Shown here piece by piece: positions 1 through 64,000 of a DNA stretch of 64,000 bases; the first letter of the stretch is position 1, and each line of letters opens with the position of its first letter. Under the pieces are notes generated by a model. It was not told the origin of the DNA. It worked only from the letters and a program-made list of their open reading frames with translations, and made no database searches. Both the position numbers and the translations under genes were made by a program. The stretch is from positions 2,108,001-2,172,000 of the forward strand of contig NZ_AP019846.1 in the NCBI RefSeq assembly GCF_007990635.1, in the 5' to 3' direction. This stretch comes from Leptotrichia hongkongensis. GTDB lineage: Bacteria > Fusobacteriota > Fusobacteriia > Fusobacteriales > Leptotrichiaceae.

Positions 1-739
1 GGCTCAAGAATAAGTTTACAAAATCCAAATATAATTCCAAAGCACCAACAATTTCAATTTTGTTAAGAATATCAGAATCTTCATGAACTGCATAGGCAAT
101 AACATTATTTTTTATTCTGTTTACATCAACTGCAATATAAACTGTAAAAATGATTACACCTAATACTGACACAAACAAATCAATTGCACTATTTCCTAGA
201 AACATATTTACTACACTTACTAATATCATTGCTATTATTCCAGCTGTAAGCAATGGCACAAATCTAGTCAAATTTTCCTTAGTAAAATATCCATAAATTG
301 CTAAAACTACAAAGATTGACAATGTTCCTAAAAATGCTGAGCCGATTACATCTGGAGCATAAATAAGTCCAATAGCTGAAAATGTCAATCCGCTTAATGC
401 TGAATATATTAAAAATATAAGTTTTAGAACACTCGAATTCGCTGTATAAACTAAAGCTGAAAAGGCTAAAACTGCAACAACTTCTAAAATAAGAAATATC
501 CAGTATTTCTCTACTATCATATATGCAATAGGATTTTCTTTTATTACTCCATTATAAACCATAAAACCAATACCGCCCGTTATAAGAAGCCCTATTACCA
601 TCCATATCATACTTCCGCGAACTTTTGAAATTATAAGTCTGTTTAAATCGTCATAAGTCATTGACATTTGTCCGTTATATTCGTTGTAATCATCGTTATT
701 ATGATTGTAAGTTTCTAATTCATCATAATCATTTCTCAT
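1..739 (-). CDS. Bax inhibitor-1/YccA family membrane protein (3' end cut by window)
   Basis: The frame is open from an ATG at 739 to the window edge, about 246 codons, so almost the whole protein is present. A polar, Asn/Asp/Tyr-rich N-terminus of about 35 residues is followed by roughly seven hydrophobic segments. The last visible residues (LELYLDFVNLFL) match the conserved C-terminal end of the Bax inhibitor-1/UPF0005 family. Family members are multi-pass inner-membrane proteins linked to ion leak and protease control; the substrate is unknown here. The start is supported by a GAGGTGATT site just upstream. The gene follows thrS on the same strand after 164 bp, and AT-rich TATAAT-like sequences near 840 could serve as its own promoter. 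The family call is firm; the function is not. Confidence 0.85.
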   Translation of the reverse strand, partial: MRNDYDELETYNHNNDDYNEYNGQMSMTYDDLNRLIISKVRGSMIWMVIGLLITGGIGFMVYNGVIKENPIAYMIVEKYWIFLILEVVAVLAFSALVYTANSSVLKLIFLIYSALSGLTFSAIGLIYAPDVIGSAFLGTLSIFVVLAIYGYFTKENLTRFVPLLTAGIIAMILVSVVNMFLGNSAIDLFVSVLGVIIFTVYIAVDVNRIKNNVIAYAVHEDSDILNKIEIVGALELYLDFVNLFLS

Positions 740-903
740 AAAAATCACCTCATTAGTTTAGTATTTTTCATTTCTTCAACCATTTTAATAACTTGAACAT
801 CTTAATCCAAAATTCTATATCCAAGCTATCATCTATTATAATATTATAACTTTTTACTTTTAAAAGACTTTTATTTATCAGTTAAATTACTTAATCTTAT
901 TTT

Positions 904-2814
904 TTATTTTGAAAATGGAACAAAAGATTCCTGTTTCAAAGTTTGGATAATTTCATCAACTGATACGTTTTTACTGTCTTGTGAACCAAATCTTCTTACA
1001 TTTACTTCGTTGTTTACAACTTCATTTTTACCAATTATTAGTTGAACTGGTATTTTTTGATCTCCGTTTGCTTCTCTGATTTTGTATCCAATTTTTTCTA
1101 CTCTTGTGTCAAGCTCTACTCTGATTCCTGCATCTTGAAGTTTTGTAAACAATTCTTTTGCGAAAGGCACCTGTTCGTCAGAAATTGTCAGGATTCTTGC
1201 TTGTACTGGCGCTAGCCAAGTTGGGAACGCTCCTGCGTAATGTTCAATCAAGATTCCAATAAATCTTTCCAAACTTCCGTACATTGCCCTGTGAATCATT
1301 ACTGGCTCATGTTTTTCACCATCTGCACCTATATAGCTCATTTCAAATCTTGCTGGAAGGTTAAAGTCTAACTGGATTGTTCCACATTGCCAAATTCTTC
1401 CGATTGAATCTTTCATCTTAAAGTCGATTTTTGGTCCATAGAATGCTCCATCTCCAGGATTTAGCTTGTAATTAATTCCTTTATGTCCCAAAGCTGATTT
1501 CAAGTTTGCTTCAGCCATTTCCCATATTTCGTCTGAACCTATTGCTTTATCAGGTTTTGTTGATAATTCAATGTGGTATTCAAATCCGAATACAGTGTAA
1601 AATTTATCATATAAATCAATAATTTCGATAATTTGTTCCTCAATTTGCTCTTTCGTACAGAAAACATGGGCATCATCCTGTGTAAATGCTCTAACTCTCA
1701 TAAGCCCATGTAAAGCTCCACTAAATTCGTGTCTGTGAACAAGCCCCATTTCTCCATATTTCAATGGCAAATCCTTGTATGAATGCAAGTTATTCTTGTA
1801 GGCAATTATTGAACCCGGACAGTTCATAGGCTTTATTGCATACTCTTTTTCATCAATTGTTGATGTATACATATTTTCACGGTAATTGAACCAGTGTCCA
1901 GAAATTTCCCACAATTCCTTATCTAGCATAATTGGAGTTTTTATTTCCTGATAACCTCTTTTTTTATGCTCAACTCTCCAGATTTCCTGCAATTTATTGA
2001 ATAATTCCACACCTTTTGGCATAAAGAAAGGGAATCCAGGCCCATGCTCGTCCACAAAGAACAAGTCAAGCTGTTTTCCTAATTTTCTGTGGTCTCTCTT
2101 TTCAGCTTCTTCCATCATTGTCAAATAGTCATCCAGCTCTTTTTTTGTTGCAAAAGCTACTCCGTAAATTCTTTGAAGCATTTTATTGTTTGAATCTCCA
2201 CGCCAGTAAGCTCCTGCTGTTGACATTAGCTTAAATGCTTTTAGGTAGCCAGTCGATGGAATGTGTGTTCCACGGCATAAGTCTATAAATTCACCTTGCT
2301 GATAAATGCTAACTTTATCTGCACCCAGGTCTTCAATTATCTCAACTTTGTAAGTTTCACCTTTTTCAGCAAAGAATTTTTTTGCTTCTTCGGCAGTCAT
2401 TTCACTTCTTTTAAATTCATAATTTTCTTTTACAATTTTTGTCATTTCCTCTTCAATTTTGGCTAAATCTTCTTCAGTAAACGGTTTTTCAGGGTCAAAA
2501 TCATAAAAAAATCCATTTTCAATAACAGGCCCTATCGTAACCTTTGTATTTGGGAAAAGTCTTTGCACAGCCTGAGCCATAATATGTGCCGCACTGTGTC
2601 TTATAATTTCTATCCCTTTTTCACTTGTATTAGTAATTATTTCAATTGTTCCAGATTTGTCAATAATATGAGATGGATCAACTTGCACACCGTCAATTAT
2701 CGCCCCAACGGTTGCCTTCCCAAGACTGCTCCCAATACTTTTTGCAAATTCTACAACAGTCATAGGATTTTCCAACTGTCTCTTACTACCATCAGGCAAA
2801 ATCATTTCTATCAT
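904..2814 (-). CDS. thrS: Threonyl-tRNA synthetase
   Basis: This 636-residue protein has the full class II ThrRS architecture. An N-terminal TGS domain spans about residues 1-62. The tRNA-editing domain follows, with the HxxxH-type motif in 'IRHSAAHIMAQAVQ' (about 71-84). The class II catalytic core carries motif 2 'VHRHEFSGALHGLMRVRAF' and motif 3 'MIHRAMYGSLERFIGIL', and the C-terminal anticodon-binding domain starts near 535. It charges tRNA-Thr in the cytoplasm. The start used has an AAGGA site about 6-8 nt upstream; a second in-frame ATG three codons later is possible. A consensus promoter lies at 2884-2912, and the leader is only about 60 nt with one hairpin, so the T-box often found before thrS in Firmicutes is absent. 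Confidence 0.97.
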   Translation of the reverse strand: MIEMILPDGSKRQLENPMTVVEFAKSIGSSLGKATVGAIIDGVQVDPSHIIDKSGTIEIITNTSEKGIEIIRHSAAHIMAQAVQRLFPNTKVTIGPVIENGFFYDFDPEKPFTEEDLAKIEEEMTKIVKENYEFKRSEMTAEEAKKFFAEKGETYKVEIIEDLGADKVSIYQQGEFIDLCRGTHIPSTGYLKAFKLMSTAGAYWRGDSNNKMLQRIYGVAFATKKELDDYLTMMEEAEKRDHRKLGKQLDLFFVDEHGPGFPFFMPKGVELFNKLQEIWRVEHKKRGYQEIKTPIMLDKELWEISGHWFNYRENMYTSTIDEKEYAIKPMNCPGSIIAYKNNLHSYKDLPLKYGEMGLVHRHEFSGALHGLMRVRAFTQDDAHVFCTKEQIEEQIIEIIDLYDKFYTVFGFEYHIELSTKPDKAIGSDEIWEMAEANLKSALGHKGINYKLNPGDGAFYGPKIDFKMKDSIGRIWQCGTIQLDFNLPARFEMSYIGADGEKHEPVMIHRAMYGSLERFIGILIEHYAGAFPTWLAPVQARILTISDEQVPFAKELFTKLQDAGIRVELDTRVEKIGYKIREANGDQKIPVQLIIGKNEVVNNEVNVRRFGSQDSKNVSVDEIIQTLKQESFVPFSK

Positions 2815-2848
2815 TTCGATTCCTTCTTTCTCTCTTTTGTCAAATAAA

Positions 2849-2870
2849 ATTAGGCTCTAGTTAGCCTAAT
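2849..2870 (-). promoter_or_regulatory. Perfect hairpin in the thrS leader
   Basis: ATTAGGCT and AGCCTAAT form a perfect 8-bp stem around a 6-nt loop. It sits within the first ~30 nt of the transcript predicted from the promoter at 2884-2912 and about 35 nt before the thrS start. No T-run follows, so it is not an intrinsic terminator. It could be an RNA stability or control hairpin, or an operator; the role is unknown. Confidence 0.5.
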
Positions 2871-2883
2871 CACATAATTATTT

Positions 2884-2912
2884 ATTATAGTATAATTCTT
2901 ATTTTTTTTCAA
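2884..2912 (-). promoter_or_regulatory. thrS promoter
   Basis: On the minus strand, TTGAAA (2907-2912) and TATAAT (2884-2889) are separated by 17 bp, a near-perfect sigma-70 promoter pointing at thrS. Confidence 0.75.
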
Positions 2913-3069
2913 CCTAAAAATACATAAAAAATTAAATAACATTTAAATATGTACTGTATAATCAAACGCAACAAAAAATGTATAATGAGGTTTAATATAA
3001 AAAAGTCAAATATAAAATTGTTTTTATTACTAATAATGAAGTTACCTTCCTCTTTCAATAATTAGTATT

Positions 3070-5151
3070 CTATTCCACCCCTAAAGCTTTAAATACAGCA
3101 TCTTCTGCCGTGGAATAGAATATCAGGTTGAAAGCTCCGATTAAATCTGATGGTACAGATGCCAAATCTGATGCTGAAGTTATTGGCAACAGTATCTTTT
3201 TTGCTCCTGAATCCAGACATACCTGTAATATATTTGCAAGTTCAGATATTTTTATTATTGTTCCACCTATACTTAAATTTCCTAAAATTACTGCACTTGA
3301 AACAACAGGTTTATTCAGTGCAGCCGAACAGATGGCAACTAAAGTAGCTAATGTTAAATCTGAAGTCATTCCTATCCCTTTCATGTCTTGATAATTAACC
3401 ACATAGTCATTATTCACTGTGCTTATACTTCCACTTATGGACTTCCCATTAGCTTTTAAATATTTAAATGCTGTTTCAGCAGCTTCTTTGGCATCCCGAT
3501 TATTTCCCAGCCCTGTTTTTTCAAATTTTCCTGTTCCTTTTGTTATCTGTGTTTCAATTTTAAACAATCCTATCATTCCATTTTTACCATGAGAAACAGT
3601 ATATAGATGTCCTGCTTTCCCAACTCCTTCCGGAATAAGGCTTCCGCTGCTCTGTTCAGGAACAGATACATATTCTTCATTAAAATCATCATTGCTTATA
3701 TAGGAGAAATTCACATCATAAAATTCCATTCCTCCTATTTTCTTAAGCTGTTCTTTTACTCTCCTTCTCATTTCAAGTGAAAATCTTAAAATTTTCTCAA
3801 CATCTTTCTTTTTAAACTTTCCATGAGGATAAACTAATTTTATCATTCCTGAAACTGTTCTTTTTACAGCTATAACATCCCTCTGATTTAACTGATTTCC
3901 AAGTCTAAAATATTTATCATGAGCATCCGAATATGAAATTTTACGTAATTCCCGCATTATTTCAGCATAGTAGTCTGTTATAAAACCATAATTGTCAGTA
4001 AAAAATTCAGGCCGGTATTTTGGAATTTCCCATCCTGGTAAGTAGCAGTGCATTCTGTCTAAAAATGCCGTATCTTGTCCCATTACATCTGGAAAAGGAT
4101 CAAATAAATGGGAAGTTTTTAAAAGAATATCTACACTCTGATTTATATTTCCAACAAAAACCATTCCTGCAGTAGCATTCTTTTCTTCCTTTCCTCTGGC
4201 AAATGAACCTGAAGCCATATAATCCTTCATTATCTGAACTCCATCCTGATCCTTGAACTTTATTCCAGCAACTTCATCAAATGCAACACAATCCCATAAT
4301 CCTACCAGACCCATCGTCCCTTTTCCCATATTATAAAATAAATTTGCCACCGTTGTCTGTCCTCCGGATACAAGTATACTGTTAGGACTTATTTCCTTAT
4401 AAACATGCGATTTTCCTGTCCCACGAGGCCCTAATTCACAAAAATTATAATTATTTTCTACTAATGGGATTAATCTTGCCAAGTGAAGCCATTTCACTCT
4501 TTCATTGAATTTATCAGGTTCCATTCCTGTACTTCTTAAAATAATATCTATCCATTCCTCATCAGTAAAATTTTCTCTCATCTGCTTAAATTCTTCAAAG
4601 TCAATTTCAGGCATCTGTACTGGTGTTAATTTTCTTATTGTGACTGGATTTCTATTCTTGTCTCCTTCATCATAAAAATATTCCAACTGTACTATACTCC
4701 AGATACCTCCTCCAAGCAGTCTTTCATATTTTGATGGATAAGCATCAGATATTGGTATCCCTTTTAATGCCAGATTTGAAAATTCTGCTTCGTATCTATT
4801 TTCTCTTAAGTTAAGTTTTACTGTAACTTTATCTATTACAGTATAAGATGCATTTTCTCTTAATTTTGATTTTATTTTTTCTGCTTCATCTGGTCTGACA
4901 TAATTTTCAGCCAGTATTTTTTTAACTGTCTTCAATCCCTCTTCTATATCTTCATCATTTGTAGAAGAACAGTACATCCCTAGCAGATATTCCAATACAT
5001 AAACCGGAACATTTGCTCCTTCTTTTATTTTTTTTGTCAAATCCTTTCTGACAATTTTCCCAGAAAAATATTTATATAATTTTGTATTTATTTCCTCTAT
5101 GTTTTCATTTTGTTTTTCATCTGTCACTTTTCTATTATTTACATCTTCCAT
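3070..5151 (-). CDS. brxL: BREX protein BrxL (AAA+/Lon-like)
   Basis: A 693-residue protein of the BrxL family, the last gene of type 1 BREX operons. The AAA+ core has Walker A GPRGTGKS (about 241-248) and Walker B CVAFDEVAG (about 288-296). The C-terminal ~170 residues resemble the Lon protease fold, including 'VILGNLSIGGTI' near 620, although BrxL proteins are better known as DNA-binding ring ATPases than as proteases. The partner genes lie upstream on the same strand; pglZ ends only 42 bp away, so the two are co-transcribed. Length and domain order are normal and the frame is intact. In known type 1 systems BrxL is needed for phage restriction but not for host methylation; that role is carried over from the family. 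Confidence 0.94.
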   Translation of the reverse strand: MEDVNNRKVTDEKQNENIEEINTKLYKYFSGKIVRKDLTKKIKEGANVPVYVLEYLLGMYCSSTNDEDIEEGLKTVKKILAENYVRPDEAEKIKSKLRENASYTVIDKVTVKLNLRENRYEAEFSNLALKGIPISDAYPSKYERLLGGGIWSIVQLEYFYDEGDKNRNPVTIRKLTPVQMPEIDFEEFKQMRENFTDEEWIDIILRSTGMEPDKFNERVKWLHLARLIPLVENNYNFCELGPRGTGKSHVYKEISPNSILVSGGQTTVANLFYNMGKGTMGLVGLWDCVAFDEVAGIKFKDQDGVQIMKDYMASGSFARGKEEKNATAGMVFVGNINQSVDILLKTSHLFDPFPDVMGQDTAFLDRMHCYLPGWEIPKYRPEFFTDNYGFITDYYAEIMRELRKISYSDAHDKYFRLGNQLNQRDVIAVKRTVSGMIKLVYPHGKFKKKDVEKILRFSLEMRRRVKEQLKKIGGMEFYDVNFSYISNDDFNEEYVSVPEQSSGSLIPEGVGKAGHLYTVSHGKNGMIGLFKIETQITKGTGKFEKTGLGNNRDAKEAAETAFKYLKANGKSISGSISTVNNDYVVNYQDMKGIGMTSDLTLATLVAICSAALNKPVVSSAVILGNLSIGGTIIKISELANILQVCLDSGAKKILLPITSASDLASVPSDLIGAFNLIFYSTAEDAVFKALGVE

Positions 5152-5193
5152 CTTTTATTTTTCTCCTTATAAAAATTCTCAGAAAATCATATT

Positions 5194-7734
5194 CTAAAAC
5201 CCAAAATCATCGGCAAATAATACATCTATCACCATCTTTTCCCTAATTTCTTCGATTTCAGATTCTTTATCCTTTACAATTAAATAATAGTCTTCATTTT
5301 TATTATATTTCTGATTTTTCAAGGTAAATTTAAACTTCTTTATTCTTTTTTTAGTCTCTCCTTCTTCACTGTCTGCCTTATAGCTTTCTATATTTGAAAT
5401 TATATTATCATTCCCATCAATAAAGAAAATTGCAAATTCTGAAGGTTTTATAATATCTGTAATAGCTTCCTTCTGTAAAAATTCTAATGAAATTGCAAGA
5501 CTTGTTATTTTTCTTACTTCAGATATTAGACTTACCTTCACCTTTTCAGTATCTACCGCTCCTTTGGCAGTTCTAACTTTTACAACAGGAACTAGCATTT
5601 CATGTAATGAAATTCCTCCATGATAGTAATTCTGCCCACCACCACTTACTTTAAATATATTTGAAGTATTAGGAGAAAGCACTTTCAGAGTTTCTTTTTC
5701 ATCGTTTAAAATTTTGGAAAGACCAATTTCATTTACTCCTATAATATTATAATCCTTTTCAGTAATTATATATCTCTTATTTATAATGTCATTTTCATCG
5801 AAAGAATTTTCTATTTTATCAAATTCTTCTATTTTTCTTCTTTTGTAAATAAATCCATGATCTGAAGTAACTATTATATTGTTAATTGATTCTACTCTCA
5901 ATTTTTTTATGAGGTTCATAATTTCATCCAAAGCCTCGTGACAGGCATCAAACACTTCATCTTCAGTATTTGCCTTGTCACCTCTGGCATCTATCTGATT
6001 ATGATATATATACACTTTCTTTTTATTCCTGAACATTTCCCTTACTTCATCTTTTGTAGCTTTAAAAACTTTATCAAAATCAAGTGCTACCGAATCTTCA
6101 TCATATTCCTTCATTATCTTTTCCCTTTTTACTCTGTCATTACATACTTTTCCATCTACAAGTACTTTAAAATCCTTTTCAGATGTTTTTATTTCAATTT
6201 TTTTATGTGGAAGTAATGAAGCCATACCTAACTTTGTAATAGAAGGAAGTATGCTCATCTGACTTTCCATTTCAGCATTCATTTTTTCATCTTTATTCAT
6301 TTTTCCGACTAATTCTTTTGCCACTTCATATCTAAAAGCATCTGAAATTATGACTACAATCCTATTTTTATTTGTTTCCACATAATTCTTATAAAAATTT
6401 TTCTGTAATTTTATTTCTTCTGGAAGATTATTATAATCCAGAAGTTCATTAAACTTTATATTTAATGGATTCAGAAAATCATCTGTATATCTCAGTTCAA
6501 TTATTTTTGCCAGTTTTTCGTATTTTTCACTTTTTTCCACCAGCTTATCATAATAATAGTAAAATTTTCTGTAATATGTATCAATCCAGTAATATTCATT
6601 ATCATATGCTTTTATTAATTCGTGTATATTCCCAGAAAAATTAAATCCTGTATTTTTTATACTATTGTATGCATATTTTAATACCTTATATTCTATTTTC
6701 AAACTGTCATTGTCATTATTATTTTCCTGTCGTAATTTTATTATCTCCATAATGGATTTATCCTGCAATTTTGCTGAAAAATTTTCATCACATATTCTTT
6801 CAGCTATCCATTCTGTTATCTTTTCATCAGGAAAGTCAAAAATATCAAGTTCAAGAATATGTTCAGGTAAAATATTTTTAAAATATTTATCCTGCTTTAT
6901 GTGTGAATATACTTCTGAAACAAGATTTTCAAAATCATTTCTATATTCAGAAATTTTTCGTAACTTGTTCAAAAATATTATAACTGTACTTTTCACATTT
7001 AATTTATTATATTTTTTTGGCATTTCTTTCGTAATTTTTTCAAATGTATAAGTCAAAAATATTCCAAGTAACAGTTTAGTTAAATTAGGTTCATCATCAA
7101 TGTATCCAAATTTCAATCTGCACATATCCCAGAATTTTTCTTCAAGATTATATTTTCTAAATTCTGCAAGATATCTGCTTTCCTTTCTGTTGGCATCTGT
7201 AATTAAAATTCTTGTAATATCTTCAAAACCGTCAAATATTTCAGCTTTTGAACCAGTAATTGCCCTCATCAGGATAATTTCCATATCTTCTCTTTTTGAT
7301 GGTTTACTGTCATTAACCAGTTTTTCAAACTTTTCCCTTCTGTCCTTCGCTTCAAAAAACTTTCTATGCTCTTCCATTACTCCTTTGAGTTCATCGTTTA
7401 TTTGCAGATTCTGAGCCATTATGGAAATCCAGTCTGTTAAAAACACCTTTGAATACATTATTGTGTCAGCAAGATGATTTTCCCTGTTTTCACCTCGTTT
7501 AAATGGAGCATATATTAAATAATTTGTTTCCTTTTCCTGTCTTTCAAGAAGTATTTTTGTTTTAAAAAGCTCATCCTCACATAATACAAGCAGTTTTGCA
7601 TTTTCCAGCTGCAATCCTTCAATTTCTGACAAAAATTCCTGTTTTTCATCATACCAGAAAACAAGTCTTCTTCCTTCTTTCTTAAATTCACTATTAAGTG
7701 TATCTGTAATTTGTTCTAAATTCAATTTTCTCAC
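5194..7734 (-). CDS. pglZ: BREX type 1 phosphatase-like protein PglZ
   Basis: An 846-residue PglZ-domain protein with an alkaline-phosphatase-superfamily core in its C-terminal half. Visible metal-site motifs are VIISDAFRYE (about 461-470), a candidate nucleophile Thr in 'LPSITKLGMASLLP' (about 497-510), YHNQIDARGD (about 577-586) and TSDHGF (about 623-628). PglZ is a core BREX component required for defence and usually for methylation. It is followed by brxL after 42 bp. Unlike compact BREX operons, it is separated from pglX by a 4.7-kb accessory cassette, so its transcription may depend partly on the promoter at 8616-8644. The frame is intact. A poly-Thr/AT-rich stretch of about 80 bp separates it from the GNAT gene upstream. 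Confidence 0.95.
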   Translation of the reverse strand: MRKLNLEQITDTLNSEFKKEGRRLVFWYDEKQEFLSEIEGLQLENAKLLVLCEDELFKTKILLERQEKETNYLIYAPFKRGENRENHLADTIMYSKVFLTDWISIMAQNLQINDELKGVMEEHRKFFEAKDRREKFEKLVNDSKPSKREDMEIILMRAITGSKAEIFDGFEDITRILITDANRKESRYLAEFRKYNLEEKFWDMCRLKFGYIDDEPNLTKLLLGIFLTYTFEKITKEMPKKYNKLNVKSTVIIFLNKLRKISEYRNDFENLVSEVYSHIKQDKYFKNILPEHILELDIFDFPDEKITEWIAERICDENFSAKLQDKSIMEIIKLRQENNNDNDSLKIEYKVLKYAYNSIKNTGFNFSGNIHELIKAYDNEYYWIDTYYRKFYYYYDKLVEKSEKYEKLAKIIELRYTDDFLNPLNIKFNELLDYNNLPEEIKLQKNFYKNYVETNKNRIVVIISDAFRYEVAKELVGKMNKDEKMNAEMESQMSILPSITKLGMASLLPHKKIEIKTSEKDFKVLVDGKVCNDRVKREKIMKEYDEDSVALDFDKVFKATKDEVREMFRNKKKVYIYHNQIDARGDKANTEDEVFDACHEALDEIMNLIKKLRVESINNIIVTSDHGFIYKRRKIEEFDKIENSFDENDIINKRYIITEKDYNIIGVNEIGLSKILNDEKETLKVLSPNTSNIFKVSGGGQNYYHGGISLHEMLVPVVKVRTAKGAVDTEKVKVSLISEVRKITSLAISLEFLQKEAITDIIKPSEFAIFFIDGNDNIISNIESYKADSEEGETKKRIKKFKFTLKNQKYNKNEDYYLIVKDKESEIEEIREKMVIDVLFADDFGF

Positions 7735-7813
7735 TCCATGACTTTTTATATTTTTAAATAAAAAGCCTCATTTATTTCTTTTTAAATAAAAGAGACTTAT
7801 AAAATCTTTATTT

Positions 7814-8415
7814 TTAAAAATTATCTAATCTTAGTATCATTGTTTTTAAGTTATTTTCTGAACTGAATTCTTTTATCAGATTAAATCCATAATTTGAATA
7901 AAATCTTATTAGTGAACTGTTATCTTCACATTCTAACCATAAATATTTTGTATTTATAATTTTTTCACGATTAATAATAATTCGTGTGCCAACGATATTA
8001 TTTCATTACCTGTTATCATATTTTTATCAGAAATATTATAATTTTTCCCTATTTGTGCCAACAAAAAACTGTTTACAACATAACTTCCATCTTTCAATCT
8101 TCTTCCACTCTGTGAAAATCTTTTCTGTTGTGTCCTACTAAGATTAAGAAAATTTTCTTTTTCAATAATTAAACTTTTATTTGCAAATGTAAAATACCCC
8201 AATATTTCCGTTCCCTCTTTATTGTAAATAATATGTGTCGCAGAAAGTGATTTTTTCTCAAAATCTATAGCTTTATTATGTAAAAAATCCTCAATACTAT
8301 TTCTATCTCTACTTCTAAAAGTCTTTAAAATTTTTTCTTTTATAAAGTCATCGTCTTTCAATTTTTCTCTTAATTTCTGCAACGATATAGTTTCACTCTT
8401 TTTCTTTATATCCAA
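7814..8415 (-). pseudogene. GNAT-family acetyltransferase, possible toxin, frameshifted near the C-terminus
   Basis: The first 153 codons read in one frame and stop at 7954. Adding one A to the A6 run at 7960-7965 joins them to a second frame that ends at 7814 and encodes 'KYLWLECEDNSSLIRFYSNYGF', the typical GNAT C-terminal strand and FY..YGF motif. The joined protein would be about 200 residues, with the GNAT core starting at 'THIIYNKEGTEILGYF'. It overlaps the upstream 60-residue ORF by 23 bp, the arrangement of antitoxin-then-GNAT-toxin pairs that acetylate aminoacyl-tRNA. Toxin function is inferred from context only. As written, the last beta strands and part of the acetyl-CoA-binding half are lost, so it is probably inactive unless the run slips. 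Confidence 0.75.
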
Positions 8416-8575
8416 AATTCTTTGCTATCCTCAAAATTTCTTCTGGGTCATCCACTATTTCAAAATCAACATCAAGTTTTTTAACTTTCTTTTTACTCTC
8501 CATTGCTTCCAGTACTTCATCTGCATATCTTGCAGGAATTCTCAAAGCATCAAGTAATATACTTTCTGTAGCCAT
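8393..8575 (-). CDS. Small acidic protein, probable antitoxin partner of the GNAT gene
   Basis: A 60-residue protein starting MATESILLDALRIPARYADEV. The start at 8575 is preferred over an upstream in-frame ATG at 8611 because an AAAGGGAG site lies at the right distance before it and the upstream residues are a low-complexity KIKLKKGR run. I do not recognise a named family. A short helical N-terminus, then a charged KKKVKKLDVDFEIVDD stretch, fit a small DNA-binding or toxin-binding antitoxin. It overlaps the GNAT gene by 23 bp and has its own consensus promoter at 8616-8644. The antitoxin label is inferred from size, overlap and partner. Confidence 0.6.
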   Translation of the reverse strand: MATESILLDALRIPARYADEVLEAMESKKKVKKLDVDFEIVDDPEEILRIAKNFGYKEKE

Positions 8576-8615
8576 AATTACCACTCTCCCTTTTTTTAAC
8601 TTTATTTTCATTTTT

Positions 8616-8644
8616 ATGATACCATATCTATTTTAGAGTGTCAA
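8616..8644 (-). promoter_or_regulatory. Promoter of the small-protein/GNAT pair
   Basis: Minus-strand TTGACA (8639-8644), a 17-bp spacer and TATCAT (8616-8621) form a near-consensus promoter inside the BREX operon. It should drive the pair and, by read-through, pglZ and brxL. Confidence 0.75.
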
Positions 8645-8674
8645 TTAGATTTCAATCTCTTTCTAAATAACCTC

Positions 8675-9076
8675 TTATTTAATGCACTTATACACAATAA
8701 CATTAATAATACAAAATATCACTAATATTAAATAAAGTAAAAATCTATTTTTATCAAAAAATCTCGTATCTCCACCTGTTTTCTTTATATTTTCTGACAT
8801 TCCAATTTTAGAAAACTCAAAATAAATCCAGCTACCTAATGTTGACCAGTAAAAAGAAATAATTCCTTCCGATTCAAGCATTATGTAAAACCAAAACTGA
8901 TATATCATATAAATTATTAAACCTAAAATAATGAACAATAACTCATTTTCTTTTCCTGTATTCTCTTTCGTTTTCTTTCTAAAGTATTCCATAATATAAA
9001 TTATGCCTAAACCCAAACCACCCGTAAGAAATAAAGCAAACATTAAGATTAATCCCATAATTAAATTTATAATCAT
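8675..9076 (-). CDS. Small multi-pass membrane protein of unknown function
   Basis: A 133-residue protein, not recognised. A glycine-rich hydrophobic N-terminal segment (about 3-30) is followed by a basic loop YFRKKTKENTGKE, two hydrophobic stretches (about 46-68 and 74-86), a charged loop, and a C-terminal membrane helix (about 112-130). An AAGGAG site precedes the ATG. An imperfect 30-bp inverted repeat lies just upstream at 9141-9170, matching one in front of the AbiEi-type gene, which suggests shared control. Small membrane proteins inside defence islands can be effectors that damage the membrane, but nothing in this sequence proves that. Confidence 0.65.
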   Translation of the reverse strand: MIINLIMGLILMFALFLTGGLGLGIIYIMEYFRKKTKENTGKENELLFIILGLIIYMIYQFWFYIMLESEGIISFYWSTLGSWIYFEFSKIGMSENIKKTGGDTRFFDKNRFLLYLILVIFCIINVIVYKCIK

Positions 9077-9140
9077 TCTTAAATCTCCTTTCTTTAATAA
9101 TGGTTTTATGTCTCTTTTTATTTAGTTGTCATTGTCCTTT

Positions 9141-9170
9141 TGTCCCAAATTTTGTATAATTTTTGAGACA
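9141..9170. promoter_or_regulatory. 30-bp imperfect inverted repeat before the membrane-protein gene (copy 1)
   Basis: The arms TGTCCCAAA and TTTGAGACA flank a centre containing GTATAAT. It has the same length, arms and GTATAA centre as the repeat at 9831-9860. It lies 65 bp before the ATG of the membrane-protein gene, where a repressor could block transcription. Confidence 0.65.
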
Positions 9171-9241
9171 GTTTACAAATAATATTTCTTTTATATTTTT
9201 ACTATTCATAAATTGCAATATTAATTACAACATTTTCCTAC

Positions 9242-9817
9242 CTATATAATTTTATAAATCCAGGCTGATGCCACTTTTCCTTCCTCAATTAATCTTTCTT
9301 TTTGTTCTTCTGTTAGTTTATTTTTTAAAATTTCTCTATGATCTTCTGTCACTTTATTTTTCCCAATAGTTTTTAATACATGAATAACTATGACTGTTTC
9401 AATAGATAATATTGGAAATTTACTTATTGTTTCTATCTTTAAACTCTATTACTGTATTTCCAAATGAAAAATCTACATATCTTCCGTCTGATATATATGT
9501 CCATTTGAAAGGTACCTGTGTCGAGAGTCCTAATAAATTTAATGCCGTATTTCCAGAAGGTGCTATTGTCCAGTTATATTTTCTGGCTATTGCCTTAGCA
9601 ACTTCATGAACTGATGAAGCTTCATACTCTTCAATCAGTTCATTGTATTTAGGATTATAATATATTCCTTTTAAAATTTTCTTTATTTTTTCTGAATTTG
9701 TAAGCCTGTTCAATGTTTTTCTTACAGTTTCATAATCAGCAATATCAAGAAAATCAATGGAAATAAATACTTTGTCATTATTAAAATTATCTATTCTATC
9801 CTTTATTTTTTTTTCAT
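9242..9817 (-). pseudogene. DUF6088/AbiEi-type antitoxin, broken by two frameshifts
   Basis: The ATG at 9817 has a good AAGGAG site but is followed by a run of nine A and an immediate stop. One more A would open the frame into IKDRIDNFNNDKVFISIDF and on through LKGIYYNPKYNEL, 'VAKAIARKYNWTIAPSGNTALNLLGLSTQ' in part, and YISDGRYVDFSFGNTVIEF. A second shift at about 9429-9446 is needed to continue to the stop at 9242, giving about 191 residues, the usual length. The winged-helix start and 'ALNLLGLSTQVP' core are typical of DUF6088, related to AbiEi antitoxins of type IV toxin-antitoxin systems. No AbiEii nucleotidyltransferase toxin is next to it, so it is an orphan. A palindrome just upstream (9831-9860) fits autorepression. 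Confidence 0.75.
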
Positions 9818-9830
9818 ACTTCTATCTCCT

Positions 9831-9860
9831 TGTCCTAATTACTGTATAACTTTTGGGACA
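9831..9860. promoter_or_regulatory. 30-bp imperfect inverted repeat before the AbiEi-type gene (copy 2)
   Basis: The arms TGTCCTAAT and TTTTGGGACA surround the centre CTGTATAAC. It ends 14 bp before the ATG of the DUF6088 gene and partly overlaps the spacer to its ribosome site. It lines up with 9141-9170 without gaps, with about three quarters of positions identical. Confidence 0.65.
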
Positions 9861-9955
9861 AAATTGCAAGGGAGGGGTTATTTAATTTGATTGTTTTGTT
9901 TTATTGTATGTTTGCACAAATAACATAAAATTTCAAGAAAAATTATAAAATTTAT

Positions 9956-12472
9956 TTACTTTTTAATCAATCCTCCTATATATTTTTTTTCATTAAGCTG
10001 AAAAGTATTCATAATTCTATCTCGACTTTTATAATCCATCGGATGTGTGGAGCAATGCATTATCAATAAATGTCTCATTAGATTTTCAGCAATTTTTGAA
10101 TAATCATACTCTTTTATTTCATTTTTTATTTCATTTATGTCAACTTCTTTCATATACCACATACGTATACCATGCTTTATAAGAGATATAGCTGGTGTTT
10201 TTTTATCTTTTGATATCTCATTTATTATTTTCATTAGATAATCAGATCCAATAGAATGAATAGTTTTATAAATTATAAAAAATATTAAATTATAACATAA
10301 CTCCCAAAATATTCTCTTAGCAAGTTCTTTAGTATTATTTTTACTTTTAATCTCTAATTTACCTATTCCCTTTTCTATTAACTCTAACATGTACTTTTGA
10401 AATTCTTCATCTTTAATTTGATAAAGTATAAAATTTAATATCCTTAAATTCAATTCTATACTATATAATATCATCTCTTTTAACAATGTTTTTTCTAAAG
10501 AACCAGGTCTATTTTTAGCTAAGTTTCCTATAACTTCTACTGTTCTGATACTTCTTCTAAAATTATAAATGTCTTCATCTTCAATTTCATTATCTGAATC
10601 AACATATAAACTTTCCTCATCAATTTCAGTATTTTCTGAAATTTCTTCTAATTGTATATTTTTTTCTCTTATTTCATTAAAATCATTAACTTCTGGTAAA
10701 AAAATTCCAATATATTATCAAAATTTATATTTATTTCTTTCATTTCATCTATTTTCAAAGTTGTAACTTTACTATTTTCAAATAACTCTAAGGAATTCAA
10801 TAATATTTCTTCAAGTAATTTTTTTCTTTTGAATGATGAGAAATAAAAATACAAATATATGAATTCCTATCTAAATGTAAATTTCTTACTAATTTATTTA
10901 TACTATTTTCTTCTTCTTTATAATGTTCGGACAAATATTTTCCAATAAAGTAATAATATAAATATGGATAGAAAAATTTTATACTTCCCAACGACGTTTT
11001 TTCAATATTTTTGATTTTATTAAACTATTGATTACTTCTTCACTATCAAATACTAAATTAAAGTTTTTTTCATAATTCTCCAAAATTTATCTATATCAGT
11101 TTGATATAATTCATATATATTTTTACTAAATACATAGTAAGATAATTCACTTAAAAAATTTAAATATATATCTATTGCATCATTTCTTATTCCGTTTTTC
11201 CAAAAATTCATTTGTATTAAAAATTGATAGCAATAGCCTTGTGACGTTATTTCTTTATCTAAATTTTTATTTGTTTCAGAATATCCAAGAACAGATAGAA
11301 GAAAAAAAGGATATGCTGGCATAATTCCATTATTAAATATCTTACCTATAGTTGTGTTCAAAAATTCTGTTCTTTTATCATTTTTCTTCATAATTTCATT
11401 TTCATTTGATACTTCGTCTTTCAAATTTGACCATTTTTTTATTAATTCATCTCTTAATTTAGGATCTAATTCCATTCTTCTGTATTTAGAAAAATTTGAT
11501 CTGTCATTTTAAATGCAGAGTGTGTGTGTGATCAGTTAACAATATTATATAATTGAACTTAAGTACATCATTTAGAATTTTATCTTTCTTTTTTAACAAA
11601 TGAAAATCATCAATAATAATAACAAACTTATCTTTTTCATTTTCAGCATTTTCTAAATTTTTATACTGTTTATTTATTATTATTTCTAATATTCTTTTAA
11701 AATTATTCGTTAAATTTTCTGATTGATTTATAAGAATTGGAATATACCCTTCATCAAATAAATCTTTTGTTATTTTTTTGGATAATGTTGTTTTCCCTGA
11801 TTGAGCATCTCCCGATATCATTATATATTTTTCATTTTCAAGTTTTTCACTTATTTTTTCTGAACTAAAAAACTTATAACTATCACTATTTTTTATATCT
11901 TTTTCTATATTTGTCAATTTAGGGTAAACAAATATATCCTCTAAAAAAAGAGTTTCTTTTGCATTATGTGAATTAGATAATATTTCCATACTATTTAATT
12001 CTTCTTTAAAATCTTTTGTAAATTCAAGTTCTTGTTCTTTTTCTTCTTTTAAACTATCTAGCAATTCATTATAACTTTCTTTATTTGTATTTATTTGTTT
12101 TAAAAATAATGCAAAAATCCCCTCTAAAAAATCAGGTAATACGCTAATTTCTGAACCTTGTATAATAGGTATCACTATTTTTGTTTTTTTATTCATATGA
12201 CTTGCTAACAACCTAGCTTCATATGCAACTCCAGTTGGATTATTACCTCTATTATCTGCTCTATTTTTATATTCTGAAGTACAAATAACAAGAATATATT
12301 TTGATTCTCTTATTGATTTCTCCATAAATTCTGTTACTTCATGTCCATGCCTTAATACACCATCATCTATAATGACCTCAAAACCATCTTTTTGTAACTT
12401 ATCCTTTAATTGTTTTACTTGATCTGTATCAGCATCATTTCTACAATATGAAATAAATATTTTCTTTTTCAT
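9956..12472 (-). pseudogene. TIR/SEFIR-STAND NTPase gene in the BREX operon, split by about six frameshifts
   Basis: The intact first part (12472-11504, 322 residues) has a TIR/SEFIR-like domain: KKIFISYCRND at the start, a CTSEY strand, and GVAYEA with Glu85 as candidate catalytic residue. A STAND/AAA NTPase follows, with Walker A GDAQSGKT (about 221-228) and Walker B FVIIIDDFH (about 283-291). The rest survives as shifted fragments: helical sensor-type sequence with KFFYPYLYYYFIGKYLSEHY and IFISHHSKEK, then a C-terminal helical region ending at 9956. Adding one base at each of 11520-11530 (GT repeat), 11472-11473, 11082-11085, 11008-11012, 10819-10825 and 10698-10704 restores one frame of about 840 residues. 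The gene starts 17 bp after pglX. TIR-STAND proteins sense infection and deplete NAD; that role is inferred. Confidence 0.75.
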
Positions 12473-12489
12473 AAATTTATATCCTCCTA

Positions 12490-15400
12490 TTATTTTACCT
12501 TCCCCAATATCTCATACTTCTTCCCATCACGTCCAGTCTGCACTTTCTCATAATTGACTTTCACTCCGTCATCCAAATCAATCGAAATATATTCTGAAGA
12601 CAAGTGATTCATCTTTTCATCAAATTGTTTACATTCATCAAGCTGTGATTTTATCTTTTTTAGCTCCTGCTCAGCTTTTTTTCTGTTGTTATTACTTTCA
12701 ATTTCATCTTTCAGAAAACTTGCCCTTCTTTCATAATGTTTCTGTAGCTCATGCAGATATCCAATTCTAACCTTTGCTGTAGTCTGTTCATTATAACGGT
12801 GCATATAAATCAATGCTTTAAATCCATTTTTCTTTCCTGCATCATAAAGCCAGTAAATTGGTCTTTTTTTGTATCTTTTCAAATGATCTTCATAAAAATT
12901 CTTTAAGAAATATTCTCTTATAATATCTTTTGGAGCATCATTTTTATTAGATAAGGCTTGTGATATAAATTTAAGATTTTCTTCAAGTGTTTCTTCTCCA
13001 TATACTATTTTTACAAATTCTACAAATCTTGTAACAATATCATCACTAAAATATTCACTGTCAGTAATTGGAATACAGTTATCTTCATCGGAAATAAATT
13101 TGCTATATTTATTTTTATCAAATTCTCCTCCTGCAAATACAAGGCCTTCCTCATCAAGCGAATAACGCCCAAACATACATCCGACAGCATAGGAAATAAA
13201 TTGTTTTATTAAAACATTTTTATTAAATTCTAAACTGACTCCTCTATCATATAGATATTTTTCTGACTCACTAGAAAAATTCTTAGGAATACTATTATCA
13301 ATCTCAACAATTTTAGCTTCTTTCTTTAAGATAGTGATATCATCAAAAGAAACTTTTTCATCCATTTCATCTTGTAATTCATAAATTTCAATGAAGAGTC
13401 TATTTAACTCTTCTTCATTTTTATGTAATTGTACAAAATTATCTCTCCAATGAGAACAATAATTTTCATAAGCAGTCTTTAAATCTTTTCTATCAATTAA
13501 AGATAGTTTTTCAAAATCCCAAGAAGTTTCCCTTGAATCCCATTCTTCTTTGGAGATATCTATATTTTGCTGAGCTAAAATATCTATCTTTTCTTTTATT
13601 TCAAAAGATTCTGAAAAGATTAATGGTAATCTTTTTATTTGTTCAGGACCAAATGTTAAAGTAGGAGATAAAAATTTTAAAAGACTCATACTAATAGTAC
13701 TATTTAAAAAACTTGATAGATATAAAAGATAGTTTTCTTTCATAAAACAAGTAGGTCCTGAATTTCCAAATAAAACTCCTTCTGGAACAAACCTATTTGA
13801 AAGTAATTTACTTGATATTTCAGACCAAGTTATACATTTTTTAAAATAATAAATATTATCTCTTAAACGAAAATTATTGTTATTACAATATTTAATTTCA
13901 TAAGAATCATTTTCCATATTTATAACAACTTCTAAATTTCCATACCATTTTCTAAAACTTCCTCCACTTGTTGCAGGAGTCCATTTATAATTTTTTTCAA
14001 TCATTTCTTCATAATTTCTTAACAAAAATCCTATTTTTTTTAGAGAGACTTCATACCATAATCTAGTATATTTCAAATCATTGCCAGTTAGAACTCCTTT
14101 TTTAGTATTACCATATTCACCAAAGAATATATTTTTTTCAAATATTTCTCTTACTTTATCACTTACCCAATAAGCTATAGGGCTTCCTGGTATTTTTTCA
14201 AAATTCTTTTCATTTGTTTCATAAAAATATCCACAGTTTTTGTTTTCTAATGCTTCTAAAACTTTTTTACTTTGAAATTCCATATCGCCTTTATAATCAT
14301 CTAGTCTTATAAATAATCCTTTTGAATCCATTTTTTTAAAATTTCCAAGAACAAATGTTATTACATCAACTGTTGCTTCCTTATAAAATGATCCTTTCGC
14401 AATTTGAATCAAACTTTCTATTTTTTTATCTTCAATAATATATTTTCTTAACTCTTCATATGTTTTTATAAACATCCATACATTCGGTGTCATCCATCCA
14501 GAATATCCATCTTCAACAAGAAAATCAAATGCTCTTACCATAAATACAGAAAACAAATCTCCTTTATAATCCTTATAATTTCCTTCTACAAATTTTTTCA
14601 ATTTTGGATTGTATTTATTCAAATATGGCGGATTAGTACAGACTACATGATACTTATTCTTTAATATTTTTGCAGTTTTTACTATTTGTTTCATTGTTGA
14701 ATATACATTCTCTTTCCATATTTCTCCCATTAAACTTCCTGTATATCTGTCTCTGCATTCATCCAAATATCTATCAAAACTGTCATAATCAAAATTCTCC
14801 ACTTTTATTAGACTTCCTATTTCTCTTGCATCTTCAAATGTTCTTATTAGATATTCTCCAACTTGATTTTGTTTATCATCTGTTGTTACTCCATCAAGAT
14901 AAAAATTTGTTCTCAGCTCATCCATATTTATTTTTTTTGAATTTTCTAATATTTTTTTACTTTCATTATCAAATAACAAATAACTTTCTTCAGTATAAGT
15001 TAAATTAGGAGATATTCCTCTTGTAAAAAATCTCCTATCGTATTCCCTACCTTTTATCATTACTGCGAAGTACGTCAACTGATAAGCTCTTTTATCTATA
15101 TCAAGTCCATAAATATTCTTTTCTATTATATTTTTTACAGCTTCTCTGTCACTATATCCTGCTTCCCTGTAAATTTCCATTAGTATATCAAAAGCATGAA
15201 CCAGTATATGTCCACTTCCCATACAAGGCTCTAAAAATTTTATTTCTTCAGGAGATATTTTTTCATCTATATATGCAATTTCTTCATTTTTAGGAGTTAC
15301 AAAATATTCCAGTTTATCTTTCAGCTTACTGTCAGGATTTCTCTCAATCCAATATTTTCCCAAAGAATTCTGTACCATATATTTTACAACCCAGTCAGTA

Positions 15401-16275
15401 GTAAATATTTGTGTTGCTATTGGTATATCTTCTTTTGCAATAGTACCTTTATTCATTCCGACTATTTCATTTTTTTTCTTTTCATTATAATACTGATAAA
15501 GCCACCCAATAACTTCTACTTGACTTCCAATTCCTTTTTCATCTGATGAAATTCCTATATTATTTGATATTCTTATATTATAAAGTCCTGCTAATCCTAT
15601 CCCATTATTTTTATTTTCATTATTTTTATTTTTTATTTTAAAATTCTCTTCTCCAACTTCATCCACTAACTTTCTCAATATTCCTTCTTCATCATTTATC
15701 GAAATTGGCAAAAGTAACTCTGAATAATCTTCGGCTTCTTCAAATAATTCAGGCAATATTTCATTAAGTTTATTACATCTTTTTATAAATAAAAATTTGA
15801 AGAGCTCTTCTATTTTGTTCTCTTCTTTTAACTTATAAACATTATTTTTTTCATCATTTGAAAATTCCAGATCTGTATCAAATACTTCCCTTATTATTTG
15901 AGGTTCCCTGTCATTTTCTCTGTCAGAAGATAAAATTTTTATTCCATCAGGAATATAATCATTCACTTCCATAAATCTAATAGCAATAATTCTATTAAAC
16001 CAGGTATATGCTATTTCCTCAACAAATTCATTAAAACACTTCTTAAAATCTTCATTTTTTCCTCTTGTTTTTAATACCTCAATTATTTTTTCTCTCTGTT
16101 TGACTTCCTTTTCATTAAATTCCTGTCCATTAATCTTTAAATAATCATCTTCTTTTACAGTTTCTTCTCCTATCCCTTTTTCTGTAATCCCCATCAATTC
16201 CAATTTTCTTTTTATATCATCTTCCATTTTTTCTTTTGCGTTTACTGCAAAATTTCTCAATGCTACTTTGTCCAT
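12490..16275 (-). CDS. pglX: BREX type 1 adenine-specific DNA methyltransferase PglX
   Basis: A 1261-residue protein, normal length for type 1 PglX. Methyltransferase motif I reads FLEPCMGSGHIL (about 348-359) and motif IV is TNPPY (about 547-551), the N6-adenine class signature. A long C-terminal region with predicted coiled coil (about 1195-1230, rich in Glu/Lys) follows. PglX modifies host DNA at a non-palindromic site so the BREX machinery tolerates self; the target site cannot be read from sequence. The start is supported by AGGAGCTATCA before the ATG. It lies 42 bp after brxC and 17 bp before the TIR gene, so all are one transcript. Homopolymer-rich but unbroken, unlike the neighbouring cassette genes. 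No phase-variable repeat is evident inside it. Confidence 0.95.
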   Translation of the reverse strand: MDKVALRNFAVNAKEKMEDDIKRKLELMGITEKGIGEETVKEDDYLKINGQEFNEKEVKQREKIIEVLKTRGKNEDFKKCFNEFVEEIAYTWFNRIIAIRFMEVNDYIPDGIKILSSDRENDREPQIIREVFDTDLEFSNDEKNNVYKLKEENKIEELFKFLFIKRCNKLNEILPELFEEAEDYSELLLPISINDEEGILRKLVDEVGEENFKIKNKNNENKNNGIGLAGLYNIRISNNIGISSDEKGIGSQVEVIGWLYQYYNEKKKNEIVGMNKGTIAKEDIPIATQIFTTDWVVKYMVQNSLGKYWIERNPDSKLKDKLEYFVTPKNEEIAYIDEKISPEEIKFLEPCMGSGHILVHAFDILMEIYREAGYSDREAVKNIIEKNIYGLDIDKRAYQLTYFAVMIKGREYDRRFFTRGISPNLTYTEESYLLFDNESKKILENSKKINMDELRTNFYLDGVTTDDKQNQVGEYLIRTFEDAREIGSLIKVENFDYDSFDRYLDECRDRYTGSLMGEIWKENVYSTMKQIVKTAKILKNKYHVVCTNPPYLNKYNPKLKKFVEGNYKDYKGDLFSVFMVRAFDFLVEDGYSGWMTPNVWMFIKTYEELRKYIIEDKKIESLIQIAKGSFYKEATVDVITFVLGNFKKMDSKGLFIRLDDYKGDMEFQSKKVLEALENKNCGYFYETNEKNFEKIPGSPIAYWVSDKVREIFEKNIFFGEYGNTKKGVLTGNDLKYTRLWYEVSLKKIGFLLRNYEEMIEKNYKWTPATSGGSFRKWYGNLEVVINMENDSYEIKYCNNNNFRLRDNIYYFKKCITWSEISSKLLSNRFVPEGVLFGNSGPTCFMKENYLLYLSSFLNSTISMSLLKFLSPTLTFGPEQIKRLPLIFSESFEIKEKIDILAQQNIDISKEEWDSRETSWDFEKLSLIDRKDLKTAYENYCSHWRDNFVQLHKNEEELNRLFIEIYELQDEMDEKVSFDDITILKKEAKIVEIDNSIPKNFSSESEKYLYDRGVSLEFNKNVLIKQFISYAVGCMFGRYSLDEEGLVFAGGEFDKNKYSKFISDEDNCIPITDSEYFSDDIVTRFVEFVKIVYGEETLEENLKFISQALSNKNDAPKDIIREYFLKNFYEDHLKRYKKRPIYWLYDAGKKNGFKALIYMHRYNEQTTAKVRIGYLHELQKHYERRASFLKDEIESNNNRKKAEQELKKIKSQLDECKQFDEKMNHLSSEYISIDLDDGVKVNYEKVQTGRDGKKYEILGKVK

Positions 16276-16317
16276 TGATAGCTCCTAAATTTAAATTTTA
16301 ACCCCCACCTTATTTAA

Positions 16318-19300
16318 CTAAAATTCCACTTCCACAATCTCACTGTCTTCCAGTTCTTTTTCCAGTTTTTTTCTCAATTTTTCAAGATAATTTTCTATAT
16401 CTTCTTTGCTTTGTATTTTCCATACTCTATCTTTATTTATTTTAGCAATTCCTATTATTTTTGGTTTCTTTATTCTTATTGGAATTGCTGGACTCTCTAA
16501 TGCATCATCTATTTTTAAGTTTGCTCTTATTTCCTCTTCCTGTCTTTCAAATTCATCAAGAAGTTTACTTTTCAAATTTGAAGCTTCTTTATCAAAAGTT
16601 TCTATTTCCCTTATATTTTCTGACTTTTCAGCATTCTTTAAAATTTCAGAAAAACTTTCTTCAACTTTTTTAGTAAACTTTTCTTTTAATTCTTTATTTT
16701 CCGTATACAGTCTTTCCAATGTTATTTCTTTTATTTCTTTTATTTTATCTAAAATGGGATTTCTTCTTTCAGAAAGAATCTGATTATAATTTTCAGTAAA
16801 TTTTTTATTTAGCTCATTCAAATCCTTAATTTTATTATATGGTTTTTTATCATTCAATATTTTATTTATATCTCTTACAGTTTGTTCAATTTCTACATCT
16901 GAAAAATAATTTTTAGAATCAGCATATTTTTCATATAGTTTAACAGACTCATCCCATATATTTTTCTGTTCTCCAGAAAAAAATTTATCTATAGGCTCCA
17001 TATCTTCAACATAATCACAGTAGTTATCTTCATGTCCTAAAACTTCATCAAATATTTCTCTTGTATCTTTCAATGCGAGTATTCTTTTTAAAAGTTTTTC
17101 TCCATTTTCCAATACATCCTTACCTGGATAATTTTTATTCTTATAGTTTCTTTCCAACTCTTCTATTTCAACAAGTTTTTCCCTTGTCAGCTCTTTAAAA
17201 TCCTTCACCATTTTATCTGTATCTTCTGAATCAATATTTTTTCCAAACAGCTCATCTGCAACATTTTTCATTGCTCTTATACTTTTGCTATCTATCTTTT
17301 CTTTTATTTCAAGATAAACTCTTTCTCCACTGTCTTTTTTTACAATACTTTCTATAATATTTTCAGAAGATTCATTTAACAGGCTTAAGCTGTTTCCATT
17401 TCTTTTAAGCTCTATTTCCCCATCTTTAAATGCTCTTGCAACTATCCATTCAATATCTTTATCATTCCATCCAAAAGGAGCTTTTGAAAAATAATCCTTT
17501 ACTTCCTTTATGTTTATCTTCAGTCCCTTGTCCTTTTTAAGTTTTATATGATTTACAACTTCCTGTATTGCATTTATGTTATCTTTCTTTCTTTCAGCAG
17601 TAATCAAGGTATCTTCCCTATCTTCAAAAATTTCCCTTATATCACTTTCTCCCATAGATTTTGTAATATAGTCCAGTTTGTTATATACTTTATTTACTAA
17701 TTTTCCTAATGCTTCAGTTATCTTAGTTTCATAGTCCTTTGCATTAAGAGTAACATTATTCCCTCCTACATAGTATTTTGCATTTCTAAGGGCATCTTCC
17801 AACATTCGTTCTGAACGCTCTATATGTTCCTTACGCTCTGTACTCTTTTTTTCCTTTATAATACTTCCTTGTGGTAAATCATCAGCCTCTCCTGATTTTA
17901 AGAATTTCTCTATTTTTATATCCATCTCTATTTCATTTATATAAAAACTATTTTCTCCTAAATCAATAAATACTGAATTTTCCTGTGTACTTTTCATTAA
18001 AAGAGAACTTTCATTTCCACTATAATCAGAATTTGGAGTAACTATATTTATACCTATATCATATGTATCTTTACCTCTTGCATTGTCATCAACTTTCTGA
18101 TTAAAGGAGAAAGTATAATCTTTAAATTTAGGTGACTGATATTTTTTCTCTGAATAGAATTTATCAAATATTTTTTCAGAAATTTTTCTCAATATTTCAT
18201 TCATATCCACATCAATTTTATCAATCATTTTCTCTACTTCCTGCTCTTCATTTGTCAGGAATATATATACATCTCCAGATTTTTGTACAAGTGTCTGTTT
18301 TATAAGTACATCTAGTGCTTCCTTAACCTTTTCCTTTAACACTATTCTATCTTCATTTATATCTTCAACCATTAATGTAGTAATATTTTCCAGTGTTCCC
18401 TTTATTTCCTTGACATACTTAATCATAAAAAGAACTTTAAGTACATTCACATTAAAGCAATTTTCTTCATTTTCAGGATTAATATAGCTATTTTTCATAG
18501 CTCCTGTTATAATCACTGAATGTGAGTGATCCAGAAAACTTTGGAGTCCATCATAAAATTTATCAAAGGAAACAAGTATTCCTGTTTCATTTTCTTTATA
18601 TTTTTCTGCTCCTTCTTTAAACATTGCAAGCATCGAACGCTCTCCTTCAGATAAATGTTTTCCACTTGAACTATGTTCACGAATAGAAGTTAGAACATAT
18701 GAAAGTATCTGAAACTGATACGGAATAAAAGGATATACTTCCTGAAAATCTTTTACATCTGAATAAATCTTCTTTTCAATTCCATCATCAAATATAACAA
18801 GATTTTTTATTACCGATTCCTTTTCCGCATAAACTAAAGACAGTTCTTTTTCTGCATATTCATTTTTTTCTAAAATTCTCTTTTTTATAACTTCTGATAC
18901 ATCTGTAGAAGTCAGGCTAATTCTAGTTTTAAATCTACCCTGTATTTTAGAAAAATCATTTCCTTTTACTTTTGTAATAGAGTCTATAGCCTGTTGGGAT
19001 GTTACTACTACCCATGCTTTTCCTTTACAATACACTCCTAAGTCTTCTGTTACAGTTTGCAGATTCAGCATTAAATCAGTATTTTCTCCTATATACTGTC
19101 CAACTTCATCTACAAAAAATATTACATGATGATTATTTCCTTTTTTCTTAATATATTTATCAATCATTTTTGCAAAATCTTCTATCGAAATAGAATAGTC
19201 CTTTTTAGAAGATTCAATCCAGTTATTTGCTTCCTCTTCTGTCATAAATCCTATTTCTTCCAAGGTTTTTTTAACTTTGAAAGTTTCAAAGTTAAAATTA

Positions 19301-19896
19301 TTTCTTCTTTCTTCCCAGTTTTTTCTGGAAATTTCTTCAAATTTTTCTTTAAATTCTTCATATTTTCCAGCTGAAACCAGTTCTCTTTCTAAATCTGCCA
19401 CATGTGGCTTTGGAGAGAATCCCTGCATTTCATTAAATACTTTCAAAAACACTTTCAAAATATCATCTTTTCCTTTATTTCCAGTACTTTCACTTTTAGA
19501 ATCAATATTAAATAAAATAGAGTCTGTCGAAGTTTGACAAGCTTTTTTCATATCTGCAATAACCATTTCATCCTTTATTTTATTATCTTCCAAAAAATAA
19601 TCAATCGCTTTTTTCCCATTAATTTCTTTATTTGAAAGCAGATAAGATAATATTTTCAGCAAATGCGACTTCCCGCTTCCAAAGAAACCACTTATCCAGA
19701 CTCCCATATCATCTGTATTTCCACTAATTCCTTTACCATATGCTGAAAAAAAGTCTCTGAAATGTTTCTGTAATTCATTTGTTACTACATATTCTTCCAA
19801 TTCCTGCTTTATATTTTCCTCTTCCTTCTGTCCTACTTTTATTACTCCTTTTATATCTCTGTCAATAGGTTTCTTAAACATCTCTTTTATTTTCAT
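16318..19896 (-). CDS. brxC: BREX P-loop protein BrxC
   Basis: A 1192-residue P-loop protein. Walker A is GFFGSGKSH (about 70-78) and Walker B is HVIFFVDEVGQ (about 257-267). Long helical, Glu/Lys-rich stretches fill the C-terminal half (about 880-1150). This layout and the N-terminal 'MFKKPIDRDIKGVIKVGQ' are characteristic of BrxC (PglY-like DUF499-related family), a core BREX ATPase thought to help assemble the methylation and exclusion complex. It lies between brxB and pglX, in standard type 1 order, with a 129-bp gap after brxB in which I see no clear promoter or terminator. The frame is intact. Confidence 0.95.
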   Translation of the reverse strand: MKIKEMFKKPIDRDIKGVIKVGQKEEENIKQELEEYVVTNELQKHFRDFFSAYGKGISGNTDDMGVWISGFFGSGKSHLLKILSYLLSNKEINGKKAIDYFLEDNKIKDEMVIADMKKACQTSTDSILFNIDSKSESTGNKGKDDILKVFLKVFNEMQGFSPKPHVADLERELVSAGKYEEFKEKFEEISRKNWEERRNNFNFETFKVKKTLEEIGFMTEEEANNWIESSKKDYSISIEDFAKMIDKYIKKKGNNHHVIFFVDEVGQYIGENTDLMLNLQTVTEDLGVYCKGKAWVVVTSQQAIDSITKVKGNDFSKIQGRFKTRISLTSTDVSEVIKKRILEKNEYAEKELSLVYAEKESVIKNLVIFDDGIEKKIYSDVKDFQEVYPFIPYQFQILSYVLTSIREHSSSGKHLSEGERSMLAMFKEGAEKYKENETGILVSFDKFYDGLQSFLDHSHSVIITGAMKNSYINPENEENCFNVNVLKVLFMIKYVKEIKGTLENITTLMVEDINEDRIVLKEKVKEALDVLIKQTLVQKSGDVYIFLTNEEQEVEKMIDKIDVDMNEILRKISEKIFDKFYSEKKYQSPKFKDYTFSFNQKVDDNARGKDTYDIGINIVTPNSDYSGNESSLLMKSTQENSVFIDLGENSFYINEIEMDIKIEKFLKSGEADDLPQGSIIKEKKSTERKEHIERSERMLEDALRNAKYYVGGNNVTLNAKDYETKITEALGKLVNKVYNKLDYITKSMGESDIREIFEDREDTLITAERKKDNINAIQEVVNHIKLKKDKGLKINIKEVKDYFSKAPFGWNDKDIEWIVARAFKDGEIELKRNGNSLSLLNESSENIIESIVKKDSGERVYLEIKEKIDSKSIRAMKNVADELFGKNIDSEDTDKMVKDFKELTREKLVEIEELERNYKNKNYPGKDVLENGEKLLKRILALKDTREIFDEVLGHEDNYCDYVEDMEPIDKFFSGEQKNIWDESVKLYEKYADSKNYFSDVEIEQTVRDINKILNDKKPYNKIKDLNELNKKFTENYNQILSERRNPILDKIKEIKEITLERLYTENKELKEKFTKKVEESFSEILKNAEKSENIREIETFDKEASNLKSKLLDEFERQEEEIRANLKIDDALESPAIPIRIKKPKIIGIAKINKDRVWKIQSKEDIENYLEKLRKKLEKELEDSEIVEVEF

Positions 19897-20025
19897 AAAC
19901 TCTTCTGAAGCTGTATTTTAAAAAGCTCCATACACTCCTCTCTATTTATATATTATTATTTTATGATTTTTATAAAATTTGTTTAACCCCCAACCTATTT
20001 CTTTATCTTAAATTATTTTCTCAAA

Positions 20026-20604
20026 TTACTTTATGAGCGGAAAAGCTCTGTAATAATTATCATCTTTAAATTCTCCAAATAATTCCAGTGACTGTCCATC
20101 ATATTTTCCTGGATAAAACATCACTACTGGAGATCTATCAAAAATTTGATGCAGATTATTCAATATTTTATGTGAGCGTACAAACGGAAATATTTTTCCG
20201 ACTCCTATCAAAAATACAATGGCTTTCTCAGGTGTATTTTTCTCTATATACTCTGCAAAATAATTATTATCGTCATTCATTCTAAGTAAATCATTTACAG
20301 ACTCTACAAGATAGTTCATTCCATCATTTTTTTCCATTTCAAAGCAGTCTTCCAGATATCCTTCAGATTCAAGCAAGTCAATCATCAAGTCATACACATC
20401 ATAAACTTTCAGTTTATATCCATCACCAAATTCCTTATCCTTTTTTACCAACTTATCAATATATTCCCTTACAAGAATTTCATCTTTAGGATCATAATCA
20501 AAAACATAATATGAAACTTCATTCCCAAGTCCTTTGCCATTTAAAAAAGAAGTTTTTCCTATTTCACTTTCGATTTTCCCTAAATCTATTTCGGTTTTTG
20601 TCAT
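20026..20604 (-). CDS. brxB: BREX protein BrxB (DUF1788)
   Basis: A 192-residue protein of the DUF1788/BrxB family. Recognisable are 'AIVFLIGVGKIFPFVRSHKIL' in the middle and 'PVVMFYPGKYDGQSLELFG' near the C-terminus, the two conserved blocks of the family. BrxB is a core component required for both methylation and defence in studied type 1 systems; its biochemical activity is not established. Its ATG overlaps the brxA stop codon by one base (TAATG), so the two are translationally coupled. The length is normal and the frame intact. Confidence 0.93.
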   Translation of the reverse strand: MTKTEIDLGKIESEIGKTSFLNGKGLGNEVSYYVFDYDPKDEILVREYIDKLVKKDKEFGDGYKLKVYDVYDLMIDLLESEGYLEDCFEMEKNDGMNYLVESVNDLLRMNDDNNYFAEYIEKNTPEKAIVFLIGVGKIFPFVRSHKILNNLHQIFDRSPVVMFYPGKYDGQSLELFGEFKDDNYYRAFPLIK

Positions 20605-21206
20605 TACACTTCTCCTTTTAATGTTTTTATATATATTTCCATATTATTTTTCCTTAATAATTTTTCCAGCTCATAATCCAAATAAACTTTTCCATATAGT
20701 ATCTCTTTATTTTTTTCCTCAAGTAAACCTGCCTCTTTTAAATAATTTCCATATGTACCTTGCATTCTTTTCAATGTTTTTTCACTAAACTTTGCTACCT
20801 CTTCATTCTGCTCTGCTTTTTCCTTCAGAAACTTCATAACAATACCTGGATTATATTCCTTTGTCCCAAGTAACAGTTCATTTCTGTATGAATTGTACAC
20901 ATATTCAAAAAATAATTTATCAGTTCCCATTATAGATAAAAGATTTATTACTTTTTGAGTTCCCGTATCGCTCTTAAAAAATATCTCCTTTATTCCTTCA
21001 GGGAGTGTTTTTATTCTTTTATTTACCTCACTTATAATCCTTTTACCGTAATCTTTTGATGATGCAGAAAAAATATTTTTTTCTTCTTGTAATTCTTTAA
21101 TTTCACTTTCGCTTTTTCCTTCTATCAAAAGTTCCAAAAATTTCTTAAATTCCAAAAACCAAAATCCCTTACTTACAATTCCTGCACTATATTCTTTTTT
21201 TTTCAT
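20604..21206 (-). CDS. brxA: BREX protein BrxA (DUF1819)
   Basis: A 200-residue DUF1819/BrxA protein and the first gene of the operon. The N-terminus 'EYSAGIVSKGFWFLEFKKFLELL' and the following IKELQEEKNIF block match the start of the family. A mostly helical, basic middle part follows, in line with its known fold as a small helical DNA-binding protein. An AAAGGATAG site lies just before the ATG. Upstream are a 15-bp palindrome (21236-21250) and a TATAAT box (21276-21281), so this is the promoter-proximal gene. No separate WYL-type regulator is encoded next to it. Confidence 0.92.
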   Translation of the reverse strand: MKKKEYSAGIVSKGFWFLEFKKFLELLIEGKSESEIKELQEEKNIFSASSKDYGKRIISEVNKRIKTLPEGIKEIFFKSDTGTQKVINLLSIMGTDKLFFEYVYNSYRNELLLGTKEYNPGIVMKFLKEKAEQNEEVAKFSEKTLKRMQGTYGNYLKEAGLLEEKNKEILYGKVYLDYELEKLLRKNNMEIYIKTLKGEV

Positions 21207-21235
21207 TTCTATCCTTTCAGATTATTATTAATTTC

Positions 21236-21250
21236 TAACAAAGTTTGTTA
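21236..21250. promoter_or_regulatory. Palindrome in the brxA leader, possible operator
   Basis: TAACAAA-G-TTTGTTA is a perfect 7-bp inverted repeat about 30 bp downstream of the predicted BREX -10 box and 30 bp before the brxA start. It has no T-run and is too short to be a stable RNA hairpin, so a protein-binding site is more likely. Confidence 0.5.
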
Positions 21251-21275
21251 ATTCATAAAATTTATTTCACTAAGT

Positions 21276-21281
21276 ATTATA
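21276..21281 (-). promoter_or_regulatory. Predicted -10 box of the BREX operon
   Basis: Minus-strand TATAAT in the context GGTATAATACT. The best -35 region is weak (TGAAAA at 17 bp), which would suit a low or regulated promoter. Confidence 0.55.
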
Positions 21282-21456
21282 CCATAAAATGATATATTTT
21301 TTCATATTATATAAATGAAATTAATAGTCTTTTCTACTAAATTTTATTTTTTTTGTTGTTAATAAATATTATTCCTATAATTTTTATATTTTTTCTTTTT
21401 TATAAAGTAAAGGTGATCACTCGCCACCCCTTTTACAATCCCCGCTTGTCTAAGCA

Positions 21457-21525
21457 TTTTTTGAAAACAAAATTGAAACTCGCTACGTTAAACTTCGCTC
21501 AGACAGTCAATTTTATTTCAAAAAA
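21457..21525. repeat. Long imperfect hairpin with a CTCGCTA loop (dispersed repeat, copy 1)
   Basis: Outer arms TTTTTTGAAA and TTTCAAAAAA and inner arms AAAATTGA and TCAATTTT pair around a 30-nt loop starting AACTCGCTAC and ending ACAG. The loop ends match those of the hairpin at 28135-28172. It lies in the 580-bp gap between brxA and the IS remnant; the rest of that gap holds only AT-rich sequence and a 26-codon ORF (21549-21629) without a ribosome site. Confidence 0.55.
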
Positions 21526-21748
21526 ATCACGACGTTCCTAATTTAACTATGAAAAATAATTTAATAAAAACAAATACTAAGCAAAATTTTAAAGGCGTGG
21601 TAATTGAATATCCTTACATAAAGAATTAAGTAATAAACTTAGTTAAATTTAGTAAAATATAAAAAACTAAATTTATATGTATATTTCTAAAGAACATAAA
21701 AAGAAGTGCCTTGATTTGTTGTATTAAAATCTAAAAAAATAAAAAAAA

Positions 21749-21775
21749 CCGAATAGAAATTCGGCTGATTTTTTT
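21749..21775 (+). terminator. Hairpin with T-run just before the IS91-type remnant
   Basis: CCGAAT and ATTCGG form a stem around AGAA, followed closely by seven T. It looks like an intrinsic terminator, or the left-end hairpin of the insertion element shielding its transposase from outside transcription. Confidence 0.6.
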
Positions 21776-21788
21776 GTATAATATATTT

Positions 21789-22422
21789 ATGATAAACATT
21801 ACACAAAATAAACTGAAATATATTTTCAGTAACAACAATATTTTACTAGATTCCTTAAAATTTTGCAAGAAAAATAATATTGGCGACAGTCACCTTGAAC
21901 ATATTAAACTTTCCATTGATAAATTTCTTGCCTGCAGGGATATTTCAAAAGGTTTTGTCAAGTTCAAATGTCCTCACTGTCCTGTTACACACCTGTTCCC
22001 TGTTACCTGCAAGTCTAAGCTCTGTCCTTCTTGTAGTTACAAGTATTCTAGGACATGGAGTGAAAAGATTCAAAAGCATATTCTCAATATTGAACACCGC
22101 CATGTCCTTTTTACTATCCCTGAAGAATGTAGAAAGTTCTTCTTTTATGACAGATCCCTCCTGTCAAAACTTTCTGCCACTGTTAACCAGGTATTCAAGT
22201 TCATCTTTCACAATATCAGCAGGAAAAGAAAAAGAAAAAACAAAATTTCTGGACATTCCAGATATTACTTTACTGACTCCGATATTGTACATTACGGCCT
22301 CATTTCTGTCATTCATACTTTTGGCAGGGACCTGAAAATGGAACCCTCATGTTCATGCCATTGTTTCATTAGGAGGTTTCAATAAAATAAGGAACTTACT
22401 AAATGATGGAATAAATATTTGA
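21789..22422 (+). pseudogene. IS91-type transposase remnant (truncated and frameshifted)
   Basis: The N-terminal zinc-binding region FKCPHCP...CKSKLCPSCSYKY and 'HRHVLFTIPEECRKFFFYDR' identify the IS91/IS801 type, with a Y2 rolling-circle transposase. An extra A in the A4 run at 22335-22338 shifts the frame. After correction the sequence reads LKWNPHVHAIVSLGGFNK, including the HUH-type His-x-His motif, and then stops at 22422. About half of the usual ~390 residues, including the catalytic Tyr region, is missing, so it is dead. ATG 21789 follows a TATAAT box closely; an in-frame codon at 21774 is a less likely start. It sits between the BREX operon and an unrelated esterase. Confidence 0.8.
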
Positions 22423-22525
22423 TTAAATTTATTTTTTATTATTAAACATTTTGAAATATGGAAAAATTATGGTAAAATTTATATAAGGTTTTTATTTATT
22501 CAATAATGAAAAGGAGAAATTGTTT

Positions 22526-23827
22526 ATGAAAAAAGTAGTATTATTTTGTACAGTACTTGGAATGTTATTATCAACGATATTTATTTCAGCAGAAACAACT
22601 ACTGCGTTCAAAACTGAGAAAATAAAATATCCTAAAGGAATTAGAGGTATCACATCTGTAACTGAAGTTTTTGGAACTGGACAGCAAGTTACACACATTA
22701 TTCTGGAATTTAACGAAAAAGTAGTAAACTCACAGCTGACTAAAGATACTTTTGCCGTTTCTGACAGAACTGTTGAAAAAGTTTATTCAAATACTCAGCC
22801 AGAAAGAACTAATATCGTAAAAGATGGAAAATATGTCATTATCGAACTGAATACAAAAGATAATGGAGCTTCTTTACGTATAGAAGGAAATAATGAAGTT
22901 GGGTTTCAAATGAAAAAAGCGACTTCCAAGATAACACAAAAAGAAGATATTTTGTTTACAAATGGTAAAAAATTAGAAAAAAGCATTGCAATACTTGAAA
23001 ACAACAAAACAAAAAATTTAGTTGTGGAAAACTTTAAACAGTTTGTGTATAAAGATCCAAAAACTGGAACAAGTGTAAAGTATAACCTGTATATTCCAAA
23101 AAATTACGACAGAAATAAAAAATACCCGCTTGTGTTATTTATGCACGATATGGGAGTTTTAAGTGAAGATACGAAAACTACACTATTACAAGGAAATGGT
23201 GCCATCTCATTTGCAACGCCTGAAGAACAGGCAAAGCACGAAGCATTTGTGTTAGCACCACAGTACTCAAGACAAGTGGTAAATGACAACGGAGATATTA
23301 CAAGCGACTTGGATGCAACTGTCAATTTAATAAGAGAACATTTACTTTTAAAATATAGTATTGATGATAAAAGAATTTATGCGACTGGACAATCAATGGG
23401 TGGAATGATGGCTATTGTTATGAATTACAAATATCCAGAATTATTTGCCGCTTCATATCTAGTTGCTTGTCAATGGAATGAAAAAGAAATTGCCCCTATG
23501 GCAAAAAACAATTTATGGATTACCGTTTCAACTGGAGATTCAAAAGCTTATCCAGGAATGAACGCAATTACAAGCGAACTTATAAAAAGAGGTGGAACTG
23601 TAGCAAGAGACAGCTGGAGAGCTGATTACTCAGATACACAGTTTTTAGAAGGAGCAAGAAAAGTTATTTCTCAAAAAACAAACATAAAATACGTAACACT
23701 TGAGAAAGGTACAAATCCATACTTGCCAAAAGATGCCAATCCAGGCTCTGAACATTCAGGAACTTGGAAAGTAGCTTATAGCATACCTGGCATTAAAGAC
23801 TGGATGTTTTCTCAAACGAAGCAGTGA
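22526..23827 (+). CDS. Secreted alpha/beta-hydrolase (esterase) with N-terminal Ig-like domain
   Basis: A 433-residue protein. Residues 1-22 are a signal peptide ending near ISAETTT, so it is exported. An N-terminal beta-rich domain (about 25-165) is followed by a feruloyl-esterase/PHB-depolymerase-like alpha/beta hydrolase: 'YNLYIPKNYDRNKKYPLVLF' with the oxyanion HDMG, then the nucleophile elbow GQSMGG, and a late His in SEHSGTW. The substrate is probably a carbohydrate or lipid ester; not determinable. The start at 22526 rather than the in-frame TTG at 22520 is chosen because AAGGAG (22511-22516) is 9 nt away. It is transcribed away from the IS remnant; the TATAAT-like sequence near 22480 may be its promoter. 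Confidence 0.85.
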   Translation: MKKVVLFCTVLGMLLSTIFISAETTTAFKTEKIKYPKGIRGITSVTEVFGTGQQVTHIILEFNEKVVNSQLTKDTFAVSDRTVEKVYSNTQPERTNIVKDGKYVIIELNTKDNGASLRIEGNNEVGFQMKKATSKITQKEDILFTNGKKLEKSIAILENNKTKNLVVENFKQFVYKDPKTGTSVKYNLYIPKNYDRNKKYPLVLFMHDMGVLSEDTKTTLLQGNGAISFATPEEQAKHEAFVLAPQYSRQVVNDNGDITSDLDATVNLIREHLLLKYSIDDKRIYATGQSMGGMMAIVMNYKYPELFAASYLVACQWNEKEIAPMAKNNLWITVSTGDSKAYPGMNAITSELIKRGGTVARDSWRADYSDTQFLEGARKVISQKTNIKYVTLEKGTNPYLPKDANPGSEHSGTWKVAYSIPGIKDWMFSQTKQ

Positions 23828-23875
23828 ACAGCGTTAAAGAATTTTAAATAAAAATTTGGAAGCGAGAAATAAAAA

Positions 23876-24604
23876 GTGGAAGAATTAAGAGAAATATTGA
23901 AAAGTGAAGATTTAACACAAACTGAATATCAAGGCAGAACTTTTGAAGTATTAATAAAATCATTTAAAACACATAAAAAGTTTTTATTTCCAGCTTTTGT
24001 ATTGTTTGGAATTAATGGATATGTATTAAAAAACTTTATTGTCTTTCAAACAATCAGCAAAGAAGAACTAATTACAAGTTTTTTAATTACAGTGGCAATT
24101 GAGTTTATACTAAGTTTATTTCAAAATAGTGTTATAAGCAAAATTAGAGGGAAAAATGAACTGGATAAAACTAATTTAATATTTAAGTCCATTGTTTTAA
24201 GTATAATAATGACTTCAATAAATTTTAGTATTCTTATTATGAGCAACAACTTGGCATCCTCTATAATTATAATTGTGCTTGCACTCTGTTTTTCATATTT
24301 CAGACAAGTTTATCTATCTAGAGATCTTAATTTTTTTGAATCTATTGAAGAAAATTTTAAACTTCTAGATGGAAATAGAAAAAGGATTATTATACCTTTT
24401 ATTGTTGTTAATATAATTTTTTATATTTTATCTTTCATTTTTCTCGTATTTGCTGTAATAATTGGAAATTATTCAACAGACGCTAGTTCAGAGCTGATGG
24501 TAATAGTCATTTTAGTTCTGTTTAAACTGGCAGATGGAATAAATGAATTTTACAGAAAAATTTTAGCAAGTATAATTTTCTTAAATGTAGAAGATAATCA
24601 ATAA
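23876..24604 (+). CDS. Multi-pass membrane protein of unknown function
   Basis: A 242-residue protein, not recognised. A soluble, acidic N-terminus (1-38) precedes about six hydrophobic segments (about 42-60, 68-88, 108-126, 130-145, 180-205 and 210-230). It begins with GTG at 23876; a weak GGAAGCGAG sequence lies upstream. It starts 48 bp after the esterase and is followed 31 bp later by a YwaF-like membrane protein gene, so the three may form one transcript ending at the terminator at 25344-25406. The pattern is like bacterial DUF975/YciC-type integral membrane proteins, but I see no diagnostic motif. Confidence 0.7.
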   Translation: MEELREILKSEDLTQTEYQGRTFEVLIKSFKTHKKFLFPAFVLFGINGYVLKNFIVFQTISKEELITSFLITVAIEFILSLFQNSVISKIRGKNELDKTNLIFKSIVLSIIMTSINFSILIMSNNLASSIIIIVLALCFSYFRQVYLSRDLNFFESIEENFKLLDGNRKRIIIPFIVVNIIFYILSFIFLVFAVIIGNYSTDASSELMVIVILVLFKLADGINEFYRKILASIIFLNVEDNQ

Positions 24605-24635
24605 ATCAAATGAAAAATTTAGAAAGGAGACGCTA

Positions 24636-25303
24636 TTGACTTTTAGTTATTTTAGCCCTATTCATATAGAAACTTTTATTGTTTCAATTTTATTTTGCAT
24701 ATTTTTATTCTATATTCCAAAATTTTTAAGAATATAGATATAAAGAAATATTCAACATTTTTAGGATATTTTTTGTTAACATTTAAAATAGTTGATTCGA
24801 TTTATAGGCTGATGTATCAGAATGAACCTATAACCAATGTTATACCTGTGCATCTTTGTAATTTTGCAGCAATTTTTGCAGGATTGTATTTAATTTTTAG
24901 AACAAAATTTTTATATAATGTAGTTTATTATTTAACTTTTGGGCCAGTATTGGCACTAATTCTGCCCGGGATAATTTACTATCATGACAACTATTATGTC
25001 TATATTTTTATGATAATGCATGCACTTATTGTATTTACAGCTTTTTTTGGATATGAGTATCTAGATGAAAGACCTACAAAAAAAGGATTTATTCAATCAA
25101 TAATCGCATTACTTCTTATATTTCTTTATGCGTTTATCTACAACTTTATCTTTAAGGAAATAAATGCAATGTTTTTAAAAAGTCACATTATTCCACAAGT
25201 GAAGTTTATAAATCCTATCTGGTTATATGATATTGTTCTGATTTCTACAATGATTTTTTTAGAATTTTTGTTGTATTTGCCAGTTATGAAAAGAAAAGTT
25301 TAA
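24636..25303 (+). pseudogene. YwaF/TIGR02206-type membrane protein, single frameshift
   Basis: TTG at 24636 with AAGGAG upstream opens 'MTFSYFSPIHIETFIVSILF', the usual N-terminus of the family, but the frame stops after 34 codons. One extra T in the T5 run at 24723-24727 joins it to the long frame that runs to 25303, with IVDSIYRLMYQNEP, VIPVHLCNFAA, YYLTFGPVLALILPG and 'PIWLYDIVL', all typical YwaF positions. The restored protein is about 222 residues with six membrane helices. A product starting from an internal ATG at 24695 would lack the first helix. It may be a sequencing error, since it is a single lesion. Confidence 0.75.
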
Positions 25304-25343
25304 TATGAATTTTTGGAAAAGTTTTAAAAAATAAGAAGAAAGA

Positions 25344-25406
25344 AAAGTACACCACTGATATTAGTATTATTATGTATATATAATTTTAGTATTTTAGGTG
25401 TACTTT
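25344..25406. terminator. Bidirectional terminator between convergent YwaF-like gene and spoVG
   Basis: AAAGTACACC and GGTGTACTTT form a perfect 10-bp stem, flanked by an A-run on the left side and a T-run on the right. The spacing between arms is 43 nt, long but AT-rich. Confidence 0.65.
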
Positions 25407-25420
25407 TTTATTAAAAAATT

Positions 25421-25705
25421 TTATTCAGTTTCAGATTGAGCTGCACTTTCCTGCTCAAATTTTTCCAAAATAACTTTTGTTATTTCAGCACGAAGTTCAG
25501 GTTTAATTGGATGAACTATGTCCTTAAATTCTCCGTTTGGCATTCTTCTTGATGGCATTGCCACAAACAATCCGTTTTGTCCATCAATTATTTTTAATCC
25601 ATGAATTACAAAACTTTCATCAAATGTGATGTCAGCATAAGCTCTTAATCTCTCATTGTTCTCTGTTTGTTTTCCAATTCTAATACGAATATCAGTTACT
25701 TTCAT
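25421..25705 (-). CDS. spoVG: SpoVG family regulator
   Basis: 94 residues starting MKVTDIRIRIGKQ, containing 'SFVIHGLKIIDGQNGLFVAMPSRR', the family's core, and a Glu/Ser-rich tail. SpoVG proteins are small nucleic-acid-binding regulators found in many non-sporulating bacteria, so the name does not imply sporulation. The start at 25705 rather than an upstream in-frame codon at 25741 is fixed by AAGGAG 7 nt before the ATG and by homologous starts. It has its own promoter at 25746-25773. Confidence 0.95.
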   Translation of the reverse strand: MKVTDIRIRIGKQTENNERLRAYADITFDESFVIHGLKIIDGQNGLFVAMPSRRMPNGEFKDIVHPIKPELRAEITKVILEKFEQESAAQSETE

Positions 25706-25745
25706 AAGTCTTCTCCTTGTTTGTATAAATTTATTTTCCACTATA

Positions 25746-25773
25746 ATTATACCCTATTTATCCTAAAAAACAA
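25746..25773 (-). promoter_or_regulatory. spoVG promoter
   Basis: Minus-strand TTGTTT (25768-25773), a 16-bp spacer and TATAAT (25746-25751). Confidence 0.7.
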
Positions 25774-25798
25774 GAGATAAAACAATATTTCCTCATAA

Positions 25799-26044
25799 TT
25801 ATCCAATTATTTCAATATATTCCTCAATAAGTTCTTTTTTAAGACTTTCAGGCGGTAGATCCAGTACTTTTACCTTTATATTCTTGTTAAAATACTTTAT
25901 GTCAAAAATATCGCCTTTTTTTACATCATAAGAAGATTTTTTCTGCTCTCCGTTTACAGCAATGTTCCCATTATCTGCCAATTCTTTTGCCACTGTTCTT
26001 CTTTTTATAATTCTTGTTACTTTTAAAAATTTATCTAAACGCAT
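25799..26044 (-). CDS. rqcP: S4-domain RNA-binding protein (RqcP/YabO-like)
   Basis: An 81-residue protein that is almost wholly an S4 domain: MRLDKFLKVTRIIKRRTVAKELADNG is the RNA-binding helix-turn region. RqcP works with RqcH on stalled 50S subunits in ribosome-associated quality control; HSP15-like proteins are the close alternative. It starts 18 bp after the phnD stop codon and is probably co-transcribed with it. The specific RqcP assignment rests on size and the conserved N-terminus. Confidence 0.85.
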   Translation of the reverse strand: MRLDKFLKVTRIIKRRTVAKELADNGNIAVNGEQKKSSYDVKKGDIFDIKYFNKNIKVKVLDLPPESLKKELIEEYIEIIG

Positions 26045-26062
26045 TTTTCCCCCTCTATTTTA

Positions 26063-27055
26063 TTACTTTATATTTTTCATTCCTTCATACCATGCTGTAT
26101 TTGTTTCCACAAATCCAACATTTGGGTTTTCTTTCAAGAAAAGACCTCTTACTTTACTCTTCTTGTCACTGAAAATATGTGGATTATCAGTTGTTGATTT
26201 AGCTAAAAGAGCCTTCTTGATTTTTTCCTGATCCTCTTTTACCAAAGTTTTTGTATTAAATACGATTGGACCGTTATAAACTGGAATTGATTTTATAACT
26301 GTAAAGCTTTTTCCAGCATAATCTCCAAATGGTGCAACTGCCCCTTTTTTCACTTTATATGTGGCTCCTGAATTAAAGTCTTTTCCAGCAGTCAGCTCAT
26401 AAATTGTGAATGATTTTGGAATAGCAAATGTTGCAACATCGACATCTCCTTTAAATAATAGAACTTGTGCTCCAGGATGCGAATTTCCAAACATAACTTT
26501 TGAAAATACTTTATTTCCAAGCACTTCATCCGTATTTTTTAATCCAAATTCTTTCACAATGAAATTAGCTGGTATCTTAAATCCAGATGTTGAGCTGTTT
26601 GTAACAAATCCCATAGACTTACCTTTTAACTTCTTCAAGTCAAATCCATCTCCAGAACGGTATTGATTAGCATCTTCTGCTCTAACTGCAATAAAGCTGT
26701 AATAACGTGCGTCTTCTAATGTCCCACTTTCTCCAGCATTTGTAAGCACAGCCTCAATATCCTTTGTTCTCTGTCTAGCATTCAAATATGCTTCGGCTCC
26801 TATATATGCAATCTGAGACTGTCCAGAAACAATATTCTCAACTGTAATATTATAGTCAGTCGTTGTAACAATTTCAACTTTTTTCCCAGTTGCTTCCTGC
26901 ACAACCCGTGCAAACTCTTCACGTGATTTTTTCAGTGAATCATTAGTTTCATTTGGTAAAAATACAATTTTGATTGTATCGTTTTTCTTGCCACAACTAA
27001 CAGTAAACAGCAAGATTGCTAATAATAATAAACTTCTTAAAATATTTTTTTTCAT
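26063..27055 (-). CDS. phnD: PhnD-type phosphonate/phosphite ABC transporter substrate-binding lipoprotein
   Basis: 330 residues. A lipoprotein signal with lipobox FTVSC (Cys about 21) anchors it outside the inner membrane. The body is a periplasmic binding protein of the PhnD/PtxB class: 'TIKIVFLPNETNDSL', 'QIAYIGAEAYLNARQR', 'MGFVTNSSTSGFKIPA' and 'GDVDVATFAIPKSF'. It likely binds phosphonate, phosphite or another small anion for import. No PhnC or PhnE gene is nearby, so the permease is elsewhere. A consensus promoter lies at 27092-27120 and an AGGAGGT site 5 nt before the ATG, implying strong expression. Confidence 0.9.
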   Translation of the reverse strand: MKKNILRSLLLLAILLFTVSCGKKNDTIKIVFLPNETNDSLKKSREEFARVVQEATGKKVEIVTTTDYNITVENIVSGQSQIAYIGAEAYLNARQRTKDIEAVLTNAGESGTLEDARYYSFIAVRAEDANQYRSGDGFDLKKLKGKSMGFVTNSSTSGFKIPANFIVKEFGLKNTDEVLGNKVFSKVMFGNSHPGAQVLLFKGDVDVATFAIPKSFTIYELTAGKDFNSGATYKVKKGAVAPFGDYAGKSFTVIKSIPVYNGPIVFNTKTLVKEDQEKIKKALLAKSTTDNPHIFSDKKSKVRGLFLKENPNVGFVETNTAWYEGMKNIK

Positions 27056-27091
27056 AAATACCTCCTAAATAGTACAAATAAAATATAGTTT

Positions 27092-27120
27092 ATTATAACA
27101 TTTGTCATTTGCATAGTCAA
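27092..27120 (-). promoter_or_regulatory. phnD promoter
   Basis: Minus-strand TTGACT (27115-27120), a 17-bp spacer and TATAAT (27092-27097). Confidence 0.75.
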
Positions 27121-27151
27121 TTCTCTATAAAAATAAGTTTAATAATTTAGT

Positions 27152-27897
27152 CTAATAATAAACTATCTTTTCAAAAATCTCCCCAACCGAAAAACTCCTA
27201 ACTTCCCTTTCTCCAGCCTCATTTTGTTCCATTAAAACTTCGATTTCTCCATCTTTATTAATATTATGTGCAATTCCTGAAACAACTTCATTTCCAAATT
27301 TTAACTCAATTCTTTTGCCTTTCAGATAGTTTATTTTATTTATTTTATCCAAAATATTTTCCCATAATCCATTTTCCAGCTGTTTACATAATATTTGAAA
27401 CTCTGAAACAATATTTTTATAACTTCATCAATTTGATATTTCTTATTTGTTAATTGTGTCAATGAAATTGCCTTATTTTGTAAGTTTTCTGGCAATATGT
27501 TATTCACATTTATCCCAATTCCAACAATATAGACATTTTCTGTTTTTTCCAGCAAAATACCGCATAATTTCTTGTTTTTCAAATAAACATCATTTGTCCA
27601 TTTAAATTTATATTCTAAATTTTCAATTTTCTTTAATCCATTTATTGTTGCAAGACCGGCAATCAAAGGTAATTTTAAATAATTCTCAATTTCCCAGTCA
27701 TCCCTTTCCTTCAGGAAAAAGCTAAAGATAGCCATCCCATCCATAGATACCCAGTCATTCTGTCTGCGTGCCTTCCCATGAGTCTGTGTTCTAGCAGAAA
27801 TAACATCAAATTCTTCATGACTTTTGTGATTTCTTCGTAAATAATCATTTGTTGAATCAAGTTCATCAAATTTATATAGATTTATATTTTCTTTCAT
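27152..27897 (-). pseudogene. birA: Biotin--[carboxyl-carrier] ligase, single frameshift
   Basis: The first ~160 codons encode a biotin protein ligase catalytic domain: 'FDELDSTNDYLRRN', FKWTNDVYLKNKKLCGILLE and VGIGINVNN. One A added to the A5 run at 27414-27418 joins it to 'IVSEFQILCKQLENGLWENI' and the C-terminal SH3-like domain 'KGKRIELKFGNEVVSGIAHN', stopping at 27152; about 248 residues in all, without an N-terminal DNA-binding domain (class I). The ATG at 27897 with TTTAGGAG before it is preferred over 27933. It would biotinylate the carrier encoded at 29481-29855. An intact second ligase lies at 37579-38286, so loss could be tolerated. Confidence 0.8.
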
Positions 27898-28073
27898 TTT
27901 TTCTCCTAAATTTATTCTAATACTATTTTCCATTTATCCTAAACTCCGTTTAAAATAAGAATAATTTTTTATAATATAGTTGTTTAACAGCTAATTTATA
28001 ATCATTCAATTAAATTGTTTTTTATTATTTTATATATATCTTGATTAATAAATATTTTTTCATTTTTATTTTC

Positions 28074-28172
28074 GTAGGATTGCTCATTGCCGCAAATCCT
28101 ACCACCTATGACTAGTCTACGACATTTCTCTGCACTGACAAAAAACTCGCTACACTCAAACAGTTTTGTCAG
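28074..28172. repeat. Two adjacent hairpins, one with the CTCGCTA loop (dispersed repeat, copy 2)
   Basis: GTAGGATT (28074-28081) pairs with AATCCTAC (28095-28102). CTGACAAAA (28135-28143) pairs with TTTTGTCAG (28164-28172) around a 20-nt loop beginning AACTCGCTAC and ending ACAG, like the loop at 21477-21506. They lie in the 410-bp gap between birA and the oad terminator; the rest of the gap shows no gene. Confidence 0.5.
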
Positions 28173-28261
28173 CACAGAAAAATTCTTCGACGGATTATTT
28201 ATACTAGGCTTTTTTTGACGAAAATTATATTTTAATTATTTTAAAATACATATAAAAAATC

Positions 28262-28298
28262 ACTCTCACTAAGTATAAAATTTTAGATTAATGAGAGT
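28262..28298 (-). terminator. Terminator of the oxaloacetate decarboxylase operon
   Basis: On the minus strand ACTCTCA and TGAGAGT pair, extendable through G-U pairs, and are followed by GATTTTTT. It begins 10 bp after the oadB stop codon. Confidence 0.75.
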
Positions 28299-28307
28299 AA
28301 TAATTTT

Positions 28308-29426
28308 TTATCTGAATATTATTAAAAGAACTCCAGCAGCAACGGCTGATCCAATTACACCTGCTATATTTGGTCCCATTGCATGCATTAACAGAAAGTT
28401 TTTGGGATTTTCTTCCTGCCCTAGTTTCTGTACAACTCTTGCCGCCATTGGAACTGCTGAAACCCCTGCTGCTCCAATCATAGGATTTACTTTTCCTTTT
28501 GTCAGTTTATACATTATTTTCCCAAACAGCACTCCTCCTACTGTCCCAAAAGAAAATGCAATTAACCCAAGAATAATAATTTTTATTGTTACCAGACTCA
28601 AAAAATGCTTTCCGTCAGCAGTTGCTCCAACAGTCATTCCAAGCACTATTGTAATACAGTATAATAAGGCTCCTCTTGCATGTTCAACTAAATTTGAAAC
28701 AACTCCAGCCTCCTTTATAAGATTTCCGAGCATTAACATTCCGATTAATGGAGCTGATGATGGGACTAGAAGAATAACAATAATTGTTACTGCAATTGGA
28801 AAAATTATTTTTTCTCTTTGACTTACAAATCTGAGCTGTGTCATTTCCACCATTCTTTCCTTTTTTGTTGTCAGAAGTTTTATAATTGGAGGTTGAATTA
28901 CAGGAACTAAAGCCATATATGAATAGGCTGCGATAGCGATTGACCCTAGTAAATGTGGTGCCAGTTTTGTTGTCAAGTAGATGGCTGTAGGTCCGTCAGC
29001 TCCTCCAATAATCCCAATTGAAGCTGCCTCTTTTCCAGTCAATCCTAGCAAAATTGCTCCAATAAACGCTATAAAAATCCCCAGCTGGGCAGCAGCTCCT
29101 AGCAGCAGACTTTTTGGATTTGCAATTAGCGGTCCAAAATCAGTACTTGCTCCTATTGCCAAAAATATTAACGGTGGATAAATACCTAATTTTACTCCTT
29201 GATATAAGTAGTATAAAAGTCCACCTTTTTCCATAAGTCCTTCATTTGCAACAGCAGGCAGATTTGCGAGCAGCATCCCAAAGGAAATCGGAAGCAATAG
29301 ATAAGGCTCATATTGTTTTTTTATCGCCAGATACAACAAAATTAGCGAAATTATTATCATTATAATCTGTCTTCCAGTTATCATTGATATTCCTGTTGTT
29401 CCATAAAGAATTTTTAGTAATTCCAT
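28308..29426 (-). CDS. oadB: Oxaloacetate decarboxylase beta subunit, Na+ pump
   Basis: A 372-residue integral membrane protein with about nine hydrophobic segments. The GGADGPTAIY motif (about 141-150) carries the Asp implicated in Na+ binding, and 'LVPVIQPPIIKLLTTKKER' and 'IGAAGVSAVPMAARVVQKLG' are other family hallmarks. It catalyses decarboxylation of carboxybiotin coupled to Na+ export across the inner membrane. It is the last gene of the oadA/oadG/biotin-carrier operon. Closely related subunits serve methylmalonyl-CoA or glutaconyl-CoA decarboxylases; the alpha subunit type and pckA next door favour oxaloacetate. Confidence 0.93.
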   Translation of the reverse strand: MELLKILYGTTGISMITGRQIIMIIISLILLYLAIKKQYEPYLLLPISFGMLLANLPAVANEGLMEKGGLLYYLYQGVKLGIYPPLIFLAIGASTDFGPLIANPKSLLLGAAAQLGIFIAFIGAILLGLTGKEAASIGIIGGADGPTAIYLTTKLAPHLLGSIAIAAYSYMALVPVIQPPIIKLLTTKKERMVEMTQLRFVSQREKIIFPIAVTIIVILLVPSSAPLIGMLMLGNLIKEAGVVSNLVEHARGALLYCITIVLGMTVGATADGKHFLSLVTIKIIILGLIAFSFGTVGGVLFGKIMYKLTKGKVNPMIGAAGVSAVPMAARVVQKLGQEENPKNFLLMHAMGPNIAGVIGSAVAAGVLLIIFR

Positions 29427-29480
29427 TTGAAAACCATTCCTTTCTTTAAGGTTTTTAGTAATTTATTAGATTTTTATATT

Positions 29481-29855
29481 TTAAGACAATACCACTAAAA
29501 TATCATCAGTATTTACTGTATCACCCTTTGCCACTCTAATTTCGCTTATAGTTCCATCGCAAGGCGCTACAATTGGATTTTCCATTTTCATAGCTTCTAA
29601 TACCACGACTTCATCTCCTGCTTTTACCTTTTGTCCAGTTTTTGCTTTCACATCTACTATAAGTCCTTGCATAGGGGCTTTTATTACTTCACTTCCTTCA
29701 GTTTCCTTTTGTAAAGGTGGATTTTCATTCTTGCTTACGTCTTGCTTGCTGTCTGAACTGGTTGAAGTTTCAATAGTTCCTTCTTTTTCTGAAACATCTT
29801 CCACTTCTACTTCGTAAACTTTTTCTCCGATTCTAATTTTATACAGTTTAATCAT
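29481..29855 (-). CDS. Biotin carboxyl-carrier subunit of the decarboxylase
   Basis: 124 residues. A short N-terminal strand region and an acidic Ser/Glu/Lys-rich linker (about 20-60) lead to a biotinyl domain with the attachment site EAMKMENP, where the central Lys is biotinylated. In many organisms this domain is fused to the alpha subunit; here OadA ends after its carboxyltransferase part (463 residues), so the carrier is a separate protein, as in GcdC/MmdC-type enzymes. It is placed between oadG and oadB with short gaps. Confidence 0.92.
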
Positions 29856-29884
29856 TTTTTCTGTACTCCTTTGTATTTCAGATT

Positions 29885-30235
29885 TTATTTTATTTCCCTA
29901 ATATTTTTTATTCTTATACGGCTATCCTTGTTATCTCCAGCCGCTTCAATCAAAGCTGCCATCATTGCTGCCAGCATAGTTTCATCTTTTATTTTTTCCA
30001 TATTAAATTTTTGTTCACTATCTAATTTTTGCTGCTTTTCCAGAATTTTACCATCATTTCTTTTTTTATTCTCAATATCTGCATTTTTTTCCTCATAGGC
30101 TGAAAAATATTTAAAAAATGACAATACAAATGAAATCAAAAATAATATAAAAAACACAATCAGCATACTGACAACAGTTATATAAATGGCATCTGCAAAA
30201 GTTACAGCCGAATTTCCAAATAAAATACTTTTCAT
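29885..30235 (-). CDS. oadG: Oxaloacetate decarboxylase gamma-like subunit
   Basis: 116 residues. One N-terminal membrane helix, '[22 protein letters not shown]' in part (about 20-40), is followed by a charged cytoplasmic tail. This matches OadG/MmdD subunits, which tether the alpha and beta subunits. The tail is Lys/Glu-rich and ends with an Ala-rich helix, '[20 protein letters not shown]'. Sequence identity among gamma subunits is low, so position between oadA and oadB is the main support. Confidence 0.82.
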
Positions 30236-30292
30236 ATTTTAAATTATTCCTTTCAATTTTTTAAATTGCTAAATTTAAACAGTTTCTGCATA

Positions 30293-30559
30293 TTACTTTA
30301 TTTCGTAATAACTATCAAATTTTTCCTTTTGCGAGAGTTTCATTTTATTTCTCAAATGAACCATATCACTTACAATTCTTTCTTCTATATGGCTTAAATT
30401 GTCCCAATCTATAAGATTTTCTGCATCACGTGTCTTATTTATTTCCATATCAAGTTCCGATATTTTTTCAAGCAATGCTTTTTTGTTCCATCTTGTATTT
30501 TCATACCATTCCGTTATTTCCTTTAATTTTGTCTTGAAGTAATCTATATCTAAGTTCAT
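30293..30559 (-). CDS. Small helical protein in the oad operon, function unknown
   Basis: 88 residues from ATG 30559, which has AGAGGTG 6 nt upstream; an in-frame codon at 30604 lacks such a site. Starts MNLDIDYFKTKLKEITEWYEN and is predicted wholly helical, charged and soluble, with coiled-coil-like spacing. I do not recognise it. It lies between oadA and oadG, with 64 bp and 57 bp gaps, so it is made with the enzyme and might be an assembly or stability factor; that is inference. Confidence 0.65.
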   Translation of the reverse strand: MNLDIDYFKTKLKEITEWYENTRWNKKALLEKISELDMEINKTRDAENLIDWDNLSHIEERIVSDMVHLRNKMKLSQKEKFDSYYEIK

Positions 30560-30623
30560 TTTTTTCACCTCTCTTTTTAAACTGCCTATTCTATTATATT
30601 TCAATTTTTATTTCTAAAAACTT

Positions 30624-32015
30624 TTAAAAAACGACATCAATATTCTGAATACTAATTTTCTCTTCCGAGTTTTTTTCTTCGTACTTTTCCTTCAGGTAAT
30701 CTTTGGCAATCTGTGGAAAACATGCGTATGTTAGAACATCTTCATCAGATTTTGCCAGACTTCCTATTTCATTCTTCATTGTGTCATATTCATTTTGTAG
30801 TAAATCGGCAGGCCTTCCAGTAAATATTTCATCATTTCCAATTATAACCGCCTTAATTTCATCCGAAATTTTTACAGGTGATTTTCCATACATTCCTTTT
30901 ACATAATCTTTAATTTCCTTTGGAATCATCTTGTATCTCTGCCCTGTCAAGACATTAAATACTGACTGTGTCCCAACCATCTGGCTCATCGGCGTTACTA
31001 AAGGCGGATAACCTAGGTCTTTTCGGACTTTTGGAATTTCACGAAGCACATCTTCATATTTATCTTCCGCTCCTTGCGCCTTCAACTGCGACAAAAGGTT
31101 AGAAAGCATTCCGCCAGGAAGCTGATATTCCACAATGCTTGGCTCTACTGCAAGAGCCTTTGGATTCATTGTTCCGTTATCAATATATTTTTTTCTTATA
31201 GGTTTAAAATACTCTGCGACTTCCTTTAAAAGTTCAAGATTTAACCCTGTATCATATTTCGAGCCTTGCAAGGTTCTAACAAGCGATTCTGTAGGTGGCT
31301 GTGAAGTTCCGCTTCCAAAAGGTGAAATTGCTGTATCCACAATATCCACTCCAGCTTCAATAGCTTTTAATGTACTCATTCCGGCTAGTCCCGCTGTTGC
31401 GTGAGTATGCAATTCAAGTGGTATATTCAAAATCTCTTTCAGTTCACTTACAAGTTCGTAAGCCACATTTGGAAGTAAAATTCCCGACATATCCTTTATT
31501 GCAATAGAATCTGCCCCCATGCTCTGCATTTCCAAAGCCAGTTTTTTATAGTATTCTATTGTATGAACAGGACTAATTGTATAACAGATAGCAAGCTGGC
31601 TATGTCCTCCATATTTTTTTGTACTTTCTGATGCCTGCCTTATATTTCTTGTGTCATTTAAAGCATCAAATGTACGAATTATATCAATTCCATTTTTTAT
31701 TGAAAGTTCTACAAATTTATCTACAATATCATCTGCATAATGCCGATAACCAAGCAAGTTCTGTCCTCTTAGTAGCATCTGAAGTTTTGTATTTTTAGCT
31801 CTTTTTCTGATTTCTCTTAATCTTTCCCACGGATCTTCATGCAAAAATCTGATTGCTGCATCATAAGTTGCTCCACCCCAGACTTCCATTGCATAATACC
31901 CGACTTTATCCATAGTTTCTATTATTGGAAGCATTTCGGCAGTAGTCATTCTTGTCGCCATAAGTGACTGATGTCCGTCCCTTAACGATGTTTCCGTTAT
32001 TTTTACCTTTCCCAT
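30624..32015 (-). CDS. oadA: Oxaloacetate decarboxylase alpha subunit (carboxyltransferase)
   Basis: 463 residues from ATG 32015, set by GGAGG 5 nt upstream rather than the ATG at 32027. A DRE-TIM-type TIM barrel with 'ITETSLRDGHQSLMATRM' (about 5-22), MEVWGGATYD, LLRGQNLLGYRHY and metal-binding ELHTHATAGLAGM. The conserved C-terminal carboxylase domain follows (about 300-440). No biotin domain is attached; the carrier is encoded separately at 29481. It transfers CO2 from oxaloacetate to biotin in the cytoplasm. Downstream of pckA by 142 bp on the same strand, consistent with one energy-conserving pathway from PEP to pyruvate. Confidence 0.94.
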   Translation of the reverse strand: MGKVKITETSLRDGHQSLMATRMTTAEMLPIIETMDKVGYYAMEVWGGATYDAAIRFLHEDPWERLREIRKRAKNTKLQMLLRGQNLLGYRHYADDIVDKFVELSIKNGIDIIRTFDALNDTRNIRQASESTKKYGGHSQLAICYTISPVHTIEYYKKLALEMQSMGADSIAIKDMSGILLPNVAYELVSELKEILNIPLELHTHATAGLAGMSTLKAIEAGVDIVDTAISPFGSGTSQPPTESLVRTLQGSKYDTGLNLELLKEVAEYFKPIRKKYIDNGTMNPKALAVEPSIVEYQLPGGMLSNLLSQLKAQGAEDKYEDVLREIPKVRKDLGYPPLVTPMSQMVGTQSVFNVLTGQRYKMIPKEIKDYVKGMYGKSPVKISDEIKAVIIGNDEIFTGRPADLLQNEYDTMKNEIGSLAKSDEDVLTYACFPQIAKDYLKEKYEEKNSEEKISIQNIDVVF

Positions 32016-32156
32016 AAAAACCTCCATATTTTAGTAAACATTTAAAAATTGTTATAAAATAGACAGTTAAGCATCTCCCAAAACTTTTAAAATTGACTGA
32101 AAATTAAGTAGTTAATATTAACTGCTGGAATATTACTGAACTGTCTATCAACGTAT

Positions 32157-33752
32157 TTATTCAAAATACATTGGACCTGCATTTACAATATGTTCTGGCA
32201 TATTCGGATATTTTGTTGCAAAATTTTCTCTAAACATTTTTGCCAGCTTTCTTGCAGCTGCTCCATATGCTTCTTTATTTGCCCATGTATCTACTGGATT
32301 TAGAAGTTCACTTGGAACATTTGGACAATATTGTGGAATTTCTAGATTGAAAATATCATCGTGTCTGTATTCAACTTCATCCAGTTCTCCATTTAACGCT
32401 GCAGTTACCATTGCCCTTGTATATTTTAAGTTCATACGGTTTCCAACACCATAAGGTCCGCCAGACCATCCTGTGTTTATTAAAAATACTTTTGTATTGT
32501 GAAGTTCTATTTTTTTACCTAGCATTTCTGCATAAACTAACGGATCTAATGGCATAAACGGTTCTCCAAAGCAAGTTGAGAATGTAGGCTGCGGTTCTGT
32601 AATTCCACGTTCTGTCCCAGCAAGCTTAGAAGTAAATCCTGTCACAAAATGGTAAATTGCCGCATCTTTTGAAAGTCTTGAAACAGGCGGTAAAACTCCA
32701 AATGCATCTGCAGTCAGAAATATTACAACACTTGGAATTCCTCCAATCCCTGGAATTTGTGCATTTTTTATATGATTAATCGGGTAGCCAACTCTCGTAT
32801 TTTCTGTCAAGCTCTTGTCATAAAAGTCAAATTCACGTGTTTTAGGATTCATTACAACATTTTCGACAAGGCTTCCAAATTTTATTGCATTGTAAATATC
32901 AGGCTCATGTTCTGGATCAAGATTTATACATTTTGCATAGCACCCTCCCTCAAAGTTGAAAATGCTGTGATCAGACCATCCATGTTCATCATCTCCAATT
33001 AATTTACGGTTAGGATCTGTTGAAAGTGTAGTCTTCCCAGTTCCAGAAAGTCCAAAGAATACCGCAGTATGTCCAGTTCTTGGATCCATATTAGCAGAAC
33101 AGTGCATAGGAAGTACATCAATTTCTGGCATTACAAAGTTCATTATGGAAAATACACTTTTCTTAATTTCTCCAGAATACTCTGTTCCACAAATAATACC
33201 AACTCTTGCTTCATAATCAATAATTATTGCAGCAGATGAATTTATTCCATCGATTTTAGCATTGCATTTAAATCCTGGAGCTGCGATTATTGTAAAATCA
33301 GCGTGTCCATAATCGTTTAATTCTTCTTCTGTTGGGCGTATTAGCAATTGATGGATAAATAAGTTCTGGCTTGCCCGTTCATTTATTATTCTAAATTTTC
33401 GTCTGCAAGTCGGATCCGCTCCTGCCATTCCATCAAATATGAAAATTTCACGATTTTGCAAATATGCAATCAGCTTGTTATAAATAGAATCAAATTTTTC
33501 TTTTTCAATAGGCTTATTTACATTCCCCCAGGCAATCTTATCATGAATACCAGCGGTATCAACAATATATTTATCTTTAGGTGAACGCCCTGTATATTTC
33601 CCTGTAGTTACAACTAAAGCTCCTGTTTCAGATAGTGTTCCTTCCTTACGACTTAATGCATGCTCAATAAGTTCAGAAGGCGTTAAATTCCTGTAAATTT
33701 TCGCCACATTTACAATTCCTAATTTCTCAAGATCCTTTGTCAATTTTTTCAT
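32157..33752 (-). CDS. pckA: Phosphoenolpyruvate carboxykinase (ATP)
   Basis: 531 residues, the normal length of ATP-type PEPCK. Visible motifs: 'TGKYTGRSPKDKYIV' (about 50-64, substrate site), the kinase-1a loop GLSGTGKTTLS (about 234-244), metal-site LIGDDEHGW and the adenine-binding 'NTRVGYPINHI'. With the Na+-pumping decarboxylase downstream it probably works as PEP plus CO2 to oxaloacetate, making ATP, rather than in gluconeogenesis. The start has GGAGGAAGCGAT upstream. The leader is long (about 430 nt) with a short peptide and a terminator, suggesting attenuation. Confidence 0.97.
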   Translation of the reverse strand: MKKLTKDLEKLGIVNVAKIYRNLTPSELIEHALSRKEGTLSETGALVVTTGKYTGRSPKDKYIVDTAGIHDKIAWGNVNKPIEKEKFDSIYNKLIAYLQNREIFIFDGMAGADPTCRRKFRIINERASQNLFIHQLLIRPTEEELNDYGHADFTIIAAPGFKCNAKIDGINSSAAIIIDYEARVGIICGTEYSGEIKKSVFSIMNFVMPEIDVLPMHCSANMDPRTGHTAVFFGLSGTGKTTLSTDPNRKLIGDDEHGWSDHSIFNFEGGCYAKCINLDPEHEPDIYNAIKFGSLVENVVMNPKTREFDFYDKSLTENTRVGYPINHIKNAQIPGIGGIPSVVIFLTADAFGVLPPVSRLSKDAAIYHFVTGFTSKLAGTERGITEPQPTFSTCFGEPFMPLDPLVYAEMLGKKIELHNTKVFLINTGWSGGPYGVGNRMNLKYTRAMVTAALNGELDEVEYRHDDIFNLEIPQYCPNVPSELLNPVDTWANKEAYGAAARKLAKMFRENFATKYPNMPEHIVNAGPMYFE

Positions 33753-33963
33753 ATCGCTTCCTCCATATTCCAGAAAATTTTAATATTTTTTTATTTTATT
33801 GATTAAATTTATTTGGCATATTATATTTTCAGGTTTAATGATTAATATTTTATTACTTTAGTTTAATATAAAGACATTTAAGTATAATCTTAAAATAAAT
33901 GACTAGAAGGCATATTACGTTATTAAAAAATACTTGATTTTTTATAGACTCAAAAACAAAAAA

Positions 33964-33983
33964 TCCCTACATCTAAGTAGGGA
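33964..33983 (-). terminator. Intrinsic terminator/attenuator in the pckA leader
   Basis: TCCCTAC and GTAGGGA form a perfect 7-bp stem around 6 nt; on the minus strand it is followed by TTTTTTGTTTTT. It lies about 210 nt before the pckA start and about 140 nt after the leader peptide, so transcripts from the promoter at 34185 must pass it to reach pckA. Confidence 0.7.
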
Positions 33984-34125
33984 AAGACAAAATAATATTA
34001 ATTTTAAATATCTTGATTTTGAATTTTGGAGGGTAACATTAAATTTATAATGATTCTACTTGGAATAGTTAACATAAAAAATCTAATCTTAACTTTAAAA
34101 AATCGCAACTTTATAATTGATTTTT

Positions 34126-34164
34126 TTATTTTTCTATATAATAATCGTCTATAATATTCAACAT
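34126..34164 (-). CDS. Candidate 12-codon leader peptide upstream of pckA
   Basis: ATG at 34164 with AGGGAGAAAATA directly upstream encodes MLNIIDDYYIEK and stops. The strong ribosome site, the promoter 20 bp before it and the terminator after it suggest a translated leader, with paired Ile, Asp and Tyr codons. It could equally be chance in AT-rich DNA; no homologue is known to me. The remainder of the 720-bp gap (33753-34472) has no other gene. Confidence 0.4.
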   Translation of the reverse strand: MLNIIDDYYIEK

Positions 34165-34184
34165 TATTTTCTCCCTACATTAAT

Positions 34185-34212
34185 ATTATCCCACATTTTT
34201 GGCGAAAGTCAA
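34185..34212 (-). promoter_or_regulatory. Promoter of the pckA leader
   Basis: Minus-strand TTGACT (34207-34212), a 16-bp spacer and GATAAT (34185-34190), just before the leader peptide. Confidence 0.6.
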
Positions 34213-34408
34213 TGACCTTCATAAAAAAATAATTAAAAGAATATTCTACGAAAGATTAAATTTGTTATAAAGAAATAATACTATTATGAAGTAAAAATTG
34301 CATCATTCTTCAAATCAGCTTAATAGTCAAAATTTACAGCCATACTCCAAAATAATTCATTAACACTTTTTGTTTAATAATTTTCAGCTTGATTTTTACA
34401 AAATAAAT

Positions 34409-34438
34409 TTGAACAATAAGCATATATTATGGTATAAT
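34409..34438 (+). promoter_or_regulatory. Promoter of the KdsC-like gene
   Basis: TTGAAC (34409-34414), an 18-bp spacer and TATAAT (34433-34438), 35 bp before the start codon. Confidence 0.7.
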
Positions 34439-34472
34439 ACTAGTAAACTGTAAAATAAAAAATGGAGAGAAA

Positions 34473-34967
34473 ATGATAAAATTAATTTTACTTGATGTAG
34501 ACGGAACACTTACTGATGGTGGTATCTACCTTGGAAATAGCGGAGAAGAATTAAAGAAATTCAATGTAAAAGATGGTTACGCTATTTTAAATGCACAAAA
34601 ATTAGGCATTGAATTTGGAATTATTACAGGTGCAGAATCAGAACTATTAAAAAAACGTGCCGAAAAATTAAACATAAAATACTTGTATCAAGGTATTTCA
34701 GAAAAAACTGCTATTTTAGATGAAATAATGCAAATATCAGGTCTTCAAAAAGAAGAAATCGCCTATATGGGTGATGATCTCAATGATATAAAAATCATGA
34801 AAAAATCCGGTTTTTCAGGGACACCGTTAGATGGAGTAAATGAAGCAAAAATAATCGCTGACTTTGTTTCAACAAAAAATGGTGGAGAAGGAGCTGTAAG
34901 GGAGTTCATAGAAACTATTTTAAAAAGAGAAAATTTATTTCAAAAATTTTTGGCAAATGTCAAATAA
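34473..34967 (+). CDS. kdsC: KdsC-like HAD phosphatase
   Basis: 164 residues of the small HAD class without a cap domain. Motif I is LLDVDGTLTDGG (about 6-17), with both Asp residues. The Thr/Ser motif II is in GIITGAES, and motif IV is MGDDLNDIKIM. Size and 'KKFNVKDGYAI' match 3-deoxy-manno-octulosonate-8-phosphate phosphatase, which makes Kdo for lipopolysaccharide; closely similar enzymes act on other acidic sugar phosphates. A GGAGAGAAA site precedes the ATG. Followed after 56 bp by the FakA-FakB fusion and probably co-transcribed. Confidence 0.82.
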   Translation: MIKLILLDVDGTLTDGGIYLGNSGEELKKFNVKDGYAILNAQKLGIEFGIITGAESELLKKRAEKLNIKYLYQGISEKTAILDEIMQISGLQKEEIAYMGDDLNDIKIMKKSGFSGTPLDGVNEAKIIADFVSTKNGGEGAVREFIETILKRENLFQKFLANVK

Positions 34968-35023
34968 TATAAAAGAAAAAATTTAATCAAAAAATATAAA
35001 AAATTATTTTTTAGGAGGAAATA

Positions 35024-37528
35024 ATGGCAATAAAATATCTAGATGCCAAGAGACTAAAACTAGTATTCATTGGCGGAGGAAAATGGGTTACAAAACATGA
35101 GGAGCTATTAAACGAACTAAATGTTTATCCTGTGCCCGACGGAGATACAGGAAGCAATATGTCAATGACATTAAATTCAATGATAAATGATCTGGAAGAA
35201 AAAACAGACGATAAAATAAAAATGCCTGAATTAATAGAAGTAGTTGAAGAGGCTGTATTAATGGGAGCTAGAGGAAATTCTGGTACAATTTTATCACAAG
35301 TAATTACAGGATTTTTAAAAGGTATTGGAGATAAAGTTAAATTACTTCCAAAAGATGTTGCAGAAGCTCTTTTGAGTGCTAAGGAAACTGCTTATAGCGC
35401 TGTAAGTGAACCTATAGAAGGAACAATTTTGACAGTTATTAGAAAAATTTCTGAAAAAGCTATGGAATGTGCAGATAAATTTGAAGATTTAGTAGAATTT
35501 CTAAGAGAAATTGTTGTGGCTGGAGAAAAAGCGGTAGAAGAAACGCCTGAACTACTGCCAAAATTAAAAGAGGCTGGAGTAGTTGATGCTGGAGGAAAGG
35601 GACTGTTCTTCTTTTTTGAAGGATTCTATAAAGTTGCAACAGAACTGAATCTGCTAGTTGAATTACAAAAGGCTCAAGTTAAAGAAAATGAATTTGACAA
35701 GACAATAGCAAATATTGATCACGATCCTGAAAGCATACATTTTCAATATTGTACAGAATACATTATCCTAAACGGAGACTTTGACACGGAAGAATACAAA
35801 AAGCGTGTGCTTGAATTAGGAGATTCTGCAGTATTTGCACAAACTTCCAAAAAGTTCAAGACTCACATTCATACCAACCATCCTGGAAAAGCAATGGAAA
35901 TAGCGCTTGAATATGGGCCTCTTGAAAAAATGAAGATAGAAAATATGAAACTGCAACACGATAATCTTCAAATTTTTAGTGAACGGGATGAGGCTAAAAT
36001 CTTTGTAAATCCAAAAATTGATAAAACAAAATCTGCATTTGTAATTTTGGCTGATTCTGAAAACTTAAAGGATGAATTTTTAAAAATCGGTGCAGATGTT
36101 GTAATTCTTGGAGGGCAAAGTAAAAATCCAAGCGTTCAGGAAATATTAAATGCAATTGACAAAACTGAAAAAGAAAACATTTATGTCTTGCCAAATAATA
36201 AAAATGTCATTACAACAGCTAAAATGGCAGCCGAAAAATCTCAAAAAACAGTAATGGTTCTAGATACCAAGACAATGCTTGATGGATATTATTTCTTAAA
36301 AAACAAGGAAAATGACATCGATGAAGTAAAAGAATCTGCTGCAAGAAACTATTCTGTGGAAATTACAAAAGCTGTAAGAGATACAAGAGTAGAAGACTTG
36401 ACAATAACAAAAGATGATTTTATAGCACTTGTAAATGGAAAAATAAAATATGCAAAAAAATCATTAAAGGATATTACAGACACAATATTAGCTGATTTAG
36501 TAACTAAAAATACAATAACAGCTGTTGTAGTAAGTGGAAATGAAAAAGATGAAGAATCACAAAAAAATATTGAAGAAAAACTATCTGGAATAAAGACTGC
36601 TATTATTAATGGAAATCAGGAAAATTACTATTATTACCTATATATTGAAAATAAAGACCCTAATATGCCTGAAATAGCTATTCTGACAGATTCTGTATCA
36701 GACTTGACATACGAAGATATTGAAGGGCTACCAATAAAAATTGTACCTTTGAAAATTGATATAAATGGTGAACTTTATAGAGACGGAATAGAAATTACAA
36801 AATCTGAATTTTGGCACGAAATGCTTGAGAATGATGCAACAATAAAAACATCACAGCCATCACCACAAGACTTTTTAAATGCCTACAACAAACTATTTGA
36901 AAAAGGATACAAAAAAATTATCTCAATCCATCCATCTTCAAAACTAAGTGGGACAATACAAGCCGCTAAAGTTGGAAGAAGCTTGACAAATAGAGAAAAC
37001 GACATCGAACTGATTGACAGTTTAGGAGCTTCATTGCTGCAGGGATTCCTTGTATTAGGTGCTGCAGGAAAATCTATAAGGGGTGAAAGCTTTACTGAAA
37101 TCATCAACTGGGTAAACAACTTTAGAAACAAAGGAAAACTTCTTATGATTATTCCAGACTTGAAATATCTTGAAAAAGGTGGAAGAATCGGAAAGGCAAG
37201 TTCAACAATCGCAGGTGCATTAAATATGAAGCCTATTCTTACAATAAATCAAGGAGAAGTTACTGTTGAGAAAAAAGTTCTAGGTGAACGCAATGCACAA
37301 AAATACATTGAAAAATACATTGAGCGTGAAAGTAAAAAACAAAGTGTCGTTCTTATGAGTGGCTGGGGAGGAACTCCAACAGAACTTGAAAATGTAGTAA
37401 GAATTTATTCAGAAGTGGAAAATAATCCAAAAGTAAGTTCATTAATATTAAATAGAGAAATTGGAGCAGTAATTGGAGCCCATGCAGGCCCAGTTTACGG
37501 AATATTTATATTCCCGAGATTAAGTTAG
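35024..37528 (+). CDS. FakA-FakB-like fusion: DhaL/FakA kinase plus DegV fatty-acid-binding domain
   Basis: 834 residues. The N-terminal ~200 are a DhaL/DAK2 kinase domain: 'LNVYPVPDGDTGSNMSMTL' (about 30-48) with the Mg-binding Asp residues and GARGNSGTILSQ. The middle (about 220-540) matches the FakA middle and C-terminal regions, with QYCTEYIIL and THIHTNHPGKAME. The last ~285 residues are a DegV domain: EIAILTDSVSDLTYED, a TSQPSPQDFLNAY lipid/phosphate site, SIHPSSKLSGTIQ and GAVIGAHAGPVYG. In Firmicutes FakA and FakB are separate proteins that phosphorylate exogenous fatty acids for phospholipid synthesis; here kinase and carrier are one chain. AGGAGGAAATA precedes the ATG. Confidence 0.88.
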   Translation: MAIKYLDAKRLKLVFIGGGKWVTKHEELLNELNVYPVPDGDTGSNMSMTLNSMINDLEEKTDDKIKMPELIEVVEEAVLMGARGNSGTILSQVITGFLKGIGDKVKLLPKDVAEALLSAKETAYSAVSEPIEGTILTVIRKISEKAMECADKFEDLVEFLREIVVAGEKAVEETPELLPKLKEAGVVDAGGKGLFFFFEGFYKVATELNLLVELQKAQVKENEFDKTIANIDHDPESIHFQYCTEYIILNGDFDTEEYKKRVLELGDSAVFAQTSKKFKTHIHTNHPGKAMEIALEYGPLEKMKIENMKLQHDNLQIFSERDEAKIFVNPKIDKTKSAFVILADSENLKDEFLKIGADVVILGGQSKNPSVQEILNAIDKTEKENIYVLPNNKNVITTAKMAAEKSQKTVMVLDTKTMLDGYYFLKNKENDIDEVKESAARNYSVEITKAVRDTRVEDLTITKDDFIALVNGKIKYAKKSLKDITDTILADLVTKNTITAVVVSGNEKDEESQKNIEEKLSGIKTAIINGNQENYYYYLYIENKDPNMPEIAILTDSVSDLTYEDIEGLPIKIVPLKIDINGELYRDGIEITKSEFWHEMLENDATIKTSQPSPQDFLNAYNKLFEKGYKKIISIHPSSKLSGTIQAAKVGRSLTNRENDIELIDSLGASLLQGFLVLGAAGKSIRGESFTEIINWVNNFRNKGKLLMIIPDLKYLEKGGRIGKASSTIAGALNMKPILTINQGEVTVEKKVLGERNAQKYIEKYIERESKKQSVVLMSGWGGTPTELENVVRIYSEVENNPKVSSLILNREIGAVIGAHAGPVYGIFIFPRLS

Positions 37529-37578
37529 TGGTTATAAAATTAAATTTTAAAATCAGATAAGTAGAAAGAGGTAAATCT

Positions 37579-38286
37579 TTGAAATTTAAATTTTTTGATG
37601 AAATAAATTCAACAAATACTTATTTAAGGCGACAATTAAGAATAGAAGAATTTGAAGTCATCGTAGCAAAGAAGCAGACAGATGGTAAAGGAAAAAGAGA
37701 AAGCGTGTGGATTTCAAATGAAGGCGCTGCACTCTTCTCCTTTGCTGTTGCAGATAACAATTCTGAATTAGATGAAAAAATAACAATTTTTGCTGGCTAC
37801 ATTGTTTACAAAGTTCTTAAAAACTATATAAAAAATAGCGAAAAACTGACTTTTAAATGGCCAAATGATATTTATTATGAAAATAAAAAAATATGTGGAA
37901 TTCTATGCGAAAAAGTAAGAGGATATATAATAGTAGGAATTGGAATAAATGTTAATAACACCGATTTTGGAATATTCCGTGAAAAAGCCGTTTCACTTGT
38001 AGAAATTACTGGAAAAACTCATTCAGTACAAAATATAATAGAAGATGTAGTATCAGCCTTTGAAAATGAATTCTATAATCTTAACAAAAAATGGGAAAAT
38101 ATATTAATGGTTGTAAATGAAAACAGTTACCTAAAAAATAAGAAAATATTAATCAAGAAAAATGGGAAATTTTTAGATAAAGAATATAAATTCCTTCGTG
38201 TAGACAGAAGAGGAAAGATTTCTATAATTTCCAAAGGAGATAGTGATGAATTAAAATTTGCCTCGCTGGAATTTAAAGTTATATAA
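37579..38286 (+). CDS. birA: Biotin--[carboxyl-carrier] ligase (second copy, intact)
   Basis: 235 residues starting with TTG, with AGAGG 7 nt upstream. Catalytic motifs are visible: 'FFDEINSTNTYLRRQ', TDGKGKRESVW (biotinyl-AMP loop), FKWPNDIYYENKKICGILCE and VGIGINVNN, then a C-terminal SH3-like domain. No N-terminal helix-turn-helix, so it should be enzyme only. It is divergent from the ligase at 27152-27897, so this is an old duplication or separate acquisition. It follows the FakA-FakB gene by 50 bp and ends at a terminator. Confidence 0.9.
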   Translation: MKFKFFDEINSTNTYLRRQLRIEEFEVIVAKKQTDGKGKRESVWISNEGAALFSFAVADNNSELDEKITIFAGYIVYKVLKNYIKNSEKLTFKWPNDIYYENKKICGILCEKVRGYIIVGIGINVNNTDFGIFREKAVSLVEITGKTHSVQNIIEDVVSAFENEFYNLNKKWENILMVVNENSYLKNKKILIKKNGKFLDKEYKFLRVDRRGKISIISKGDSDELKFASLEFKVI

Positions 38287-38291
38287 AAAAT

Positions 38292-38334
38292 AAAGGAATA
38301 TCTTTCTAATCAACATATAGAAGCATATTCCTTT
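38292..38334. terminator. Bidirectional terminator between birA and rfbD
   Basis: AAAGGAATAT and ATATTCCTTT form a perfect 10-bp stem, with A-rich sequence on the left and TTTTTAT on the right. It separates convergent genes. Confidence 0.75.
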
Positions 38335-38339
38335 TTATA

Positions 38340-39221
38340 TTACTTTTTAATTATTTCCATTTCCTCTAAATATCTGTCAATTCCACTTTTCCAGTCCGGA
38401 ATCCTTTCTCCAAGAAGTCTTTCCACCTTCTCGGAAGATAATTTTGAAAAATGTGGTCTTTTGGCAGGAAGATTGAAATCTTCTGTTTTCGCAGTTTCAA
38501 GTGTTCCTTTCCAACCTATTTTTTCAAGCACATATTTTGCCTGTTCATATTTGCTGGCAATTCCATTATTTGTAATATGATACAATCCAAACTGTTCAGT
38601 TTGTATCAATTTCCATGAAAATTCCGCCAAATCTTTTGAATAAGTAGGTGCGGAAATCTGATCATCAACAATACTTAATTTATCACGAGTTTTGCTCCAG
38701 TTGATGACTTGTGTATTAAAATTCTCTCCATTTTTACCAAAAAGCCATGAAGTTCTTATTACAAATGATTTTTCCCAATCAGTTAAAACGGCTTTTTCTC
38801 CTTCATATTTTGAAATTGCATATTTAGAAAGTGGATTTGGGACATCATCTTCAATATAAGGAATTTCTTTTTTTCCATCAAATACAAAATCTGTCGAATA
38901 AGTAACAAATATTGCGTTTATTTTTTTTGCAAATTCTGCTAATTTTTGAGGAGCTTTTTCATTTAATAAAAATGTTTTATTATCATTTTGAGCTTTATCT
39001 ACATCATTATATCCGACACAATTTATTATATGTGTAAAATCATTATTTTTTTCAAAAAATTTTTGTAAATTCCCACTATCTGTTATATCAAGCTCTTGAT
39101 AATCAGTTGCTACATATTTTATATTCAGATTATCAAATAGTTTTTGTAAGTCATATCCCAATTGACCATTAGAGCCTGTTAAAAGTATTTTTAATTTATT
39201 ATTTTGAGAATATTTATTCAA
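38340..39221 (-). CDS. rfbD: dTDP-4-dehydrorhamnose reductase
   Basis: 293 residues, an extended SDR. NAD(P) motif GSNGQLGYDL (about 16-25), 'DYQELDITDSGNLQKFF', INCVGYNDVDKAQ, STDFVFDG and the catalytic YAISKYEGE (Tyr-x3-Lys). It makes the last step of dTDP-L-rhamnose synthesis. It starts with TTG at 39221, with GGGAG 6 nt upstream. RfbA is encoded at 57155-58018, but rfbB and rfbC are not in the window. A terminator at 39408-39426 separates it from the polysaccharide genes upstream, so it may have its own promoter; I see no convincing one. Confidence 0.93.
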   Translation of the reverse strand: MNKYSQNNKLKILLTGSNGQLGYDLQKLFDNLNIKYVATDYQELDITDSGNLQKFFEKNNDFTHIINCVGYNDVDKAQNDNKTFLLNEKAPQKLAEFAKKINAIFVTYSTDFVFDGKKEIPYIEDDVPNPLSKYAISKYEGEKAVLTDWEKSFVIRTSWLFGKNGENFNTQVINWSKTRDKLSIVDDQISAPTYSKDLAEFSWKLIQTEQFGLYHITNNGIASKYEQAKYVLEKIGWKGTLETAKTEDFNLPAKRPHFSKLSSEKVERLLGERIPDWKSGIDRYLEEMEIIKK

Positions 39222-39407
39222 CTTATTCTCCCTTCTCGTTATAGAAATCTTTTTTAATACTAGTCCTATTTAAAAAATAATTTTAACTAATCTTCTTCTA
39301 TTTAAATAGAAAAAAATATAAAATAACTAGTCATTACACAAATTTAAAACCTAAGTGAAGTATCTCCATAAGTTTTTACAATAGGCTTTGTTATATTATA
39401 CAAAAAA

Positions 39408-39426
39408 GACTGGAATAAGTCCAGTC
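39408..39426 (-). terminator. Terminator at the end of the polysaccharide transcript
   Basis: GACTGG and CCAGTC pair around 7 nt, and on the minus strand the stem is followed by TTTTTTG. It lies 8 bp after the stop codon of the last glycosyltransferase gene. Confidence 0.75.
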
Positions 39427-39433
39427 CTTTGTT

Positions 39434-40336
39434 TTAACCTTTTACTATAAAAGAAATTTGTTTCTTCAACGGGATATTAATTTTAGATTTCTTTAAATTT
39501 AAAAATCTATTGAATCTATTCTTTTCTATATCTGTTATTTTAAAATATTCTTCAATTAATTTTTTCTTATCTTCTGTCAACAAACTGCCATATTTATTAT
39601 AAATAACTTTTATCAGCTGTCTGTCCCTCTCATCAAAGTATCTTTTTGACAAAAGCTCTCTTATAGTATTTTTAGCTCCAATCTGATTATCTCCATGTTG
39701 TCTATAATATATTAATGCCTTATTAACGAATATTCTCTCAAAAAATAATTCTGAGATAAGATGAATATATCTGTCATGCAAATAAACTTCTTTAGGAAAA
39801 GGTAAAATAAAATTCTTTATTTCTTTTGAAATTAGAATAGTAGCACCTTGTACAAAATAGTTAAAAAATACATTTTCCAGTCCTCTATTTATCGCTTTTT
39901 AGAAATAAAAGTATCTTTTAAAATATTGGATTTATTTTTATCAAACAAGATCGCATCAGAATGAATCTTACAACTGCGTTCTAAGTTTTCTATCATTTTT
40001 GAAGCAATAGCATACTAGTTTATTTTCAACCCAAATATCATCTTGATCAGAAAACATTATAAATTCAGACTCCGAACTTTTTAATAGCTCTTCAAAATTC
40101 CGCACTATTCCAATATTTCCTTTATTATCCTTTAAAATTTTTATTCTTTTATCCTTTTTATGATAATTTTGTATAATTTCCAATGTTTTATCTGTCGAAT
40201 TATCATCACGTATCAGTAAATTCCAATTATGATATGTCTGATTAATAATGGAATCAAGCTGTTCACCTAAATATTTCTCGCCATTATAGGTTGCCATAAG
40301 AATATCAATTTTTTTATTTTCTATCATCCAGTTCAC
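39434..40336 (-). pseudogene. Family 2 glycosyltransferase, two frameshifts
   Basis: Residues 1-113 read as a GT-A glycosyltransferase: 'KIDILMATYNGEKYLGEQLD', LIRDDNSTDKT and MFSDQDDIW. Around 40009-40015 one base is extra (or two missing); the next frame then gives 'IASKMIENLERSCKIHSDAI'. At 39896-39900 a T5 run is one short; adding a base gives 'AINRGLENVFFNYFVQGATI' and joins to 'YLHDRYIHLISELFFERIFV' and the stop at 39434. Total about 300 residues, normal for a rhamnosyl/galactosyl-type transferase. Overlaps the preceding GT gene by 23 bp. Likely non-functional as read. Confidence 0.75.
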
Positions 40337-41159
40337 CCATCTTATTCTTCATAAAATCAGTAATTCCCTTAAACATATATTTCAATTTTCTCAACTTATC
40401 TTTTTCATAAAAAATAACTTTAAAAAAATCATTCAAAATATAGTAAATATATCTTAATCTATATTTTTTATATTTTTTTAACATGTAAAATTTGTTTCTC
40501 ATAATATAATATTTTCTTATATGATTATGGTTTAAAACAGAAATTTTTCTTGTAAAAAAGTTTCTTTTCTCAAGATTTCCCAATTCGTGAAACATTCGTA
40601 TTTTATTTAATTGAATGACCTTGTATCCACTTTCTATTATTCTAAAGCATATTTCACTATCAACCTCATCGATAAAAAGATTTTCATCAAATTTTCCAAT
40701 TTCTTCCCATATTTTTAAATTTAATAAATTTCCTGAAGTCATTACATGATCAATCTCAACAGATTCCTTATCATCGCTAGATTTATCTGTATCATTTTTT
40801 AAAATATGCCTGGGAGAAATAATACCGACATTATTTTTTGTCATCTTCTCAAAAGCTCTAAAATAAGCTTTTATACTGTCAGAATCAAATGAACTATCCT
40901 GATCCATAGTCAATATCCATTCAAAATTATCATTAACTGCCTTTTCACAAGCCAAATTCAAAGCTTTTGCAATTCCTAAATTTTTATCGTTATAAATATA
41001 CTCCGTTTTTAAATTATTTAAACTATCAGCTAACTTTTTATTATTTTCTTTAGAATTATCAATTATGTATAATTTTTCCACATAATCAATGTATGTCCTT
41101 ATATTTTTTATATTTTCATCGTCTGGATTATACCAGATTACAGTTGCAGGTATTTTCAT
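40314..41159 (-). CDS. Family 2 glycosyltransferase, rhamnosyltransferase-like
   Basis: 281 residues. The start 'IPATVIWYNPDDENIKNIRT' and LYIIDNS, then LNLACEKA and ILTMDQDSSF (DxD-type metal site) resemble the rhamnosyltransferase family (WbbL/RfbF-type). 'MTSGNLLNLKIWEEIGKFDE' and FIDEVDSEICFRI are the acceptor-side motifs. The basic C-terminus (about 225-281) probably lies on the membrane face. Sugar specificity cannot be read from sequence; rhamnose fits RfbA and RfbD in the locus. Intact. Confidence 0.85.
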   Translation of the reverse strand: MKIPATVIWYNPDDENIKNIRTYIDYVEKLYIIDNSKENNKKLADSLNNLKTEYIYNDKNLGIAKALNLACEKAVNDNFEWILTMDQDSSFDSDSIKAYFRAFEKMTKNNVGIISPRHILKNDTDKSSDDKESVEIDHVMTSGNLLNLKIWEEIGKFDENLFIDEVDSEICFRIIESGYKVIQLNKIRMFHELGNLEKRNFFTRKISVLNHNHIRKYYIMRNKFYMLKKYKKYRLRYIYYILNDFFKVIFYEKDKLRKLKYMFKGITDFMKNKMGELDDRK

Positions 41160-41179
41160 AATTTTCCTTCTTTTTTAAA

Positions 41180-41740
41180 TCAGAATATTTCAACTTTGAA
41201 TATATTTGCTTTACTTTTAATAGCTGCTTCTATACCGACATCTGAGTCTTCAAAAATTAAAGTCTCTTCTGGATTTATATTAAAATAAGTCATGGCTTTA
41301 ATAAATCCTTCTGGATTCGGCTTTTTATTTTCAACATCTTCTGCAGCAATAATTAATTCAAATAATTCTCTTTTATTGAAGAAATCAAGAATTTCCTTAC
41401 TATTTTTTTGAGAGGCTGTTGTTACTAATGCTATATGATATTCTTTTTTTAATGATTCAAGCATATTGAATAAATGAGTATTAATTTTAGCAACATTTAA
41501 ATGTCTATTGTATGTATTTTTCTTAATTTTATGAACAATTTCCATTTCATTTTCATTTAGTCCCATTTTAGGAAGAAATTCCTTATAATGTTTTCCATAA
41601 CATTCTTTTATAAAAAAATCATAATCCATATCATAGTTTATTTCATTTAATGCTTCTTTATAAGAATAAAAATTTACTTTTGTAGTATCAAATAAAGTAC
41701 CATCTAAATCACATAAAATTAATTTATTTTTTTTCATCAT
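41180..41740 (-). CDS. HAD-family sugar-phosphate phosphatase/phosphoglucomutase-like
   Basis: About 186 residues. Motif I is LILCDLDGTLFDTTK, motif II ALVTTAS, motif III Lys in ENKKPNPEGF and motif IV IFEDSDVGIEAA, with a helical cap between, as in beta-phosphoglucomutase and GmhB-like enzymes. The start overlaps the end of the kinase gene upstream, with ATG codons at 41749, 41740 and 41737 all possible. Tight linkage with a nucleotidyltransferase and a kinase suggests it processes an activated sugar or polyol precursor for the surface polymer; substrate unknown. Confidence 0.82.
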   Translation of the reverse strand: MMKKNKLILCDLDGTLFDTTKVNFYSYKEALNEINYDMDYDFFIKECYGKHYKEFLPKMGLNENEMEIVHKIKKNTYNRHLNVAKINTHLFNMLESLKKEYHIALVTTASQKNSKEILDFFNKRELFELIIAAEDVENKKPNPEGFIKAMTYFNINPEETLIFEDSDVGIEAAIKSKANIFKVEIF

Positions 41741-43642
41741 TATCACCATACATTTCTATAACATCATTTAGAACCATTAATAAACCTGAATAGAATATTA
41801 GCACTCTATCACTATCTTTTCTTATCTTATAAGGCATTAATCTTAACCAGTGTATTATTTCATGAAAATAAATACTTCTAACTTGCTCTTTACTAAACTT
41901 AGAATTCATATATTCATTTAATTTTTTATAAAAATAAACGTAAGTATGTGATTTAGTAAAGAGAAAATTGATTTTATTTTCTTCAAGACTAACATCATAA
42001 GTTTTCATCATAAATTCATATCCACCATGAATCGACTGTAATAATTTTCCATAGTCTAAATTAGCAGAATCATGGACATTTCCTGTATTAGGATCTATTA
42101 TATAAAAATCATCTTCTTGATTTTTTCCTCTTGTACAAACGATATTTTCAATTGTCAAATCACCATGTAAATCTGAATATGTATCATTTTTAAATATTTC
42201 GTAAAGATATTCTTTTGATAAATATTTTAAATAGTAAGATAAATTTTTATATGCTCTTCCATTTATAATTATTTCATCGTATTTTGATAATTTTTTTATA
42301 GCAGATGCTTCTAATATTTTTTCTATATTTGCTGTAACTTTAGAATCAATATACTTATCTATTGTTTTTTTATCTGACTGTCTAACATTCTCTGTATAAA
42401 CAAATTCATTTAGGGATTCCAAGGCTTTTTTCATTATGCTCCACCCTTTTTCATACGGCATTGAATGAGCATATTCGAATAAAACTATTGCATTAGAATC
42501 ATAAGGCATGTCATAATAACAATATTCACTTGTTTTTTCTTGTTCAATAATTTTGGGTAACGGTAATCCTCTTCTATCATTTTTTTCAATCCAAACTACT
42601 TGATCATATAACTTTTCTCTATCCTCAAAAGCATATTTTCTATAAAACATTTTATCATTTTTCATGCATAACATTGTTGTTGCATTTGAACCTGCAGAAA
42701 AATCTCTTATAATATTAATATTTTGATTTATTTTTAAATAATTTTCTATATAAGTCTTATCATTATCCATAAAATATTTCTCTAAAAATTGCAATTTTTC
42801 TTTATTATTTTGATTAGGTAATAAGTTCAAATATATTTCATTTTTTTGATTTTTAGCCATGTAAGAAAATTTTTCTTTAAAAGCTATGGAAATAATTAAC
42901 ATTTCTATTATTGAAATTAAGATGTAAGCATAAAATAATACTGGTATTTTAGACATTATTGCCAATTGATTTACTCCAAAAGTATCATTTGAAAAAAATA
43001 TAATAAATATGTCTACTAATTTAAAATTATACCCTTTCATCATTAAAAATAGCGAAAAAACATAGTAAGAAAATAAGTAAATTAGCCACATTGATATTGT
43101 CAATGATACCATTCTTATTTTATTGATTTTCTTAAAAATATCTTTAAAATTCCATATTAGTGACCACATAAATTTTAAAAAGTTAAGCTCTATATTTTGA
43201 TTAAATAATGAAGCTATTTTTAATGAAATTATTTTTATATATTTTTAATCCGTAAACTAAAACTAAAACAACTACTATAGAAATCGAAAATAGGATATAA
43301 AATACAAAACTTTTTCAATTTGTCTATTTGAAATTTTAAACATAAATATTGAAAAATAATTCCAACCATTATAACATCCAATATTCTATCTACTATGACT
43401 GTCGATAATGAAAAGGCGTATTTATTTTTCATTTTTTTACCTGAATATACTGCTCTAAACAAATCTCCTGCTATCCTAAAAGGAAAAATTAAATTTATTA
43501 AATTCCCAAATGCTAAAGCTTGAATCAAGTTTCTACGTCTAGGCTCTTCGTAAACTTCAATAAACATTTTCCATCTTAAAACTCTTATTATTTGTGCTAA
43601 ACACAAAGTACTTGCAGCAATAATAAACAACACTATGCTCAT
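41724..43642 (-). pseudogene. Flippase-like membrane domain fused to a phosphotransferase-type kinase; two frameshifts
   Basis: The N-terminal part (43642-43235) is a YbhN/LPG-synthase-type membrane domain with 'AQIIRVLRWKMFIEVYEEPR' and PFRIAGDLFRAVYSGKKM. Removing one A at each A5 run (43311-43315 and 43217-43221) joins it through 'VFYILFSISIVVVLVLVYGL' and 'ASLFNQNIELNFLKFMW' to the frame that ends at 41724. After further helices (about to residue 240) comes an aminoglycoside/choline-kinase-like domain with SDLHGDLTIENIV (catalytic HGD...N) and FYIIDPNTG (metal site). Total about 639 residues. As read, the kinase half can still be translated alone from 43169. Fusion of these two domains suggests phosphorylation of a membrane-linked precursor, which is inference. 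Confidence 0.72.
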
Positions 43643-43661
43643 TTTTCTTTCTCCTCTTTAC

Positions 43662-44396
43662 TTATATTAATTCTTTAAAATCGTAATTTTTAGCTTCCTT
43701 ATACTCTTCAGGAGTTCCAAATGATACATGTAAATCAGTTAAAAAATATTTTATCTTCATATTTTTTTCAGCCATAATATTATATATTCCACTAATAAAA
43801 TATTCATCATATTTACAATTATCCAAATATTCTTTAGCTGATTCCTCAAAAATATTTTTATTTTTGAAATAGTAAGCTCCACAAATTGCCTTGTCACTTA
43901 TCACTTTTTTTTCCATAGTTCTTTTTACATTTCCAGCATCATTTATTTCAATATAACTAAATCTTGGGTCATTAGAAGTAAATGTCAAAATTGCCCCATC
44001 CACATCAGTATTATTTTTCAAACTAAAATCATAAAATGAATTGCATGTAAAGCAATGGTCACAATCATTAAATAGAATAGGATTATTATTATCAACTAGT
44101 TTAACTCCTTCTAGACATGTTAAAACCGCTCCATTTAAAACATTGTTTATAACTTGTAATTTTGCATTTGGATAATATTTCAAAATTTCTTTATCTATAT
44201 TATAATTTTCAATATGTTCTTTCAATACTACAAAAATCAAATTATCAATATCAATAAATTTTGCAATTGATTGTGTTGCCCAAAAGAAAAAAGGATGTCC
44301 ATCTAATTCTATTAATGGTTTAGGTAACATTATTCCTTCTTTTTTAAATCTTGTTCCTCCTCCAGCCATAGGCATTATTAAATTTATTTTTGGCAT
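43662..44396 (-). CDS. Sugar/polyol-phosphate nucleotidyltransferase
   Basis: 244 residues. The N-terminal nucleotide-binding signature is MPMAGGGTRFKKEG (about 8-21), then MLPKPLIELDG, the glucose-1-phosphate nucleotidyltransferase type. NDCDHCF (about 114-120) carries the metal Asp. It is shorter than RfbA and closer in form to LicC-like or WcbM-type enzymes. Preceded by an epimerase gene and followed 19 bp later by the flippase-kinase gene and then a HAD phosphatase, an arrangement that fits a small pathway making an NDP- or CDP-activated decoration. Intact. Confidence 0.85.
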   Translation of the reverse strand: MPKINLIMPMAGGGTRFKKEGIMLPKPLIELDGHPFFFWATQSIAKFIDIDNLIFVVLKEHIENYNIDKEILKYYPNAKLQVINNVLNGAVLTCLEGVKLVDNNNPILFNDCDHCFTCNSFYDFSLKNNTDVDGAILTFTSNDPRFSYIEINDAGNVKRTMEKKVISDKAICGAYYFKNKNIFEESAKEYLDNCKYDEYFISGIYNIMAEKNMKIKYFLTDLHVSFGTPEEYKEAKNYDFKELI

Positions 44397-44407
44397 TTTT
44401 AATCTCC

Positions 44408-45430
44408 TTATATTTTATCTAATTGACTTAATAATTCACATTCATTTTCTATCACACGTTTAAGCCCTTCAGTAATATCCACTTTTGGTTCCCAGTTGTA
44501 TTTAGTTTTAGCATAGGTATTATCACAAAGTGAATATTTATTAATTTCTTCTTTTAAGATGGAATCTTTTATTTTATAAAAACCTTCATAAAGCTCAGGA
44601 TATTTTTCCCAATAATGAGCGTCATCAGCATATTCTGCTTTAATATTTTTTCCCATTATTTTAGAAGCAATTTCATACATTTCATTTACAGAATAATTTG
44701 TCAATGAAGAACAATTGACACAGTCAAATCCTTCTCCTTTTTGAACAGCAACCGCTAAGTCTATAAGGTCATCTACATATATATAATCTCTTCTTTGATT
44801 CCCATCAGAATGGAAAATCGGCGTTCTATCATAATAAAGCTCTCTAATCATATAAGCGACAAAAGGCGGCTGTTTTCTTAGACAATCTATATGGGGTCCA
44901 TAAACATTTGCAAAACGAATACAAGTAACATTCATTCCATAAGTATCACAAAAAGACTGAGCAAATCTTTCTGCAACATATTTGGTATTTGGATAAATTA
45001 AAGTAGGAAGTTCAAATTTATCTTCTTTAGTTGGAAAATTTTTATCATTTTCATAGATTGCATTTGTACTTGCCTGAATTACTTTTTTTACTCCAAATTT
45101 TCTACTATTTTCTAAGATATTTACAAAACCTGTTGTATTAACATCTATTGCTTCTTGCGGATTAGACTGACAATCTGGAAGTGGTGCTATTCCTGCAATA
45201 TTATAAACATAATCTACATCGCCATTTTTTAATAGCGATTCTATACCCTCTCTATCTCTAATATCCATTCTAATTATTTCATCTCTAAAATCATGATCTG
45301 AAAAAATAAGATTATCTTCTTTTCCATAAGAAAAATTATCTATAAGTATAAGTTCATCTCCATTTTTCCACAATCTATATGCGAGTTGGGAACCTATAAA
45401 TCCAGCAGCTCCTGTTACTAATATTTTCAT
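44408..45430 (-). CDS. NAD-dependent epimerase/dehydratase (extended SDR)
   Basis: 340 residues. GAAGFIGSQLAYRL (about 7-20) is the NAD-binding motif, 'YVYNIAGIAPLPDCQSNP' the extended-SDR substrate loop, QASTNAIYE the Ser/Thr position and YPNTKYVAERFAQ the catalytic Tyr-x3-Lys. IRFANVYGP and QRRDYIYVDDLIDLA are typical of UDP-glucose 4-epimerase-like proteins. Substrate unknown. 11 bp upstream of the nucleotidyltransferase, so co-transcribed. Confidence 0.9.
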   Translation of the reverse strand: MKILVTGAAGFIGSQLAYRLWKNGDELILIDNFSYGKEDNLIFSDHDFRDEIIRMDIRDREGIESLLKNGDVDYVYNIAGIAPLPDCQSNPQEAIDVNTTGFVNILENSRKFGVKKVIQASTNAIYENDKNFPTKEDKFELPTLIYPNTKYVAERFAQSFCDTYGMNVTCIRFANVYGPHIDCLRKQPPFVAYMIRELYYDRTPIFHSDGNQRRDYIYVDDLIDLAVAVQKGEGFDCVNCSSLTNYSVNEMYEIASKIMGKNIKAEYADDAHYWEKYPELYEGFYKIKDSILKEEINKYSLCDNTYAKTKYNWEPKVDITEGLKRVIENECELLSQLDKI

Positions 45431-45459
45431 AAAAATTCCACCTTTCTATTTATTATTTT

Positions 45460-46544
45460 TTATATTTTAAGTATACTTTTAAACTGTTTAGTAAAATATT
45501 TTACTAAAGGTAAAACTATAATCGCATATCCAAAACTCAATACGACAACTGATAAAAAAACACAAAACTTCATTATTTTATTTCCCATTACTAATTCAGG
45601 AATATTATCATAAAAATAAATTATTATTTGATGATGTATTAAAAAAGCTAAAAAGTATATTGTGCAAAATAACTAATTTTTTAGCAAATAAATGTATTTT
45701 TGATAATTTAAAAGCTGTAATTAAAAACTCTAAAATAAGAAATATCGAAATTCCAACTAAAATCATATGAAATTGATATGGTAATATTTTAAAAAACAAT
45801 TTATAAAATAACAAATAAAATATTGACAATACTCTCAAAGAATTTCTAATTCTTTGTTTTTAGAAATATATAACGTCATCATCATTCCAAAATAAAAATC
45901 TAATAACCGCATCAAAGGATTGCAATTTTCAAGCATTTTAAATAAAAATTTATAATTTATATGCAAAACTATTGACATTAATAGTATTCCTATAAAAGTA
46001 GTCAATGGTTTTTTATTTCCAAACCAAAATAAAACTGGAAAAAACAAATAAGTAATAATTATAAATCCTGTATACCACTCTCCAACTAAATAAAAACTAG
46101 ACATTTTATACAAAAAGAAACCATCCAATCCTAAAATAGTTAAAATAATTTTCCAATAATGGCTATCACCTATAGTTTTATTTAAAATAAACATTGTTAT
46201 AATTGCTACGAAAGGTATGTTATCCAAAAGGAAGGATAAATTGCTAAAATTCGTTTTTTAAAAAATTTTTTTATAGAAAAGTTTTCTCTATTAGTAAGAG
46301 AAAGAGTTAATCCCGATATAATTATAAATAATGAAACGCCAATATCTCCTAAATAAACTTTGAAATAATGCAAATTCGCTAATAATGGAGCTTCATTATT
46401 TCTAAATGCAGCATTCGCATTTAAATGAATCATTATTATAATTAATGCTGCCAATACTTTTATTACATCTACATAAAATAAATGTGTATTATTTTTTGAT
46501 TCATTAATAATTTCTTTTCCTATTTTTACATTATTGTGATTCAC
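45460..46544 (-). pseudogene. Acyltransferase 3 family membrane protein, four frameshifts
   Basis: GTG at 46544 with AAGGAG upstream opens 'YVDVIKVLAALIIIMIHLNA', the classic start of membrane O-acyltransferases with the catalytic His. Adding one base at 46211-46213, 45837-45839, 45677-45682 and 45650-45654 yields one frame: YPSFWITYLFVAIITMFIL, ISYFAQYTFLAFLIHHQII and 'FGYAIIVLPLVKYFTKQFKS', stopping at 45460; about 360 residues and ten helices. It would have O-acetylated or otherwise acylated the surface polysaccharide. All four lesions are one-base losses. Almost certainly non-functional as read. Confidence 0.8.
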
Positions 46545-46681
46545 GATATTTTTTCTCCTTATATAATAAATTTATTAAATAGAGTGTTATATTATCTACT
46601 TAAGTTTTTAAGATTGCCATGTTTAAAACATTAAAAAACATTAATCTGCTTTTTAGTTCTAAAATATACATCTATATATTT

Positions 46682-49015
46682 TTATTTCAAAGGTTCTCCT
46701 ATAAAAATCTCAGGCATCACATAAGTTCTATTGTTATCTTCTGTTACAAATTCCAACCTTGAAACTTCCACTTTTAAACCTGTATTATGAAATCCAACAT
46801 ATGCCTTTTCTGATTTGTTTAACTGCAATAAATCCAGTACTCTCTCCCCTTTCTGATTGTAGCCTATTACTCTTGTTTTTCCAAAATTATAGTCCCTTGC
46901 CCTTTTCACATATAAATATTCTATTTTCATCGGATGTGGAAGATTAATTCCTGTTATTGCTTCCGTATTAGCTAATTCATTAGAAAAATATTTTTCTCCC
47001 TGGTAAGTTTTTACCAAAAAACTTTCCATTGGTTTTCCTACATATGAAATTTTTTCATTTTCTGAGGTAAAAAAAGGCTCAACAGGTATCAAATATTTTT
47101 TTGAATCATAAAATTTTGAGTATATTGACCAGTCTGAAGCTATTTCATTATTTCTGTAAATAACTTCATTTTTAAAAGGTGAAAATCTGATTATTAAAAA
47201 TATTATTACAATAGAAAACATATATTTTTTCAAAATTAAATTTTTATTAGATATTTTTTCTGTTTTTATGATGTATAGCAAAAGAATTAGTATTGACAAT
47301 ACAGACACCTTTATTAATATGGAATGCCATGTATTTATTGCTCCTATAGAACTGCTCCATAATTCAAAGTCCCCATTCCATATTCTCGACAGTGCATTTA
47401 TACTCGGAACACCAAAAACTATACCTAAAAGGCACAAAATAATAACACCTTCTCTGCTTCTAATTCTAATTACCAATCGTATTAAAAATATTAAAACTAT
47501 CAAAAAAATTATTAAATATAGAATGTTTAAATTTAAAATATTCTCTGATGAATCTACCCCAGGATTAAAAATATTTATAAATTGCTGTACTGTTTGATGT
47601 AAAACCGTATTCATAAATTCTGATATTTTTAATTGACTTGTAGGTCTTAAATTTACTACTGTTCCACGTCCAACTATTTTCCAAGTAACTGATTCATCTG
47701 TTATTTTCCAATCTTTGACATGTATATAAGTATATAAAATTTGTATAACAGATGCCAGCGAAACTAACCCCAAACATATCTTCTCCCTGTTTACCAGCTT
47801 CTTCCACATAAAAACTAATAGTGCCACACTTATCGGCAAAAGTACAACATACAGGAACTTTGATAATGTTAGAAGAAAAACAAGCACCATTAACAATATG
47901 TATCTGCTTCTCTTCATTTCCTTGAAATCCAAAAGACTTATATAAAACAGCGGTACTATATTCAAATATGCCATCGTTATAAACATATGAGTCTCTATAT
48001 ATGTGGAAGATATGCCAAATGCACCAAATACCATACAGACAACAAACCTGTAAAATACATCCCCGTATTTCCTGTATGGCTTCAACATGAATACTGACAC
48101 CATCATCCCCACAACCAAAACTGCAACATTTGACATCAGATATACTGTTATCTTTGCATTAAATCCAAGTTTTACTATTAGCAAGGCTATTATTCTATGA
48201 AATAGCGGAAGATAGCCTCCCTCCATCAATGTAAGATTTTTTACGATGCCGTATGTCCTTGCATTATACAGAAAGTTAAATATCTGCTCAGCAAAAGGTT
48301 CCACCCTAAAAGTCAAAAATGGAGCTCTTGAAGCTATCACAAGATAAATCAGCAGGACTGTTGTCATATATATTTTCCTGCTATTTCTTTCCTCATCCCA
48401 TAGAAGGCTCAGCAAGTAAATATAGCATAGAACTGACAGTATTGTAAATATAATCTGACCTTTCACAGTCCCATTATATTCCGAAAATAAAATTTTCTGA
48501 ACAAAAGATCGCTGACTAGGCTCTCCATTTTGTATCATCTCGCTATACATTATATCCGCCGTCTTATGCATTGAAACAGCATTTCCAATTGTGCCGTCGA
48601 TACCTTCAACTCTAAGCACTGCTTCTCCTGGCTTTAAGCCTCTTATATTTAAATAGTGGTAGTCATTGTCCTTTATTTTCGCAACATCAACTATTTCGCT
48701 GCTTTTCCTGTTACCTTGGGTAATCTCTATTTTTATTTTCCCAGTATTTTTTCTTCTATAAGTTGCAAACATTACTCCATATTTTTTTACATGTTTTGGA
48801 ATATATATTCTTTCCTGAAAAGAGGAGCCTCTGATAATCTCTCCTACAAGATCCAGCTCGTACTGTTTTGACACTACCTCCCTGTCAGCCCCGTTTTTTA
48901 CGGAAACAAAGGAGGGAAGTATTATTCCTGCTACAAGAAAAAATATAGTCAAAAATAACCTTACCTTGTCTCTTGAATAATATTCAGTGGACCTCTTTAA
49001 TTTCTTAGTTATCAT
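46682..49015 (-). CDS. GtrS-like large membrane glycosyltransferase, copy 2
   Basis: 777 residues. One N-terminal helix (about 19-38), an extracytoplasmic beta-rich domain (about 45-175), about ten membrane helices (about 185-600) and a C-terminal extracytoplasmic domain (about 610-777). This GT-C-like plan and the neighbouring gtrB/gtrA-like genes suggest it moves a sugar from a lipid carrier onto the polymer outside the membrane. It is almost identical to the copy at 50279-52555 except in two patches (about residues 405-445 and 560-650). RBS AGGAGCTAAAA is part of the duplicated segment. No named family is certain. Confidence 0.75.
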   Translation of the reverse strand: MITKKLKRSTEYYSRDKVRLFLTIFFLVAGIILPSFVSVKNGADREVVSKQYELDLVGEIIRGSSFQERIYIPKHVKKYGVMFATYRRKNTGKIKIEITQGNRKSSEIVDVAKIKDNDYHYLNIRGLKPGEAVLRVEGIDGTIGNAVSMHKTADIMYSEMIQNGEPSQRSFVQKILFSEYNGTVKGQIIFTILSVLCYIYLLSLLWDEERNSRKIYMTTVLLIYLVIASRAPFLTFRVEPFAEQIFNFLYNARTYGIVKNLTLMEGGYLPLFHRIIALLIVKLGFNAKITVYLMSNVAVLVVGMMVSVFMLKPYRKYGDVFYRFVVCMVFGAFGISSTYIETHMFITMAYLNIVPLFYISLLDFKEMKRSRYILLMVLVFLLTLSKFLYVVLLPISVALLVFMWKKLVNREKICLGLVSLASVIQILYTYIHVKDWKITDESVTWKIVGRGTVVNLRPTSQLKISEFMNTVLHQTVQQFINIFNPGVDSSENILNLNILYLIIFLIVLIFLIRLVIRIRSREGVIILCLLGIVFGVPSINALSRIWNGDFELWSSSIGAINTWHSILIKVSVLSILILLLYIIKTEKISNKNLILKKYMFSIVIIFLIIRFSPFKNEVIYRNNEIASDWSIYSKFYDSKKYLIPVEPFFTSENEKISYVGKPMESFLVKTYQGEKYFSNELANTEAITGINLPHPMKIEYLYVKRARDYNFGKTRVIGYNQKGERVLDLLQLNKSEKAYVGFHNTGLKVEVSRLEFVTEDNNRTYVMPEIFIGEPLK

Positions 49016-49040
49016 TTTTAGCTCCTATTTTCTAATTTAT
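46682..49040 (-). repeat. Direct repeat: duplicated GtrS-like gene with its leader (second unit 50279-52580)
   Basis: The two units are offset by about 3.54 kb. From 47794 to 48823 the sequence matches 51334-52363 base for base (about 1,030 bp). Identity extends through the start codon, RBS and about 30 bp of leader, and the last ~240 bp of the genes are also nearly identical. In between lie two patches that clearly differ. Confidence 0.9.
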
Positions 49041-49744
49041 TTAAGTCCTTTTCTTTTTAGTTCAACACTCGCTTTAAGAGTTTTTTTCACTTCTTTTAAT
49101 TTTGGAATTAGTCCTTTAGCATTCCAGCTTGATTCTCCTTGTTTTCGTTTTGGAAATAAAACATTAAATCGTATTATTTTCATCTTTCTTCTTTTGGCCA
49201 AACACAACGAATATGTATCTAGTTCAAAATGACTTGGAGGATTTTGCCAAGTTTCATAAAACTTCCTGCAAAATATATTAGGTTGCCCTCCAATATCCCA
49301 TAAAAACGTACCTAAATAGATACTTTCAAAAATAGATAATCCAATTGTAAAAAAATTTTCTGTAAACGTTCTTTTTCTTCTTCTACCTTTTACATAAATT
49401 TTTTCATCCCAATTTTCTTTTTCCAATATACCATAAGCTTTTATAATATCCCCAAGATCCGTTTGCATATCTGCATGAGTCCAACCAACAAAAGTCCCTT
49501 TAGTTTCTTTTAATCCTTGTAAAATTCCATACCCATACCCTTTATTAACAGGAACAAGAACAGTTCTTGCAAATGAATAATTTGGAATTAATTCCTCTAA
49601 TACTTTTTGAGAATTATCTGTTGACCCATTATTTACTAAAACAACTTCTAAATCTTCATTAGAAATTATTTCTGAAAATTTTTTTAGTAAAAATGGTATA
49701 TTTTTTTCTTCGTTATAACAAGGTATAACTATTGATAATTTCAT
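49037..49744 (-). CDS. GtrB/DPM1-like polyprenyl-phosphate glycosyltransferase
   Basis: 235 residues of GT family 2. 'LSIVIPCYNEEKNIPFLLKK', VLVNNGSTDNS, GYGYGILQGLKETKG and the DxD site WTHADMQTD are as in dolichol-phosphate-mannose synthase-like enzymes; WDIGGQPNIFCRKFYETW is a further family block. It has no C-terminal membrane helices, so the flippase is supplied by the GtrA-like protein encoded just upstream. It would load a sugar onto undecaprenyl phosphate at the cytoplasmic face. Located between the two GtrS-like copies. Confidence 0.85.
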   Translation of the reverse strand: MKLSIVIPCYNEEKNIPFLLKKFSEIISNEDLEVVLVNNGSTDNSQKVLEELIPNYSFARTVLVPVNKGYGYGILQGLKETKGTFVGWTHADMQTDLGDIIKAYGILEKENWDEKIYVKGRRRKRTFTENFFTIGLSIFESIYLGTFLWDIGGQPNIFCRKFYETWQNPPSHFELDTYSLCLAKRRKMKIIRFNVLFPKRKQGESSWNAKGLIPKLKEVKKTLKASVELKRKGLK

Positions 49745-49864
49745 ATTTTCTCCTTAATATAATCTTATTTAAAATATATTTAAGAATTTAAACTTTGTAT
49801 TTTTGAGATTATAACTCTAATTACATAGTAAAAAATTCTTTAAATTAATATTAATTTATTATCT

Positions 49865-50254
49865 TTATCTAAAAACTAGATATTTTGTAATGACATAATT
49901 TAAAATAGTACCTATTATATTTGAAAAAATTTTTACTTCTGTATCATTTTGCTTAAAAACATTCACTCCCAAAAACATAATACCGACATCCAGTAATCCT
50001 GTTAAATATCTAGTTGTCCAAAACATATTAAATTCTTTAAAGAAACCTGTTTCCCGTTTTTTATTTTTAAAAACAAAATCTCTATTAGTAAAAAATGAAA
50101 ATATAACAGCTATTATCCATGCTATAATAGTTGATATCACATAATGAATATTCAATATATTAGCACAAATATAATAAATAAATATATTTAATAATGTTGT
50201 AAGTAAACCTATAATAATATATCGTAAAAGTTCTAAACATTTATCTTTGTTCAT
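49865..50254 (-). CDS. GtrA-like flippase
   Basis: 129 residues with four membrane helices. 'RYIIGLLTTLLNIFIYYICA', IIAWIIAVIFSFFTNRDFVFK and the C-terminal NYVITKYLVF are the GtrA family (PF04138) hallmarks. GtrA proteins are thought to flip polyprenyl-phosphate-linked sugars. Starts 24 bp after the first GtrS-like copy and lies before the GtrB-like gene. Confidence 0.9.
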   Translation of the reverse strand: MNKDKCLELLRYIIIGLLTTLLNIFIYYICANILNIHYVISTIIAWIIAVIFSFFTNRDFVFKNKKRETGFFKEFNMFWTTRYLTGLLDVGIMFLGVNVFKQNDTEVKIFSNIIGTILNYVITKYLVFR

Positions 50255-50278
50255 CGTTTTTTCCTTAATTAATATTTT

Positions 50279-52555
50279 TTATTTCAAAGGTTCTCCTATA
50301 AAAATCTCAGGCATCACATAAGTTCTATTGTTATCTTCTGTTACAAATTCCAACCTTGAAACTTCCACTTTTAAACCTGTATTATGAAATCCAACATATG
50401 CCTTTTCTGATTTGTTTAACTGCAATAAATCCAGTACTCTCTCCCCTTTCTGATTATAGCCTATTACTCTTGTTTTTCCAAAATTATAGTCTCTCGCCCT
50501 TTTCACATATAAATATTCTATTTTCATCGGATGTGGAAGATTGATTCCTGTTATTGCTTCCGTATTAGCTAACTCATCAAAAAAATATTTTTTCCCTTGA
50601 AAATTTTCTATTGCAAAATTTTCTGATTTTTTTCCTATATATGATATTTTTTCATTTTCTGATATAAAATAAGGCTCAACAGGTATCAAATATTTTTTTA
50701 AATCATAAAATTTTGAGTATATTGACCAATCTGAAGCCATTTCATCATTCTTAAATATAGCATTATCTTTGAAAGGGGAAAATCTGATTATCAGAAAGGC
50801 TATTAATATATACGATAAATATCTATTTATATCAGTTTTTCTAAGTCTACTATTTTTTGTTGTAATATATGGCATTAGGACTAATATTGACAATATAGAT
50901 ACCTTTATTAATATGGAATGCCATGTATTTATTGCTCCTATAGAACTGTTCCATAATTCAAAGTCCCCATTCCATATTCTCGACAGTGCATTTATACTCG
51001 GAATACCAAAAACTATGCCTAAAAGGCACAAAATAATAACACTTTCTCTGCTTCTAATTCTAATTACCAATCGTATCAAAAATATTAAAACTATCAAAAA
51101 AATTATTAAATATAGAATGTTTAAATTTAAAATATTCTCTGATGAGTCTATCCCAGAATTAAAAATATTTATAAATTGCTGTACTGTTTGATGAATAACA
51201 ACATTTGCTGCTTCAATTATGTTAAATTTAGGTTCATCTCCATTTATCCATAGTTTTCTATTTCTATAAGTATACAAAATTTGTATAACAGATGCTAGCG
51301 AAACTAACCCCAAACATATCTTCTCCCTGTTTGCCAGCTTCTTCCACATAAAAACTAATAGTGCCACACTTATCGGCAAAAGTACAACATACAGGAACTT
51401 TGATAATGTTAGAAGAAAAACAAGCACCATTAACAATATGTATCTGCTTCTCTTCATTTCCTTGAAATCCAAAAGACTTATATAAAACAGCGGTACTATA
51501 TTCAAATATGCCATCGTTATAAACATATGAGTCTCTATATATGTGGAAGATATGCCAAATGCACCAAATACCATACAGACAACAAACCTGTAAAATACAT
51601 CCCCGTATTTCCTGTATGGCTTCAACATGAATACTGACACCATCATCCCCACAACCAAAACTGCAACATTTGACATCAGATATACTGTTATCTTTGCATT
51701 AAATCCAAGTTTTACTATTAGCAAGGCTATTATTCTATGAAATAGCGGAAGATAGCCTCCCTCCATCAATGTAAGATTTTTTACGATGCCGTATGTCCTT
51801 GCATTATACAGAAAGTTAAATATCTGCTCAGCAAAAGGTTCCACCCTAAAAGTCAAAAATGGAGCTCTTGAAGCTATCACAAGATAAATCAGCAGGACTG
51901 TTGTCATATATATTTTCCTGCTATTTCTTTCCTCATCCCATAGAAGGCTCAGCAAGTAAATATAGCATAGAACTGACAGTATTGTAAATATAATCTGACC
52001 TTTCACAGTCCCATTATATTCCGAAAATAAAATTTTCTGAACAAAAGATCGCTGACTAGGCTCTCCATTTTGTATCATCTCGCTATACATTATATCCGCC
52101 GTCTTATGCATTGAAACAGCATTTCCAATTGTGCCGTCGATACCTTCAACTCTAAGCACTGCTTCTCCTGGCTTTAAGCCTCTTATATTTAAATAGTGGT
52201 AGTCATTGTCCTTTATTTTCGCAACATCAACTATTTCGCTGCTTTTCCTGTTACCTTGGGTAATCTCTATTTTTATTTTCCCAGTATTTTTTCTTCTATA
52301 AGTTGCAAACATTACTCCATATTTTTTTACATGTTTTGGAATATATATTCTTTCCTGAAAAGAAGAGCCTCTGATAATCTCTCCTACAAGATCTAGTTCG
52401 TACTGTTTTGACACTACCTCCCTGTCAGCCCCGTTTTTTATGGAAACAAAGGAGGGAAGTATTATTCCTGCTACAAGAAAAAATATAGTCAAAAATAACC
52501 TTACCTTGTCTCTTGAATAATATTCAGTGGACCTCTTTAATTTCTTAGTTATCAT
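50279..52555 (-). CDS. GtrS-like large membrane glycosyltransferase, copy 1
   Basis: 758 residues with the same architecture as the copy at 46682-49015. Residues 1 to about 404 differ at only two or three positions. The 19-residue shortening is in the patch after YTYRNRKLW, and a second different patch spans about 545-635. The C-terminal ~110 residues are again identical. It is first in a set GtrS-GtrA-GtrB-GtrS. Different middle patches on identical shells suggest different acceptor or donor choice, or ongoing gene conversion; both are inference. Confidence 0.75.
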   Translation of the reverse strand: MITKKLKRSTEYYSRDKVRLFLTIFFLVAGIILPSFVSIKNGADREVVSKQYELDLVGEIIRGSSFQERIYIPKHVKKYGVMFATYRRKNTGKIKIEITQGNRKSSEIVDVAKIKDNDYHYLNIRGLKPGEAVLRVEGIDGTIGNAVSMHKTADIMYSEMIQNGEPSQRSFVQKILFSEYNGTVKGQIIFTILSVLCYIYLLSLLWDEERNSRKIYMTTVLLIYLVIASRAPFLTFRVEPFAEQIFNFLYNARTYGIVKNLTLMEGGYLPLFHRIIALLIVKLGFNAKITVYLMSNVAVLVVGMMVSVFMLKPYRKYGDVFYRFVVCMVFGAFGISSTYIETHMFITMAYLNIVPLFYISLLDFKEMKRSRYILLMVLVFLLTLSKFLYVVLLPISVALLVFMWKKLANREKICLGLVSLASVIQILYTYRNRKLWINGDEPKFNIIEAANVVIHQTVQQFINIFNSGIDSSENILNLNILYLIIFLIVLIFLIRLVIRIRSRESVIILCLLGIVFGIPSINALSRIWNGDFELWNSSIGAINTWHSILIKVSILSILVLMPYITTKNSRLRKTDINRYLSYILIAFLIIRFSPFKDNAIFKNDEMASDWSIYSKFYDLKKYLIPVEPYFISENEKISYIGKKSENFAIENFQGKKYFFDELANTEAITGINLPHPMKIEYLYVKRARDYNFGKTRVIGYNQKGERVLDLLQLNKSEKAYVGFHNTGLKVEVSRLEFVTEDNNRTYVMPEIFIGEPLK

Positions 52556-52879
52556 TTTTAGCTCCTATTTTCTAATTTATTATTTAAAATCTTCCTATAA
52601 CAACCTTAAGTATTACACATACCTTTATTTTACTTTTTTTCGTAATCTAGTAAACTTCATTCTATCAAAATTGTTTTCTTCTATTTAAATAATTATTAGA
52701 TATTCTGTTTTTATTAGTTCTAATAATATTATTTATAGTATTATCCTAAATATTTTTAAATAATAGAATTATTCAGTATCTTAATATTCTTTATCTTTAA
52801 TGTGGAGACTTTATTTCTTATAAGATGAGTATTATTTACTTGATTGCATTTCCAAATTTATATATTTAATCAGATAAAT
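52556..52879. other. Gap between the RgpF-like gene and the first GtrS-like gene
   Basis: 324 bp, very AT-rich. Apart from the ~25 bp of leader shared with the second GtrS-like unit I see no gene, clear promoter or terminator. Confidence 0.6.
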
Positions 52880-54790
52880 TTAATTTGTTTTTATTTTTTT
52901 AAAAACCATTTTTATTTTATTTTTTATTATTACCAGAGGTTTCTTAATAAAATCAGGTAACTTAGCGACAGCATATATTCTTAATAATTTTATAAAACTT
53001 AATTTACCTCCTAATAACTCCTTCAAATTTCTTACTAAAAAATAATGTTTCCCATTTTTAGACAATACTTTATTGGAGTACAATGCTTTATTTAATTCAG
53101 TTAACATAAAATTTAAATTTGTTAATTCAATTTTTGTATATTCCTCATTTAACAAATTAGCTGAATAATATCCTGCATCTTGAGCAACAAAGGGATAAAT
53201 TCTTTCTATAGCATGTAATATAGTTCCGTCAATTTTGTTAGGCTCTTTTGGAAAATCTTCATATTTCCAATCTTTTTCTAATATCTTTTTAAATGCTCTT
53301 GGCCTAAACCAAAACATTGTCCCATACGGTGCTACAGGAGCTTTATTTTTATCAACATTTATTTCTATATCTAATTTACTTAATAAATCACATGTTAGAG
53401 AATAGTTGCTATTTCCACTATGTCCCCATTCCCTTCCAATATTGGAATAAAATTCTGCATGATTAGGTTCAAATGGTGATAGCAATCCTAATTTAGGATT
53501 CTCCAAAAATAAATTTATAACATTACATACAAATTCTTTACTCCCTAAAATATTTTCAAAGCACTTATATTTAAAGTCCTCTCCTTTTAATTGAGGCTTT
53601 AACTGCTTAGTTTTTTTGTCATGAGCAAAACATGCTATGTCATATTTTAAAATTTCTTCACTATTTGGAATTAAAAATGCACTGACATCTCTTCCTCTAT
53701 TTTCAATTACTTTTATGTCTACTTTGTTTTTTAAAGTTGAAAATTTTTCTTCTATCTTTTTTTTCTTTTCTTCACTATTTGTAGTTATAAATATATCTGC
53801 ATGCTCTGGCAAATTAGAAGAATAGTCAAAACATTCATCTATTAAATCTTCAAAATAAATGTGTAAAAACAGCCCTATTTTATGATTATTTTCTAATTTA
53901 TTTAATGTATATCTGCTCGGTAAGCTGTAATTTAGATGTAAAGTATTTTTTATATCGTACATGTTTTCTGTTCTTAATAAATTTTCCCAAATTAAATCAG
54001 TATCATATTTTTTATTTTCTTTTAAATAATTATATAGTTTTAACGATTGTCCACCTATACTACGTGTCAAAAAATCATCATAAGGATTAAAAAAGGATCT
54101 TCTTTTAAAAATAGGACATCTTTTTTCCTCTATTATTTTTTTAGGATAATCTATTATTGGATGATCTGTAAAATCTTTTAAATCATCACTATTTATATAG
54201 CTATCTGATTTAAAACCTTTGTCATTAAATTTTTTTGTAAAAATAGATTCATGATAGGAAACACTTTCAAAATACGTATTAATCATTCTCATTTTTTCCC
54301 AATGCTGTCTAAATTCATAACTAGTAAGCATTGGCTTTCTTACTGCTATGAAATGTGACTGTATATGCTCTGGAATATATCCATATTTTATTAATCCCCA
54401 CGGATCAACTGGGAATTTATGAAATTTCGTTATTCCCCAAAAGTCAAGTTCTTTTCTACTGTCCATTTCATCAAACATTTCTTTAAATGAGTAAACAGGC
54501 CCCATAATAGTCATATTTAACATAACTAATTCATCATAATTTTTCAAATTATCCCAGCCGATGTATTCTATTCCTTCTTTATATGCCCAAACATCAAATC
54601 CCTTATTTTCTCTCACGATTATCTCATTAGTGTATTTCGAAAACTCTTGTCTTCCTTCTGGAGTCAATTTACCATTACATACAACTATTAATCTATCTAA
54701 GTTCTTTTTAAAATCTTCTAAAAAATAATTTACATATCTATCAACCACTCCGTCTTTATCATAGAAAAAATATATTGCCACTCTTTTCAT
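52880..54790 (-). CDS. rgpF: RgpF-like rhamnan synthesis protein
   Basis: 636 residues. Begins 'RVAIYFFYDKDGVVDRYVNY' and contains VRENKGFDVWAYKEGIEYIGW and, in the second half, VIENRGRDVSAFLIP and 'YDIACFAHDKKTKQLKP', the repeated signature of the rhamnan synthesis F family (PF05045). In streptococci RgpF is a glycosyltransferase of the rhamnose-glucose polysaccharide. Its presence with dTDP-rhamnose genes and an ABC exporter indicates a rhamnose-containing polymer. Starts 4 bp after the epimerase-like gene upstream. Basic C-terminal tail. Confidence 0.88.
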   Translation of the reverse strand: MKRVAIYFFYDKDGVVDRYVNYFLEDFKKNLDRLIVVCNGKLTPEGRQEFSKYTNEIIVRENKGFDVWAYKEGIEYIGWDNLKNYDELVMLNMTIMGPVYSFKEMFDEMDSRKELDFWGITKFHKFPVDPWGLIKYGYIPEHIQSHFIAVRKPMLTSYEFRQHWEKMRMINTYFESVSYHESIFTKKFNDKGFKSDSYINSDDLKDFTDHPIIDYPKKIIEEKRCPIFKRRSFFNPYDDFLTRSIGGQSLKLYNYLKENKKYDTDLIWENLLRTENMYDIKNTLHLNYSLPSRYTLNKLENNHKIGLFLHIYFEDLIDECFDYSSNLPEHADIFITTNSEEKKKKIEEKFSTLKNKVDIKVIENRGRDVSAFLIPNSEEILKYDIACFAHDKKTKQLKPQLKGEDFKYKCFENILGSKEFVCNVINLFLENPKLGLLSPFEPNHAEFYSNIGREWGHSGNSNYSLTCDLLSKLDIEINVDKNKAPVAPYGTMFWFRPRAFKKILEKDWKYEDFPKEPNKIDGTILHAIERIYPFVAQDAGYYSANLLNEEYTKIELTNLNFMLTELNKALYSNKVLSKNGKHYFLVRNLKELLGGKLSFIKLLRIYAVAKLPDFIKKPLVIIKNKIKMVFKKIKTN

Positions 54791-54794
54791 TCAT

Positions 54795-55628
54795 TTATTC
54801 TCCCTTGTTCAATATTTCATTTATCTTCTTATTATTTCCCCATAATGCAGGAGAATCGTATTCTCTGTCAGGAAAAACTCCATACTCTAATTTTATATTT
54901 AAATTATTTTCCAGCAAAAAACTTTCAACTTTATCTTTCAAACTTATTGCTTTTCCAGAACAACAATTTATAATACCTTTTACTTCAGTTTGTAAAGAAG
55001 CCTTTGAAATCATCTCAGCTAATTTAAATACATTAATGAAGTCATATTTATTTGTCCCTGTCGTAAAAGGAAATTTATCTGCCCCTTCTTCTTCTTTTTG
55101 AAGAATTTTGGCAAAAATTGAATTATTATTTCTGTCATCTCCTTGAATGTAATAAACTCTTAACCATTTTAATTCGATGTTTTCAGTTTTTTCTAAAATT
55201 TTTAGTGACTGTCTCAATGTGTTTTTAGCTATTCCATAAAAAGAAATAGGATTTGTCGGAGTATCTTCATTTATTTCGCCTTCCCAATATCCTATTTCAT
55301 GCATTGTTCCTATAACATTTATGTTTTTTATTCCAATTTTACTTATTTTTTCCAAAAACTCATAATGTTTTGATATATCTTGTAGATGTGTTATTGAATT
55401 ATGAATAAACCCATTTCTCCAGGCTAAATGAATACATACATCAATGTCTTTAAATTTTTCTAGATATTCATCCGTATTTTCAAACAAATTAATAATTAAT
55501 TTTTCTGATCTTTCATCAACTTTATCTAAATTAATATCTGCTGCTAAAACATCATTTCCATTGTCTAATAGCCATTTCACAACATTTTTCCCTATATAGC
55601 CGTTAGCTCCTGTTACCAGTACTTTCAT
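54795..55628 (-). CDS. NAD(P)-dependent sugar epimerase/reductase (extended SDR)
   Basis: 277 residues. GANGYIGKNVVKWL (about 7-20) binds the cofactor; CIHLAWRNG, NVIGTMHEIGYWEG and the catalytic SFYGIAKNTLRQS (Tyr-x3-Lys) follow. The form is close to dTDP-6-deoxy-L-talose 4-dehydrogenase and related reductases of dTDP-4-keto sugars, but the substrate is not certain. Located between the ABC ATPase gene and rgpF in one transcript. Confidence 0.82.
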   Translation of the reverse strand: MKVLVTGANGYIGKNVVKWLLDNGNDVLAADINLDKVDERSEKLIINLFENTDEYLEKFKDIDVCIHLAWRNGFIHNSITHLQDISKHYEFLEKISKIGIKNINVIGTMHEIGYWEGEINEDTPTNPISFYGIAKNTLRQSLKILEKTENIELKWLRVYYIQGDDRNNNSIFAKILQKEEEGADKFPFTTGTNKYDFINVFKLAEMISKASLQTEVKGIINCCSGKAISLKDKVESFLLENNLNIKLEYGVFPDREYDSPALWGNNKKINEILNKGE

Positions 55629-55643
55629 CTGTTCCTCCTAAAC

Positions 55644-56363
55644 TTAACTATTTTTGTATTCACTGCATATTTCTTTTGTTAACCCTATTTTTTTTATACT
55701 TCCATTTTCAAGCCAAACTACTCTATTACACATTTTTTCTATTTGATCTATTGAGTGTGACACCATAAGTACCGTTACTCCATCTTCCATCATAGATTTT
55801 ATTTTATTTAAACTTTTTTCTTGAAATTTAAAATCTCCAACTGATAAAATTTCATCTACTATCAAAATATCAGGTTTTACAACAGTAGATATCGCAAATC
55901 CTAATCTCGCTACCATTCCAGAAGAAAAACTTTTTAATGGAACATCAATAAATTCGCCAAGTTCTGCAAACTCAACTATTTCGTCAAAACTTTTATCAAT
56001 AAATTTTTTACTATAACCTAATATATAACCATTAAGATATATGTTTTCTCTAGCTGTCAAATCAAAATCAAAACCTGTTCCTAATTCTATAAGCGGTGAT
56101 ATTTTTCCATCAACTTTTACTATTCCTGTTGTAGGTTCTATTATTTGAGAAATAACTTTTAAAAGAGTACTTTTTCCTGCTCCATTAAATCCTACTAAAC
56201 CAACAACTTCTCCTTTTTCTATTTTTATATTTATATCTTTTAATGCCCAAAACTCTTCATAATTTAGTTCATTTTTTATAAATTTTATAATATACTCTTT
56301 AAAAGAAAGTATTTTTTCTTTATTCATATTATACTTTAAACTGACATTTTTTAACTCAATCAT
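55644..56363 (-). CDS. Polysaccharide ABC exporter, ATP-binding protein
   Basis: 239 residues. Walker A GFNGAGKSTLL (about 58-68), Q-loop, signature SSGMVARLGFA (about 147-157), Walker B ILIVDEILSVGD and the switch His in MVSHS. This is the TagH/Wzt/RgpD type that exports polymer. It lacks the long C-terminal carbohydrate-binding domain found in some Wzt proteins, so export probably does not depend on a capped chain end. Pairs with the permease 13 bp upstream. Confidence 0.93.
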   Translation of the reverse strand: MIELKNVSLKYNMNKEKILSFKEYIIKFIKNELNYEEFWALKDINIKIEKGEVVGLVGFNGAGKSTLLKVISQIIEPTTGIVKVDGKISPLIELGTGFDFDLTARENIYLNGYILGYSKKFIDKSFDEIVEFAELGEFIDVPLKSFSSGMVARLGFAISTVVKPDILIVDEILSVGDFKFQEKSLNKIKSMMEDGVTVLMVSHSIDQIEKMCNRVVWLENGSIKKIGLTKEICSEYKNS

Positions 56364-56376
56364 TCATATACCTCGC

Positions 56377-57141
56377 TTATATAAATAAAATAAATTTATT
56401 TTGATTTTTCTTAAATATCAATATCCCTATTAAAAGAGATATTACTGAAACAAAAAAACATATAAAATTTAAATTTAAATCTGGAATTTCATTATACAAC
56501 AAAATTTTTCTAAAATAGTCTACATAATAAGTCATAGGATTTAAAGAAATAAAATTTCTATATTTATCAGGTACTATTTCCAAAGGATAAAAAACTGGTG
56601 TAAGATAATTCCAAACTATTAATAAAATGCCATACAAATGAATAATATCTCTGAAAAATACTGCCGTACTTGAAAGAATAAACCCTATTCCTAAACTAAA
56701 TATAGTAATATATATAAATAACAAAGGTATAAAAAGACTTGATATTCCTATTTTTTGTTTTGTAAATAGAATGACTATAAATACCGCAACTAATGAAAAA
56801 ATCAAATTTACTAATCCAAATAAAGTTTTAGAAAGTGGAAAAATATACTTAGGCAAATAAACCTTTTTTATAAGACCTCCATTTCCAAGTATTGACATCA
56901 TAGACATATTAGTCGCTTCAGAAAAAAAATTAAAAATTACCTGTCCAGTAATAAGATACAAAGGAAAATTTTTAGTTGAAGATTTAAAAACTTCTGAAAA
57001 AACAATAGACAAAACTATCATCATTAAAAGAGGATTTAAAATACTCCATAATATCCCCAAAACTGATTTTTTATATTTTACTTTTATATCTCTAACGACT
57101 AACTCTTTTATAAGATCTTTATATTTAAATATTTCCATCAA
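56377..57141 (-). CDS. Polysaccharide ABC exporter, permease
   Basis: 254 residues of the ABC-2 family (TagG/Wzm/RgpC). 'ELVVRDIKVKYKKSVLGILW' and NPLLMMIVLSIVF at the start form the cytoplasmic coupling region and first helix; six helices in total, with LNPMTYYVDYFRKILLY in the last loop. Works with the ATPase encoded next. Confidence 0.92.
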   Translation of the reverse strand: MMEIFKYKDLIKELVVRDIKVKYKKSVLGILWSILNPLLMMIVLSIVFSEVFKSSTKNFPLYLITGQVIFNFFSEATNMSMMSILGNGGLIKKVYLPKYIFPLSKTLFGLVNLIFSLVAVFIVILFTKQKIGISSLFIPLLFIYITIFSLGIGFILSSTAVFFRDIIHLYGILLIVWNYLTPVFYPLEIVPDKYRNFISLNPMTYYVDYFRKILLYNEIPDLNLNFICFFVSVISLLIGILIFKKNQNKFILFI

Positions 57142-57154
57142 ACCCTCACTTTCT

Positions 57155-58018
57155 TTATTTTATCAGGCCAATTAAATATTGACCATATGCTGTTTTCATC
57201 ATTGGTTCAGCTAATTTTTTCAATTTTTCTGATGATATCCAGCCCTTTTGATACGCTATTTCTTCAAGACAAGCAATATAAAAACCTTGTCTATTCTGAA
57301 TAGCTTCCACATAATTAGCTGCTTCTAGCAAAGATTCATGAGTACCTGTATCTAACCATGCTGTACCTCTTCCAAGATTTTTAACATTTAATGTTCCTTC
57401 AGAAAGATACATTTCGTTCACAGCTGTTATTTCTAGTTCACCTCTTGCAGATGGTTTTACATTTTTTGCTTTTTCGATAACTGTATTGTCATAGAAGTAT
57501 AAACCTGGTATCGCATAATTTGATTTAGGTTCTTTTGGTTTTTCTTCTAATGAAATGGCTTTTCCATTTTCATCAAATTCTACAACTCCATAAGCTCTGG
57601 GATCTTTTACGGGATATCCAAATATTGTAGCTCCTTTTGTTAAATTAGCAGCCTGTTCAACTAACCCAGAAAATCCACTACCGTAAAATATGTTATCTCC
57701 TAAAATTAAAGCTACGTTATCATTGCCAATAAATTCTTCACCAATTAAAAAAGCTTCTGCAAGTCCATTAGGCTTTTCTTGCACTTGGTATTTTAAAGAT
57801 ATGCCCAAATCACTTCCATCTCCTAAAAGTTCTTGAAACAAAGGTAAATCCCTTGGTGTAGAAATAATCAAAATATCCTTTATATTTGCAAGCATAAGTA
57901 CAGATAAAGGATAATAAATCATAGGTTTATCATAAATTGGTATGATTTGTTTTGAAATTGATTTTGTTAGCGGATAAAGTCTAGTTCCACTACCTCCAGC
58001 TAAAATAATTCCTTTCAT
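57155..58018 (-). CDS. rfbA: Glucose-1-phosphate thymidylyltransferase
   Basis: 287 residues, the normal length. '[20 protein letters not shown]' (about 3-22), [21 protein letters not shown], and [20 protein letters not shown] are the RfbA/RmlA signatures. First step of dTDP-L-rhamnose synthesis. Starts 37 bp after the sugar transferase gene; AAGGAGGTATTTTTAA precedes the ATG. Confidence 0.97.
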
Positions 58019-58055
58019 TTAAAAATACCTCCTTAAAAGTATTATAAGTGTAATT

Positions 58056-59351
58056 TCATTTCCCTTTTCCAAATAAAACAGCTTTAGCTGTTTTTGCAAC
58101 GATTAATACATCCAGTATTAAATCTTGATGTTTTAAGTAATATAAATCATATTCAAGCTTTTTTTTTGCATCATCTAAACTTTCACCATACGGGAACATT
58201 ACTTGTGCCCAACCTGTTATTCCAGGTTTTATAAGATGTCTTAGATTATAATAGTTTATTTGTTTTGCGTAATCTTTTGCAAGTATGTCCCACTCTGGAC
58301 GCGGACCAATAAAACTCATTGTCCCTTTTAAGATATTCCAAAGTTGTGGCAACTCATCAATCCTTGTTTTTCTCATAAACTTACCAAATTTAGTAACTCT
58401 TGTATCATTATTTAAAGTGTATTTTGAATGTTTATTAGGATCATGTAATCTCATACTTCTAAATTTATAGACTCTGAAAGGTTTCATATTTTCACCTATT
58501 CTTGTCTGTTTGAATATAACTGGCCCTTTAGATTCAAATTTAATAATTATTGCTGTAATTAATGCGAGAGGGGAAAGAATAACCATCAAAATTAATGCCA
58601 GTATTAAATCCATTCCTCGTTTTATATTTTTTTGCATTTCGTTATTTAGAATATCAAATCCATTTGATTCCAAAAGCCATTCTTCATTTATTTGATTTAT
58701 ATCGATTTTTTTTTGAATATCTTCGTTAAATTCCTCATAAGTCATTATTTTTAGCCCGTTGATTTTTAAATCAAATATGCGTTTTAAATATTTTTTGGAA
58801 TCAGGACTTTTTATATCTTTTACAATTACTAGAATATCAACATTATTTTTAGCAATGATTTTTTCCATTTCGTTGTAATTTCCAATAAGATATTTTGTTG
58901 CTTTGCTTTTATTATTTGAAATATAACCAATATAATTGTAGTCTAATGTATTTATAATATCTTCCTGAATGTTGTTTTCTATGTGATTTGAACCAAATAT
59001 TAATACATTTTGCTTTTTCATATAAATTGAACATACAATTTTTCTAAAAACCACTTGAAATACAAATATTAATACATATATATAAATAATATCAATTCTT
59101 TTCCAAAAAGCATAAAGCATCCCTGAAAATATCAAATCAATTCCTAAAGTTATAAAAACATCTTTATATCTAAAACGTTCTGCATAAAAATCCAACTGTC
59201 CAAATATAAATTTTACAAATATAAACAGGATAAATATAAAATTAGTTAGATATTTTGCTACATAATCATATTTATCCAGTAAAAAACTATATATTATATA
59301 TAAAATAAATATATATAATATACGTATCCGAATATCTTTATTTAATTTCAT
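58056..59351 (-). CDS. Initiating polyprenyl-phosphate sugar-phosphate transferase
   Basis: 431 residues. N-terminal membrane helices (about 8-110), a cytoplasmic Rossmann-like middle domain with VLIFGSNHIENNI, then the catalytic 'KRGMDLILALILMVILSPLA' re-entrant helix and FKQTRIGENMKPFRVYKFRSM, 'RKTRIDELPQLWNILKGTMS' and GPRPEWD. This is the WbaP/CpsE/EpsL type that starts repeat-unit synthesis by moving a sugar-1-phosphate to undecaprenyl phosphate. The first gene of the locus, read from the promoter at 59422-59450. Confidence 0.93.
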   Translation of the reverse strand: MKLNKDIRIRILYIFILYIIYSFLLDKYDYVAKYLTNFIFILFIFVKFIFGQLDFYAERFRYKDVFITLGIDLIFSGMLYAFWKRIDIIYIYVLIFVFQVVFRKIVCSIYMKKQNVLIFGSNHIENNIQEDIINTLDYNYIGYISNNKSKATKYLIGNYNEMEKIIAKNNVDILVIVKDIKSPDSKKYLKRIFDLKINGLKIMTYEEFNEDIQKKIDINQINEEWLLESNGFDILNNEMQKNIKRGMDLILALILMVILSPLALITAIIIKFESKGPVIFKQTRIGENMKPFRVYKFRSMRLHDPNKHSKYTLNNDTRVTKFGKFMRKTRIDELPQLWNILKGTMSFIGPRPEWDILAKDYAKQINYYNLRHLIKPGITGWAQVMFPYGESLDDAKKKLEYDLYYLKHQDLILDVLIVAKTAKAVLFGKGK

Positions 59352-59421
59352 AATTCATCCTCACTTAAAAAATACCAATTAGAGTATTTTAGTGTTAATT
59401 TATTAAATAATTATATTAACA

Positions 59422-59450
59422 AGTATACCATATTTTAATACTAAATTCAA
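59422..59450 (-). promoter_or_regulatory. Promoter of the polysaccharide locus
   Basis: Minus-strand TTGAAT (59445-59450), a 17-bp spacer and TATACT (59422-59427), about 70 bp before the first gene. No other comparable promoter was noticed down to 39434, so this may drive most of the ~20 kb. Confidence 0.75.
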
Positions 59451-59649
59451 GTAAACCGCCTGTTTTAATAAAAAATAAAAATGTCCATTTGATAAAATAA
59501 ACTTTCATATTCCTAACTAAAAATGTCTCAACTAAAATTATTTTTTATACGAAATTTAAAATACAATGATAATTTCAAATTACTGATTTTATTGAATTTT
59601 AATTTTTGGGTTGTAATAATTTTAAATAAAAAAATCTTATCTTTAAAAA

Positions 59650-59678
59650 TTGTTATTTCACTCAAAATTTGATATACT
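59650..59678 (+). promoter_or_regulatory. Promoter of pepF
   Basis: TTGTTA (59650-59655), a 17-bp spacer and TATACT (59673-59678), about 38 bp before the ATG at 59717. Confidence 0.7.
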
Positions 59679-59716
59679 GAAATTATAAAAATTAAAAAAT
59701 ACAGAAGGAGAAAATT

Positions 59717-61410
59717 ATGAATTTCAATGATTACAAATACGAACATTTGGACTTGGAAAAATAAAAGGACAATTTTCAGAATTAATAGATAATTTTGAAA
59801 GGGCAGAAAATGTAGAGAAACAAATTGAAGCATTTGACAAAATTATAAAGTTAAGAAATCATATTGAAACTATGCAGACACTTGTTTCTATTCGTCATAG
59901 CATTGATACAAATGATGAATTTTATGATAAGGAAAATGAATATATGGATGAAATTAGTCCAATTTTATTTGGATTTACTAATGATTTTTATAAAGCGCTT
60001 GTCAATTCAAAATTTAAGAATGAACTTATTAAGAAATATGGAAAATTATTGTTTGACTTGGCAGAAAATACATTGAAAGTTTTCTCAAACGAGATTATTC
60101 CAGATGCACAGGAAGAAAATAGATTATCTAGCAAATATTCAAAATTGATTGCCAGTGCGAAAATTGATTTTGATGGAAAAGAGCTTAATTTATCGCAAAT
60201 GGTTCCCTATACGCAATCAAAGGACAGAAATGTGAGAATTGAAGCTGCAAAGAAAATAGCTCAATTTTTTGCTGAAAATCAAGAAGAATTTGACAATATT
60301 TATGATTCGCTTGTAAAGGTTAGAACTAAAATGGCACAGAAAATGGGATATAAAAATTATGTAGAATTTGGATATAAACAGCTTTCAAGGCTTGAATATG
60401 ATGCAAAAATGGTGGAAGGTTACAGAAATCAAGTACTTGAAAACATTGTACCGCTACATACTGAGCTTCGTAAAAGACAGGAAAAAAGGCTTGGTGTTGA
60501 AAAACTTAGATTTTATGACGAGGCTATAAAATTTAATTCTGGAAATGCTAATCCACATGGTTCACCTGAATGGATTTTAAATCACGGTAAAACAATGTAT
60601 AAGGAATTGTCGAAGGAAACTTATGAATTTTTTACATTTATGACTGAAAATAATTTGCTTGACTTGCTTTCTAAAAAGGGAAAAATGAGTGGTGGATACT
60701 GCACTTACATTCCAGAATATAAGGCTCCATTTATTTTTGCCAATTTTAATGGGACTGCACATGATATTGATGTTTTGACGCACGAAGCAGGGCATGCTTT
60801 TCAAGTTTACCAAAGCCGAGGTTTTGATGTGCCTGAATATTTATGGCCAACTTACGAAGCTTGTGAAATTCATTCGATGAGCATGGAATTTTTGACTTGG
60901 CCGTGGATGAAACTATTCTTTGAAAATGATACAGAAAAATATAAATTTATTCATTTGTCAGAAGCTCTTTTATTCATTCCTTATGGGGTAACAGTCGATG
61001 AATTTCAGCACTGGGTTTATGAAAATCCAGAAGTTACGCCACAAGAGCGTCGTGAAAAATGGCTTGAAATTGAGAAAAAATATTTGCCAACTAGAGATTA
61101 CGGAGAAGTTGATGAATTGAAAAATGGAATTTTCTGGTTTAGACAAGGGCATATTTTTAGCTCGCCATTTTACTACATCGACTATACTTTAGCTCAAGTC
61201 TGTGCTTTCCAATTCTGGATAAAATCAAGAGAAGATAGTGAAAAAGCCTGGCAGGATTATCTAAATCTATGTAAACTTGGAGGAAGCAAATCATTCTTTG
61301 AACTTATGAAATCTGCTAATCTGAAAAATCCGTTCGTGGAAGGAACGTTAGCAGCTGTAATTCCCAAAATTAAGGAATATTTGGATAGTGTTGATGATAT
61401 GAATTTGTAA
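59717..61410 (+). pseudogene. pepF: Oligoendopeptidase F (M3 family), single frameshift near the start
   Basis: ATG 59717 with AAGGAG opens MNFNDYKYEHLDLEK, the expected N-terminus, but a stop follows at once. One A added to the A5 run at 59757-59761 gives IKGQFSELIDNFERAENVEK and joins the long frame to 61410, about 564 residues in all. The zinc site DVLTHEAGHAFQVY (HExGH) plus YEACEIHSMSMEF (downstream Glu) define an M3 metallopeptidase that cleaves cytoplasmic peptides. Translation could restart internally (for example at 59872), losing about 50 residues away from the active site. A sequencing error is a good alternative. Confidence 0.85.
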
Positions 61411-61459
61411 TTTAATCCATGTAAAAACCAAAATTTAAAAATATTTTCAAATTTAACTA

Positions 61460-61488
61460 TTGATTTTAATAAATTTTAGTGCTATAAT
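61460..61488 (+). promoter_or_regulatory. cysK promoter
   Basis: TTGATT (61460-61465), a 17-bp spacer and TATAAT (61483-61488). Confidence 0.75.
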
Positions 61489-61540
61489 AATTGTAGATAC
61501 AAATTTAGTAAATAATATATTAAATATGGAGGTAATTTTA

Positions 61541-62458
61541 ATGATTTATGAAAATATTTTAGATTTAATTGGAAATACGCCTGTAGTAAAATTAAAATTT
61601 TTAAATGAAGAAAATATTGCTGATATTTATGTGAAACTGGAAAAATATAATATTGGTGGAAGTGTAAAGGATAGAGCGGCGCTTGGAATGATAGAAGCGG
61701 CTGAAAAAGAAGGAAAATTAAAGCCAGGTGGTACAATTGTTGAGCCTACTTCGGGGAATACTGGAATTGCATTGGCATTAATAGGGAAAGCAAAAGGATA
61801 TAGAGTTATAATCATAATGCCAGATTCGATGAGTGTGGAAAGAAGAAGTATTTTGGCAGCTTATGGAGCTGAATTAATCTTGACTGAAGGTGCAAAAGGT
61901 ATGAAAGGTGCGATTGCTGAAGCTGAAAAACTAGCATCTGAAAACGGATATTTCTTACCTCAACAGTTTGAAAATCCTGCAAATCCTGCAAAACACTATG
62001 AAACTACAGCAAAAGAAATTTTGGATGATTTTCCACAAATTGATGCCTTTATTTCAGGAGTTGGAACTGCTGGAACTTTATCAGGTGTTGGAAAAAGATT
62101 AAAAGAAGAAAGACCTGGAGTGCAAGTATTTGCTGTAGAACCTGCAACTTCCGCAGTATTATCAGGGGAACAGCCTGGAAAACATTCTCAACAAGGGCTT
62201 GGAGCAGGTTTTATTCCTGGAAACTATGATGCTAATCTTGTAGACGGAATTATAAAAATAACTAATGAACAAGCAATAGAATTTGCAACAAGAGCTTCAA
62301 AAGAAAACGGATTATTTGTAGGAATTTCTTCTGGAAGTGCAATTGCAGCGGCTTACGAAGTAGCTAAAAAATTAGGAAAAGGTAAAAAAGTATTAGCCGT
62401 TTTACCTGATGGCGGAGAAAAATATCTATCAGTAGAAGTATTCAGAAAGAGTCTATAA
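61541..62458 (+). CDS. cysK: Cysteine synthase A
   Basis: 305 residues. The PLP lysine is in GGSVKDRAAL (Lys43), phosphate-binding and substrate loops in EPTSGNTGIALA and GVGTAGTLSGVGK, and GISSGSAIAAA lies near the C-terminus. Converts O-acetylserine and sulfide to cysteine. The start at 61541 has GGAGG 7-8 nt upstream; an earlier in-frame ATG (61460 region) overlaps the promoter and is rejected. cysE follows. Confidence 0.96.
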   Translation: MIYENILDLIGNTPVVKLKFLNEENIADIYVKLEKYNIGGSVKDRAALGMIEAAEKEGKLKPGGTIVEPTSGNTGIALALIGKAKGYRVIIIMPDSMSVERRSILAAYGAELILTEGAKGMKGAIAEAEKLASENGYFLPQQFENPANPAKHYETTAKEILDDFPQIDAFISGVGTAGTLSGVGKRLKEERPGVQVFAVEPATSAVLSGEQPGKHSQQGLGAGFIPGNYDANLVDGIIKITNEQAIEFATRASKENGLFVGISSGSAIAAAYEVAKKLGKGKKVLAVLPDGGEKYLSVEVFRKSL

Positions 62459-62554
62459 AATTAATACAGTTTATCTAATTTGGGCAAGGATTCTCTAATT
62501 ATGAGATGAATTGCCTATTTTCATACTTTTTAAAAAAAATTATACAATAAAAAG

Positions 62555-62583
62555 TTGTTTTTAAAACAGTTTTATTATATAAT
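62555..62583 (+). promoter_or_regulatory. cysE promoter
   Basis: TTGTTT (62555-62560), a 17-bp spacer and TATAAT (62578-62583). An imperfect hairpin with GGCAA and TTGCC arms at about 62484-62516 may end cysK transcription just before it. Confidence 0.7.
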
Positions 62584-62607
62584 CTTAACATATAAATTTT
62601 AAGGAGT

Positions 62608-63156
62608 GTGATTATTATTTTTAAATGGTTAATAAGTGAAATAAATAATATTGCAGAAAAAGATCCAGCTGTAAAACATAAAATAGAAGTTTTTCTTTAT
62701 CCATCATTACATGCTATTATTAATCATAAAATTGCTCATTTTTTTCAAAAACGGAAATTATATTTTTTCGCAAGACTTATTTCTCAAATTTCTCGTTTTT
62801 TTACAGGAATAGAGATTCATCCAGCCGCAAAACTAGGAAATAAAATATTCTTTGATCACGGAATGGGAATTGTAGTTGGAGAGACTGCTGAAATAGGAGA
62901 TAATTGTGTTATATATCATGGTGTAACTCTCGGGGGTGTAAGCACATCCAAAGTCAAACGGCATCCTACACTAAAAAATAACGTTTCTGTAGGAGCTGGA
63001 GCAAAATTGCTTGGAAACATAGTAATCGGAAACAACGTAAGAATTGGAGCAAATTCAGTCGTTTTAAAAGATATTCCTGATGAAGCTGTAGCAGTAGGTA
63101 TTCCAGCTAGAATTATTCCAAAAACAGAAGAAGACTACTATATGTGGCATATTTAA
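62608..63156 (+). CDS. cysE: Serine O-acetyltransferase
   Basis: About 180 residues, the short EpsC-like form. Helical N-terminus with [20 protein letters not shown], then left-handed beta-helix hexapeptides: [29 protein letters not shown] and [13 protein letters not shown]. Makes O-acetylserine for CysK, encoded just upstream. The start is odd: AAGGAG (62601-62606) is only 1 nt before the GTG at 62608; the following ATT codons (62611, 62614, 62617) are better spaced, and homologues usually begin directly with M-FKWL. No ATG is in frame nearby. Confidence 0.92.
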
Positions 63157-63202
63157 CTAAAATTTCAAAAAATAGAAACTTAAATTCAAATATCAAAAAA
63201 AT

Positions 63203-63231
63203 TTGACAATCAAAGTAAAATATGATATATT
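63203..63231 (+). promoter_or_regulatory. Flavodoxin promoter
   Basis: TTGACA (63203-63208), a 17-bp spacer and TATATT (63226-63231), giving a ~150-nt leader. Confidence 0.75.
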
Positions 63232-63290
63232 TTTTATATAAAAATTTTAATAAGTAAAGTGAGAGTTTTAAATAAAACAATTTATTTCAT

Positions 63291-63339
63291 TTCTTTTATT
63301 TAAAAGAAAATCAAAATGTATTATCTAAAAAATAGATAA
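63291..63339 (+). promoter_or_regulatory. Two hairpins in the flavodoxin leader
   Basis: TTCTTTT/AAAAGAA (63291-63308) and TTATCTA/TAGATAA (63321-63339) are perfect 7-bp stems between promoter and start codon. The AT-rich stems are weak and I see no known riboswitch signature. Confidence 0.35.
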
Positions 63340-63388
63340 CCACATGAAAACAATATTTAAAACCAAACTACAAATACGGAGGGATAAA

Positions 63389-63883
63389 ATGGCAAAAGTA
63401 GGAATTTTTTTCGGATCAACAACAGGAGTAACTGAAGATATTGCTCATAAAATTGCAGAAAAAATAGACGGAGCAGAAGTTTTTAATATTGATGGAAATG
63501 AGGATAAATTAGAAGATTATGATGTACTGCTTTTAGGAGCTTCTACATGGGGATTTGGAGACTTGCAGGATGACTGGGCAGCGGTTGTAGATGACTTGGC
63601 AAGTAAAGACTTTAGCGGAAAAAAAGTAGGATACTTTGGAAGTGGAGATCAAGGTACTTTCTCTGATACATTTATGGACGGAATTGCTATCATTGATGAA
63701 GAAATCCAAAAAACTGGTGCAACAATTATTGGAAAAACTTCAACTGAAGGATATGAATTCAACGAATCAAGAGCAGCAAAAAATAATGAATTTTTAGGAC
63801 TGGCTTTAGATGAAGTCAATCAATCTGAATTAACAGATGAAAGAATTGACGCATGGGTTGAACAAATCAAAAAAGAATTTTAA
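63389..63883 (+). CDS. Flavodoxin
   Basis: 164 residues. The FMN phosphate loop is FFGSTTGVTEDIA (about 7-19), isoalloxazine loops are in LLLGASTWGFGDLQDDW and YFGSGDQGTFSDTF, and the inserted strand region marks the long-chain type. A low-potential electron carrier that can replace ferredoxin. The start at 63389 is fixed by GGAGGG upstream; the in-frame codon at 63344 is inside the leader. After the gene, to the window end, I see only a weak TGTGAAAA/TTTTCACA inverted repeat. Confidence 0.95.
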   Translation: MAKVGIFFGSTTGVTEDIAHKIAEKIDGAEVFNIDGNEDKLEDYDVLLLGASTWGFGDLQDDWAAVVDDLASKDFSGKKVGYFGSGDQGTFSDTFMDGIAIIDEEIQKTGATIIGKTSTEGYEFNESRAAKNNEFLGLALDEVNQSELTDERIDAWVEQIKKEF

Positions 63884-64000
63884 TAACTAACTATGTCTGT
63901 GAAAAATATTTTTTCAAATAAACTAATTATTTTCACAAAAGACAAACATAAATATAATTTTAGCTATATATTTATATATAACTAAGATAAATCAATTTTC

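Follow-up and report, generated by a model that had tools for sequence, protein, structure and literature searches.

Probable accessory-gene slot and conserved hinge between the pglX and pglZ genes of a type 1 BREX operon in Leptotrichia hongkongensis

What occupies the DNA between the two halves of a BREX operon of Leptotrichia hongkongensis, and what might it contribute there? In the 64,000-nucleotide stretch analysed here (the window) profile matches identify brxA, brxB, brxC, pglX, pglZ and brxL, all in the standard order and each in a single frame, and judged by this gene content the operon is an intact BREX of type 1 (Table 1). As originally predicted, the six genes lie on one strand and are split by about 4.7 kb, the 4.75 kb (7735-12489) from the pglX stop to the pglZ start separating a brxA-B-C-pglX half from a pglZ-brxL half. 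The brxC product has full-length matches of 73-96% in three relatives, and the DNA identity map shows pglX to be a mosaic, with conserved ends and a divergent middle of ~2.4 kb. On balance we favour, by a modest degree, an explanation in which the interval comprises an accessory-gene slot (12489 to ~9200) and then, before pglZ, a conserved hinge (9140-7760), working in the way proposed below.

Table 1. Positions in the window of the BREX operon, the interval that divides it and the downstream neighbour.
Feature	Position	Strand	Basis
thrS	904..2814	-	TIGR00418
brxL	3070..5151	-	693 aa, one frame; TIGR02653, E 0
pglZ	5194..7734	-	846 aa, one frame; TIGR02687, E 1e-163
Hinge block, adjoining pglZ	7760..9140	-	common to BREX and type III restriction-modification operons
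Terminator-like hairpin and U-tract	7760..7798	-	just before pglZ; present in 8/9 loci
GNAT-type acetyltransferase gene	7814..8415	-	frame-broken near 7960
Small ORF	8393..8611	-	63-72 aa; relatives in G008, G001, G004, G011, G081
Sigma70-like promoter, predicted	8616..8644	-	TTGACA-17-TATCAT, TG before second hexamer; 11/12 match
Small membrane-like protein gene	8675..9076	-	133 aa, one frame
Accessory-gene slot	9201..12489	-	starts at pglX stop codon; sharp boundaries in three relatives
DUF6088/AbiEi-like gene, frame-broken	9242..9821	-	PF19570 1-126 and 138-172, in two frames
TIR-STAND gene, decayed	9956..12472	-	TIR_2, E 3e-15; at least 5 pieces, shifting frames
pglX methyltransferase	12490..16275	-	1261 aa, one frame; BREX_1_MTaseX, E 0
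brxC	16318..19896	-	1192 aa, one frame; PADLOC BrxC, E 0 over 1-1190
brxB	20026..20604	-	PADLOC BrxB, E 2e-67
brxA	20604..21206	-	PADLOC BrxA, E 9e-52

Thirteen genomes of the genus yielded four BREX loci for comparison, those of the window genome, G008, G002 and G011. Each has extra DNA in the pglX-pglZ interval with the same two slot boundaries, and because these boundaries recur in all three BREX relatives the insert is not a chance one. Within them the contents differ: G008 holds an intact CBASS (SMODS+S_4TM), G002 an intact AbiH, HicA and HicB set plus a PDC-S32-like ORF, and the slot of G011 is empty. The prediction of an accessory region with a set place in BREX is thus supported by boundaries common to 4/4 loci and by intact antiphage modules in two relatives. 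From the differing contents the slot would seem, with the same modest preference that we give to the explanation as a whole, to take alternative second-layer antiphage modules by exchange. A search of the insert for direct repeats gave nothing convincing. The BREX of G002 also has a Shedu gene (SduA).

The window’s own slot content was first read as part of a working four-part cassette in which a TIR NADase sensor and two toxin-antitoxin units may abort infection upon BREX failure. The ingredients are there, namely TIR and P-loop NTPase domains, DUF6088, a membrane-like protein, a small ORF and an acetyltransferase, but the TIR-STAND, DUF6088 and GNAT genes are all broken. The TIR-STAND gene of about 830 aa lies in at least five colinear pieces with shifting frames, where TIR-STAND antiphage proteins are encoded by one ORF; two separated pieces match the PDC-S60 profile, and a bSEFIR match is also found, so that the TIR/SEFIR domain, P-loop NTPase and C-terminal region of known members are all recognisable. 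An intact homologue of 854 aa (WP_347449663.1, from the Lactococcus plasmid pUCCL641D) is colinear with the whole window gene at 28-52% identity by piece and, like its PDC-S60/bSEFIR TIR-STAND kin, differs from the window copy in having an unbroken frame. The DUF6088 gene matches the DUF6088/AbiEi profile expected of a type IV AbiE antitoxin and is likewise frame-broken, and adjoining it no AbiEii toxin gene was found, the genome’s two AbiEii-family matches lying elsewhere (C1:1040447 and C2:12464); one of the two supposed toxin-antitoxin-like units thus has no neighbouring toxin gene. Neither the TIR piece nor the DUF6088 gene was found in any of the 12 other genus genomes, and a conserved four-part cassette is rejected; nor did the TIR piece appear in viral contigs, in a scan that detects close relatives only. 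We consider an abortive response by the window cassette improbable, with three effector-like genes frame-broken beside whole BREX genes in a combination that is not conserved, despite the recognisable domains, the intact abortive-type modules in the same slot of G008 and G002, and the accessory genes PARIS and BrxU described inside BREX in the literature cited (PMC11341690, PMC8565348). The insert does share with guardian-type systems (PARIS, PrrC) the placing of an accessory abortive gene inside a restriction operon, single-frame examples being those of the relatives.

Could the breaks instead be errors of sequencing or assembly, the insert genes being intact in the cell? The insert is AT-rich and has many homopolymer runs (those of six or more number 8.3 per kb in the TIR gene and 4.7 per kb in control genes), and comparison with relatives reveals frame breaks in two further window genes. 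However, pglX and brxC are unbroken despite 25 and 21 such runs, and the excess of breaks, seven in 3.7 kb here against two in 30 kb of control genes (P 5e-6 by length), survives correction for homopolymer runs (P 8e-5); if four rather than five breaks are counted in the TIR gene the values become 4e-5 and 4e-4. We rate the error explanation as unlikely, somewhat less so than a functional cassette. The resident module of TIR-STAND and DUF6088 has probably decayed in the window genome, and the breaks would have cost it its function, which we hold with no more confidence than the slot-and-hinge explanation of which it is part.

The hinge block that follows has a different distribution. In the direction of transcription it comprises the membrane-protein gene, the sigma70-like promoter, the small ORF and GNAT pair, and the terminator-like hairpin, after which pglZ begins. 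Family matches of the membrane-like protein reach E 0.03 at best, and it occurs in 7/33 family genomes, in two of the seven only over residues 83-133. The GNAT pair of the original description consists of a single acetyltransferase gene preceded by a small ORF; the acetyltransferase gene is broken in the window and intact in G008, where it encodes 203 aa 94-96% identical by piece (phrog_1758, E 2e-37 for the G008 copy); G001, G004 and G081 also have it in a single frame. Paralogues of about 43-51% identity occur elsewhere, and some GNAT match is present in 16/33 family genomes. In GNAT toxin-antitoxin pairs of the TacAT kind a recognised antitoxin family precedes the acetyltransferase and the partner neutralises its toxicity. 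For the small ORF, searches of Pfam (E 0.05), NCBIfam (E 0.05) and PHROG (E 0.01) gave no match, and it is antitoxin-like by position and order alone.

In five family genomes the hinge, whole or in pieces and at 79-97% DNA identity, also separates mod from res within a type III operon, a count that says nothing of type III operons without a hinge, the loci having been located via the hinge itself. G004 has the whole block (89% identical to the window), G001 two large pieces (92-95%), and G081, G012 and G078 pieces of 79-97%, with one 31-bp piece at 100%. The gene directly after mod is AbiJ-like in G012 (E 2e-67) and G078 (E 7e-67) and AbiK-like in G081 (E 1e-151). A GNAT unit specific to BREX is rejected, since the membrane/GNAT part is present in genomes that lack BREX. 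In the terms of the original prediction, occurrence elsewhere and unlinked to BREX would count against that prediction, and this holds in part, but there the membrane/GNAT part sits inside a type III restriction-modification operon.

The promoter pattern of the hinge is found in nine of the 33 family genomes (reversed-pattern control, 0), in each between a methyltransferase and an effector gene, pglX and pglZ in the four BREX loci and mod and res in the five of type III. Overall the promoter scan returned 42 sites against 42.0 in shuffles, the hinge site being the best-scoring. A tenth promoter-like site, on contig 4 of G008, has three mismatches and lies outside such operons; it was set aside because the genes after it are different ones, phage-like by eye. 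In the hairpin 98.9% of cells are paired, compared with 34-57% in slid controls; covariation is weak, with one pair showing a double change, a count reached by 241/500 shuffles, and the score for pairing and covariation together was reached by 20/500. The hairpin and GNAT gene are not essential, because G002 has lost both and keeps pglZ and brxL whole.

How might such an interval work? Modification would be encoded upstream, in brxABC-pglX, and the effector downstream, in pglZ-brxL; slot genes would ride with the upstream half, the hinge promoter would start a second transcript, read-through of the hairpin would set the amount of effector mRNA, and the small-ORF/GNAT pair may be a regulator or an addiction-type guard. 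More tentatively, we suggest a portable hinge common to type 1 BREX and the type III operon, always between modification and effector genes, that both throttles effector expression and lets the halves and back-up modules be swapped. As one reading, and as tentative as the last, its parts could be the promoter, an exchangeable small-ORF/GNAT pair, the hairpin, flanking short inverted motifs and an upstream slot for abortive-infection genes.

Another account has genes land passively in the slot and makes the hinge a mere anchor for homologous recombination by which halves of restriction systems are swapped, with neither regulation nor guarding. It accords with the sharp identity boundaries and mosaic pglX, with short inverted motifs flanking the hinge in 8/9 loci, with hinge genes broken or reduced in several loci, and with the alternation upstream of thrS of BREX (four genomes, the window’s among them, thrS being the downstream neighbour in 4/4 BREX loci) and the type III operon (two genomes). 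It explains less readily that G002, G012, G078 and G081 keep a 76-bp piece with promoter and leader at 93-97% identity with the window, and that this piece and the hairpin, in 8/9 loci, persist while the genes between them are exchanged or broken; we regard it as doubtful, a shade more so than the portable hinge. A tie of the hinge to thrS as a rule is rejected, thrS being on another contig in G004 and absent from the stretches fetched for G078 and G081.

The slot-and-hinge explanation bears on how accessory genes arrive between pglX and pglZ, how they are expressed and whether they serve BREX. Extra genes in this interval are common and already known, as for PARIS (about 7000/9000 genomes; PMC11341690), and here closely related genomes give one slot, three contents and one empty state, beside a block common to unrelated restriction systems. 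In a small strain set two questions could be tested: whether throttling acts on the effector half independently of the modification half, and whether the modules work only in such a slot. In the literature searched we found no slot-plus-hinge common to BREX and a type III system.

A close likeness is the Salmonella BREX (StySA/D23580), also of type 1 with an antiphage module, PARIS, between pglX and pglZ (PMC9009780, PMC11341690). There, according to the cited account, brxA, B, C and pglX share one transcript and at least one other, starting inside the accessory genes, carries these with pglZ and most likely brxL (PMC9009780), a break between the halves that is a precedent for the second transcript proposed for the hinge. 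PARIS is a two-gene module (an ATPase and DUF4435), unlike the broken TIR-STAND and DUF6088 here, and the passages cited for Salmonella mention no hinge that a second restriction system has in common with BREX. BrxU of Escherichia fergusonii pEFER is reported as an added restriction gene within a BREX operon of type 1, with complementary protection (PMC8565348), although brxU lies between brxC and pglX, unlike the window insert, and its analogue here is the Shedu gene of G002. Rakesh and Krishnan (2026) propose that PglZ is backed up by further effectors encoded within BREX loci; the passages cited catalogue nucleases, and the main text has no occurrence of CBASS, ‘TIR domain’ or Leptotrichia (PMC12839542). 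The PrrC anticodon nuclease resembles the present case in being an abortive effector encoded within a restriction-modification locus, EcoprrI of type IC; what sets PrrC apart is the reported sensing of restriction inhibition (PMC12707154).

The window occupies C1:2108001-2172000 of the source genome (2.28 Mb, two contigs), and its BREX operon has the minus-strand order brxA, brxB, brxC, pglX, insert, pglZ, brxL, thrS. The predicted type 1 arrangement on one strand, split by about 4.7 kb, is borne out: the insert measures 4.75 kb, and all six BREX genes are whole, each a single long frame with colinear matches in three relatives. PglZ is found in four of the 13 genus genomes, this one and G008 (95%), G002 (75%) and G011 (71%), and thrS adjoins BREX in all four. 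The pglX ends are conserved; the G002 gene is unlike both G008 and G011 over a stretch of ~230-330 bp, perhaps a specificity exchange.

DNA similarity between the window and these relatives ends no more than 15 bp from the pglX stop codon in all three and restarts at a shared point (see table), delimiting an accessory-gene slot from a block abutting pglZ, here termed the hinge (membrane protein, promoter, small ORF with GNAT, hairpin). When the pglX-pglZ interval was tabulated the slot boundaries were thus shared, but the contents in each relative were unlike the window's. The G008 slot holds a SMODS nucleotidyltransferase and S_4TM effector (CBASS) and that of G002 a PDC-S32-like ORF, AbiH and HicA/HicB, while that of G011 is empty, the 9200-side sequence directly following the pglX stop, with a RelB/YoeB-like pair further on between membrane gene and small ORF. 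Since the three pglX genes align over most of their length at 82-94.5%, yet the slots differ, slot content, judged from these alignments, appears to change independently of pglX.

The original prediction placed a four-part cassette (TIR/STAND, DUF6088/AbiEi, membrane protein, GNAT pair) in the insert; the parts are present, but probably not as a working cassette, as TIR, DUF6088 and GNAT genes are each frame-broken, leaving the membrane-like protein gene and the small ORF as the sole intact members. The TIR pieces form one gene of about 830 aa, aligning in order with residues 2-291, 328-468, 470-505, 494-553 and 599-837 of an intact 854-aa Lactococcus plasmid protein; they sit in frames -3, -1, -3, -2 and -3, respectively, and four frame changes are therefore required. 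Piece 470-505 matches the Lactococcus protein poorly (E 1.4) and a Streptococcus protein better; a further stop-to-stop piece, read by eye, suggests a fifth break. Plasmid relatives number 118 records for the N-terminal piece and 6 for the C-terminal, all below 60% identity. The DUF6088 gene is split (profile 1-126, then 138-172), as is the acetyltransferase, whole (203 aa) in G008.

Relaxed constraint was weighed against uniform sequencing error by comparing the window with syntenic ORFs from three relatives, discarding matches of ≤60% identity. Seven of 63 ORFs met more than one frame (three distinct window genes, GNAT among them), leaving 2 breaks in 26.4 kb outside the insert; pglX (3.8 kb, one whole frame, below the cut) was joined to this control by hand. 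The excess within the insert (P 5e-6 relative to length and 8e-5 relative to homopolymer runs of at least six; 4e-5 and 4e-4 with four TIR breaks counted) is measured against conserved genes, and separates relaxed constraint from uniform error, not from locally poor reads.

Contrary to strict linkage with BREX, the hinge also occurs in genomes without it, but there between mod and res of type III restriction-modification operons. In G001 and G004 it separates methyltransferase and nuclease of an operon also encoding a SNF2-type helicase and DUF4391, and shorter pieces are likewise placed in G012, G078 and G081. The type III operon of G001 and G012 lies just upstream of thrS, the position of BREX in the window. 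The gene directly after mod is AbiJ-like in G012 and G078 and AbiK-like in G081, where it may be cut, as the match stops at 397/544 model positions; in G001 it is membrane-like without a defence family match, and in G004 a membrane-like gene is preceded by a 330-aa ORF. BREX and the type III operon, although unrelated, thus share one order of parts: methyltransferase, slot, hinge, effector. These type III loci were located through the hinge, so its frequency in such operons cannot be read from them.

The hinge promoter (TTGACA-17-TATCAT, ≤3 mismatches; reversed control 0) is present in 9 of 33 family genomes, each time between methyltransferase and effector genes; a tenth, three-mismatch site on G008 contig 4 is not so placed. 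One of two pairs follows it. The first joins a small ORF to a 200-aa GNAT (G008, G001, G004; broken in the window and reduced to a remnant in G011); the second consists of a different small ORF and a 177-aa protein (G012, G078), GNAT-like by eye and without a match in Pfam or PDB. G081 has both in tandem, and in G002 the small ORF of the second pair is all that remains. A hairpin with U-tract precedes the pglZ or res start in eight of nine loci, five of these eight having been folded. In the aligned hairpin 98.9% of cells are paired, where slid controls reach 34-57%; covariation is weak. Short inverted motifs bracket the hinge in eight of nine loci (the left in all nine) and might mark a mobile unit. 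By analogy with Salmonella BREX, which has a transcript break between its halves (PMC9009780), we envisage that the promoter would start an effector-side transcript which the hairpin would attenuate, keeping effector low relative to modification, with the pair a possible regulator or addiction unit.

Coordinates of features in the window and in compared loci
Feature	Position	Remark
Slot	12489 to ~9200	
Similarity to G008, G002, G011 restarts	9206-9198	
Hinge	9140-7760	
Inverted motifs TAAA..GAGAC / GTCTCTTTTAT	~9120 and ~7796	
33-nt inverted repeat pair	9138-9170 / 9831-9863	73% complementary, either side of DUF6088 gene
Acetyltransferase split	near 7960	
pglX middle	13208-15645	~2.4 kb, divergent from G008, G002, G011
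Two more frame-broken genes	24636-25297; 27155-27933	versus three relatives
~300-bp element	27932-28249	many dispersed copies in G008, G002, G011
Shedu (SduA) gene, G002	L019:6631-7272	second accessory position
pglX interrupted by two ORFs	L034:2190-8803	between about residues 677 and 683; one resembles an AlbA_2/Schlafen-type protein by eye
Cas13a + Cas1 upstream of thrS	L131:7096-12230 (G006); L129:5544-9911 (G003); L135:1537-6659 (G004)	

The surroundings of thrS form a defence hotspot: besides Cas13a with Cas1 in G006, G003 and G004, they carry BREX or a type III operon in six further genomes and a DEAD-box helicase in G010; none of the queried genes was found there in G005, G007 or G009. 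Among loci elsewhere with pglX and pglZ on one stretch, the interval holds GmrSD-family genes in three (G038, L033, L036), a helicase with an ADP-ribosyltransferase/glycohydrolase-like protein in L031 and a 353-aa ORF in L034, and is too small for a gene in G042, L027, L032 and L035.

A hinge common to BREX and type III operons was not found in the literature searched, most subscription papers lying outside that search. Accessory modules between pglX and pglZ are already known: PMC11341690 gives genes between co-localised pglZ and pglX in about 7000 of about 9000 genomes, about 5000 of them without a known defence system in the interval. The Shedu gene of G002 lies instead between brxC and pglX, like brxU in pEFER.

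Follow-up and report, generated by a model that had tools for sequence, protein, structure and literature searches.

A probable decayed DUF6088-AbiEii module in a Leptotrichia BREX locus, and an operator design with a three-residue recognition code across the DUF6088 family

The window examined in this study, a 64,000-nucleotide stretch of Leptotrichia hongkongensis DNA, contains a BREX locus whose slot between pglX and pglZ (7735-12489) carries a TIR-STAND gene and a DUF6088 gene of the AbiEi antitoxin/repressor type. Two 30-bp inverted repeats lie within this slot. Repeat A, at 9141-9170, reads TGTCCCAAATTTTGTATAATTTTTGAGACA on the plus strand and TGTCTCAAAAATTATACAAAATTTGGGACA on the minus strand; repeat B, at 9831-9860, reads TGTCCTAATTACTGTATAACTTTTGGGACA and TGTCCCAAAAGTTATACAGTAATTAGGACA, respectively. 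B is the putative operator of the DUF6088 gene, and A a second copy of the same operator type. The repeats lie 690 bp apart in the same orientation, align without gaps at 24 of 30 positions and have a GTATAA centre in common, and each is slightly imperfect, with five of its six outer pairs matched. When 64-kb windows with matched dinucleotide composition were simulated, the best match to repeat B reached 19-21 of 30 by chance, and in the strain's own 2.28-Mb genome A and B are the only sequences that fit a degenerate pattern with up to three mismatches. A search of the genus and family for further copies returned a few weak matches and one near-palindrome, in genome G005, near unrelated genes. 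The pair of matching repeats described in an earlier note on this DNA is thus confirmed. Their placement just upstream of minus-strand start codons holds for B, which ends 13 nt before the DUF6088 ATG (9817-9815), but only loosely for A, which ends 64 nt before the ATG (9076) of a gene for a membrane protein.

That second gene (8675..9076, minus strand) encodes 133 amino acids and has intact orthologues in four other genomes of the genus. Searches of Pfam, NCBIfam, PADLOC and plasmids gave no match to its product. Its leader (9091..9137, minus strand) directly follows repeat A. Further along, 7954-8611 holds a small antitoxin-like gene and an acetyltransferase-like gene, the latter probably truncated since it encodes 153 aa here versus about 200 aa in genomes G008, G004 and G001; a strong promoter-like site, TTGACA-17-TATCAT, is found at 8644-8616. 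On the other side of the DUF6088 gene, the TIR-STAND (bSEFIR-like) gene at 9956-12472 is broken into several frames. Elsewhere in the window, a sugar-polymer gene cluster includes two membrane proteins of 777 and 758 aa (46682-49015 and 50279-52555) with near-identical N-termini, apparently a recent duplication.

The DUF6088 gene (9242..9817, minus strand) was assigned from a PF19570 match, three-frame translations and comparison with a 68%-identical, intact protein of Oceanivirga. The Pfam match exceeds the cut-off (E 6.4e-28, 98 bits) across one internal stop, with the frame 9815-9423 aligned to positions 1-130 of 172, and the PADLOC AbiEi profile recognizes the 68%-identical relative with an E value of 5.5e-66. 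Three-frame translations show that the frame breaks twice, in an A-run immediately following the ATG and near 9420, and that the C-terminus is short; as sequenced, the gene is therefore a pseudogene. A sequencing error at the A-run, or assembly errors, could possibly stand in for decay. The second break is at no long homopolymer, and the slot holds further split genes (the TIR-STAND gene and the acetyltransferase-like gene at 7954-8415), as do other parts of the window, which makes genuine decay likely. The fold was examined on an intact relative, L027, in place of the broken protein of the window. Its AlphaFold2 model (pLDDT 93) has the AbiEi fold with an N-terminal winged helix, and Foldseek gave Streptococcus agalactiae AbiEi (6y8q; E 9e-5, probability 1.00) as the best solved match, followed by Rv2827c of Mycobacterium tuberculosis (1zel); sequence searches of solved structures found no match, so that AbiEi was reached by fold search alone. 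Across 13 genomes from the genus this is the sole DUF6088 gene, and viral contigs contained no relative of its group. No AbiEii reading frame lies between 9242 and 9141, the position at which this toxin gene is adjacent downstream in most of 80 DUF6088 loci from other species.

These 80 loci define the context in which the two repeats can be read. Their upstream regions hold palindromes 30 bp long in total, or of neighbouring even lengths; at 30 bp, 76 of the 80 score at least 12 and none of the shuffled controls does. When the aligned list was inspected by eye, the 30-bp palindrome stood at the same place in 79 loci; the exception, L106, is the most distant member (34% identity). The earlier note had taken absence of the motif from other DUF6088 genes as evidence against its proposal, and on this point the proposal stands. 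The layout around the palindrome is equally constant: a -35 element (TTGAAC, TTGCAA or similar) that precedes the repeat by nine bases, a -10 element (TATAAT, TACAAT) at repeat positions 15-20, and a ribosome-binding site, AAGGAGG, immediately 3' of the repeat, followed by the start codon. Repeat B has every element of this arrangement over the antitoxin promoter, including a -35-like TTGCAA (9864..9869, minus strand) at the conserved offset of nine bases and a -10-like TACAGT (9846-9841, minus strand) at repeat positions 15-20, with a spacer of 17. Outside the 80-locus set, plasmid relatives from Anaerococcus, Lysinibacillus and the alphaproteobacteria Leisingera, Phaeobacter, Sphingobium and Bradyrhizobium have a palindrome at a similar distance. 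In the papers searched, we found no account of a DUF6088 operator or of a 3'-end repeat.

The outer arms of these operators fall into classes (TGTCCC, TGCACC, TCTCCC/CCTCCC, TGTCAC, CGTCAG, CGTTAG and TGTCGC), and the class can be read from the protein. The protein columns with the highest mutual information with arm positions are residues 33, 40, 43 and 37, all of which are within, or at the end of, a helix predicted by the model at 32-44, just before the wing. The triad 33/37/40 separates the arm classes almost without error: EKN goes with TGTCCC (24 of 24), AQK with TGTCAC (16 of 16), ERN with TCTCCC/CCTCCC (9 of 10), and ESN with TGCACC apart from one TACACC. Relatedness does not explain this link, because, when comparison is limited to proteins with 90% or more identity outside the helix, the triad is shared by 94% of 224 pairs with the same arm class and by 2% of 260 pairs with different classes. 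The window protein has the EKN triad, which predicts TGTCCC arms, and TGTCCC is present; both window repeats belong to this class, each with one base off in one arm. The operator design found at 79 of 80 relatives, together with an arm class that matches the recognition helix, strongly supports the proposal, made at the level of sequence, that DUF6088 proteins of this kind repress their own gene through repeat B. That the protein would bind the repeat is inferred by analogy with AbiEi of S. agalactiae (PMC3985639), S. suis (PMC11062541) and M. tuberculosis (PMC7319586), for which binding has been measured.

A second 30-bp repeat is a recurrent feature of the other end of these modules. It lies 0-23 bp past the AbiEii stop codon in 31 of the 62 AbiEii-bearing loci, a count that leaves out L059, which was also flagged by the script and is an unrelated hairpin. 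These 3'-end repeats have no -35 element, and their arm class often differs from that of the module's operator, as in many Peptoniphilaceae elements in which TCTCCC stands behind TGTCAC or TGTCCC modules; the two classes agree in L028-L030, L044, L067, L080 and L047 and its relatives. In intact modules the 3'-end repeat could possibly serve in looping between the ends, act as a roadblock or be a relic of earlier modules. Loci that have lost the toxin retain both repeats: in L087, AbiEii is mostly deleted and the repeats are 773 bp apart, and in L078 it is truncated, with the second repeat at its end. The window has the same anatomy, with repeat B, DUF6088, no AbiEii and repeat A in succession. 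Relic operators do persist, since a solo copy in Oceanivirga (L006:2307-2336), between a DUF6088 gene and a divergent mscL-like gene, is followed by what appears to be a decayed DUF6088 5' end. In loci of Streptococcus and Veillonella (L031-L036), DUF6088 has its operator and no AbiEii nearby, an arrangement of orphan antitoxin-repressors. No toxin remnant is demonstrable between DUF6088 and repeat A; one candidate for an AbiEii tail beside repeat A, an 18-nt match to L044, was rejected because it was not significant against shuffles (0.07).

Comparison within the genus separates repeat A from the gene that it precedes. The membrane gene is intact in 5 of 13 genomes, and its orthologues in G008, G004, G001 and G011 are 88-95% identical; none of these four genomes has a DUF6088 gene, which is thus no regular companion of the membrane gene. 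The counterpart of repeat A is slightly decayed in G011, strongly altered in G008 and absent from G001 and G004. The leader is the same with or without the repeat, and similarity between the genomes begins at the 3' edge of repeat A, so that repeat A did not belong to the membrane gene ancestrally. (The leader was also considered as a dispersed repeat and rejected, as it occurs at most once per genome.) In each of the genus's four BREX-bearing genomes the repeat is found at the edge of the pglX-pglZ slot, and the cargo differs from one to the next: besides TIR-STAND and DUF6088 in the window, a 328-aa nucleotidyltransferase-like gene and a 298-aa membrane protein in G008, two genes of no assigned kind and a HicAB-like pair in G002, and none in G011. 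G002 lacks the membrane gene yet keeps the repeat, with a symmetric change in its two arms (TATCCC/GGGATA), a hint that some protein exerts selection on it.

Taken together, we consider it likely that the window holds a decayed DUF6088-AbiEii (AbiE-like) module in the variable cargo slot of a BREX locus, with B as its promoter-operator and A, most likely, as the module-end repeat left after loss of the toxin. The window fits such a history because half of the intact modules have a second repeat and toxin-deleted ones keep both. An intact DUF6088 repressor would bind the two 6-bp arms of repeat B as a symmetric pair, covering the -10 element and the transcription start and thereby shutting off its own gene; this scheme rests on the comparative promoter architecture. 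Repeat A, a second operator of the same family, would have stood at the far end of the module until the toxin gene was deleted, and would now abut the leader of an unrelated unit of membrane protein and toxin-antitoxin genes. Neither repeat is likely to be bound by DUF6088 in this strain if the sequence is correct, because the gene is frameshifted. Several observations count against the favoured origin of A. Its interior is nearer to the promoter-type than to the downstream-type repeats (position weights, log2 odds -3.5), and it has a weak -35. The failure to show an AbiEii remnant beside it and the symmetric arm change in G002 point the same way, and its occurrence in the same BREX slot without DUF6088, in G011, G002 and, in degenerate form, G008, calls for several losses or a pre-existing site. 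The next choice is that A is a relic promoter from a sister copy of the module; it may be this, or the membrane gene may have recruited it for itself.

The earlier note had gone further, proposing that the membrane gene, too, is under DUF6088 control and that its product is a candidate for the cognate effector in place of AbiEii. Such control is possible in principle. Repeat A has the full geometry and EKN-class arms, its interior is promoter-like, and a weak promoter can be drawn on it from a possible -35 TTGTAA (9173..9178, minus strand) and TACAAA (9156-9151) with a spacer of 16; moreover, a published AbiEi binds second sites, at oriT and another toxin-antitoxin promoter (PMC11062541). But DUF6088 is a pseudogene here and is missing from each of the four further genomes in which the membrane gene occurs; two of these also lack the repeat, and no membrane-protein partner recurs among the 80 DUF6088 loci. 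We therefore regard it as rather unlikely that DUF6088 acts through repeat A, as a working operator, on the membrane gene and possibly on the toxin-antitoxin pair and pglZ-brxL further along, with the membrane gene either a second target or a replacement effector. The effector role in particular is unsupported: DUF6088 occurs in one of five membrane-gene genomes, second repeats recur at the 3' ends of DUF6088-AbiEii modules, and no alternative partner gene recurs in the toxin-less loci.

The constancy of the repeat at the slot edge in four of four BREX-bearing genomes, and the symmetric arm change in G002, would also suit an operator of the pglZ-side unit bound by some regulator of related specificity, with DUF6088 a coincidental neighbour. 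This is quite improbable, given that the strain's genome holds no further matching repeat, and hence none before brxA, that arm pairing decays in G011 and G008, and that repeat A matches a DUF6088 operator class so strongly. Least credible of all is that no protein is involved and the repeats are chance palindromes or RNA hairpins serving as terminators. The region is AT-rich and the arms are imperfect, but the match between A and B is far above that in simulated windows, no terminator-like site was found, and the repeats cover the -10 element, leaving most of each outside the transcript; conservation across the family already refutes this reading for repeat B.

AbiE-type systems are widespread defence-linked toxin-antitoxin pairs, and operators have been described for very few of them. 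The DUF6088 family now has a defined operator, of 30 bp and fixed promoter layout, and a three-residue code that predicts its arms from the protein, by which orphan operators, cross-talk between co-resident elements and relic modules become findable by sequence. This is a more interesting outcome than the effector proposal, and a decayed module accounts for the window without the invention of a new effector. A speculative extension, which we hold to be unlikely, is that near-identical DUF6088 antitoxins swap recognition helix and operator arms to form incompatibility-like groups, and that solo or module-end operators, scattered through defence islands and conjugative elements, allow a module, whether resident or incoming, to control its neighbours, here the pglZ side of BREX.

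Among the closest known systems is the type IV AbiE of S. agalactiae, with its autoregulating AbiEi (PMC3985639, PMC7319586). The DUF6088 relatives share with it the AbiEi fold (6y8q), a winged-helix repressor whose gene precedes AbiEii in an operon of two genes, and inverted repeats over the promoter. The operators differ, in that S. agalactiae has 23-3-23 bp repeats covering the -35 element (PMC3985639), whereas the DUF6088 operator is a single palindrome of 30 bp that lies close to the start codon and has arms of 6 to 12 bp; the window, moreover, lacks the toxin gene, and its antitoxin frame is broken. AbiE of the S. suis element ICESsuHN105 is similar in that its AbiEi binds not only the repeats of its own promoter but also comparable sites elsewhere on the element (PMC11062541). 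Those second sites are oriT and another toxin-antitoxin promoter, unlike the second repeat of the window, which would be a module end in a chromosomal BREX slot. The M. tuberculosis pair Rv2827c-Rv2826c likewise has an AbiEi-like antitoxin and several inverted repeats in its promoter; in the available text of its description (PMC7319586) there are four 23-bp repeats, all upstream and none described at the 3' end, in contrast to the DUF6088 modules, half of which have a second repeat behind the toxin gene.
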